DNA of 34,139 bases from Treponema sp. (GTDB taxonomy: Bacteria; Spirochaetota; Spirochaetia; Treponematales; Breznakiellaceae): positions 1 through 34,139 of the forward strand of contig WQUW01000014.1 of NCBI GenBank assembly GCA_009781915.1, given 5' to 3'. The notes beneath the pieces are model-generated. The model searched no databases. It was not told the DNA's origin and saw only the letters and a list, made by a program, of their open reading frames with translations. Shown piece after piece: positions 1 through 34,139 of the stretch. Numbering within the stretch: the stretch's first letter is position 1; each line of letters opens with the position of its first letter. Made by a program: the position numbers and the translations under genes.

Positions 1-11
1 GATTGAAAGGT

Positions 12-644
12 TCATTTCTTTTCTTCCGGGAAAAGTTTTTTCAGCTTCCACTTTGTGAGCCGTTCATTAACAAAAATTCTTACCGTCTGCCGGTGTACCC
101 CAAAATGCCGTCCAATATCCGCTTTGCTTTTCCCTTCCCGGAGCATCTTTCTGATCTTCCCTTCATGGCCAGAAAGCTTTACGTTTTTCGCCCGTCCGGG
201 TTTGCGGCCTAATACTTGCCCTTCCGCTTTGCGTCTGGCTAAAGCTTCCTTTGTCCGCTGTGATATTAAATCCCGCTCTATTTCAGCCGATAGCCCAAAC
301 GCAAACGCCAGCACCTTGCTCTGTATATCATCGCCTAAACGGTAGTTGTCCTTCACCGTCCAAATTTTCACTCCCCGCTCCATGCACCCGGAAAGAATGG
401 ACATGATCATAAAAAACGATCTGCCAAGGCGGGACAGTTCAGAGCAGACAATAATATCCCCTTCCCTTACGTCTTTAAGCAAAACCCCTAACTGGCGTTT
501 ATCGGGCGATTTTGAGCCGCTTATTTTTTCCTCGATCCATTTTCCAATTTTGATTTTTTCAACTTTGCAAAATTTGGCAATCTCGTACCGCTGGTTTTCG
601 ACTGTTTGTTTGTCCGTGCTGACTCGTATATATCCGTAAATCAC
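12..644 (-). CDS. Serine recombinase (resolvase/invertase family)
   Basis: A 210-residue site-specific recombinase that cuts and rejoins DNA through a serine. The N-terminal catalytic domain opens with YIRVSTDKQ, giving the family Arg7 and nucleophile Ser9, and continues with SELSRLGRS, the usual second arginine motif, and an AEIERDLI segment before the long helix. A basic hinge (GRKPGRAKN) leads to a C-terminal helix-turn-helix (GKSKADIGRHFGVHRQTVR) of the Hin/resolvase type. Length is typical for a small resolvase or invertase. Translation starts at a GTG; I see no strong ribosome-binding site. It is the last gene of the leftward arm of the mobile element. It may resolve multimers or invert a segment; the element also has a tyrosine recombinase that is a better candidate for integration. 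Confidence 0.93.
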   Translation of the reverse strand: MIYGYIRVSTDKQTVENQRYEIAKFCKVEKIKIGKWIEEKISGSKSPDKRQLGVLLKDVREGDIIVCSELSRLGRSFFMIMSILSGCMERGVKIWTVKDNYRLGDDIQSKVLAFAFGLSAEIERDLISQRTKEALARRKAEGQVLGRKPGRAKNVKLSGHEGKIRKMLREGKSKADIGRHFGVHRQTVRIFVNERLTKWKLKKLFPEEKK

Positions 645-706
645 TTGTTGTATTGAGCAGAGTATTCATATCTATAAAAAAAGATAAACGCACCTGCTGC
701 TTGCGC

Positions 707-1228
707 TTACTGCCAGTCGGGATGGCTCCAGTCAAACAGATCAAAAAAATGAGAACCAGTAAAGGGTTCCCGATCTCCCATTGTAAAACGAAAGTAATAC
801 CCGGTATTAGCCCGTGCAATTCTGGTCATTATCATATTGATCTCCATCTCATTACCGCTTTCTATTGCGGTATCCAGCGCACCTTCAAAATCACCTCTTG
901 TAAGTTGGTGATAAAGCAGTACGGGATAATCGTCATGGGGTGCGGGAAGAAAGATTTCGCCGTTGTTGCTCCAAACGGGCATATTTTCAAGCGGGAAATT
1001 GTATTGGTTAATCAATGTCAGCATTGTAGATGACACAAATTCGATATAAGTATAGGGGGTTACCAAGTGGGGCGGGCTGGACGCAAAGGTGCGCCCCACA
1101 AGGAGGGGGTTTAGAACCCTGCCGGGCGGGTCTGGGTCTGGGTCTGGCACAGGAGAAACGCCATTACCACACCCTGCAAGCGCCAGAAAAAGGAACGGCA
1201 AAAAAGCCAACAGAAAAAGTTTCCGCAT
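707..1228 (-). CDS. Predicted lipoprotein, unknown function
   Basis: A 173-residue protein with a classic lipoprotein signal: a short basic start (MRKLF), a hydrophobic stretch and the lipobox LALAGC, with lipidation expected at Cys19 or 20. After the cysteine comes a Pro-Asp run (PVPDPDPDPP) encoded by three in-frame copies of a GGTCTG-type hexamer near 1127-1150, which probably acts as a flexible tether. The rest (YTYIEF, LTRGDFEGALDTAIESGNE, a C-terminal Phe/Trp-rich end) matches no family I recognise. An AAGGGG ribosome-binding site lies about 6 nt before the ATG. It lies in the leftward arm between the recombinase and two small unknown genes, so it looks like surface cargo of the element. 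Confidence 0.75.
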   Translation of the reverse strand: MRKLFLLAFLPFLFLALAGCGNGVSPVPDPDPDPPGRVLNPLLVGRTFASSPPHLVTPYTYIEFVSSTMLTLINQYNFPLENMPVWSNNGEIFLPAPHDDYPVLLYHQLTRGDFEGALDTAIESGNEMEINMIMTRIARANTGYYFRFTMGDREPFTGSHFFDLFDWSHPDWQ

Positions 1229-1287
1229 ATTGTACCCCTTCGTATATAACTAACTGTGCATCTGCGATTATATACCGGGAAACCCGG

Positions 1288-1953
1288 TTACGCAAGTTGG
1301 ATATGGTTGTTCAGGAAAAATTCCAATGCCGATCGTGAAAGATTGCGAAAGTGTAAATCGTATAAAAACTGCCTGAATAAAGAATCATTCTCGTGTATGT
1401 TTATAGTGCAACCGACTGAAGCCAGTACCATCATCACCAATATGTAGGTAACAAACTCATTATGATACTCAAAAAAAACATAGGTATTCTCATTTTCCGG
1501 TACTGTGGCTTTTACATCGGCCCGGAAAGGCTTTAACATGGCAAACCAATAAAAAAGATTGGCGATCCTTCTATGTATGTATGGGCTATGCGAGTCGATT
1601 TTAATGCCATAGTCCTCATAGCTGATAAGTTCTTTAGTGTCCTCATCCTGAATTTTGTATTTTTCCCTAAAGTGTAAAACCCGTGCGTGTAACCTTTTTT
1701 CTCCAAAAACATCGCGGGAATACCGGCACATAGCCCGGTTTAACGCAAGAGAATCATAGGTACATTCGATGGCGGATATTATATTTTTCTCAAAATACCG
1801 TTCAAAGACCGCATCAATACTCTCCAAAATAGCATCGGCTATCTCATCCCTGTTGACCAAAACAAACTTATCGTCCCTGAAAATATACTGCATCGATTCA
1901 TCTTGCTGATACATATAATCTTTAAGGAGGCAACGAGCCAAATTTGCAGGCAT
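1288..1953 (-). CDS. Hypothetical protein, element left arm
   Basis: A 221-residue protein that I do not recognise. It is rich in charged and aromatic residues, with a helical, acidic middle (NRDEIADAILESIDAVFERYF). One hydrophobic stretch near the C-terminus (FVTYILVMMVLASVGCTI) could be a single membrane segment or a buried helix. Its ATG shares one base with the TGA of the upstream 66-residue gene (TGATG), so the two are translationally coupled and probably work together. Both would be expressed from the promoter at 2200-2229. No ribosome-binding site is needed with this arrangement, although GGAGG is present nearby. Confidence 0.6.
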   Translation of the reverse strand: MPANLARCLLKDYMYQQDESMQYIFRDDKFVLVNRDEIADAILESIDAVFERYFEKNIISAIECTYDSLALNRAMCRYSRDVFGEKRLHARVLHFREKYKIQDEDTKELISYEDYGIKIDSHSPYIHRRIANLFYWFAMLKPFRADVKATVPENENTYVFFEYHNEFVTYILVMMVLASVGCTINIHENDSLFRQFLYDLHFRNLSRSALEFFLNNHIQLA

Positions 1954-2153
1954 CAGAGATTGCCCTTTTTCACTGTTCCTATCCTTTTCAAGCCAGCAAC
2001 AACGCTTTCGATTATTTCTTGATTGCTCTTTTCTATTGGACTCAGCCCAAACGAGTTGCTCATATCCGGGTTTTCGATAGGCTTATCCAGCGATGTCCTT
2101 GGATAGAGCCTTTCGTCCATTAAGCTGGTTTCCCTTTTATAGTAATTTCCCAT
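1953..2153 (-). CDS. Small hypothetical protein coupled to the 221-residue gene
   Basis: A 66-residue protein starting MGNYYKRETSLMDE. I chose this ATG over a longer upstream start because a clear GGAGG lies about 6 nt before it (2161-2165), whereas the upstream extension would be translated from inside the promoter/operator repeat. The sequence is polar, with a C-terminal helix (SNQEIIESVVAGLKRIG). No family recognised. It is the first gene after the leftward promoter at 2200-2229 and is coupled to the next gene through a TGATG overlap. Confidence 0.55.
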   Translation of the reverse strand: MGNYYKRETSLMDERLYPRTSLDKPIENPDMSNSFGLSPIEKSNQEIIESVVAGLKRIGTVKKGNL

Positions 2154-2170
2154 AATTACCCTCCAAATAC

Positions 2171-2234
2171 CATATATGCACCTATATATGCGTATATATA
2201 GCATACACTCGGCAGACTAAGCGGGTCAAGTCCA
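2171..2234 (-). promoter_or_regulatory. Promoter-operator repeat, copy A (leftward)
   Basis: On the minus strand a -35 box TTGACC (2224-2229) is followed after 18 bp by TATGCT (2200-2205). Directly downstream, where RNA polymerase would start, lies an AT-rich inverted sequence (ATATATGC ... GCGTATAT, 2172-2197). The whole 64 bp is repeated almost exactly at 2802-2863, and its architecture recurs at 16302-16358. It should drive the 66- and 221-residue genes and perhaps the lipoprotein and recombinase. The inverted repeat is a probable binding site for an element-encoded repressor; which protein binds it is not known. Confidence 0.65.
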
Positions 2235-2283
2235 CCAATGGGTCAGGTTAAATGTGATCATAGGGGGTTATAAAAATCCATGC

Positions 2284-2781
2284 TTATTGCGTATCTTTGC
2301 CATAAAGGGGCGTGTAAACTGCGCCGAGAGCCTTTAGCGCGGCACTCGTTTTCTTTGCGGCTGGAATAATGGCTTCAATAACGGTGTCCATTTCTTTTTG
2401 GGCGCTAATTACACCCCTATCCGTTTTGACGGATTTTCGTAAAAATTTAAGCCGAGCTTCACGGTATTTTTTGAAAGCCTTATCCGATAATGAGTTAGCA
2501 GACTTTTCAGTGCTTTTTGCGTTGCCGTAGTTTTCCAAAAGCCTAAAAACCCCGGCATTTTCAGCGGCTTTATTGATAGCATCCAGCATTGATTTATCTC
2601 CTTCCGTAATACCGGGATCAGCACCGAATAAAATCGTTGTCCGGTGCTTACAAGGAAGGTGGTTTTCCGCCGCAGTACAGGTACAAGATATTGAAAATGG
2701 AGAAAATGAAACCTTAACCACATAGGGCTCAGGGGCCGAACCCTGCACAAGATACGTTAGAGGTTTGTCTTTTTTGACCAT
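2284..2781 (-). CDS. SWIM-type zinc-binding protein
   Basis: A 165-residue protein with a SWIM-like zinc-binding motif near the N-terminus: Cys33-x-Cys35, then eight residues, Cys44-x-His46 (CTC ... CKH). SWIM modules occur in bacterial SWI/SNF ATPases and in transposase-related or DNA/protein-binding proteins. Here the module stands alone, followed by a helical, Lys/Ala-rich region (KAFKKYREARLKFL, AAKKTSAALKALGA). It is transcribed from its own copy of the promoter-operator repeat at 2802-2863. Start ATG at 2781 with an AGGTGG-like site upstream. A DNA- or nucleoprotein-binding role is an inference from the motif only. Confidence 0.7.
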   Translation of the reverse strand: MVKKDKPLTYLVQGSAPEPYVVKVSFSPFSISCTCTAAENHLPCKHRTTILFGADPGITEGDKSMLDAINKAAENAGVFRLLENYGNAKSTEKSANSLSDKAFKKYREARLKFLRKSVKTDRGVISAQKEMDTVIEAIIPAAKKTSAALKALGAVYTPLYGKDTQ

Positions 2782-2801
2782 TACCCACCTACCTTTTTAG
2801 A

Positions 2802-2863
2802 CATATACGCCTATATATGCGTATATATAGCATACACCCGGCAGACTAAGCGGGTCAAGTCCA
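2802..2863 (-). promoter_or_regulatory. Promoter-operator repeat, copy B (leftward)
   Basis: Second copy of the repeat. On the minus strand TTGACC (2853-2858), an 18-bp spacer and TATGCT (2829-2834) form a promoter for the SWIM-protein gene. The downstream inverted repeat is perfect here: ATATACGC (2803-2810), eight bases, then GCGTATAT (2819-2826). It overlaps the expected transcription start, a common position for a repressor site. Confidence 0.68.
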
Positions 2864-2912
2864 TTTACAACGCTTCAAACACCTACAAAAATAACATTCC
2901 CCTCCCGCCGTA

Positions 2913-3302
2913 TCAGGCCGATTCTTCCCCCTTTTCAAGGCTTTCAGCCCCTACCCGAAAAGCCATCTCGTCTGCCAGCAGTTTTTTCGCATAATCGATG
3001 AGCATTTTCATGGCCTTTGGGGATAATTTTCTGGAAAGATGAAAAAGCCGCTTTTCATCCTCGGAATATTGGGCATCTTCGTTTATCATTTCGCCTATTC
3101 CGAAGCGGAACCAGTCCTCATTAACCCCAAAAGTAAGGCATATAAGGTTTACATTTTGATTGTTGATAGCAGTGCGCCCAGATTCCATGTAGGAAATTGC
3201 AACATCGGACATACCTATTTTTTTTCCGAATTCACTCTGAGTTAAATTAAGGTGCTTTCGTAAGTCTTTTAGTCTCTCTTTCATATTCATATTATCCGAC
3301 AT
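2913..3302 (-). CDS. XRE-family transcriptional repressor
   Basis: A 129-residue protein with an N-terminal helix-turn-helix of the Cro/CI (XRE) type: LKDLRKHLNLTQSEFGKKIG, then MSDVAISYMESGRTAIN, about residues 11-50. The rest (EDWFRFGIGEM, a charged helix, LIDYAKKLLADE) looks like the short C-terminal extension of many prophage repressors. There is no peptidase domain, so induction by self-cleavage is not expected. It is divergent from the right-arm operon, and the intergenic region carries two palindromes over a strong promoter, so it probably controls the switch of the element. The start is uncertain: ATG at 3302, or a Met a few residues inside; neither has a clear ribosome-binding site. 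Confidence 0.88.
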   Translation of the reverse strand: MSDNMNMKERLKDLRKHLNLTQSEFGKKIGMSDVAISYMESGRTAINNQNVNLICLTFGVNEDWFRFGIGEMINEDAQYSEDEKRLFHLSRKLSPKAMKMLIDYAKKLLADEMAFRVGAESLEKGEESA

Positions 3303-3348
3303 AAATTAAAAAAAATCAATGTTTTTCTAACAAATTTTGAAAAAAGAC

Positions 3349-3381
3349 TTGACAATATTAATAAATATTGATTATAATCAA
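3349..3381 (+). promoter_or_regulatory. Right-arm operon promoter with two palindromic operators
   Basis: TTGACA (3349-3354), an 18-bp spacer and TATAAT (3373-3378): both hexamers are consensus. Two palindromes overlap it: CAATATT-AATA-AATATTG (3353-3370), between the boxes, and the perfect 14-mer TTGATTATAATCAA (3368-3381), covering the -10. They lie between the divergent XRE gene and the first right-arm gene and are the likely operators of that repressor. A bound protein would block this promoter directly. Confidence 0.85.
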
Positions 3382-3408
3382 AATATGTTAGATTTATGGG
3401 GGCAAAAA

Positions 3409-3600
3409 ATGAAGAAAACAGACCAAGAAAAAGAGCTTTTTGAGCTTTTTAGGAAAATGGAAAGCCAGAAAAGCAAGAGAGACCTTCTTTTCCACGCGGA
3501 AACGATGGTACGGGCACAAGAAGCCCTAAGAGAAGATTATGGGCTGGTAGGGCTGGATGCTCCGCTTTTTAATAGCGCAGGCGGCAAACCTGCGGCATAA
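3409..3600 (+). CDS. Small hypothetical protein, first gene of right-arm operon
   Basis: A 63-residue protein (MKKTDQEKELFELFRKM ...), highly charged and helical, ending in YGLVGLDAPLFNSAGGKPAA. The start at 3409 is chosen because GGGGG lies 6 nt upstream; longer in-frame starts would fall in the promoter. It is the first gene after the operator-controlled promoter and faces the XRE repressor, the place where a cro-like or early regulator often lies. I see no helix-turn-helix, so no function is assigned. Confidence 0.6.
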   Translation: MKKTDQEKELFELFRKMESQKSKRDLLFHAETMVRAQEALREDYGLVGLDAPLFNSAGGKPAA

Positions 3601-3641
3601 AAAAGATAGCCCTAGCAAAACCATTTTTGGAGGTTAAAGAA

Positions 3642-3842
3642 ATGAAGGGAAAAAAGGAAATAAGGGCAATGGTTGCGATACCAGTGCCGGAGTCATGCCA
3701 CGATTGCCGACTGGTATTTATCCATCAACCAGATGAGGATGAAAAATTCGGCTGTGGATACCAAGGCATAGACGTTACAGACTATGGCAACCAGCGGCAT
3801 CCTAATTGCCCGCTAAAAATCGTAAAGGATGGTTTTCGATGA
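3642..3842 (+). CDS. Small Cys-rich hypothetical protein
   Basis: A 66-residue protein with cysteines spaced as a possible zinc site: SCHDC near residue 19, FGCGYQ in the middle and HPNCPLK near the end. Start ATG chosen because GGAGG ends about 9 nt upstream. Its stop overlaps the next start (ATGA), so it is coupled to the gene at 3839. This HPxCPL style is common in small prophage zinc-ribbon proteins; function unknown. Confidence 0.6.
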   Translation: MKGKKEIRAMVAIPVPESCHDCRLVFIHQPDEDEKFGCGYQGIDVTDYGNQRHPNCPLKIVKDGFR

Positions 3843-4210
3843 GTATTTGCCGTCTATGTAAACGCCCGCTAAAAACCTATGTATCGCAAAAAATGGGAAT
3901 AGGCCCTATATGCAATACAAAAGATAAAAAGCATAGGGAGTTTGATTTTATGCGCGCGAAAATAAAACTTTTGGAACACGCCCAAGGCAGGTATATTTTT
4001 GTTAATGACATAGGCCATAATCAGGGACGCAGCGTTACCAATGACGCGGAATACACCATCGCCCTACTCTACTCTGATTATAGTATAAATGACACCACAA
4101 GAATTTTTTACAAGGATTCCCAAGGCCGGATCGATGAAATACTTCATTGCGGCAAAAAATTCAGGGGCTTTAGTCCCGGACACAAGGGGGTTGCGATCAA
4201 TGGAACGTGA
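3839..4210 (+). CDS. DUF6011-like zinc protein
   Basis: A 123-residue protein. The N-terminus (CRLCKRPLKTYVSQKMGIGP, then ICN) resembles the DUF6011 zinc-binding motif CxxCxRxL ... GxGPxC, found in phage and mobile-element proteins; the comparison is from memory. The remainder has mixed alpha/beta character and two further cysteines. It starts by ATGA overlap with the previous gene and overlaps the next by 11 nt. A nucleic-acid-binding role is possible but not shown. Confidence 0.65.
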   Translation: MSICRLCKRPLKTYVSQKMGIGPICNTKDKKHREFDFMRAKIKLLEHAQGRYIFVNDIGHNQGRSVTNDAEYTIALLYSDYSINDTTRIFYKDSQGRIDEILHCGKKFRGFSPGHKGVAINGT

Positions 4211-4448
4211 AGCGATTAACAGCATACCCGGAGCCCCATGCCCGGTATATGTTGGCGGCATCCTGTACCATAGCATTTTTCAGGCCAGCGCTGGCTCCGG
4301 AATATCTACGGTTTGGATTTCAAGGCGGCTAAAGGACAGCGGCGACACCCCTGTGATTATAAGGGGAACCGCCGTAGTTAAAAGGACATGGGTACAGCAG
4401 ATTGTGGCCGCAGTAATCAGCCGGGGGCGTATGGAGGGGCAAGCATGA
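4200..4448 (+). CDS. Small hypothetical protein
   Basis: An 82-residue protein (MEREAINSIPGAPCPVYVGG ...). An AAGGGGG sequence about 9 nt upstream supports this start. It contains short hydrophobic beta-like segments (PVYVGGILYHSIF, STVWISRRL, PVIIRGTAVV) and a basic C-terminus. No family recognised. It overlaps the genes on both sides, which fits a compact phage-like operon. Confidence 0.5.
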   Translation: MEREAINSIPGAPCPVYVGGILYHSIFQASAGSGISTVWISRRLKDSGDTPVIIRGTAVVKRTWVQQIVAAVISRGRMEGQA

Positions 4449-4803
4449 AAACCGATGAGTCCCTTGCCCTGCACGGAATGCAAATTGCCATCGACCGCCT
4501 AACAGTAGAAATAACAAAGCAGCGCCGCGAGGCCGAAGAACAAAGGCGTTTTAAGGGCTTGCCTGAATGGGTAACCCTAGAGCAAGCCGCTCTGGTCAAA
4601 GGCGGCCCGGCCTTAAACACGTATAAGGCGCAATCTTTTTTGCGCCCATGCTGTGGACGGAATTTCCGCAGTGTGGGCGGCGGCACTGCTGGCACCGGGA
4701 CGATGTGATTTTATGGGTAAGCATAACGGACAAAGAAATAAAAGAATACGCTGACAAATTCAACGTAAAAATTCCAGAAACGTATATAAGAAGGAGCGAG
4801 TAA
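4445..4803 (+). pseudogene. Excisionase/HTH-like gene split by a -1 frameshift
   Basis: The frame from ATG 4445 (MKTDESLALHGMQIAIDRL ...) runs through WVTLEQAALVKGGPALNTYK and CCGRNFRSVGG, then reads low-complexity GGTAGTGTM and stops at 4708. In the -1 frame, from about 4665, the sequence continues sensibly as RRHCWHRDDVILWVSITDKE and on to TYIRRSE, stopping at 4803 just before parA. The composite (Trp-Val-Thr-Leu-Glu start, CCG ... GGR..CWH..DVILW) looks like a winged-helix/excisionase-type DNA-binding module. The shift lies near the GGGCGGCGGCAC tract at 4672-4683. It may be a true mutation, a sequencing error or programmed frameshifting. The ATGA overlap with the gene before it suggests the start is used. 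Confidence 0.6.
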
Positions 4804-4805
4804 AA

Positions 4806-5516
4806 ATGGTAATTACTACATCATCATGGAAGGGCGGTACAGGCAAAACAACGCTTAACATTATACTGACGATAATACTGGCCCTGCGTAGAATGAAAAT
4901 TCTGCTTATTGATCTTGATTCAAACTGTGCGCTTTCGCAGTGCTTTGGTTATTTAATGAAAGATGTTACTTCAATGGAATTTTTGTCCGCCTCGGACAGC
5001 TTTCAGGGGCCGTATAAATACTCGGATAACATAGACATTATTCCGGGCAATATTAAAAACGTCTTATTAAACAATATATCTGATTTTCAGCTAAAAATAA
5101 ATATCAAAAAACATGGACTGCGGGACAAGTACGATTACATAATAATCGACCCTCCGGGCTATCTTGGGGCGCATACCCGCAACGCGGTGTTTGCCGCTGA
5201 CGTGCTGGTAATCCCCGGTACGTGTTCCCGGATCGACTACGAGGCGACATCGCTGTATTTTTCCGAACTGGAACAATACGGACTGGATGCCGATGTATTT
5301 GTTTGCCTGAATGCCTTTAGCAGTAAAACAAACCTGCCGGGCATCCGGGAAATGTATCAGGAAAAATTTGGGGAATTTATGATACCAGAACCAGTGCCGT
5401 ACATCGCTTCACTGAAAAAGCTTACAAACGATGTCCGCTACCAGCTTGCCGCTCCAGTGCGGGCACGGCTTGACGCTTATGTAGATCATATTATAGGAGG
5501 GGGCAAAAATGCCTAA
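4806..5516 (+). CDS. parA: ParA-family partition ATPase
   Basis: A 236-residue P-loop ATPase of the ParA/MinD type. The deviant Walker A motif KGGTGKTT with its signature Lys is at residues 9-16, followed by ILLIDLDSN (Walker A') and YIIIDPPG (Walker B). These proteins bind DNA in the ATP form and move ParB-bound plasmid or chromosome sites. It lacks the N-terminal helix-turn-helix of larger plasmid ParAs, so autoregulation probably lies elsewhere. AAGGAGCGAG precedes the ATG. It overlaps parB by 8 nt. A partition pair in an integrated element implies that the element can exist as a low-copy circle, or that it keeps a plasmid past. Confidence 0.9.
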   Translation: MVITTSSWKGGTGKTTLNIILTIILALRRMKILLIDLDSNCALSQCFGYLMKDVTSMEFLSASDSFQGPYKYSDNIDIIPGNIKNVLLNNISDFQLKINIKKHGLRDKYDYIIIDPPGYLGAHTRNAVFAADVLVIPGTCSRIDYEATSLYFSELEQYGLDADVFVCLNAFSSKTNLPGIREMYQEKFGEFMIPEPVPYIASLKKLTNDVRYQLAAPVRARLDAYVDHIIGGGKNA

Positions 5517-6468
5517 AATGGAAACCGCCGGAAAAATCCGGCAAATTAGCCTAACGCAAATTGTGGAAAACGATAATGTCAGAAAGGAATACAATGGCAT
5601 CGAAGAACTTGCCGCGAGTATAAAGATCAACGGCTTAATAGAACCCATTGCGGTAAAGGCTATTGGAAAAGACAATGACGGCATAGACAAGTACGAGCTT
5701 GTTGCCGGGTTCCGCCGCCGCAGGGCATTCCAGCATCTGTGCGACATGGGCGAAAACTATTCCATGATTGACATAACAATTGTAACAGGCGACAAGCTCA
5801 CCCTGCAATTGGTAGAAAATTTACAACGCGCCGACTTAACCCACGTAGAAATGGAATCAGGAATACACCAATTGGCGCAGTCTTTGGGGTCAAACAAGGA
5901 AGCCGCCGCGCGTTTGGGAAAAAGCGATTATTTTATCGCGCGTAACATTACCGCCCATCGCACCAGAGAAGCGTTAAAAGACCTTGGGGTTAATACAGCG
6001 TCTTTGTCCACAACGGCACTGAACGAAATACAAAGCTTATCAGGCGAAAACCTTAAAGCGGCCGGAATAAAGCTGGTTACAGAGGGCGGCACTGCCGCTG
6101 TCGCACGGCAATTAGCGCGTGAGCATAATGAGCCGCATATCAGTCAGGAAGAACCCGGACAAACAGAAGCCGGAAACGTACAGGCGGCTGAAAGCGACAG
6201 CGACAATAGTTTTGCCAGCGCAATGCCCGATGATGATGTTACAGACGCTCCTGTGCTTCTGCCCGCTTCCCCGGAAAAGAAGCCCGAAAAGAAAAAACAG
6301 GCGCAAAAGCTAGAACCCCCTCCGCATAAAAATGTAAGCCTGAATTCGGTGCAGGTAGTTATCCAGCGTTACATAGACGGAATCAATAGTTCCAGCGCCA
6401 AAAGCGAATATGCCGATGCCGCCTATGAAATATGGGCGCTTTTGCTATCGGAGCTTGGCGGGAAGTAA
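5509..6468 (+). CDS. parB: ParB-family partition protein
   Basis: A 319-residue ParB/Spo0J-like protein. The N-terminal ParB domain has IVENDNVRKEYNGIEELAAS, INGLIEPIAVKA and ELVAGFRRRRAFQHL, corresponding to the CTP-binding ParB boxes. A middle region (NLQRADLTHVEM, ARLGKSDYFIARNI) forms the helix-turn-helix that reads parS. A long acidic, Pro/Lys-rich linker (about residues 205-275) leads to a C-terminal helical dimerisation segment. A strong AGGAGGGGG precedes the start. It works with parA; no obvious parS was located by eye. Confidence 0.9.
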   Translation: MPKMETAGKIRQISLTQIVENDNVRKEYNGIEELAASIKINGLIEPIAVKAIGKDNDGIDKYELVAGFRRRRAFQHLCDMGENYSMIDITIVTGDKLTLQLVENLQRADLTHVEMESGIHQLAQSLGSNKEAAARLGKSDYFIARNITAHRTREALKDLGVNTASLSTTALNEIQSLSGENLKAAGIKLVTEGGTAAVARQLAREHNEPHISQEEPGQTEAGNVQAAESDSDNSFASAMPDDDVTDAPVLLPASPEKKPEKKKQAQKLEPPPHKNVSLNSVQVVIQRYIDGINSSSAKSEYADAAYEIWALLLSELGGK

Positions 6469-6743
6469 TGGAGAAAAAACGGAACCCGAATTTTATTTAC
6501 GTTCATAGCGACACCCTTAAAATGGAACTTGCCGTAAGTAAAAAATCAGGTGATGTTTTTTCCGCTGATGGTGTTAAATACACAACGGCGGAGGTTGCGG
6601 CCCTTGCTTCCAGCGGGGCGCACATAACGCTAGCGGAGCATAAGGTCAAGAAATTATTCGGAGGGGAGATTGTAAGCCGTGAGAGACCGGAAGCAGAAAA
6701 GCACGAAACATTACAAACACAAAGCGAACTGGATATTTTCTAA
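6468..6743 (+). CDS. Small hypothetical protein coupled to parB
   Basis: A 91-residue protein (MEKKRNPNFIYVHSDTLKME ...). Its ATG overlaps the parB stop (TAATG), so it is translated by coupling. Beta-rich start, then a helical stretch (YTTAEVAALASSGAHITLAEH) and a charged C-terminal tail. Its position between parB and the primase suggests a role in element maintenance or replication, but no family is recognised. Confidence 0.6.
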   Translation: MEKKRNPNFIYVHSDTLKMELAVSKKSGDVFSADGVKYTTAEVAALASSGAHITLAEHKVKKLFGGEIVSRERPEAEKHETLQTQSELDIF

Positions 6744-6769
6744 CGTGCTTGTAATAAAAAAGGCTGGCA

Positions 6770-9700
6770 ATGCAGATCGATAGATACCGCCGCCGCTTAT
6801 CCGAATACCTGCGCAGTAAAGGTGTTGACACATCAAAAAACCCTACATCATGCCCGAACACCGCCGCTCATAAAAACGGTGATTCAAATCCGTCATTCAG
6901 TATTAAGGAAAAAAGCAATGGCGATTCTTGCAGATGCTTTACGTGCAACATTGGCGGCGGCATTTATGACATGATAGGCTGGTTCGAAGGAATCAGCGAT
7001 TTTGCCGGACAGTATAAATTCGCTCAAGATTTTTTTGGCGATCCTGTCTACACGCCGCCTGCATCTAAAACCAAAAAAAGGAGTGATTTTAAGTACAATC
7101 TGGAACAGATGAAAATACTGGAGGCGTACCTTCGCAAGAATCCAGCGTCTGAAAAAATGATCAGAAAATTTCTTGCGGATCGCGCTAACTACAGTACCGG
7201 GGGTGGAACCCATTCGGGCGATGCTGGCGCAGTATCCGATTATCCTGAAAATACCATACCGTTTTTTGTTGAGAATTTATTTTATTGGCCCGGCCTTGAT
7301 ATAGTCCTGAAAGATATAAGCCGTGACGCGCTGTTTAATTGCGGCATTCCGCTGGTCGGACAAAACGGAAGCCAGTCAACATGGATGCGATCCGGCGTTG
7401 TTATGAAGCTTGGGCAGGGCTATAAATTACATTTCTACGAAAAAAAATATTGTGATGGTTGCGGCAATAGCAAAAAATACCGTGAAGCCGTTACCCGCGC
7501 AGAAGCCGAACCTGAAAAACTGCTTGAATGTAAAAAATATGGAACAAAAGGCTTCTGCCACAAATGCGAAAAACGAAATTCAAAGGCCGGCCATGCGTTC
7601 CCGATGCCGGGCCAGATTGACAAAACGCTTCCGGTTGTTTTGGTTGAGGGCGAAATGGACGCCCTTGCCTGTGCCGCCGCTGGAATAAAAAACGTATTTT
7701 CTACAGGCGGCACAAGCGGCCTTACCTCTCCGTATGTTCAGGCACACCTTCTTGAAGCGCCTGAAATAATCCTGATGTTTGACGCTGACGAAAAAGGCCG
7801 CAAAGCGTCCGGAATTGACATTCTTAACGCAAGCGATGACATAAAGAGCGTTCCAAAGACAATTCTGCGAGGCGGATATACGGGGAAAATAAGGCTTGCG
7901 GAACTGCCATTGGATAACAGTGAAAAAGACCCCGATGCCTTGGTTATAGCCGGAAAAATTGGGGTAATGCAAAAAGCGATACAGGAAGCGAAGGAATATG
8001 TACCTGTAGCAAAACCCCAAAAGCAAAAAGCCCCAGCGTTTGAATTTTTCGCCGATTTAAGCTCAAAAAGATTAAGATGTCTTTTACGGAAACTTGAAAG
8101 GTCAAAACTGGATCATGATGATGTCCAGCCATTTGTAACGGCTTGCAAAAACGCCTTTAATTATGATGACACAGGCTTACTGCTTAGAGAGTGGGGAGCG
8201 ACAGTAAAAGAGCTGACAAATAAAAACGATACTACACCAGCGTTTCTTTTACAGGTAGCGCATAAGTATTTAAGCCGCTATATGCAGCGGCAGATTGAAA
8301 AAGAACTTACCCCTGTAGAAGAACTTCTGCGAAGAATAAAAATCCAAGACGTAAAAATAGAGCTTGATTTTGAAGAATTGGAAATAAATGAAAATGCCCG
8401 GAATTTTGTGTTATACGGCGGTGTGCGCTCCGCCGCTTTAATGCTTGCTGATATATTCGACGGCAGAATTATTTATAACGCCGCTAAAAACGACAAGAGA
8501 TTTTATTTTTTTAACGGTCATATTTGGCAGCATGAGCCGGATGTAACGGGAGTCATATACAACACGCTTCTTGCCGTAATTAAACATTTTCTGCGCGCAA
8601 ACAAGGACAGCGAAGCAGACGATGAAGTCAAGAAAAAAGAAAAAATCAGGCTCATGGATGTTCTGCGAAATATTGAAAAGCGCACATACCGCGTAGAAAT
8701 TCAAAACGAATTCGCAAGCCTGAAAAATGAAGGTGTTTACCATGATTCAGATAAACCTGATGACGCGCTGCACTTTGATGGCGAAGCCACAAAAGAAACG
8801 CTGACGCTATCCGATGGCGTACTTGACTTTTCCGGCAAAGAACTGGTGTTCAGGGCCGCGAAGCCGGAAGAATACAGGAGCCGTATTCTTGATTATAAAA
8901 TAGATGATGTAAAAAAAGGCGGCCCGTGCGAAAAAATATGGAAGTTTATGCGCGGGAATTTCAAGAACGAAGACACACTGCAAACACTGATGTACGAACT
9001 CTGCATTATTATGTCTAGGGCATTTCACAAATACGGCGGCTTTTGGATTGGAGGCAAGAATACCGGAAAGTCTACGACAATGCAAATAATGAAAGCGATA
9101 TTCAAGCATTATATTTGCGCACTTGATCCAAATGTTATTGTACCAAAAGGAAAAACCTTTGTGTCTGGAAACGGCCCAACGCCATATTTGGCAAGGCTGC
9201 CGGGACATGGAGCGGCGTTTGTAAGTGAGCCGGAAGATGGCGCTTACCTTAACGCAGGTCTCTGGAAACAACTTACCGGCGGCGACCTTGTTACCGCACG
9301 GGGCCTTAATGAAGCGCCCAAAGATTTCCGGAATACGGCGCATATTATTATTAACACAAATCACCTGCCAAAATTCGACCGCCACGATGAAGCTGTTATT
9401 GTCCGCGCTGTTGTAATACCTTTTCTGGTTTCGCACAACGCCAATGAAGAAGGAACTATGCGCCCCGAAGAATTTGTTGAATACTTAAAGCCGGAATTTC
9501 CAGCTTTTATTAAATTGCTGGCTGAATATTATGTACATTTTAAGCACAAGCTTAACGGCGTTATACCAATATCAGAAGAGTCTGAAGCTCACAAAATGGG
9601 ATATATCGCGGAAGTTGAAACTGACCTTGACAGGTTTGTCAATGACTGTTTTTCTTTTGAGCCACAGTCAATCGAAGTTATAAAAAAAGCTTACGAACAA

Positions 9701-9988
9701 TATAACGCTTACCATGAATTTGATGATACATCGAGTAAGCGTAATGACGCGCTTAGCCAGCACAAATTTACACGCATGATCATGAAGAACTACAAAGACA
9801 AAATAACAGAACAAGTTAGGCGTGTAGTGATAGATGGTGTTTCGAAACCGGCACGATGTTTCGTTGGCTTGAAGCTTCGGACACTTGAAGAAGTTGCGGA
9901 TCGCTCCATTGCGAATAGCAAGGCCAGCGGTGATATTTTTAACGCGGTAAATAATCAACCGGAGCCAGACGAGGGCAAACCGTTTTGA
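6770..9988 (+). CDS. Toprim primase fused to D5/P4-type SF3 helicase
   Basis: A 1072-residue replication protein. The N-terminus carries a CHC2-like zinc finger (Cys28, His34, Cys56, Cys59). A second Cys cluster (CDGC, about residue 227, and CHKC, about 264) lies before a Toprim domain with VEGEMDAL (about 288-295) and FDADEKG (about 336-342), the metal-binding residues of bacterial-type primases. The C-terminal half is a D5-like SF3 helicase: Walker A GGKNTGKST (about 760), an acidic AAFVSEPEDG segment and the asparagine sensor region HIIINTNHLP. This layout is typical of plasmid and phage primase-helicases that start replication. The start at 6770 has only a weak AAAGGC upstream. It is the core replication gene of the element. 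Confidence 0.92.
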   Translation: MQIDRYRRRLSEYLRSKGVDTSKNPTSCPNTAAHKNGDSNPSFSIKEKSNGDSCRCFTCNIGGGIYDMIGWFEGISDFAGQYKFAQDFFGDPVYTPPASKTKKRSDFKYNLEQMKILEAYLRKNPASEKMIRKFLADRANYSTGGGTHSGDAGAVSDYPENTIPFFVENLFYWPGLDIVLKDISRDALFNCGIPLVGQNGSQSTWMRSGVVMKLGQGYKLHFYEKKYCDGCGNSKKYREAVTRAEAEPEKLLECKKYGTKGFCHKCEKRNSKAGHAFPMPGQIDKTLPVVLVEGEMDALACAAAGIKNVFSTGGTSGLTSPYVQAHLLEAPEIILMFDADEKGRKASGIDILNASDDIKSVPKTILRGGYTGKIRLAELPLDNSEKDPDALVIAGKIGVMQKAIQEAKEYVPVAKPQKQKAPAFEFFADLSSKRLRCLLRKLERSKLDHDDVQPFVTACKNAFNYDDTGLLLREWGATVKELTNKNDTTPAFLLQVAHKYLSRYMQRQIEKELTPVEELLRRIKIQDVKIELDFEELEINENARNFVLYGGVRSAALMLADIFDGRIIYNAAKNDKRFYFFNGHIWQHEPDVTGVIYNTLLAVIKHFLRANKDSEADDEVKKKEKIRLMDVLRNIEKRTYRVEIQNEFASLKNEGVYHDSDKPDDALHFDGEATKETLTLSDGVLDFSGKELVFRAAKPEEYRSRILDYKIDDVKKGGPCEKIWKFMRGNFKNEDTLQTLMYELCIIMSRAFHKYGGFWIGGKNTGKSTTMQIMKAIFKHYICALDPNVIVPKGKTFVSGNGPTPYLARLPGHGAAFVSEPEDGAYLNAGLWKQLTGGDLVTARGLNEAPKDFRNTAHIIINTNHLPKFDRHDEAVIVRAVVIPFLVSHNANEEGTMRPEEFVEYLKPEFPAFIKLLAEYYVHFKHKLNGVIPISEESEAHKMGYIAEVETDLDRFVNDCFSFEPQSIEVIKKAYEQYNAYHEFDDTSSKRNDALSQHKFTRMIMKNYKDKITEQVRRVVIDGVSKPARCFVGLKLRTLEEVADRSIANSKASGDIFNAVNNQPEPDEGKPF

Positions 9989-10019
9989 TTAAATATTTTT
10001 TGGATCAAGGAGAATAGCA

Positions 10020-10361
10020 ATGAAAGGAATGCACAGAATGAAAACGAACAAAGACTATCAAATTGCACTTAACAGGGCACTGTCATGGTTCGATGTTGAA
10101 ACACAAAAAGCGGTGAAGCTTGCACACAGAGACAATCTTGTAATAATTTTTGAAAATGACTCTGAAATAAGCGGCAAGACAACACTGGCAAGACTGCTAC
10201 GAAGCTTGGGCATTGCGGCATATTCGCCAGAACAATTTAAGGTGATTAAACTTAAAAGGCAGGAACCTCTTGATGGGATGTATGTTTGCAGCGTATGTAC
10301 GCGGGCTGATAATTGTCCTGATTACAACAAATCAATGTCAGTCTGCGCTAAATTTGAGTAA
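10020..10361 (+). CDS. Hypothetical protein with Cys-rich C-terminus
   Basis: A 113-residue protein preceded by AAGGAG 7 nt before the ATG; an internal Met (MKTNKD) is a second possible start. It has a segment ISGKTTLARLLRSLG that resembles part of a P-loop, but the leading glycine of Walker A is missing, so ATP binding is doubtful. The C-terminus has four cysteines (CSVCTRADNC ... C), a possible zinc site. Function unknown; it lies directly after the primase-helicase. Confidence 0.6.
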   Translation: MKGMHRMKTNKDYQIALNRALSWFDVETQKAVKLAHRDNLVIIFENDSEISGKTTLARLLRSLGIAAYSPEQFKVIKLKRQEPLDGMYVCSVCTRADNCPDYNKSMSVCAKFE

Positions 10362-10372
10362 GGGGGCCAGCA

Positions 10373-10486
10373 ATGAGCAGAATAATTAAGGAATGGGACT
10401 ATCTCGAAAGCATATCAAGCTATAATGAAGTGGCTACGGCAATGAGAAAAACAATCGATGCCGTTAAAGGGGGAAACAATGGGTGA
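10373..10486 (+). CDS. Very small hypothetical protein (37 residues)
   Basis: An ATG preceded by AGGGGG at 8 nt opens a 37-residue frame (MSRIIKEWDYLESISSYNEV ...) that fills the gap between two coding genes and overlaps the next start. The good ribosome-binding site and snug fit support real translation. The predicted product is a short amphipathic helix. Function unknown. Confidence 0.45.
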   Translation: MSRIIKEWDYLESISSYNEVATAMRKTIDAVKGGNNG

Positions 10487-10694
10487 AATTGTAGATCGCC
10501 AGTGCCTTATTTGCGGCGGTGAGATAATTCTAAAAGCTTGCGCACATTGCGGCAGCGATGCGGAAATAGTTATATCCAGTTTAGATACAAATGGAATTAA
10601 GCTTTTTATAAAGTGCAGGTCTTGCCCCGCAGGTATCATCTCTACATTTTGTAAAGACGCTATCCTTGCATGGAATAGGAGGGACGGCAAATGA
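10479..10694 (+). CDS. Lar-family zinc-ribbon (restriction alleviation-like)
   Basis: A 71-residue protein with two Cys pairs (CLICGG ... ACAHCGS, and KCRSC) and the ending DAILAWNRRDGK. The C-terminal A-x-x-AWNRR motif is a hallmark of Lar/restriction-alleviation-type zinc ribbons carried by phages and prophages; in the Rac prophage, Lar relieves type I restriction. Start ATG at 10479 follows AAAGGGGGAAAC. An anti-restriction role here is an inference from the family, but it fits an element that also encodes two DNA methyltransferases. Confidence 0.75.
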   Translation: MGEIVDRQCLICGGEIILKACAHCGSDAEIVISSLDTNGIKLFIKCRSCPAGIISTFCKDAILAWNRRDGK

Positions 10695-10912
10695 GTAGAG
10701 AAAAAGACGGCAGACCATTTGGACTACTTAGCAAAGGCGATGCTTTTCTCGTGCTGTTATTGGCTGGTTGTTACAGCCGTGCTAATGGCGACAGGAAAGC
10801 CCTTGAAAAAATAGCGCGAGAAGTAGCCGCTATCATGCGTAAGGGCAAGCGTCCAAATATCGCTAGTAAACTTTATGATTATATTCTCAAAGAATTGAAG
10901 GAGGCCCAGTAA
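10691..10912 (+). CDS. Small hypothetical protein
   Basis: A 73-residue, mainly helical basic protein (LSKGDAFLVLLLAGCYSRAN, ALEKIAREVAAIM). It starts in an ATGA overlap with the Lar-like gene and ends in a TAATG overlap with the next one, so it is translated as part of a coupled series. One short hydrophobic helix is visible. No family recognised. Confidence 0.55.
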   Translation: MSREKDGRPFGLLSKGDAFLVLLLAGCYSRANGDRKALEKIAREVAAIMRKGKRPNIASKLYDYILKELKEAQ

Positions 10913-11250
10913 TGAAAGGCGAAATTGACAGGGATTTTTATTGTTCAGGTACTTTTTTTGGCGGTTCTGAATGGTGTAACAGCAAAAACAGAATATGCGT
11001 AGGCATTAGCGGCGATAATATCTTTTGTTCTTGTTATCATCGCAAACGGCCAACGCCGGAGCAGTATCGGACGGAGTACGGCGAGGATTACCCGGAAAGA
11101 GGGGCCGTCTACTTTATGCGTAAGGAGCCACCAGCGAACGATACATGGTATGTTGAGCGGTTGGGGCCGCCAGAGCATTTGAGTCATTGTCTTGTTGTCT
11201 GCGCTTGTACCCCTTTTGGCCCGCCGCCCGATGATTGGAGGCCGGAATGA
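10912..11250 (+). CDS. Hypothetical protein
   Basis: A 112-residue protein with several cysteines (YCSGTFFGGSEWCNSKNRIC, FCSCYH) and a Pro-rich end (PFGPPPDDW). The odd cysteine spacing could bind zinc. It is coupled on both sides (TAATG in, ATGA out) and has GGAGG before its start. Function unknown. Confidence 0.5.
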   Translation: MKGEIDRDFYCSGTFFGGSEWCNSKNRICVGISGDNIFCSCYHRKRPTPEQYRTEYGEDYPERGAVYFMRKEPPANDTWYVERLGPPEHLSHCLVVCACTPFGPPPDDWRPE

Positions 11251-11429
11251 TACTTATAGCTTACGACATACAAGAAACAGCAGGCAATAAATTTTTATAC
11301 CACGAATTCAGGTCTTGCTATGGCTGGATAAGTAATTGCCTTGATGATCATTACAAGGAATTTGCCAGCAAGGAAGAAGCTGAAAAATACGGCAAAGATC
11401 GTGGGGCGTTTTACGCCTATGGGTATTAA
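11247..11429 (+). CDS. Small hypothetical protein
   Basis: A 60-residue acidic protein (MILIAYDIQETAGNKFLYHE ...) with many aromatic residues and a helical EEAEKYGKDRG segment. I use the ATG at 11247, which overlaps the preceding TGA and follows GGAGG; a longer in-frame start exists but has no ribosome-binding site. Function unknown. Confidence 0.5.
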   Translation: MILIAYDIQETAGNKFLYHEFRSCYGWISNCLDDHYKEFASKEEAEKYGKDRGAFYAYGY

Positions 11430-11441
11430 CAGGGGGCCTGG

Positions 11442-11660
11442 ATGATATCAGTAACAACAGAACGTGAAGGGTTTACTATTGGTTTTAGTGTAGGCAATCG
11501 TATAAAAATTCGATGTGGTCACGATCGGTCATTTATCATTAGAAAGCTTCCATCTGGAGGCTTTACAATTGAAGCGGCTAGAAACACCGATGAAAAGCAA
11601 TTTGATTTTTTAGTAGAAAACGGGGTCAGCGTTTCGGCACTCAAGGAGGGGTCAGAATGA
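11442..11660 (+). CDS. Small hypothetical protein
   Basis: A 72-residue protein that appears beta-rich (GFTIGFSVGNRIKIRCGHD, FIIRKLPSGGFTIEA) with an acidic C-terminus. An AGGGGGCC sequence lies upstream of the ATG. Its stop overlaps a further tiny frame at 11657. No family recognised. Confidence 0.5.
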   Translation: MISVTTEREGFTIGFSVGNRIKIRCGHDRSFIIRKLPSGGFTIEAARNTDEKQFDFLVENGVSVSALKEGSE

Positions 11661-11689
11661 AAAAGGAAGCTGAAAGGAGCAGGAGTTAA
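11657..11689 (+). CDS. Ten-residue coupling ORF before the tyrosine recombinase
   Basis: ATG at 11657 overlaps the previous stop (ATGA) and follows GGAGGGG; the frame encodes only MKKEAERSRS, and its TAA overlaps the integrase ATG (TAATG). It also contains the AGGAGC-type site that would serve the integrase. It may simply pass ribosomes on to the recombinase and set its level. I claim no function for the peptide. Confidence 0.3.
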   Translation: MKKEAERSRS

Positions 11690-12672
11690 TGAACGAGCAG
11701 ACAATTAGGGAAACGCTTTGTCTTTTGGCTGATACCTTCAGCGGGCAAGAGCTTCTCAAAATAGAGGCCGCCATGAGAACAGTTTCAATGAATCCCGGAG
11801 CCGGAATTAACGGTGAAGGCGAAACGGCCCTGATCGCTGACCCTGGACATGACGCTAAAGCATACAGAATGTTTTTTGTGTCAAAAAAGATAGAAGGACT
11901 TAGCGCGGCCTCATTGAAATACTACGCTGTTATACTGCGGCAGTTTTCGGTGTTTATACGAAAGCCGTTGCCAGCAATTGCCGCTGATGATATACGGTTT
12001 TACTTGGCTTCAAAATCCGTGTCCCCAACAACTCTGAATAACGAGCGGCGAGTATTATCATCTTTTTTCGGATGGCTTTGCAACGAGGAGTACATACCGA
12101 AAAACCCGATGCTGAAAATAAAAAGCATAAAGGAGCAGAAAAAAATAAAAGAGCCGCTGTCGGCAAGCGATATTGAGGAACTGCGGGATACTTGCAAAAC
12201 ATTACGGGACAAGGCCATTGTTGAAATTCTGTTAAGTACCGGGATGAGGGTCAGCGAGCTATGCAAATCCAACAAGGCTGACGTTGACTTGTCAAAAGGG
12301 GAAATACTCGTAACAGGTAAGGGCAACAAGCAACGGATATGCTATATCAACGCGGCGGCAAAAAAAAGACTTACCGATTATTTGAAAAGCAGAAACGATA
12401 ATCACGAGGCCCTTTTTCTTTCGTGGAACAACAATAGGCGCTTACAGAATGGAGGCGTTGAGCTGCTTATCCGTGGTATGGGAAACAGCGCCGGTATAAA
12501 GAAAACCCATCCGCACAGGCTAAGGCGCACCGCCGCTACCATAGCGCTAAAAAGAGGGATGCCAATCGAGCAAGTGCAAATAATGCTGGGACACGAAAAG
12601 ATAGACACGACCATGCGATACGCAATCACCGCCGATGAAGCGGTCAGGCACGCGCACTCTAAATATATGTAA
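11689..12672 (+). CDS. Tyrosine recombinase (XerC/D-like integrase)
   Basis: A 327-residue phage-integrase-family recombinase. The N-terminal SAM-like core-binding domain covers about residues 55-140 (GLSAASLKYYAVILRQFSVF). The catalytic domain has all expected residues: Arg in STGMRVSEL (about 186), Lys in TGKGNKQR, HPHRLRR, LGHEKI and nucleophile Tyr about 311 in TMRYAIT. Translation is coupled to the upstream tiny frame. It is the best candidate for inserting the element into the tRNA-His gene, since tyrosine integrases often use tRNA anticodon regions. Its place in mid-operon, about 3.7 kb from the visible attachment site, is unusual for an integrase, so this remains an inference. Confidence 0.93.
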   Translation: MNEQTIRETLCLLADTFSGQELLKIEAAMRTVSMNPGAGINGEGETALIADPGHDAKAYRMFFVSKKIEGLSAASLKYYAVILRQFSVFIRKPLPAIAADDIRFYLASKSVSPTTLNNERRVLSSFFGWLCNEEYIPKNPMLKIKSIKEQKKIKEPLSASDIEELRDTCKTLRDKAIVEILLSTGMRVSELCKSNKADVDLSKGEILVTGKGNKQRICYINAAAKKRLTDYLKSRNDNHEALFLSWNNNRRLQNGGVELLIRGMGNSAGIKKTHPHRLRRTAATIALKRGMPIEQVQIMLGHEKIDTTMRYAITADEAVRHAHSKYM

Positions 12673-12683
12673 GGGGGAAGAGA

Positions 12684-13046
12684 GTGAAAACAACGCTTAA
12701 TGAATATTTGGGACGGTTGGGGCTGGGGTCTCCAATGAGCGACTACATGATAGACAAGGAACGGCTACCTCACGGCAATACATTAAGGCAACAAAAAAAA
12801 ATGGAAAAGGAGGCAAACGCGGCAAGCCTCGATTACTGGGAAAGAAGGGCCACCGCTATAGATGAATACCGCGCGAAGGTAACGTCGGGGGAAATTACTG
12901 AAAAAAGCGCATTGGAAGTGCGGATAGAAAGAGCAAATGGACACCCTGACAATCCGAGCGTTCAGGCGGCGCGGCGAAGGCTTGAGAAAAAAGGTGTGAA
13001 TTGGAAAGCCATGAGCGGGAAGGACTACCGTGCGAAGAATAATTGA
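12684..13046 (+). CDS. Hypothetical charged protein
   Basis: A 120-residue protein starting at a GTG with AAGGGGGAAG upstream. It is strongly charged and mostly helical (RQQKKMEKEANAASLDYWER, SALEVRIERANGHPDN, ARRRLEKKGVNWKAM), perhaps a coiled coil. It overlaps the next methyltransferase gene by 17 nt. It may be a DNA-binding accessory, but no family is recognised. Confidence 0.55.
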   Translation: MKTTLNEYLGRLGLGSPMSDYMIDKERLPHGNTLRQQKKMEKEANAASLDYWERRATAIDEYRAKVTSGEITEKSALEVRIERANGHPDNPSVQAARRRLEKKGVNWKAMSGKDYRAKNN

Positions 13047-13980
13047 CGCAGATGCGCTTGAGGCATTGCGGACACTGCCGGAAGGCATCGCTGATATGTG
13101 CGTAACTTCCCCGCCTTACTATGGTTTGCGGGATTACGGTGTCGAGGGACAGATCGGGATGGAAGAAACACCGGACGCATACATTCATCGGCTGGTTGAA
13201 GTATTCCGAGAGGTGCGGCGGGTTTTGTGGGACGATGGCACACTTTGGGTAAATATCGCCGATGCTTATGCCGGCAGTGGCAAGGGATCGGCGCATTATC
13301 CAGAATCCTCGAACAAATATAAACAAGGCACAAATAAAGGGATTTTAGACCAACCGAATTTACCTAGAGGATATGTCCCTGCGGGTTGCAAACCCAAAGA
13401 CCTTATCGGCATACCGTGGATGCTCGCTTTTGCTCTCCGCGCCGATGGGTGGTATCTCCGGCAGGATATAATCTGGCACAAGCCAAACCCGATGCCTGAA
13501 AGCGTAACTGACCGTTGCACCAAAGCGCATGAATACATTTTTTTGTTGAGTAAATCGGCAAACTATTACTACGACAACGAAGCTATAAAAGAGCCAGCGG
13601 CAACCCATAATAATTTAATCCGCGACAGGGACTCCAGCCGCTTAAATAATACCCCCGGAAGAAAAAGAATGGGAGGGCTGGTTAAAAATGATTATGCTGC
13701 ACGCAATAAACGCAATGTGTGGACGATAGCTACAGGTTCGTGCAAAGAGGCGCATTTTGCGGTGTTCCCCGAAAGCTTGATACTTCCCTGCATATTGGCT
13801 GGGTCTAGGGTGGGCGGGATAGTACTTGATCCATTTATAGGAACCGGAACAACGGCGGTTGTGGCCATTAAAACTTTTAGAAATTATATCGGATGTGAAA
13901 TAAATCCGGGATATATAAAGCTCGCTGAAAAACGAATCGCAATAGAGAAAGGACTTTGGGATGACGCGGCATTATCTTGA
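13030..13980 (+). CDS. TSPPY-type DNA methyltransferase (N4-C or N6-A, beta class)
   Basis: A 316-residue methyltransferase that transfers a methyl group from S-adenosylmethionine to an exocyclic amine of DNA. The catalytic motif IV is TSPPYYG (residues 26-32) near the N-terminus, and the AdoMet-binding motif DPFIGTGTTAVVA lies near residues 267-279; this order is that of the beta class. TSPPY is common in N4-cytosine enzymes but also occurs in N6-adenine enzymes, so the base is not decided. A central region with SVTDRCTKAHEYIFLLSKS and a Trp pair is usual for the family. Start GTG. No restriction nuclease is adjacent, so it is an orphan, probably protecting the element from host restriction. 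Confidence 0.9.
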   Translation: MRRIIDADALEALRTLPEGIADMCVTSPPYYGLRDYGVEGQIGMEETPDAYIHRLVEVFREVRRVLWDDGTLWVNIADAYAGSGKGSAHYPESSNKYKQGTNKGILDQPNLPRGYVPAGCKPKDLIGIPWMLAFALRADGWYLRQDIIWHKPNPMPESVTDRCTKAHEYIFLLSKSANYYYDNEAIKEPAATHNNLIRDRDSSRLNNTPGRKRMGGLVKNDYAARNKRNVWTIATGSCKEAHFAVFPESLILPCILAGSRVGGIVLDPFIGTGTTAVVAIKTFRNYIGCEINPGYIKLAEKRIAIEKGLWDDAALS

Positions 13981-14794
13981 CCTGTTTTCAGGAATTGGCG
14001 GTTTCGCCCTTGCCGCGTACTGGGCCGGGCTGCGATTTGACAGACACTATTTTTCGGAGGTTGAACCGTATGCCGTTGAACTGTATCAAAAGAGGTTCCC
14101 ACAAGCTATCGCGCTTGGTGATATTAAGAATATATCGGGAAAAGATTTACCAAAAGGTGATTGGGTTTTTTCTGGCGGTTTCCCTTGCCAAGATTTATCA
14201 TCTGCCAGAAACCCTATCGAAAAAATAGCTGGGCTAGAAGGAGAAAAATCAGGACTGTTTTATGAATATAAAAGGCTCATTAGCGAAGTACGACCAAGAT
14301 TCGCGGTCATGGAGAACGTATCAAGGTTACTTTCATGGTTTGATGATGGAGAGGCAAGACAGGCGAATAGTAATGAAAGCGCTGGACGGCAATACTTCCA
14401 ATACCAAGGTATTGGAAAATGCGCAGGTAGTCTTTCCGAGATCGGGTATGACACGGAATGGCAAATTATATCCGCTTCCGCCATTGGAGCGAGCCATAAA
14501 AGAGAAAGAGTGTGGATTATTGCCTACCCCTCTGGCGAGCGATTCAATGAGACTAAATTTCAAAAAAAAAACTTTGATAAAGAACTACAAGAAATGCGTA
14601 GAAAGGGGATTAATGAAAACCTTAGTGGAATTATTCTTGGCGAAAACCAACGAATACCCGTCGAGTATTTTCTACGAGGAAATGATGGGCTATCCGAAGC
14701 AATGGACAGAATTAAGGGCCTCGGTAACGCCATTGTCCCTCAATGCGCGGAATTGATATTTCGCCTTCCGGCGTTTGATGAATGGAGGCAGTGA
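13961..14794 (+). CDS. DNA cytosine-5 methyltransferase
   Basis: A 277-residue C5 methyltransferase. Motif I is DLFSGIGGF (7-15), motif IV GGFPCQDLS with catalytic Cys76, motif VI MENV (about 117), motif VIII GASHKRERVWIIA and motif X GLGNAIVPQ (about 254). The target-recognition segment between VIII and X is only about 60 residues, so the enzyme is small. It overlaps the preceding methyltransferase by 20 nt. About 495 bp of its second half also carry an open +1 frame (14262-14756) that looks like a protein in its own right. Motifs VI, VIII and X all fall inside that shared stretch, so both frames seem constrained. With no nuclease nearby, anti-restriction or epigenetic control is likely. Confidence 0.92.
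   Translation: MTRHYLDLFSGIGGFALAAYWAGLRFDRHYFSEVEPYAVELYQKRFPQAIALGDIKNISGKDLPKGDWVFSGGFPCQDLSSARNPIEKIAGLEGEKSGLFYEYKRLISEVRPRFAVMENVSRLLSWFDDGEARQANSNESAGRQYFQYQGIGKCAGSLSEIGYDTEWQIISASAIGASHKRERVWIIAYPSGERFNETKFQKKNFDKELQEMRRKGINENLSGIILGENQRIPVEYFLRGNDGLSEAMDRIKGLGNAIVPQCAELIFRLPAFDEWRQ
14262..14756 (+). CDS. Overprinted +1-frame ORF inside the C5 methyltransferase gene
   Basis: A 164-residue frame lying entirely inside the methyltransferase gene, shifted +1. Its translation is not random: it contains SLAKYDQDSRSWRTYQGY, FPRSGMTRNGKLYPLPPLER, CGLLPTPLASDSM, MMGYPKQWTELRASVTPLS in order. From memory, these match signature blocks of phage proteins often found near C5 methyltransferases (SWRTSQ, WPRSGM..NG..Y.LPPL, LWPTP, MGFPxGWTxL). 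An AGGA lies 7 nt before the ATG at 14262. Each block sits opposite a conserved methyltransferase motif: SWRTYQ over the motif VI region, LPPLER and LLPTP over motif VIII, TPLS over motif X. It may be translated independently, or the known protein family may have arisen by overprinting. No function is known to me. Confidence 0.55.
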   Translation: MNIKGSLAKYDQDSRSWRTYQGYFHGLMMERQDRRIVMKALDGNTSNTKVLENAQVVFPRSGMTRNGKLYPLPPLERAIKEKECGLLPTPLASDSMRLNFKKKTLIKNYKKCVERGLMKTLVELFLAKTNEYPSSIFYEEMMGYPKQWTELRASVTPLSLNARN

Positions 14795-14795
14795 G

Positions 14796-15026
14796 ATGCA
14801 GGAAACAATAATCGGCGAATTAAATAGCGACTATGATCCAGATACATTCTTACGAATAGTGATAACTGAAGGCGGAGACATAAGCGTACGTATTTATGGA
14901 AAAGGTGAATTTGTAATATCAGGGCCGGGAGGCGGTAGTCTATTAGAGGGATCAACAAGATTAGAAGTAGTTCGAGCTTTTACGGCTATCGCCAAAGCTA
15001 CAAAAAGAGAAAGAGATAGGACATGA
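14796..15026 (+). CDS. Small hypothetical protein
   Basis: A 76-residue protein beginning MQETIIGELNSDYDPDTFLR. GGAGG lies about 10 nt upstream, which favours this start over an earlier Met. Beta-rich middle (LRIVITEGGDISVRIYGKGE) followed by a Gly-rich loop and a C-terminal basic helix. Its stop overlaps the radical SAM start (ATGA). No family recognised. Confidence 0.55.
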   Translation: MQETIIGELNSDYDPDTFLRIVITEGGDISVRIYGKGEFVISGPGGGSLLEGSTRLEVVRAFTAIAKATKRERDRT

Positions 15027-15841
15027 AAATAATCCGTGTTTTCCCTCGCAGAACCAACGCCACGCCAACTGACGAATTGGCATTTGTCGGAGAACCTACA
15101 ATGTTCGTACCGGAAGTAGATGAAGCGCGTATATCCGTTGCGTTCTCGTGGGATTTACCGGAAGCGGAACGGCTTGAAAAGCAGTGGCGGCATATCGCTC
15201 CTGTTAGAATAGGAGGCCCCGCCACAGGACAGCGTGGAGAAGATTTTACTCCAGGAATGTATTTGAAAAAAGGCTATGTGATAACAAGCCGGGGGTGTTA
15301 TAACCGTTGTTGGTTTTGTTCCGTATGGAGCAGAGAGGGCGATGTCCGGGAACTTCCCATAACCGAAGGGTGGAACATTCTTGACGACAATCTGCTTGCT
15401 TGCTCTGACAACCACATTAAAAATGTTTTTGAAATGCTGGCGAAGCAGAAACACAGGCCCTGTTTTACAGGCGGGCTAGAAGCCGCCCGCCTTAAAAATT
15501 GGCACGTACAGGAATTGCGAAAACTAAAACCAAAAGAATTATTTTTTGCCTATGATACCCCCGGCGACAGAGACCCGTTATTTGAAGCAGGAAAAACATT
15601 GCTGAAAGGTGGGTTTTCCCGCAAGAGCCAAAACCTTCGGGCTTATGTGCTTGTTGGCTATCCGGGGGATACGTTTACGGCAGCGGAGAAACGTCTTGTG
15701 GAAACCATGAAAGCGGGGTTTATGCCAATGGCAATGCTCTACAGGGACGAAACTGGCAAGCGTGATTCCGCATGGGTGAAGTTCGCATGGCCTTGGGTTC
15801 GCCCAGCGGCAATGTCGGCAAAATATAGGACTTTCGCTTGA
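15023..15841 (+). CDS. Radical SAM domain protein
   Basis: A 272-residue protein with a radical SAM cluster motif GCYNRCWFCSV (Cys-x3-Cys-x2-Cys, about residues 92-99) for a [4Fe-4S] cluster that cleaves S-adenosylmethionine. The preceding stretch (YVITSRGC) and later beta strands (KELFFAYDTPGD, LRAYVLVGYPGDT) fit a partial TIM barrel of the family. The N-terminal 85 residues (FVGEPTMFVPEVDEARISVA) have no cluster and may bind substrate. It begins by ATGA overlap and ends by TTGA overlap with the next gene. Such enzymes occur in phages near DNA-modification genes, so nucleic-acid or nucleotide modification is one possibility, but the substrate cannot be told from the sequence. Confidence 0.85.
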   Translation: MKIIRVFPRRTNATPTDELAFVGEPTMFVPEVDEARISVAFSWDLPEAERLEKQWRHIAPVRIGGPATGQRGEDFTPGMYLKKGYVITSRGCYNRCWFCSVWSREGDVRELPITEGWNILDDNLLACSDNHIKNVFEMLAKQKHRPCFTGGLEAARLKNWHVQELRKLKPKELFFAYDTPGDRDPLFEAGKTLLKGGFSRKSQNLRAYVLVGYPGDTFTAAEKRLVETMKAGFMPMAMLYRDETGKRDSAWVKFAWPWVRPAAMSAKYRTFA

Positions 15842-16215
15842 CTGACGATCCCGATCCCGATGGTATCCGCAACATCTCCCTTATTCCTCTAGCGCCGCCA
15901 AACGCATTATGTGATATGTGGGGAAACATTAAAACAGAACCATTATGCACAGTCGAAGAACGGCACGGTGATATGTTCGCAAGAATATTCGTTTACCGGG
16001 CCGGTGACCGTTTTTACTACGGGTATCAGATAAGCATAGGAACCATAGTGAGGCAAAAAACGGCCAATTTGCAGGATCGCTCCTTTAGCTCTGTGGATTT
16101 TGCCCGTTCCGCAGCAAGTATCGACATTGAGCGGGTCTGTAATACAAATAAGAACGCGAAAAAAATATTCGCTGATTTTATCAAAATCCGCTACAAACAG
16201 GGAAGTTTATTTTAA
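15838..16215 (+). CDS. Hypothetical protein coupled to the radical SAM gene
   Basis: A 125-residue protein that starts at a TTG overlapping the radical SAM stop (TTGA). It has a beta-rich middle (MFARIFVYRAGDRFYYGYQI) and a C-terminal basic helix (NAKKIFADFIKIRYKQ). It is the last gene of the right arm, 158 nt before the attachment-site tRNA remnant. The tight coupling suggests that it acts with the radical SAM enzyme or is simply co-expressed; no family recognised. Confidence 0.6.
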   Translation: MTDDPDPDGIRNISLIPLAPPNALCDMWGNIKTEPLCTVEERHGDMFARIFVYRAGDRFYYGYQISIGTIVRQKTANLQDRSFSSVDFARSAASIDIERVCNTNKNAKKIFADFIKIRYKQGSLF

Positions 16216-16255
16216 CTGGGAGCCAGTCAACCTTAAATAATGCCCGCAAACCCGC

Positions 16256-16278
16256 AAAGGTCAAGTAAAAGGTCAAGT
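16256..16278 (+). repeat. Tandem AAAGGTCAAGT repeats near the element end
   Basis: AAAGGTCAAGT occurs at 16256-16266 and again at 16268-16278, one 12-bp step apart. They lie about 100 bp from the tRNA crossover, a usual place for integrase arm-type sites. The GGTCAAGT core also occurs inside both left-arm promoter repeats. An integrase-binding role is only a suggestion. Confidence 0.35.
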
Positions 16279-16301
16279 GCTGTATATATCCCTATATGCC
16301 A

Positions 16302-16358
16302 TTGACTAACTCTTTCCCATATTGTACTATCTGCATATACGCTTATATATGCGTATAT
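16302..16358 (+). promoter_or_regulatory. Outward promoter-operator, copy C, at the element right end
   Basis: TTGACT (16302-16307), a 17-bp spacer and TACTAT (16325-16330), followed by the perfect inverted repeat ATATACGC (16335-16342), eight bases, GCGTATAT (16351-16358). The inverted repeat is the same as that of copy B at 2803-2826. The promoter points across the attachment site: into carD when integrated, and into whatever lies at the other element end when circular. The gap 16216-16505 otherwise holds the tandem repeats, the tRNA remnant and the carD promoter, and no gene. Confidence 0.7.
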
Positions 16359-16372
16359 GGAGCATGGGCCTA

Positions 16373-16415
16373 ATTGTGGATCTTGTTGTCGCGGGTTCGA
16401 GACCCGTCATCCACC
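16373..16415 (+). pseudogene. 3' half of tRNA-His (attachment-site remnant)
   Basis: From the last base of the 5' anticodon stem: loop TTGTGGA with anticodon GTG (His), 3' stem TCTTG, variable loop TTGTC, a full T-arm (GCGGG-TTCGAGA-CCCGT, 16391-16407), the acceptor strand CATCCAC (16408-16414) and discriminator C (16415), the C73 expected of tRNA-His. CCA is not encoded. Upstream, the sequence expected to pair with TCTTG is absent (CCTAA instead of something like CAAGA), and no D-arm exists. So this is a displaced 3' half, as left when an element integrates at a tRNA anticodon region. The restored gene should lie at the other end, left of the window. Confidence 0.82.
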
Positions 16416-16491
16416 CTCGCGGTTTCGCGCGGCGCGCGGGCTGGCGTAAAAACCCGCCCGCCGCCCCATTCCCATTCGTTTATTTTTGGTG

Positions 16492-16497
16492 TATAGT
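16492..16497 (+). promoter_or_regulatory. -10 box of carD, very close to the start codon
   Basis: TATAGT ends 8 nt before the carD ATG (16506), so the transcript would have at most a couple of untranslated bases. A poor -35 (TTCCCA, 16469-16474) lies 17 bp upstream. No ribosome-binding site fits in between except the partial AGGCGG. Confidence 0.5.
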
Positions 16498-16505
16498 AGG
16501 CGGTA

Positions 16506-17072
16506 ATGAATAAGGCTCCCAAGAAATTTCAGGTGGATCAGCGGTTGGTGTATCCCAGTCAAGGGGTCGGGATAGTCAAATCCGTTGAGGAAAAAGTATT
16601 CAAAAACACCACGGTTCTTTATTACGTGATTTACCTTGACGTATCGGACATGACGATCATGGTTCCGGTGGACAAGGCGATGGAGCTGGGGATACGGCCC
16701 ATCGTGGGCAAGGACGAGGCCCTGCGAGCGCTGGAGCTTATCGGCGAGAAGTACGAATCCATCCCGTCGGACTGGAAGCTGCGATATCAGATGAACATGG
16801 ATCTTTTGAAAAAGGGGAGCATCACGGACATCGCCATGATTGTCCGCTCCCTCTACCACCGGAGCAAAGTAAAAGAACTCCCCATTCTGGAGCGAAAGCT
16901 CTACGATTCGGCCCTGAAGCTTCTGGAGGACGAGGTTTCCTGCTCCCTGCGAAAGTCCAAGGAAGAAGTGGAGACCCTGATCTTCACCCGTCTGGAAACC
17001 GAAACCGAGACCAAAGCCGGGGCGGATACCGATGCCGACACCGAAGCGGACATCGAAGCCGACACCGAGTAA
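16506..17072 (+). CDS. carD: CarD/CdnL-family RNA polymerase-binding regulator
   Basis: A 188-residue protein whose N-terminus (FQVDQRLVYPSQGVGIVKSV) is the CarD/TRCF RNA-polymerase-interacting domain, followed by the helical DNA-contacting domain (SDWKLRYQMNMDLLKKGSIT, VRSLYHRSKVKELPILERKL). These proteins stabilise open complexes, notably at rRNA promoters. After the core comes a repetitive acidic tail (ETETETKAGADTDADTEAD) that is not part of the family fold. It is the first chromosomal gene after the mobile element and heads carD-ispD-ispF-nth; the element's outward promoter reads into it. Confidence 0.9.
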   Translation: MNKAPKKFQVDQRLVYPSQGVGIVKSVEEKVFKNTTVLYYVIYLDVSDMTIMVPVDKAMELGIRPIVGKDEALRALELIGEKYESIPSDWKLRYQMNMDLLKKGSITDIAMIVRSLYHRSKVKELPILERKLYDSALKLLEDEVSCSLRKSKEEVETLIFTRLETETETKAGADTDADTEADIEADTE

Positions 17073-17085
17073 CGCTCTACACGCC

Positions 17086-17808
17086 ATGCGGGCCGTACAG
17101 GGTTCCGCCGCCGCCATACTGTGCGCGGCGGGCGTATCAAGCCGGATGGGGGGCGTAAAAAAGGAATACCTGCCCCTAGGGGCGTCTTCCCTTACCGTTC
17201 TGGGCTGCGCCTTCGCCGCCTTTGCCGTCTGCGCCCGCATAGAGCGCGTTGTTATCGCCGTGCCGCCCGGTTCGGAAGAAGAAGCCCGCGCCAGCCTTCC
17301 TGAGGAACTCGCGGGGACGCAAGGCCGCCTCCTTTTTACGCCGGGCGGCCCCACCCGTCGCGCCTCCGTGCATAACGCCCTTTCCCTGCTGGAACCTTAC
17401 AAACCCTCCCACGTGCTTATTCATGACGGGGCAAGACCTTGGGTAACGCCTTGCCTCATCGAAAAAATTATAGACGCCGCCGTTCAATTCGGGGCGGCGA
17501 TCCCGGCGCTTACCCTTCAGGAAACCCCCAAAGAACTGGAACCGGGGGACGGGGACTATTGTGGGCCTGTGTTTATCAAGCGGCATCTGAAGCGGGCACG
17601 GCTCTGCGCCGCCCAAACCCCTCAAGGCTTCCGGTTCCCTGAAATCCTCAGCGCCCACGAAAAAGCGGCGAAAAGAGAGGCGCAGGAACACGTTGAATAT
17701 ACCGACGACGCCGAGGTTTGGGGGGAATTTATCGGGCAGGTCGCGGTAATACCGGGAGACCCGGCAAACAGGAAGATCACGTACCCGGGGGACATGGCTC
17801 ACCCATGA
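17086..17808 (+). CDS. ispD: 2-C-methyl-D-erythritol 4-phosphate cytidylyltransferase
   Basis: A 240-residue IspD, the third enzyme of the MEP isoprenoid pathway, making CDP-methylerythritol from CTP and MEP. Motifs: the nucleotide-binding start AAILCAAGVSSRMGGVKKEY, the GGPTRRASVHNAL region, VLIHDGARPWV and AAQTPQGFRFPEI, then YTDDAEVW near the C-terminus. I place the start at MRAVQGS, 14 nt after carD; an earlier in-frame Met would overlap carD's acidic tail. Its stop overlaps the ispF start (ATGA), so the two consecutive-pathway genes are coupled, which is common for ispDF. Confidence 0.95.
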   Translation: MRAVQGSAAAILCAAGVSSRMGGVKKEYLPLGASSLTVLGCAFAAFAVCARIERVVIAVPPGSEEEARASLPEELAGTQGRLLFTPGGPTRRASVHNALSLLEPYKPSHVLIHDGARPWVTPCLIEKIIDAAVQFGAAIPALTLQETPKELEPGDGDYCGPVFIKRHLKRARLCAAQTPQGFRFPEILSAHEKAAKREAQEHVEYTDDAEVWGEFIGQVAVIPGDPANRKITYPGDMAHP

Positions 17809-18332
17809 ATATAAGAATCGGCTTGGGAAGGGATATTCACCGTTTGGCGGCGGGCAGGCGCTTTCTGCTTGGGGGAATAGAGATTCCTTTTGAAAAAGGC
17901 CCGCTGGGACATTCCGACGGGGACGCTCTTGCCCACGCGGTAACCGACGCCCTTCTGGGAGCGGCGGGGCTTGGGGACATAGGCGAGTTCTATCCTCCAC
18001 AGGAGCCGGAATGGAAAGACGCCGACTCCCTTCTACTGCTCAAGTCCGCGTGGAACAGGGCGCGGGACGAAGGCTGGGGCCTTGTGAACCTCGACTGCGT
18101 GGTAACCTGCGAAATGCCCAAAATACTGCCCTACAGGGACAGGATACGCCGCTCGCTAGCCGAGGCTCTGGAAGTAGACCCCGGCGTTGTCTTTGTCAAG
18201 GGGAAAACCGGCGAAGGATTGGGCCAAGTGGGAACCGGCGAGGCGGTGGAAGCCGTGGCTGTTTGTCTTTTGGAAAAGGTTGAATTGGAAAAGGTTGAAA
18301 AAGAAGTGAAGGAAAAAAATGAACGAAAATAG
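17805..18332 (+). CDS. ispF: 2-C-methyl-D-erythritol 2,4-cyclodiphosphate synthase
   Basis: A 175-residue IspF, the fifth MEP-pathway enzyme, cyclising the CDP-ME phosphate. Visible family marks are GLGRDIHRLAAGRRFLLGG (metal Asp-x-His), LGHSDGDALAHAVTDALLGA, YPPQEPEWKDADS and the C-terminal KGKTGEGLGQVGTGEAVEA. A Lys/Glu-rich tail (about 20 residues, KVELEKVEKEVKEKNERK) extends beyond the normal end and overlaps the nth start by 14 nt; the tail may have grown from the intergenic region. Coupled to ispD by ATGA. Confidence 0.95.
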   Translation: MNIRIGLGRDIHRLAAGRRFLLGGIEIPFEKGPLGHSDGDALAHAVTDALLGAAGLGDIGEFYPPQEPEWKDADSLLLLKSAWNRARDEGWGLVNLDCVVTCEMPKILPYRDRIRRSLAEALEVDPGVVFVKGKTGEGLGQVGTGEAVEAVAVCLLEKVELEKVEKEVKEKNERK

Positions 18333-19023
18333 CGATACCGCCCAGCCCGGCTGGCCCGCGATCTTCGCAAGCCTTGAACGCTGGCGTGAAAAAACCCTTG
18401 CCGGGGCGGGAACGGAAGATACGGCGATAACGACGATAGCGGAAGAATACGAGGAAGGGCCCGGCAAACCGTGGGCGATACTGGTGTCCACCATTTTAAG
18501 TCTTAGAACCAAGGATGATGTTACCCGCGCGGCATCCCGGCGGCTATTGGAAAAGGCCCCCGGCCCGGCCCGGCTTCTAGCCCTTGGGGCCGAAGAAACC
18601 GCCCGCCTCGCGTATCCGGCGGGCTTTTACCGCACCAAGGCCGCAAGCCTTGTGAAAATCTCGCAACTGTTGCTGGAGCGATACGGCGGGCAAGTGCCGG
18701 CGGACATGGACGCCCTTTTAAGCCTTCCCGGCGTTGGGCGCAAAACAGCGAACCTCGTCATAACCGAAGCGTTCGGCATGTACGGCATTTGCGTGGACAT
18801 TCACGTCCACCGCATCTGTAACCGCGCCGGCTGGATTCGCGCACAAGACCCGGAAAAAACCGAAACCGCGCTGCGTGAAACATTGCCCAAACAGTACTGG
18901 AAGCGGATCAACGGCCTTCTTGTCCTGTACGGTCAGAACGTCTGCCGCCCGCAAAGCCCCTTTTGCTCCCGCTGTGTTATGCCCAGCCACTGCCTGCGTG
19001 TGGGCGTGGACAGGAGCCGCTAA
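18319..19023 (+). CDS. nth: Endonuclease III (DNA glycosylase/AP lyase)
   Basis: A 234-residue base-excision-repair enzyme that removes oxidised pyrimidines and cuts the abasic site. It has the helix-hairpin-helix LLSLPGVGRKTANLVITEAF with catalytic Lys, the catalytic Asp in CVDIHVHRICNR and the C-terminal [4Fe-4S] loop Cys-x6-Cys-x2-Cys-x5-Cys (CRPQSPFCSRCVMPSHC). The N-terminal 35 residues are longer than in E. coli Nth. It starts inside the end of ispF and ends just before a GC-rich hairpin. Confidence 0.95.
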   Translation: MNENSDTAQPGWPAIFASLERWREKTLAGAGTEDTAITTIAEEYEEGPGKPWAILVSTILSLRTKDDVTRAASRRLLEKAPGPARLLALGAEETARLAYPAGFYRTKAASLVKISQLLLERYGGQVPADMDALLSLPGVGRKTANLVITEAFGMYGICVDIHVHRICNRAGWIRAQDPEKTETALRETLPKQYWKRINGLLVLYGQNVCRPQSPFCSRCVMPSHCLRVGVDRSR

Positions 19024-19024
19024 C

Positions 19025-19053
19025 CCCCGCCGCGCGTGAGCCGAGCGGCGGGG
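19025..19053 (+). repeat. GC-rich inverted repeat after nth
   Basis: CCCCGCCGC (19025-19033) and GCGGCGGGG (19045-19053) can form a perfect 9-bp stem with an 11-base loop, directly after the nth stop. No T-tract follows, so it is not a standard terminator, though it may still pause or stabilise transcripts. Part of it (CCGCCGCGCGTGAGC) recurs in the inverted-repeat structure at 22045-22232. Confidence 0.5.
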
Positions 19054-19094
19054 CATTGCTGGGCGGGCGCTCGTGTCCGGGAAATACTCTGGTG

Positions 19095-19169
19095 CTAGTT
19101 CAGTATGCTTCCCTTTCTTCTTTGGAATTCCTTTGTGTAAACTCGTCTTTCTTTCATTTTCTTTGCCAT
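19095..19169 (-). pseudogene. Possible remnant of a transposase OrfA N-terminus
   Basis: A 24-codon frame (MAKKMKERRVYTKEFQRRKG ...) 9 nt after the barrel-protein stop, preceded by GGAG. The RRVYTKEF stretch is reminiscent of the first residues of IS3-type OrfA proteins (RRxYxxEFK). Nothing downstream continues such a protein, so if the likeness is real only a stub is left. Short and uncertain. Confidence 0.25.
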
Positions 19170-19178
19170 TGTTGTCTC

Positions 19179-19832
19179 CTAAAACCTCCAGCCCACATTG
19201 ACCGAAAGCCTGGGGCCGCTTACATGCATTCCCCGTACCGCCAAATTAATCAGCGGATCAATGAATATGGGGCCAAAAAAGAAAATATTTGATCGGTACC
19301 TTGGGCCTATTCCTCCGTTTATGCCCGCCGCCACTTCCATGACAAAGCCTCTTGGGTTGCCAAAATCATTCCTGACGCCGACCCTTCCGCCGTATTTCAA
19401 AAAACCTACCGGGGACTCATGCGCCGGAGCGAAAAGATCGGTAAAAACGGCGGCGTACCCTACCATCAGGCTAAAAAACACGGCATCCCTGAGCATTCCG
19501 CGGGGGTAAAACCGGCCATGCGCCTCTACCGAAACCGACCAATCTTCTCCAAAAATGCCGTAGGCGAAGCGTCCGGCGGCGCTGAGCCTCGCGGTTAATT
19601 CCCGCTCGTACTGGACGGCAGTTCCAAAGGCAAATGCTGGTTCGTGGGCATCATCGGCGCTAAAGTAATGCAGGTGGCTGATTCCGGTAAAAAACAGGCC
19701 AGCGGCTGCCGGGGCGATCTCGATGGTGATGGAATTTCTTGCCCGCCGAGCCGCCGTGCCCGAATCGTCCGCCAAAACGGCCCCGCCCAAAAGCAGTAAA
19801 AGCCCCAAAACAACCGCTGTCTTTCTTACCAT
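19179..19832 (-). CDS. Predicted outer-membrane beta-barrel protein
   Basis: A 217-residue protein with a signal peptide (MVRKTAVVLGLLLLLGGAVLA, cleavage likely after LADD or AVLA). The mature part consists of alternating aromatic/hydrophobic strands (FAFGTAVQYERELTARLSAA, SVSVEAHGRFYPRG, SLMVGYAAVF, GRVGVRNDF) and ends in VNVGWRF, the C-terminal aromatic signature of outer-membrane barrels. No family name is possible. Ribosome-binding site AAGGAG at 7 nt. Its start overlaps the stop of the small upstream gene (ATGGTAA), so the two are coupled. Confidence 0.7.
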   Translation of the reverse strand: MVRKTAVVLGLLLLLGGAVLADDSGTAARRARNSITIEIAPAAAGLFFTGISHLHYFSADDAHEPAFAFGTAVQYERELTARLSAAGRFAYGIFGEDWSVSVEAHGRFYPRGMLRDAVFFSLMVGYAAVFTDLFAPAHESPVGFLKYGGRVGVRNDFGNPRGFVMEVAAGINGGIGPRYRSNIFFFGPIFIDPLINLAVRGMHVSGPRLSVNVGWRF

Positions 19833-20032
19833 CGCCTGCTCCTTGTATTTCCGTGGCCCACATCCACAGCGATGAGTCTTCCGCCAGCGGTTGTTCTGTC
19901 TAAGGTTATCTGTACAAGCCGGAATCCCGCCGCGGTAAACAACAGCAAGACTGCGCTTTCTTTCATTCTGTCTTTCCTCATAGCAATCACCTTAAAAAAC
20001 ATCAAGGTGATTATGCGACAATCTTTCAACAT
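19826..20032 (-). CDS. Small ORF upstream of barrel gene, with internal hairpin
   Basis: A 68-codon frame with a strong AGGAGG 9 nt before its ATG (MLKDCRIITLMFF ...), read into the start of the barrel-protein gene. Inside it lies a perfect inverted repeat (19985-19993 with 20004-20012). A second in-frame start (MRKDRMKESAVLLLFTAAGF) is preceded by AAGGTG, and that sequence is part of the hairpin, so folding could hide it. The shorter product would have one hydrophobic segment. It may be a leader that adjusts barrel-protein synthesis or a small membrane protein; no family recognised. Confidence 0.4.
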   Translation of the reverse strand: MLKDCRIITLMFFKVIAMRKDRMKESAVLLLFTAAGFRLVQITLDRTTAGGRLIAVDVGHGNTRSRRW

Positions 20033-20096
20033 AAACAAGCCTCCTGTAACACAGGTAACACACAACAGCCCCTAGCCATTACTCCCCCTTTCGCGC

Positions 20097-20102
20097 TATA
20101 AT
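20097..20102 (+). promoter_or_regulatory. -10 box of psd, 6 nt before the start codon
   Basis: A consensus TATAAT ends 6 nt before the psd ATG (20109), and no ribosome-binding site is present. Transcription would start at or within a base or two of the ATG, giving a leaderless mRNA. No clear -35. Confidence 0.55.
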
Positions 20103-20108
20103 TGGCCC

Positions 20109-20798
20109 ATGCGAATACCCTTGACAAGATACGGTCTGCCCCAAGTGGCGATATACCCGATTCTCGTTCTCGCCGTGATGGTCGGCCTCTGCGTCGCGTT
20201 CGGCCCCGCCCTTTGGCTCATTCCCGTGCAGGCGGTTTTCTTCCTCATACTCGTGTGGATGCTTTCCTTCTTCCGGGACCCCAAACGAACCATAATCCCG
20301 GACGAAGCTATCCTTTACTCTCCGGCGGACGGAACCATCACCGACATTGACGAGGTGGACGACAGCGCCTTGGGAACCAGAGCCCTGCGGATAGGTATGT
20401 TTTTAAGCGTGTTCAATGTCCATGTCAACCGCGCGCCCTGCTCCGTGCGCGTAGAAAAAGTAATGTACCGGAAGGGCGCGTTCATAAACGCCATGTCCCC
20501 CGATTCAAGCCGGGTAAACGAGTCGAACGACACCCTTATGACCCGCCTTTTCGCCCCGCAAGACAAGCTCCTTGTAAGGCAGATTAGCGGAGCCATAGCC
20601 CGCCATATAGTCTGCGAGGCGCGGGAGGGCAGCGAGTACCGTCAGGGCCAGCAATTCGGGATGATTAAGTTCGGCTCCAGAGCGGAACTGTACCTGCCCG
20701 CCCCGGACGGCGAAAGAGGACGGAATTTTGAGGTGGCGGTCAAAATAGGCGATCCCGTGCGCGCGGGGCTTACCCCCCTTGTAAGATACCTTCCATGA
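20109..20798 (+). CDS. psd: Phosphatidylserine decarboxylase
   Basis: A 229-residue decarboxylase that makes phosphatidylethanolamine from phosphatidylserine. It has two N-terminal membrane segments (about residues 14-48), then FFRDPKRTIIPDE, LYSPADGTI, IGMFLSVFNVHVNRAP and the self-cleavage site KFGSRAELYLP near residue 190, where Gly-Ser splits to form the pyruvoyl cofactor. FGSR rather than LGST marks the short, archaeal-like class. Its stop overlaps the pssA start (ATGA): the two steps of one pathway are coupled. Confidence 0.93.
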   Translation: MRIPLTRYGLPQVAIYPILVLAVMVGLCVAFGPALWLIPVQAVFFLILVWMLSFFRDPKRTIIPDEAILYSPADGTITDIDEVDDSALGTRALRIGMFLSVFNVHVNRAPCSVRVEKVMYRKGAFINAMSPDSSRVNESNDTLMTRLFAPQDKLLVRQISGAIARHIVCEAREGSEYRQGQQFGMIKFGSRAELYLPAPDGERGRNFEVAVKIGDPVRAGLTPLVRYLP

Positions 20799-21670
20799 AC
20801 AACCCGTTTTTCCGCGAGGGCTCTCAGCGCAAGAGCAGGCGGCTGAAACACATTGCCTTTCTTCCATCATTTATAACCCTGATGAATGGGGCCTGCGGCT
20901 TTGTCGCCATTGTCTTTGCCAGCGACGCCCGCTTTACAATGGCGGGATACATTATCCTTCTTGCCATGATCGCCGACGTGCTGGACGGACGGGTGGCCCG
21001 CCTTACCAGAACCACATCGAGCTTCGGGGGGCAATTGGACAGCCTTTCTGACGCCATCAGCTTCGGCGTCGCTCCGGCGTTTTTGATGATCAAACTGGTC
21101 GAGTTCCATCTGGAATACCTTGGCCTTGGGGGGTTGGACTTTTCCATACACCTGGGAAGGGTGATGATAGTCGCCGCTGTCTTTTACGCGATGTGCGCCG
21201 TGGTGCGCCTTGCCAGGTTTAACGTAGAAAACGATGAGGACGAAACGGCGCACATGAACTTTTCCGGCCTGCCCTCGCCCGCCGCCGCCGGAGTTGTGGT
21301 AAGCCTTGTCATTTTCCACCAGCAAATTCTCCCTGAGGCTGTCGATGAAGCGTCAAGGATGTTTCACATCGCTACTATCACTACCCTTCCGCTTATTACC
21401 TTTTTTACCGGCATCCTGATGGTCGGACGGATTCGCTATCCCCATGTCGCCAACCAGTTGCTGCGGAGCAAAAAAAGTCCCGGCGCGCTTCTGGCGATTT
21501 TCACGACCGTGCTTTTGGTGGTGTGGAATATTCACATTGCCCTTGCGATTGGGTTTTGCGGTTTCGCGCTCTTCGGCATTTTACGCTGGCTCGTAAGCCT
21601 TTTCAGGAAGCCCGCTTCCCCGAAGACGCCACCGCCCCCGCACGACAGCCCCGGCGGAGCCAATATGTAG
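20795..21670 (+). CDS. pssA: CDP-diacylglycerol-serine O-phosphatidyltransferase
   Basis: A 291-residue integral membrane enzyme that joins serine to CDP-diacylglycerol, supplying the substrate for psd. The CDP-alcohol phosphotransferase signature is complete: DGRVARLTRTTSSFGG then QLDSLSD (D-G-x2-A-R-x8-G-x3-D-x3-D, about residues 65-87). Several membrane helices follow, and the C-terminus is Pro-rich (KPASPKTPPPPHDSP). It matches the short, integral-membrane PssA type of Bacillus rather than the E. coli type. Confidence 0.93.
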   Translation: MNNPFFREGSQRKSRRLKHIAFLPSFITLMNGACGFVAIVFASDARFTMAGYIILLAMIADVLDGRVARLTRTTSSFGGQLDSLSDAISFGVAPAFLMIKLVEFHLEYLGLGGLDFSIHLGRVMIVAAVFYAMCAVVRLARFNVENDEDETAHMNFSGLPSPAAAGVVVSLVIFHQQILPEAVDEASRMFHIATITTLPLITFFTGILMVGRIRYPHVANQLLRSKKSPGALLAIFTTVLLVVWNIHIALAIGFCGFALFGILRWLVSLFRKPASPKTPPPPHDSPGGANM

Positions 21671-21707
21671 TCTTGCACTTTTTTCAAAAATCGCCGGTAA
21701 TCTGGGC

Positions 21708-21899
21708 ATGGATGATTTTGTAAAAGGTATGAACACGATAGGCCAGCTCTTCCCTCCTCTATCCCCGCATGTGGATTGTCCGCCCCAAGGATCTGCGTGG
21801 GCAGGGGTCGCGAATTCATTCCGCCAAGCCGGGGGCGACTTGCGCCATGCTATAAAAGAACATTCAAATGCCAAGCCAGAAAACGAGCAAACGCCTTAG
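21708..21899 (+). CDS. Small hypothetical protein
   Basis: A 63-residue frame (MDDFVKGMNTIGQLFPPLSP ...) with a helical, polar second half (GVANSFRQAGGDLRHAIKEH). A TAATCT box ends 4 nt before the ATG, the same leaderless layout as psd and the Aat-like gene, and TTGCAC lies 19 bp further up. No ribosome-binding site. No family recognised. The stretch 21900-22044 after it shows no convincing gene. Confidence 0.45.
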   Translation: MDDFVKGMNTIGQLFPPLSPHVDCPPQGSAWAGVANSFRQAGGDLRHAIKEHSNAKPENEQTP

Positions 21900-22044
21900 A
21901 AGGGGTCTCATGGCAAGCCAGTCCCGGAATATACCGCAGCAAAACGCGCCAACCATAAATCTTAACGTAAAAACGGGCATCGTGTCCAGCGAAGAGGTGC
22001 CAGCTCGTTTTGCCATGCGACAATGCCGGGGGCTGATGCTCTTC

Positions 22045-22232
22045 CGCCGCGCATGAGCCAGCGGTACAATGCCCGGCAGGAGAGGATATACGGTTTAAGA
22101 AGCCATTTTGCATGGACTCTCCGCGTAGGAGACCGTGGCTCCGGAGCGGGTTCCCCATGCGGGATTCTTAAACCGTATATCCTCCCCTGCCGGAGCTTTA
22201 TGCGGGAATGCTCACGCGCGGCGGGGGGCGAA
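22045..22232. repeat. Long inverted-repeat structure, intergenic
   Basis: The left arm (about 22045-22103) and right arm (about 22167-22232) are inverted copies. The inner part, GGATATACGGTTTAAGAA (22084-22101) against TTCTTAAACCGTATATCC (right arm), is exact, flanked by CCGGCAGG/CCTGCCGG and by CCGCCGCGC-TGAGC ends. The 60-odd bases between them contain a smaller GCATGG/CCATGC repeat. The outer 41 bp (22045-22085) recurs, inverted and with 3 mismatches, at 33847-33887. It looks like a small non-coding mobile repeat (MITE-like) or a structured RNA; no ORF lies in it. Confidence 0.7.
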
Positions 22233-22251
22233 GCGGGAGGCGTATTTGCGG

Positions 22252-22257
22252 TATACT
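22252..22257 (+). promoter_or_regulatory. -10 box of the Aat-like gene, 6 nt before the start
   Basis: TATACT ends 6 nt before the ATG at 22264 with CTGCCC between, and no ribosome-binding site. The arrangement matches psd (TATAAT, TGGCCC, ATG). It also supports 22264 as the true start, not an in-frame Met further upstream that lies in the inverted repeat. Confidence 0.5.
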
Positions 22258-22263
22258 CTGCCC

Positions 22264-23028
22264 ATGAGCTTTTACCCCCTACGCTATCTGCCGTCGGGCC
22301 ATATTTTTATCGATACCCGGGACGACTGCGACAGAGTAGTTGACACCATGCTCGCTACGGGCTACAGCGAGGAGTTCTGTCTGGCGCGGGATTTTGACGA
22401 GGGCTTTGCCGGGCGGCTTATGGAGGCGGGGTTTCTTGTTATGTCCACGGAAATCAGGGACTACGAAGAACACGAACACACCCAGCCGCCCCCGGCCCGC
22501 TTTTTCGTTCTTTTGCCCAAGCTCCATCTGGTTCGTTCCGTGTTGTTTTTCCACGAGCTGCGTATCAAAAAAAGCGTCCGCCGTTTTTTACCTTTGTATG
22601 AGTTGCGAGTGAACACGAATTTCGAGCGTATTCTGGACAAGTGCGTTGAAATTCACGGCACGGACTGGCTTACCCCGCCGCTTGTCGAAATTCTGAAAAC
22701 CCTGCGCCGGAACACGGGTTCGCCCCGGCAGATAACGCGGGCCGCGCCTGTTTCTTTCGCCGTTTACCGGGACGGGGAGCTAAAGGCAGGCGAAATCGGG
22801 GTGGTGATGGGGCGGGTGTATTCCAGTTATTCGGGATACCACGAGGAAGACAACGCCGGAACGGTTCAGATGATATTGATGGTTCAGTGGCTTAAAGAGG
22901 CAGGCTTTGATTTTCTTGACATGGGGATGCCCTTGGATTATAAGACGGCGCTAGGGGCCCGTGATGTCAGCCCCGGTAAGTTTGTGGAACTGTTCCGGGC
23001 CGCCAGAGTGGGGCCGACACTTACCTAA
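22264..23028 (+). CDS. Leucyl/phenylalanyl-tRNA-protein transferase-like protein
   Basis: A 254-residue protein whose C-terminal two thirds resemble Aat, which adds Leu or Phe to N-terminal Arg/Lys of proteins marked for Clp degradation. Matching blocks are RIKKSVRRFLPLYELRVNTN (compare the family's R.S.R...F.V..N..F), TDWLTPPLVEIL, RDGELKAGEIGVVMGRVYSS and FDFLDMGMPLDYKTALGARD. Family Gly-Glu-Ser-Met-Phe is changed here (YSGYHEED), so substrate or activity may differ. The N-terminal 70 residues (SFYPLRYLPSGHIFIDTRDD) are atypical. It converges with the next gene with an 8-nt overlap. Confidence 0.7.
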   Translation: MSFYPLRYLPSGHIFIDTRDDCDRVVDTMLATGYSEEFCLARDFDEGFAGRLMEAGFLVMSTEIRDYEEHEHTQPPPARFFVLLPKLHLVRSVLFFHELRIKKSVRRFLPLYELRVNTNFERILDKCVEIHGTDWLTPPLVEILKTLRRNTGSPRQITRAAPVSFAVYRDGELKAGEIGVVMGRVYSSYSGYHEEDNAGTVQMILMVQWLKEAGFDFLDMGMPLDYKTALGARDVSPGKFVELFRAARVGPTLT

Positions 23029-23713
23029 AAATCTTCAGCCGGGGGTACTTGTGCCAGCGGCCCGAATTCTTCCCCGCCCCTTCGTCAATTATCTTGAAAA
23101 ACCATGCGGCGAAATCCCCTTCGCTTCCGGTTTCGGCGGCGGTAAAGCCGAATGTCTGGAACGGCCCGCCGGACTGGGAGGCAAGGACACCTTGAGCGAA
23201 GGCCCGGAAAGACGCCGCCGCAGACGGCCCCGCAATATCCGCCGGGGCGCTCTTGTTCCCCGCGCCCGCGCCGCCGTCCAGGGCAATTTCCGGCGCTATC
23301 AGGGACAGGGAACCCGCCCCCCGGCGGCGGAAATACAGCGACAGTTCCCGGATCAGAAAAAACCATCCCTTAATGTGATCGTTTACAAGGACATCTATGT
23401 CTTCCGGCGTCAGCGTTTCGGCGGTTTTGAACACCGCCGGGGGCGAACAAATCACAATGGCGTCGCTGATCTGCCTAAGCCGGTTTTCCGCGGCCACCAC
23501 CAGAGTACGGGCGGATATGGGGCTGGCCGGGTTCCATGAAAGGGGAAAAGCCCCCTTGGCGGCCCGCGCCTCAGGCGGCACTCCCCCATCAGGCAGGGGA
23601 AAGCGGTTGGGAATGTGAGCCGAAGCGAAATGCTCCACCCGCTTTAGCGCCTCGGCGGACGCGGCGGAAAAAAGGGGCGACTGGTTCCCGGCGATCAGTA
23701 TACCCCGGGTCAT
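23021..23713 (-). CDS. SDR-like hypothetical protein
   Basis: A 230-residue protein that looks like a diverged short-chain dehydrogenase: a Rossmann-type start (RGILIAGNQSPLFSAASAEA), SDAIVICSPPAV in the place of the NNAG strand and NDHIKGWFFLIRELSLYFRR followed by GAGSLSLIAPE, the usual N..G.f...r.....m...G.G.I pattern. The normal TGxxxGxG and YxxxK motifs are not evident, so catalysis is doubtful. Start placed at MTRGIL, 15 nt after the tRNA-Arg 3' end; the two are probably co-transcribed. Confidence 0.55.
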   Translation of the reverse strand: MTRGILIAGNQSPLFSAASAEALKRVEHFASAHIPNRFPLPDGGVPPEARAAKGAFPLSWNPASPISARTLVVAAENRLRQISDAIVICSPPAVFKTAETLTPEDIDVLVNDHIKGWFFLIRELSLYFRRRGAGSLSLIAPEIALDGGAGAGNKSAPADIAGPSAAASFRAFAQGVLASQSGGPFQTFGFTAAETGSEGDFAAWFFKIIDEGAGKNSGRWHKYPRLKIFR

Positions 23714-23728
23714 GGCGCAAAAGTACCT

Positions 23729-23802
23729 TGAGGCTGACACGACTTGAACGTGCGACCTTCAGATCCGCAATCTGAAGCTCTATCCATCTGAGCTACAGCC
23801 TC
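23729..23802 (-). tRNA. tRNA-Arg (anticodon GCG)
   Basis: On the minus strand a full cloverleaf is visible: acceptor GAGGCTG/CAGCCTC, D-arm GCTC..GAGC, anticodon stem TCAGA/TCTGA with loop TTGCGGA (anticodon GCG, reading CGC and CGU), variable AGGTC, T-arm GCACG-TTCAAGT-CGTGT and discriminator A. CCA is not encoded. Most bacteria use ACG (inosine) for these codons, so GCG is less usual. A gene for an SDR-like protein follows directly. Confidence 0.95.
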
Positions 23803-23873
23803 CAATATTCATATACTGCGCCAATTATGCCAAAAATTTCTTAATATGTCTAGCCACAAGAAAAGCCGGGTGA

Positions 23874-23879
23874 TATAAT
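23874..23879 (+). promoter_or_regulatory. -10 box before the 546-residue gene
   Basis: Consensus TATAAT, 25 nt before the ATG at 23905. GTGAGG (23886-23891) follows at the expected start site and may serve as a weak ribosome-binding site. The gap 23803-23904 is otherwise empty. Confidence 0.45.
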
Positions 23880-23904
23880 AACCCTGTGAGGTTTGCCATT
23901 TAAC

Positions 23905-25545
23905 ATGAACAATTCAGTGTTTCAGGGAGACATAGACCCCGAAATCGCCGCCCTGCTCGGCACGAACGCGAAGCCCAAGGCCGAGGAATCCGTCCCGGAC
24001 TTTACCCACCTCTTCGGCAGGGAAGAAGGCGTCGAACCCGGCGAGGCCGACGAGCCGGATCTTACATCCGAGGGCTTTCCGCCCCTAACCAAGCGTTTGG
24101 AAGAAATCCCCCACACCACCTTGCAAGACCCGGAGTACTACAAAACAGCGCTCTCCGGGGAAGGCAACATTGCCCAGCGGGTTCACACCATCCTTCAGAA
24201 ATACCTCCACGCCAGCGATCCCAAAGACAGAAGCGTGTTCCGCCAGCAGTTCATCCCCGCTTTCTGGGAGTTTCTTGTAAACGTAGCCCGCAGGTCTCCG
24301 GGAAAACTGTCCGGCCCCAAAAAGTACCTTCTGCGCTTCGGCATACTCCACCCCGCCTTTTTAAACCCCGCCGCAGTTACGCTTCTTTCGCGGGTAGTCG
24401 TGGAAAACGAGCTTAACCAGCCGGTGTACTATCTGGACGAATGGTTTAGGGCGATAGGAACCGGGGTAATCAGGAATTCCACCACCGATGAAGTGAGGGT
24501 AGCGAAAAGCAGCCACAGCATGAAACTCAGGCAGCTCCTTGAAAAAGCCAGGGGGAAACAGGATGGAGCCAAGGCCCTTCTAAGAGCCAAGGACGAAGAA
24601 CGCATACGGCTCGAAAAAACCCTGGTAGAACGGGTTTCCCTGATTGCCGAGCATCACCCGGTAACCGGACTGCCGGAAATCAACAGTTGTTACAACGAAG
24701 GGCAGAAGCGGGTTTTCTCGGACGTCTATGAAATCATGAAAACGCTTCTAAAGTCGGATCAGGCCCTTAGCCTTCTTATCCGGGATTACAATCAGGCCGC
24801 CGAGGACGTGAAAACCATCAAGACAAAGATTGAGGAAGACGGGGGCGCTGTCGAGGTTGACGTAAGAGCGCTGGATACGGAATTTGAAACCGTCAAACAG
24901 ATGGCGAAAATGACCATAGGCCGGCAGGGGAACCACTTTCCCATCCTGACAAAAGAATACTTTCACTGCCATCCCAATGATGTAGGCTTTCGGGAAAACG
25001 TCATTTCGATGCTGGCATGGGTCGAAAGCATAGACCCTGGAGCGTTTTGCAGAATGTACAAAAACCGGCTTAACCGCATCGTTCCCTACGTGGTGCTGGT
25101 TCCATCATACGGCGAAACCGGCTTTTGCTGGGAACCCTTCGACCGCTTTAACCGGGCCACAAGCCGCGGGCGCATCGCCATTCCCATGTACCCCAGAAGC
25201 ATGCAGATCGCCATCCTGTCCGCCGTCGCCGATCTTCGCTGGCAGGTCGCCAAGGAAAAAGCGTCCTACTACTGGATGGAAGAAGGCATAACCGGAAACT
25301 ACTATCAATGGTTCCAGAAAATGAGGGGCAAGGGAGACTTGAAGGAAAGTTTTATTCAGGACTACATTTTCTGGATGACCAAGGAAAGCGAGGGCACGCA
25401 AAAGCTGGACAAGGAATTGCGGGGCGTTTTTTGGCGGCACATACCGTTCGCCCAGCCCATAAAGGAAAAACTCAAAACCCGCAATTACGTGTATCAGGAA
25501 CTGTACCAGCGCGATCTTAACCGGGCCATGTCGGACGGGTATTAG
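23905..25545 (+). CDS. Large hypothetical protein, probably spirochaete-specific
   Basis: A 546-residue soluble protein without a signal peptide. A short, acidic, disordered N-terminus (MNNSVFQGDIDPEIAALLGT) is followed by mostly helical sequence with many charged residues and a middle segment that may form a coiled coil (IRDYNQAAEDVKTIKTKIEE). Later blocks include GETGFCWEPFDRFNRATSRG, RIAIPMYPRSMQIAILSAVA and ASYYWMEEGITGNYYQWFQK. I do not recognise the family. The start could also be a TTG at 23893, but the ATG gives the better fit. It is followed 6 nt later by pcm. Confidence 0.75.
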   Translation: MNNSVFQGDIDPEIAALLGTNAKPKAEESVPDFTHLFGREEGVEPGEADEPDLTSEGFPPLTKRLEEIPHTTLQDPEYYKTALSGEGNIAQRVHTILQKYLHASDPKDRSVFRQQFIPAFWEFLVNVARRSPGKLSGPKKYLLRFGILHPAFLNPAAVTLLSRVVVENELNQPVYYLDEWFRAIGTGVIRNSTTDEVRVAKSSHSMKLRQLLEKARGKQDGAKALLRAKDEERIRLEKTLVERVSLIAEHHPVTGLPEINSCYNEGQKRVFSDVYEIMKTLLKSDQALSLLIRDYNQAAEDVKTIKTKIEEDGGAVEVDVRALDTEFETVKQMAKMTIGRQGNHFPILTKEYFHCHPNDVGFRENVISMLAWVESIDPGAFCRMYKNRLNRIVPYVVLVPSYGETGFCWEPFDRFNRATSRGRIAIPMYPRSMQIAILSAVADLRWQVAKEKASYYWMEEGITGNYYQWFQKMRGKGDLKESFIQDYIFWMTKESEGTQKLDKELRGVFWRHIPFAQPIKEKLKTRNYVYQELYQRDLNRAMSDGY

Positions 25546-25551
25546 CCGTTT

Positions 25552-26184
25552 ATGGCACAGGATTTTGAGGCGCTGCGCCGGGAAATGACCGCCGGGCAGT
25601 TGGAGGCGAGAAACATACAATCGCCCGCCGTTTTGGATGCCATGCGCGCCGTGCCCCGCCATCTTTTTGTCCCGGACGATATGCGAAACCACGCCTACGA
25701 TGACTCGCCCCTGCCCATCGGGCTGGGGCAGACAATCTCGCAGCCTTACATCGTCGCCTTTATGACCGAGCAGCTCCAGCCTGCCCGCGGCATGAAAATC
25801 CTTGAAGTAGGAACAGGGTCAGGCTATCAGGCGGCGATCCTGGCCTTCCTTGGATGCGACGTATACACGATTGAACTACACGAAGAACTCGCGGCAAGAG
25901 CGAAAAAGGTGTTCGCCGCCCTTGGTCTTAGCGGCATAAGGGTAAAGCACGGAACCGGCTATTCAGGCTGGCCTGAGCCTTCTCCCTTCGACGCCATAAT
26001 CGTTACCGCCGCTCCCGGTTATGTTCCCAAAGCCCTTGTCAGCCAGCTAAAGGACGGGGGCAGAATGATTATCCCCGTGGGGCAAACGAACTCAGTGCAA
26101 TCGCTCAAACGCGTCACAAAAAAGGGCGAAAAGATTATTGAAAAAGATTTGCTTCCGGTACGGTTTGTTCCAATGGTGTCCTAG
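25552..26184 (+). CDS. pcm: Protein-L-isoaspartate O-methyltransferase
   Basis: A 210-residue protein-repair enzyme that methylates isoaspartyl residues so that they revert to aspartate. It has the family start AMRAVPRHLFVPDD, the substrate-loop DSPLPIGLGQTISQPYIVA and the AdoMet motif ILEVGTGSGYQAAILA, then FDAIIVTAAPGYVPKAL and LKDGGRMIIPVG. Length is normal. It lies 6 nt after the large hypothetical gene and is probably co-transcribed with it. The region after it changes abruptly to AT-rich DNA. Confidence 0.95.
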   Translation: MAQDFEALRREMTAGQLEARNIQSPAVLDAMRAVPRHLFVPDDMRNHAYDDSPLPIGLGQTISQPYIVAFMTEQLQPARGMKILEVGTGSGYQAAILAFLGCDVYTIELHEELAARAKKVFAALGLSGIRVKHGTGYSGWPEPSPFDAIIVTAAPGYVPKALVSQLKDGGRMIIPVGQTNSVQSLKRVTKKGEKIIEKDLLPVRFVPMVS

Positions 26185-26242
26185 CCGTGCCACAGACAAA
26201 GAGGACATTTCTACTGGTCGTTGACATTATTTGGGAAAATAA

Positions 26243-26270
26243 TTGACAAAATTTTATAAATAAGAATAAT
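26243..26270 (+). promoter_or_regulatory. Promoter of the AT-rich VOC gene
   Basis: TTGACA (26243-26248), a 16-bp spacer and AATAAT (26265-26270), with AAGGAGATAATA before the ATG. Just upstream ATTATTT-GGGA-AAATAAT (about 26226-26243) is a near-perfect palindrome that could be an operator. A second TTGACA lies at 26221-26226. Confidence 0.5.
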
Positions 26271-26287
26271 TATACAAGGAGATAATA

Positions 26288-26677
26288 ATGGATTTTAATG
26301 CTATTGGGCTTTTTGTAAATAATATGGAAACCATGGTAAAATTTTATCGTGATATTGTTGGATTAAAAACAGAATGGAAAAATGGAGATTTGGCTGCTGA
26401 TTTTGAAGCTGGTACATCTAGTTTTGTAATGGTTGGAAGGAATGATTTCGAAAAAATAATTTCAAAATCTCTTAGTTATCCAAATGGGTTAAATGGAACA
26501 ATGGTAATGGGGTTTAACGTAAAAAATCATAAAGATGTGGATATTGAATATAAACGCCTTATGGATTTAGGTGTTGAAAGTGTTTGTCCTCCAAAAACAA
26601 ATGATTGGGGGCAACGGGCTTGTTATCTGGCTGATCCAGAAGGAAATTTATTGGAAATTGGTTCTTTTGAAGAATAA
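26288..26677 (+). CDS. VOC-family (glyoxalase/bleomycin-resistance-like) protein
   Basis: A 129-residue VOC-fold protein. It shows the paired beta-alpha-beta-beta-beta modules: FNAIGLFVNNMETMVKFYRD and IVGLK, then DIEYKRLMDLGVESVCPP and ACYLADPEGNLLEIGSF, the usual ending with a metal-binding Glu. Related proteins bind divalent metals and act as glyoxalases, dioxygenases or antibiotic-binding proteins; the substrate is unknown. It has a proper GGAG ribosome-binding site and its codons are much more AT-rich than those of pcm before it, suggesting transfer from another genome. Confidence 0.85.
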   Translation: MDFNAIGLFVNNMETMVKFYRDIVGLKTEWKNGDLAADFEAGTSSFVMVGRNDFEKIISKSLSYPNGLNGTMVMGFNVKNHKDVDIEYKRLMDLGVESVCPPKTNDWGQRACYLADPEGNLLEIGSFEE

Positions 26678-26688
26678 AGGAAAATACT

Positions 26689-27084
26689 ATGATAAAAAAA
26701 TCAATGTTAATATGGCTATTAATTGTTCCTCTTGCGATATTAAACGGAGGATTGCGCGAAGGTATTCTTGAACCCATGATAGGGTCAAAATACGCAAATC
26801 CAATAAGCGGAATAATTTTGTGTATTCTAATTTTTATAGTATCCTTTTTGTTTATTCCACGATTAGGAAAAGGCGAAAAAGGAACATATTTAAAAATTGG
26901 TTTATTATGGGTTTTGGCAACAGTAGTTTTTGAAACTGGATTAAGTTTCTTAATGGGAATAGGATTAAATGAAATAATAAATTCATATAATATAACGACT
27001 GGAAATTTATGGCTTATTGTCGTTATATTTATTGGAATTGTTCCATTATTGATCGCAAAAATTAGGCGCAATACTCTACAATAG
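26689..27084 (+). CDS. Small membrane protein, four predicted helices
   Basis: A 131-residue, very hydrophobic protein with about four membrane segments (MLIWLLIVPLAILNGG, ISGIILCILIFIVSFLFI, IGLLWVLATVVFETGLSF, LWLIVVIFIGIVPLLIA) and a basic C-terminus (KIRRNTLQ). It starts 11 nt after the VOC gene and is co-transcribed with it. Its end overlaps the flavodoxin-like gene tail-to-tail by 23 nt. No family recognised with certainty. Confidence 0.7.
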   Translation: MIKKSMLIWLLIVPLAILNGGLREGILEPMIGSKYANPISGIILCILIFIVSFLFIPRLGKGEKGTYLKIGLLWVLATVVFETGLSFLMGIGLNEIINSYNITTGNLWLIVVIFIGIVPLLIAKIRRNTLQ

Positions 27085-27601
27085 GCTTTATATTCTCTTT
27101 ATTGGTAAAGTCCAAATTCTTCCCATAAGTTTCTATTACCAAATTATCGTCAACCGTCAAATTTTCAACAGGTTTTTTATCTATTTTTTTCTTCGCAATC
27201 CAGAATAATACCCTGTATTTTAGGCTCAACTTATAATGATTAAACCCGCCTCGAAGAAAAAATATTTTTAGCTTCTGAAAAAGCTCTTTGGGAACCGCTT
27301 TCTCTACATATCCCCTGATCCTGTTTGTAACCATTTCGTTGCTCATGTCTTCAATTCCGCAGGCATAAAAAATGAGCTTTTTACCCTTTATCAGGCTGTA
27401 ATTTTTTGAAAGGATGCTTAAACCCTTTATCGCGCCGGCAAGTATTGGACTACCCAATATCAACACATCATAATTGGAAAGCATATCTGATTTGACATCA
27501 TTTATCTCGTATAAAGCTCCTTTTAATTCCCCCGCAAGCCATTCAGCGTACTTTTTTGTTGTGCCGTTTTCTGAATAATACATTACTAATATTTTTTTCA
27601 T
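27062..27601 (-). CDS. Flavodoxin-like protein
   Basis: A 179-residue flavodoxin-fold protein. MKKILVMYYSENGTTKKYAE is an FMN phosphate-binding loop (SxNGTT), and NYDVLILGSPILAGAIKGL and KKLIFYACGIED correspond to the later strands. The C-terminal third is basic and longer than in small flavodoxins, resembling HemG/flavodoxin_5-type proteins. It would carry electrons through FMN. The start at 27601 follows GAGG and lies 16 nt after asnA, so it ends the carA-carB/dapF-asnA operon. It is AT-rich like its convergent neighbours. Confidence 0.78.
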   Translation of the reverse strand: MKKILVMYYSENGTTKKYAEWLAGELKGALYEINDVKSDMLSNYDVLILGSPILAGAIKGLSILSKNYSLIKGKKLIFYACGIEDMSNEMVTNRIRGYVEKAVPKELFQKLKIFFLRGGFNHYKLSLKYRVLFWIAKKKIDKKPVENLTVDDNLVIETYGKNLDFTNKENIKPIVEYCA

Positions 27602-27617
27602 AGGACAGCCTCTTTTC

Positions 27618-28625
27618 TTACAGTAACGCAATCCCCGCGGCCTCGCAGCCGGCTATCGTGTCCTCGTCCCACACGGAAACCTGCACCTCGCCAACATGCG
27701 CTTTTTGAAGCAGAAGCATACACACCCTTGACTGGCCGATGCCACCGCCCATCGAAAGCGGCAGTTCCCCCGCAAGCAGCATTTTATGGAACGGCAGAGT
27801 CCTGCGGTCATCGCAATTTGCCTTTGTCAACTGCTCGTCAAGCGATTTTTCATTGACACGGATGCCCATTGACGAGATTTCAACGGCGCAACCCAAGACA
27901 TCGCTCCAGAGAAAAATGTCGCCGTTTAATGACCAGTCATCATAGTCCGGCGCGCGCCCGTCGTGCTTGCTGCCGGATTTCAAAACGCCGCCAATTTGCA
28001 TAAGGAACGTGGTTTTGTGTTCTTTGACGTATGCATCTTCACGTTCTTTTGGCGTCAGATCCGGATACATGTCTTCAAGCTGCTGCGTTGTTATGAAGCT
28101 GACATCGCGCGAAAACCCGACGGTCAGCGCCGGGAATAACTCTTTAGTTCTGTCCGCCGTGTCACAAATAGCGCCCACAATCGCCGTAACGGTTTCCCTT
28201 AAAAGCCCCTCGTTGCGGGAGGCCTCGTCTATGACTTTTTCCCAGTCCCACTGGTCAACATAAATGGAGTGAAGGTTGTCCATAACATCATCACGGCGCA
28301 CGGCGTTCATGTCGGTGTACAGGCCCTCGCCCACAGGAAAACCGTACCTGTGCAGCGCCAGCCGCTTCCACTTGGCAAGAGACTGAACAATCTGGGCGTT
28401 TGTTCCGGTTTCCCTGATGTCAAACTCGACGGGGCGTTCCACGCCGCTTAGGTTATCGTTCAGGCCCGTTTGCGAGCCGACAAAAAGCGGCGCGGAGGCC
28501 CTTTTTATGTTCAGGGCGAGGGACAAATATTCCTCGAATATCCGTTTTATTTTGCCAATGGCGATTTGGGTTTCATAGACCGAAAGAACTGAAGAGTAGC
28601 CCTCCGGCACAATCAGCTTGCTCAT
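27618..28625 (-). CDS. asnA: Aspartate-ammonia ligase (AsnA)
   Basis: A 335-residue ammonia-dependent asparagine synthetase, related to class II aminoacyl-tRNA synthetases, making Asn from Asp, ammonia and ATP. Recognisable blocks are PLFVGSQTGLNDNLSGVERP, IVQSLAKWKRLALHRYGF, LHSIYVDQWDWEKVI, LFLWSD-like (IFLWSDVLGCAVEISSMGIR) and ELPLSMGGGIGQSRVCMLLL. Length is normal (E. coli 330). Its ATG overlaps the carB-dapF stop (TAATG). It uses aspartate, as do the lysine and pyrimidine routes served by its neighbours. Confidence 0.95.
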   Translation of the reverse strand: MSKLIVPEGYSSVLSVYETQIAIGKIKRIFEEYLSLALNIKRASAPLFVGSQTGLNDNLSGVERPVEFDIRETGTNAQIVQSLAKWKRLALHRYGFPVGEGLYTDMNAVRRDDVMDNLHSIYVDQWDWEKVIDEASRNEGLLRETVTAIVGAICDTADRTKELFPALTVGFSRDVSFITTQQLEDMYPDLTPKEREDAYVKEHKTTFLMQIGGVLKSGSKHDGRAPDYDDWSLNGDIFLWSDVLGCAVEISSMGIRVNEKSLDEQLTKANCDDRRTLPFHKMLLAGELPLSMGGGIGQSRVCMLLLQKAHVGEVQVSVWDEDTIAGCEAAGIALL

Positions 28626-31600
28626 TAGACTTCCACCATCCCATCATATACTTTTACACAATCGCCGGTCATGTAGACCGTTTCTCCTGTGTAGTTGATA
28701 ATCAAGCTGCCGCCAAGAAGCTGTACCTTGATGTCCTTGCCTTTGTCGCAGTGCCCGTTCAGAACAGCGGCAACAACAGCGGCGCAAGCGCCCGTGCCGC
28801 AGGCTTGGGTTTCGCCGCTGCCCCGCTCCCACACACGCATTTTCAGGTTGTTTCTGTCCATAACCTCAACAAACTCGGCGTTTACTCTGTCCGGAAACAG
28901 TTCGCTGGTTTCAAACTGCGGCCCTATCGCGCACAGGTCAAGCTTATCCAGATGGTCGCAGAAAACGACCGCATGGGGGTTGCCCATTGAAACACAGGTT
29001 ACCGCATACTCAACGCCGCCAATTGTTACCGGCTTTGAAATTACGCTTTCGCCCGCGAGTTTGACGGGGATTTTCTCAGGCCTAAGTTCCGCGCGCCCCA
29101 TGTCCACCCTGACCGATGAAACAAGGCCGTCCCTTGTGGAAAGGGAAAGTTCCCTGACGCCGGAAAGCGTTTCTATTTTCATCTCCCGTTTTTTAACGAT
29201 GCCGTTATCGTAAAGATATTTCGCCACACAGCGCAGGGCGTTGCCGCCTATGCTGTCCTCGCTTCCGTCAAGATCAAATATCCGTATCTTCGCGTCGGCG
29301 ATGTCTGAACGCAGCATAAGCACAACACCGTCTCCGCCTATGCCGGTGTGCCTGTTAGCCAGCGGCGCTGACAGCGACTCAGGCGAATTGATGGCAAGGT
29401 CAAAGCAGTTAATGTAAATGTGGTCATTGCTGCAACCGTGCATTTTGGTAAACGGCAACTGCACACGGCTCTTTCTCAGGTCGTTTATGTTGACGAGTTC
29501 TGTGTTTATCTCGCTGTAACCGGAAAGCAGGCTGTCCGCCAGCGCGTTTGCCGTGTCAATTGATGTCAGACAGGGAATGCCGATGGAGCAGGCTTTTCTG
29601 CGAAGCTTTACATCGTCCAGCGCGGGGTCTCTGCCTTTTTCCGAGGTAGAGATAACGTAGCTTATCTGTCCGCTTGCCAAAAGAGTTTCCGTGTTAACAT
29701 TCGGGTTATCGCTTATTTTGTCTATGGGGTGAACCGTTAAGCCCTTCGCGGCAAGGAACCGGGCCGTGCCCCTTGTCCCATGTAGCGAGAATCCCATGCT
29801 GGCGAACTTCTGCGCGATGCCTGTAGCCTCGGCCTTGTCGCCTTCACGGATGGTAAGCAGTACGCCGCCGGTTTTTTTCATTTTGTATCCGGCGGCGACA
29901 AGCCCCTTATACAGCGCTTCCTCCATGTTTTTCCCAAGGGCCAAGACTTCCCCGGTGGACTTCATTTCCGGGCCCAGGTGCGTGTCCAGCCCGGCGAGCT
30001 TTTGGAAGGAAAAGACGGGAACCTTAACCGCGATATACGGCGGTATTTTCGCGATGCCCGACGAGTAGCCAAGGGCGAAAAGCGTCTGCCCCACGCTTAC
30101 CTTTGTGGCAAGCTCGCACATCGGAACCCCGGTAACCTTACTGATGTAGGGAACGGTACGGGACGCGCGCGGGTTTACCTCGATAACGTAAATATCATTT
30201 TCATACAGGACGTACTGGATATTCACAAGGCCCTTGACGCTTAAGGCCATGCAGAGCTTTTGGGTAATCTCGAAAATCTCTTTCGCCAGGGCGTCGTCAA
30301 TGTTCAGCGCCGGATACACGGAAATACTGTCGCCGGAATGAACGCCGGTGCGCTCGATATGTTCCATAATGCCGGGAATCAGCACGTCCGTCCCGTCGCA
30401 AATCGCGTCAACCTCGATCTCCCGCCCGCTTAAATACTTGTCAATCAGCACGGGGTTTTCCTGCTTCGAGCGCAAAATGATTTCCATGTACTCGCGGATG
30501 TCCTCCGGCGAGAACGCGATAATCATGTTTTGTCCGCCCAGCACATAGGACGGGCGCATAAGCACCGGATAGCCCAGCTTTTCTGCCGCGTCCAGCGCCT
30601 CGGCCTCGGTCATAACGCCAAAACCCTTGGGGCGCTTGATGTTGAGCTGTTCCAGCAAATTGTCAAAGCGTTCCCTGTCCTCGCTGATGTCGATACTGTC
30701 CGCCGGGGTTCCAATTATGTTGACGCCCCGTTCATGCAGTTTTTTGGTCAGCTTTATCGCCGTGCCGCCGCCGAAGGCTACGATAACGCCCACGGGTTTT
30801 TCAATTTCGATAACGCGCATTACGTCATCGATGTACAGGGGCTCAAAGTACAGCCTGTCGGCGGTGTCGAAGTCGGTTGACACCGTTTCGGGGTTGTTGT
30901 TGATAACGATAACGTCGTAGCCGAGGTTTTTCAGCGTCCACACGCAATGCACACAGGCGTAGTCAAACTCAATGCCCTGTCCTATGCGTATCGGGCCTGA
31001 GCCCAGCACAACAATTCTTTGCTTCTCGCTTTTTTCGATGAACGGCAGCGCCTCGTTTTCCGTGCCGTTTTGAATGGAGTAGAAGTACGGCGTTTTCGCC
31101 TCGAACTCCCCGCCGCAGGTATCGACCATTTTGTAGATCAGCGATTTGGGGTTGTAAAAGGAGTCCGGAGAAGCTGCGATGCGGGCAAGGCCGTGAAGGA
31201 ACCACCGGTCTACTTTTGTTTTTTGGAACATCTGTTCCACGGTCGCGCCCCGCTTTATGGCTTCGTACAGTATAAAAAGGCGCTCGTCAGTTACGGTATC
31301 AAGAAGGGCGTGTATTTCATCATCGGTTTTCGAGGCAAGCCGGGGCAGGCTAAGGCTTTCAAGTCCAAGTTCCGCGCCCCGCACGGCCTTCAAAATGGCC
31401 TCTTCAAAGGTGTCGGCTATCGACATAACCTCTCCGGTCGCCTTCATCTGCGTACCCAGCTCTTTTTGGGCGTACACGAACTTGTCAAAGGGCCATTTGG
31501 GGAACTTTATCGCCACGTAGTCAAGGGCGGGTTCAAAGGCGGCGTAGGTAGTGCCGGTAACGGCGTTCATTATTTCGTCAAGGGTGTAGCCGATGGCGAT

Positions 31601-32575
31601 TTTGGTCGCTACCTTCGCGATGGGGTATCCTGTCGCCTTGCTCGCCAGCGCCGAAGAACGGGACACACGGGGGTTTACCTCGATAATGGCGTACTCAAAG
31701 CTGTCGGGGTTTATCGCCAACTGCACGTTACAGCCGCCTTCGACACCGAGCGCCCGGATAATGTCGATTGACGCCGTGCGCAGCATCTGGTATTCCTTGT
31801 CGGCAAGGGTGATGGTTGGCGCGATAACGATGCTGTCGCCCGTGTGTACGCCCACCGGGTCAAAGTTTTCCAGCGAGCAGACGATGATCGCGTTGTCCGC
31901 CCGGTCACGCATTACCTCGAACTCGATCTCCTTCCATCCGGCGATGGATTTTTCGATAAGCACCTGATTGATTGGCGAAAGGAAAATGCCGTTGCCGGCG
32001 ATCTCCCGCAACTGTGTTTCGTGGTACGCTATGCCGCCGCCGGTTCCGCCAAGCGTAAAGGCAGGGCGCACAACAACGGGATAGCCCCCAAGGTCATTCG
32101 CCGTTTTAACCGCCGTTTCCACATCCATCGCTATGGCGGAGGGAATGACCGGCTGGCCGATGCTTATCATTGTTTCTTTGAACAACAGCCTGTCCTCGGC
32201 CTTGTCGATGGTTTCAGGCGAAGAGCCTAACAGTCGCACGTTCATTTTTTCAAGGAAGCCTTCACGGGCGAGCTTCATGCTCAGCGTCAGTCCTGTTTGT
32301 CCGCCAAGCCCGGACAGAATGCCGTCGGGGCGTTCTTTTTCGATAATGCGCTTTACGGTTGTAAGCGTCAGCGGCTCGATGTAAATTATGTCCGCGATGT
32401 TTTTGTCGGTCATGATGGTGGCGGGGTTTGAATTTACAAGAACGATTTCAATGTTATCTTCACGGAGCATACGGCAGGCTTGCGTGCCGGCATAGTCGAA
32501 CTCGGCGGCCTGGCCGATCACGATGGGACCGGAACCGATCACCAAAACCTTTCTGATACTTTTATCAAGTGGCAT
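28625..32575 (-). CDS. Carbamoyl-phosphate synthase large subunit fused to diaminopimelate epimerase
   Basis: A 1316-residue fusion. Residues 1 to about 1038 are CarB: two ATP-grasp halves beginning RKVLVIGSGPIVIGQAAEFD and RIVVLGSGPIRIGQGIEFDY, then a C-terminal MGS-like allosteric domain (ATGIAQKFASMGFSLHGTRG ... SYVISTSEKG). Without a stop, it runs on through NDLRKSRVQLPFTKMHGCSN into a complete DapF of about 279 residues (29464-28628), with GGDGVV, the catalytic cysteines in GGNALRCVAKY and TQACGTGACA, and SMGNPHAVVF. CarB makes carbamoyl phosphate with CarA for arginine and pyrimidines; DapF makes meso-diaminopimelate for lysine. I chose the Met at 32575 (AAAGG upstream); a start at 32581 is also possible. 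Overlaps carA by 11 nt. Confidence 0.92.
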   Translation of the reverse strand: MPLDKSIRKVLVIGSGPIVIGQAAEFDYAGTQACRMLREDNIEIVLVNSNPATIMTDKNIADIIYIEPLTLTTVKRIIEKERPDGILSGLGGQTGLTLSMKLAREGFLEKMNVRLLGSSPETIDKAEDRLLFKETMISIGQPVIPSAIAMDVETAVKTANDLGGYPVVVRPAFTLGGTGGGIAYHETQLREIAGNGIFLSPINQVLIEKSIAGWKEIEFEVMRDRADNAIIVCSLENFDPVGVHTGDSIVIAPTITLADKEYQMLRTASIDIIRALGVEGGCNVQLAINPDSFEYAIIEVNPRVSRSSALASKATGYPIAKVATKIAIGYTLDEIMNAVTGTTYAAFEPALDYVAIKFPKWPFDKFVYAQKELGTQMKATGEVMSIADTFEEAILKAVRGAELGLESLSLPRLASKTDDEIHALLDTVTDERLFILYEAIKRGATVEQMFQKTKVDRWFLHGLARIAASPDSFYNPKSLIYKMVDTCGGEFEAKTPYFYSIQNGTENEALPFIEKSEKQRIVVLGSGPIRIGQGIEFDYACVHCVWTLKNLGYDVIVINNNPETVSTDFDTADRLYFEPLYIDDVMRVIEIEKPVGVIVAFGGGTAIKLTKKLHERGVNIIGTPADSIDISEDRERFDNLLEQLNIKRPKGFGVMTEAEALDAAEKLGYPVLMRPSYVLGGQNMIIAFSPEDIREYMEIILRSKQENPVLIDKYLSGREIEVDAICDGTDVLIPGIMEHIERTGVHSGDSISVYPALNIDDALAKEIFEITQKLCMALSVKGLVNIQYVLYENDIYVIEVNPRASRTVPYISKVTGVPMCELATKVSVGQTLFALGYSSGIAKIPPYIAVKVPVFSFQKLAGLDTHLGPEMKSTGEVLALGKNMEEALYKGLVAAGYKMKKTGGVLLTIREGDKAEATGIAQKFASMGFSLHGTRGTARFLAAKGLTVHPIDKISDNPNVNTETLLASGQISYVISTSEKGRDPALDDVKLRRKACSIGIPCLTSIDTANALADSLLSGYSEINTELVNINDLRKSRVQLPFTKMHGCSNDHIYINCFDLAINSPESLSAPLANRHTGIGGDGVVLMLRSDIADAKIRIFDLDGSEDSIGGNALRCVAKYLYDNGIVKKREMKIETLSGVRELSLSTRDGLVSSVRVDMGRAELRPEKIPVKLAGESVISKPVTIGGVEYAVTCVSMGNPHAVVFCDHLDKLDLCAIGPQFETSELFPDRVNAEFVEVMDRNNLKMRVWERGSGETQACGTGACAAVVAAVLNGHCDKGKDIKVQLLGGSLIINYTGETVYMTGDCVKVYDGMVEV

Positions 32576-33626
32576 GAGCATCCATCCTTTCTATAAAGTT
32601 GTCGAACAGGAACCCCGTGTCCAGCGGGCCGCCGCAGGCTTCGGGATGAAACTGCACGGAAAAAGAAACGCCGAAATCAAAGCCTTCGCTTGAACCGTCG
32701 TTGACATTGACAAAGGAGCTGTCAGTGGCGATTACTTCGTAGCCGTGGTTCTGGCTGGTAATGTACACACGCCCTGTCCGTGTGTCCTTGACCGGCTGGT
32801 TGGTTCCCCGGTGTCCGAACTTTAACTTTTTGGTTTTATACCCTTTCGCGAGGGCCATAAGCTGGTGTCCCATGCATATGCCAAAGATGGGTACGCCGCT
32901 TTGCATAAGGGCGCGGATTGTTTCGATAATGCCGGAATTTCCGGGGTCGGCAGGGTCGCCGGGGCCGTTACTGAGCAAAATGCCGTTCGGCTTGGCTTTC
33001 AGGATTTCCTGCGCCGGGGTGTCGTGCGGGAACGTCCACACTTCGCAATCTCTGGCTATAAGGGCGTTTGTCATGCCGCTTTTTACGCCGAAATCCATGA
33101 GCGCGACCCGGCGTTTTCCCGCTCCGGCCTTTGTAACGGCGCGCTGCGAAACCGAGGCGATTGGATTTACGACAGCGTACCGCGCGGCTTCGCTGCGGTC
33201 AGCTTCCGTAGGCGCGGCGGGGGTAATTTTGCCGTTCATTACGCCGTTTTCACGGATAATTTTTGTAAGGGCGCGCGTATCAATGCCGGAAATCCCGACA
33301 ATGCCGCGCTCTTTTAAAAGGGTGTCAAGAGCGCCTTCGCTTCGGAAGTTGGAAGGGTTTTCGCAGGGGCACTTTACGATATAGCCTTTGGGCCCGATGC
33401 TCGCGCTTTCAAAATCCGCGGGGATAACGCCGTAGTTGCCTATCAGGGGAAAGGTCTGTAAGACGATTTGCCCGTGATAGCTTTGATCGGTAAGGGTTTC
33501 CAGATACCCTGTCATGCCGGTGGTAAAGACAATTTCCCCTGTTACTTCACCCTGCGCGCCAAGGTATTTGCCTTCGAAAACCGTACCGTTTTCCAAAATC
33601 AAATATGCGGTTTTTGCCGTATTCAT
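32565..33626 (-). CDS. carA: Carbamoyl-phosphate synthase small subunit
   Basis: A 353-residue glutaminase subunit that feeds ammonia from glutamine to CarB. The N-terminal CarA domain has LENGTVFEGKYLGAQGEVTG and FTTGMTGYLETLTDQSYHGQ; the class I glutamine amidotransferase domain has ILLSNGPGDPAD, the nucleophile Cys in FGICMGHQLMALA and the partner His/Glu in VQFHPEACGG. The start at 33626 (MNTAKTAY) has AGGAGG 10 nt upstream; a Met ten codons earlier lacks one. It is the first gene of the leftward operon. Confidence 0.95.
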   Translation of the reverse strand: MNTAKTAYLILENGTVFEGKYLGAQGEVTGEIVFTTGMTGYLETLTDQSYHGQIVLQTFPLIGNYGVIPADFESASIGPKGYIVKCPCENPSNFRSEGALDTLLKERGIVGISGIDTRALTKIIRENGVMNGKITPAAPTEADRSEAARYAVVNPIASVSQRAVTKAGAGKRRVALMDFGVKSGMTNALIARDCEVWTFPHDTPAQEILKAKPNGILLSNGPGDPADPGNSGIIETIRALMQSGVPIFGICMGHQLMALAKGYKTKKLKFGHRGTNQPVKDTRTGRVYITSQNHGYEVIATDSSFVNVNDGSSEGFDFGVSFSVQFHPEACGGPLDTGFLFDNFIERMDAHAT

Positions 33627-33812
33627 CCCGCTCCGCCTCCTGTCAATTGTATACACATACGTACATCTCCTGTTTTACAAGCGCTGAAAATCCTGCTTTG
33701 CCTTTGAGTTTGCCGCCTGCGGGGGTGAGATTGGGTCTCGCACCGTCCACTTTACGCAACACAGACCAAGAATTCCTGAGGGATAGTACCATACTAGGCG
33801 TTGTTAAGGCAA
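33627..33812 (-). promoter_or_regulatory. carA promoter and 150-nt leader
   Basis: On the minus strand TTGCCT (33807-33812), 18 bp, then TACTAT (33783-33788) preceded by TGG, an extended -10. The leader of about 150 nt can form a hairpin with GAGA/TCTC stems near 33730-33750 and a small CCGC/GCGG-type stem next to it. Long leaders are usual for regulated car operons, but I see no element that I can name; a T-stretch terminator is not evident. Confidence 0.55.
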
Positions 33813-33846
33813 GGGATAAAACGGGAAAAAACGAAAAAAACTTCGC

Positions 33847-33887
33847 CCTCCCCTGCCGGGCATTGTACCGCTAGCTCACGCGCGGCG
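33847..33887. repeat. Dispersed intergenic repeat, second copy
   Basis: Forty-one bases (CCTCCCCTGCCGGGCATTGT ... CACGCGCGGCG) match, inverted and with three mismatches, the outer arm of the structure at 22045-22085. It lies between the divergent carA operon and the last partial gene. The partner arm seen at 22167-22232 is missing here. The region 33888-33969 holds nothing else I can name. Confidence 0.6.
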
Positions 33888-33969
33888 AGGGAATTTATGG
33901 GGGAAGACGCATTTATGAAGGCATTTCTGGAAACGCATAAAAGTTTTTGAAAAATTCCTGCAAGAGTGG

Positions 33970-33998
33970 TTGACGTTTCGCCAATAGCTGGGTATACT
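33970..33998 (+). promoter_or_regulatory. Promoter of the truncated last gene
   Basis: TTGACG (33970-33975), a 17-bp spacer and TATACT (33993-33998). The -10 ends 7 nt before the ATG at 34006, with only T residues between and no ribosome-binding site: another leaderless layout. Confidence 0.6.
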
Positions 33999-34005
33999 TT
34001 TTTTA

Positions 34006-34139
<134 letters not shown>

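Follow-up and report, generated by a model that had tools for sequence, protein, structure and literature searches.

The described system nearest in working principle to the locus reported here is ICEclc of Pseudomonas. Its intB13 transcript was attributed to Pcirc, position 102,729 (PMC2892462), which was termed an outward facing constitutive promoter (PMC9286271). In the KplE1 prophage the intS promoter is located on the int side, overlaps attL and stays joined to int (PMC2951348). Moreover, outward promoters of mobile elements can drive host genes. In HK022 an outward prophage promoter replaces the disrupted native torS promoters (PMC6814406), and in SpyCIM5 a cryptic promoter inside a decayed int is the source of the mutL message (PMC3430984).

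The window, i.e. the whole stretch of 34,139 nt that was analysed, is the entire contig C14 of a 2.82-Mb Treponema genome (G000) present in 180 contigs. It contains a prophage end whose predicted promoter resembles Pcirc in being located at the end opposite int and facing outward across att. In contrast to ICEclc, the element is a phage and not an ICE. Furthermore a palindrome, common to other promoters of this phage, overlaps the expected transcription start, which suggests a promoter under control, unlike the constitutive Pcirc. With KplE1 intS the locus would share an int promoter coupled to the attachment region and controlled by proteins acting there, as shown for KplE1 and suggested here. 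However, the promoter is found on the other arm and would be detached from int by integration.

Architecture of the prophage ends

Genome comparison revealed a single further site identical to the 48-bp att core of the window, namely G000:C34:5716-5763, where ARAGORN finds an intact tRNA-His. On C34 the core is followed by a tyrosine integrase gene (int, matching the phrog_1 integrase with 3e-27) and by the genes for the small and large terminase subunits. Left of the core, the window encodes ParA and ParB, a primase and DNA methyltransferases as well as a CI-like regulator. Based on the common core and the phage gene content of both contigs, we assign C34 as attL and the window as attR of one prophage. 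Its middle is absent from the assembly and the joined circle is predicted from the two contigs. The features of the right end are as follows.

16256..16278, + strand: two direct repeats AAAGGTCAAGT with a period of 12 bp, probable arm-type sites for Int on the right (P) arm
16283..16298, no strand: AT-rich element TATATATCCCTATATG immediately 5' of the -35, resembling the right half of the palindrome
16302..16330, + strand: outward promoter TTGACT-17-TACTAT, proposed int promoter in the circle, with equivalents in six other right ends
16334..16359, no strand: perfect palindrome CATATACGCTTATATATGCGTATATG over the expected transcription start, probable operator
16373..16420, + strand: attR core of 48 bp, equal to the 3' part of the intact tRNA-His at attL from the anticodon loop on, plus CTCGC

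That identity begins in the anticodon loop fits a strand exchange at this position. The ends show the features of lambda-type attachment: a tyrosine integrase next to att, a core within a tRNA gene and arm-type repeats on both sides. The arm-type label is predicted from repeats and position. At the opposite end (G000:C34, about 5638-5662) repeats similar to AAAGGTCAAGT immediately precede int, and G000, G182 and G059 have arm-type repeats at either end.

The sequence-only reading had described a promoter TTGACT-17-TACTAT followed by a perfect palindrome ATATACGC-N8-GCGTATAT (16335-16358), pointing out of the element across the att site. Both elements were recovered. The hexamers TTGACT (16302-16307) and TACTAT (16325-16330) are separated by 17 nt and directed rightward, out of the element and beside the att core, and the palindrome even reaches arms of 9 bp, CATATACGC TTATATAT GCGTATATG (16334-16359).

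Besides int on C34, further recombinase genes are found in the window, one for a serine recombinase (12-644) and one for a second tyrosine recombinase (11689-12672). The early-gene block of ParA, ParB, primase and methyltransferase has opposite orientations relative to att in the window (4089-16215) and in G182:C2 (33631-46618).

Related right and left ends

Named relatives of the integrase derive from Treponema and other Spirochaetia assemblies, several of which we take to be of termite-gut origin from their isolate names. The right ends of six relatives (G182, G059, G167, G078, G070 and G153) were located via arm repeats, tRNA fragments and SWIM orthologues. TTGAC(A/T) is found in 7/7 right ends of the Int family, window included. 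A -10-like hexamer starting with TA follows 17-18 nt past the -35 at each of them; in G078 the best-scoring spacing is 16, with TAAATC at 17. In all six ends with a known core, again including the window, a promoter matching at least 9/12 positions ends 41-46 nt before the core, compared to at most 4/6 across 2000 shuffled sets. G182 and G153 exhibit a perfect TTGACA-18-TATAAT. An AT-rich stretch similar to the one just upstream of the -35 in the window is present in G182 and G059.

For single sequences the promoter p-values are 0.31 (window), 0.40 (G059), 0.46 (G078), 0.07 (G167), 0.007 (G070) and 0.001 (G182 and G153 each), the combined value for the right ends being 1e-5; all of them are to be read as guides, because the statistic was picked after the sequences were seen. 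On its own, the 9/12 match of the window is at chance level within the arm-to-core interval, but it is kept in the related prophages, and it is this conservation that makes the predicted window promoter credible.

No promoter of at least 9/12 is located between core and int in 8/8 left ends (best match 7-8/12), i.e. an int promoter at the KplE1 position is found in none of these eight. In nearly all left ends of the Int family the interval from core to arm sites contains an imperfect TAATTCCTTATAATATAAGGAATTA-type palindrome, which directly follows the core in e.g. L081, L099 and L104. In L097 (G041) and L098 (G002), relatives of Int reside in the anticodon loop of tRNA-Pro, the 5' half of the tRNA being left at the junction. 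After int the opposite strand carries an entire tRNA-Pro gene (anticodon TGG), which may take over from the interrupted one.

In L256 (G059:C41, about 3939-4000) a related prophage has integrated into the promoter region of an exported-protein gene. The core of 20 bp, GTATGATAYTAAAAAGGGAG, contains a -10-like sequence, and hence the phage end could contribute the upstream portion of this gene's promoter.

Searches against IMG/VR returned no match for the combined operator and promoter pattern, 0 matches for Int alone and 3 for the Int alignment. With the arm-site pattern, this Int was carried by a single one of the matches listed, L173, which is the known G182 phage.

The palindrome and its candidate ligand

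Allowing up to 3 mismatches, the palindrome is found at 3 sites of the window where 0.14 are expected, and 2 of them are exact. Compared to shuffles of the segment just after the -10, its occurrence at the right end has a p of 0.01. The additional copies and the adjacent regulator genes are listed below.

2174..2197, no strand: third, partial copy (2 mismatches), after the nearly identical leftward promoter of ORF 1953..2204
2284..2781, - strand: SWIM zinc-finger protein of 165 aa, candidate regulator
2802..2827, no strand: second exact copy of the palindrome core (8-bp arms), just after the leftward promoter of the SWIM gene, TTGACC-18-TATGCT
2913..3302, - strand: CI-like HTH_3 regulator, whose own control region exhibits the different palindromes TTGATTATAATCAA and CAATATTTATTAATATTG

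The spacing from promoter to palindrome at the copies 2803 and 2174 is nearly equal to that at 16302. Throughout the whole genome the exact pattern occurs only at 16335 and 2803, both within the prophage, while copies with 2 mismatches are found at 2174, on C35 and on C67; with the reversed control, each strand returned one match. Since the exact pattern recurs only in its own prophage, at the leftward promoter of the SWIM gene, the palindrome is probably a phage-specific operator. An operator for a host regulator was rejected, as exact copies are confined to the prophage and copies with 2 mismatches occur elsewhere at about the control rate.

Among the right ends, G000, G059 and G182 have long and perfect palindromes (24-26 bp) of differing sequence after the -10; in G167 and G078 the palindromes are short, and in G070 and G153 absent or weak. 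Because the latter two have no clear palindrome, and because the palindromes at att and at the SWIM promoter of G182 differ from one another, operator control may not extend to the whole Int family.

The SWIM protein is a candidate ligand of the operator. Its candidacy is based on the operator copy at its own promoter, on orthologues that adjoin the right-end arm sites in three relatives (G182, G078 and G167) and on the SWIM gene of G182, whose promoter TTGACA-17-TAAAAT is likewise followed by a palindrome, though of another sequence. One may go further and propose that the SWIM protein is the repressor and belongs to a hitherto unrecognised class of phage regulators, acting on its own promoter and on the int promoter in attP. 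This would result in a two-lock switch, widespread in spirochaete phages, with repressor binding as one lock and the physical separation via integration as the other. We regard this extended proposal as speculative and doubtful. The CI-like protein was considered as well and is not favoured as the binder, given the other palindromes in its own control region and the fact that the operators do not track CI similarity.

Function of the right-end promoter

Joining of the two ends would result in a leader of 162 nt from about 16337 to int, which is the next gene. As the gap between core and int offers at most 7-8/12 at the left ends, the leading candidate for expressing int in the circle is the right-end promoter. 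The sequence-only reading had suggested a sensor of the integration state that drives the genes of the left end in the circular form. Such a dependence is supported by our data, and the left-end gene in question is the integrase. We consider it likely that the right-end promoter represents a repressible, Pcirc-like int promoter which is parted from int by integration.

In the circular form RNA polymerase starting near 16337 would cross the core and read int, thereby providing Int for integration. Integration at tRNA-His would then place the whole prophage between promoter and int. Hence Int made from the attP promoter would be self-limiting, as integration disconnects the promoter from its gene. 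A putative phage-specific repressor would bind the palindrome just downstream of the -10 as well as the two leftward promoters of the CI/SWIM region. In the lysogen it would silence the right-end promoter and restrict transcripts running out into host DNA. The predicted effect on int concerns the attP promoter, which is not the sole possible source of int message: in the lysogen the tRNA-His gene precedes int and is oriented the same way, so that the tRNA-His promoter could also read int.

Palindrome and TTGAC could instead mainly be recombination sites of attP, the former bound by an excisionase (Cox- or Apl-like, perhaps also acting as repressor) and the latter part of an inverted arm-type Int site. 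In lambda-type attP, excisionase and arm-type Int sites occur between arm repeats and core. This is where both elements are located here, at fixed positions relative to arms and core, and TTGAC falls within an inverted arm site ACTTGACC. We nevertheless regard this explanation as rather unlikely, since recombination sites account neither for the TA-initial hexamer at promoter spacing in each end (G078 with its best spacing of 16) nor for the perfect promoters of G182 and G153. Moreover the base 5' of TTGAC is A in 5/7 ends whereas arm sites have C, and the palindrome is also found at two promoters 14 kb off.

The host gene next to attR has to be considered as another target.

16469..16497, + strand: carD's own promoter TTCCCA-17-TATAGT, located beyond attR and ending 8 nt short of the ATG at 16506
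16506..17072, + strand: carD, host gene downstream of attR

According to the sequence-only reading, the integrated element would drive carD and gain control over host transcription. Indeed the promoter aims at carD, the start of which follows after about 170 nt, no terminator of the canonical intrinsic type was predicted on the + strand in between, and torS in HK022 sets a precedent for a prophage promoter reading from the attachment junction into host DNA (PMC6814406). However, in HK022 the host promoters are disrupted, whereas carD retains its own promoter, and a comparable one (at least 8/12) is present at carD in 24/28 loci of relatives with a usable start, window included. SpyCIM5 likewise exhibits an island-borne promoter that reads into a host gene, but here the promoter is located inside attP and is conserved among related prophages. 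The same right-end design faces different host genes elsewhere, namely tRNA-Arg in G182 and an exported-protein gene in G059. Furthermore the relatives examined have no tRNA closer to carD than about 1.5 kb, and the carD neighbourhood is therefore not a conserved target. A predicted G+C-rich hairpin, at most a possible terminator, intervenes between attR and carD (about 16431-16465); the energy of -29.5 kcal/mol for this stretch is ordinary compared to shuffles, and the hairpin lacks an adjoining T-run. We find no support for carD control as the function of the promoter, and selection for altering host transcription in this way seems very unlikely to us. Read-through into carD may occur, without any sign of selection for it, and carD is probably a mere neighbour. 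A literature search on CarD of spirochaetes yielded nothing of use. In most relatives a TATAnT-like -10 ends 6-11 nt before the ATG of carD, which is apparently (almost) leaderless.

Finally, chance likeness to a promoter in A+T-rich DNA, together with a palindrome that merely forms a transcript hairpin or an unrelated repeat, would be in line with the p of the window promoter alone and with the predicted RNA fold of the palindrome (-15.4 kcal/mol), but is highly improbable in view of the promoter position kept across six ends, the three operator copies with near-identical promoter geometry and a site that matches no Rfam family.

If the right-end promoter is indeed an int promoter that integration splits from its gene, spirochaete phages would restrain their integrase through geometry, and the shared operator would couple the int promoter to the lysogeny region. 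With the SWIM protein a testable candidate for the regulator is named. The fixed order of two arm sites, promoter, palindrome and core provides a signature by which such right ends may be recognised in fragmented genomes.
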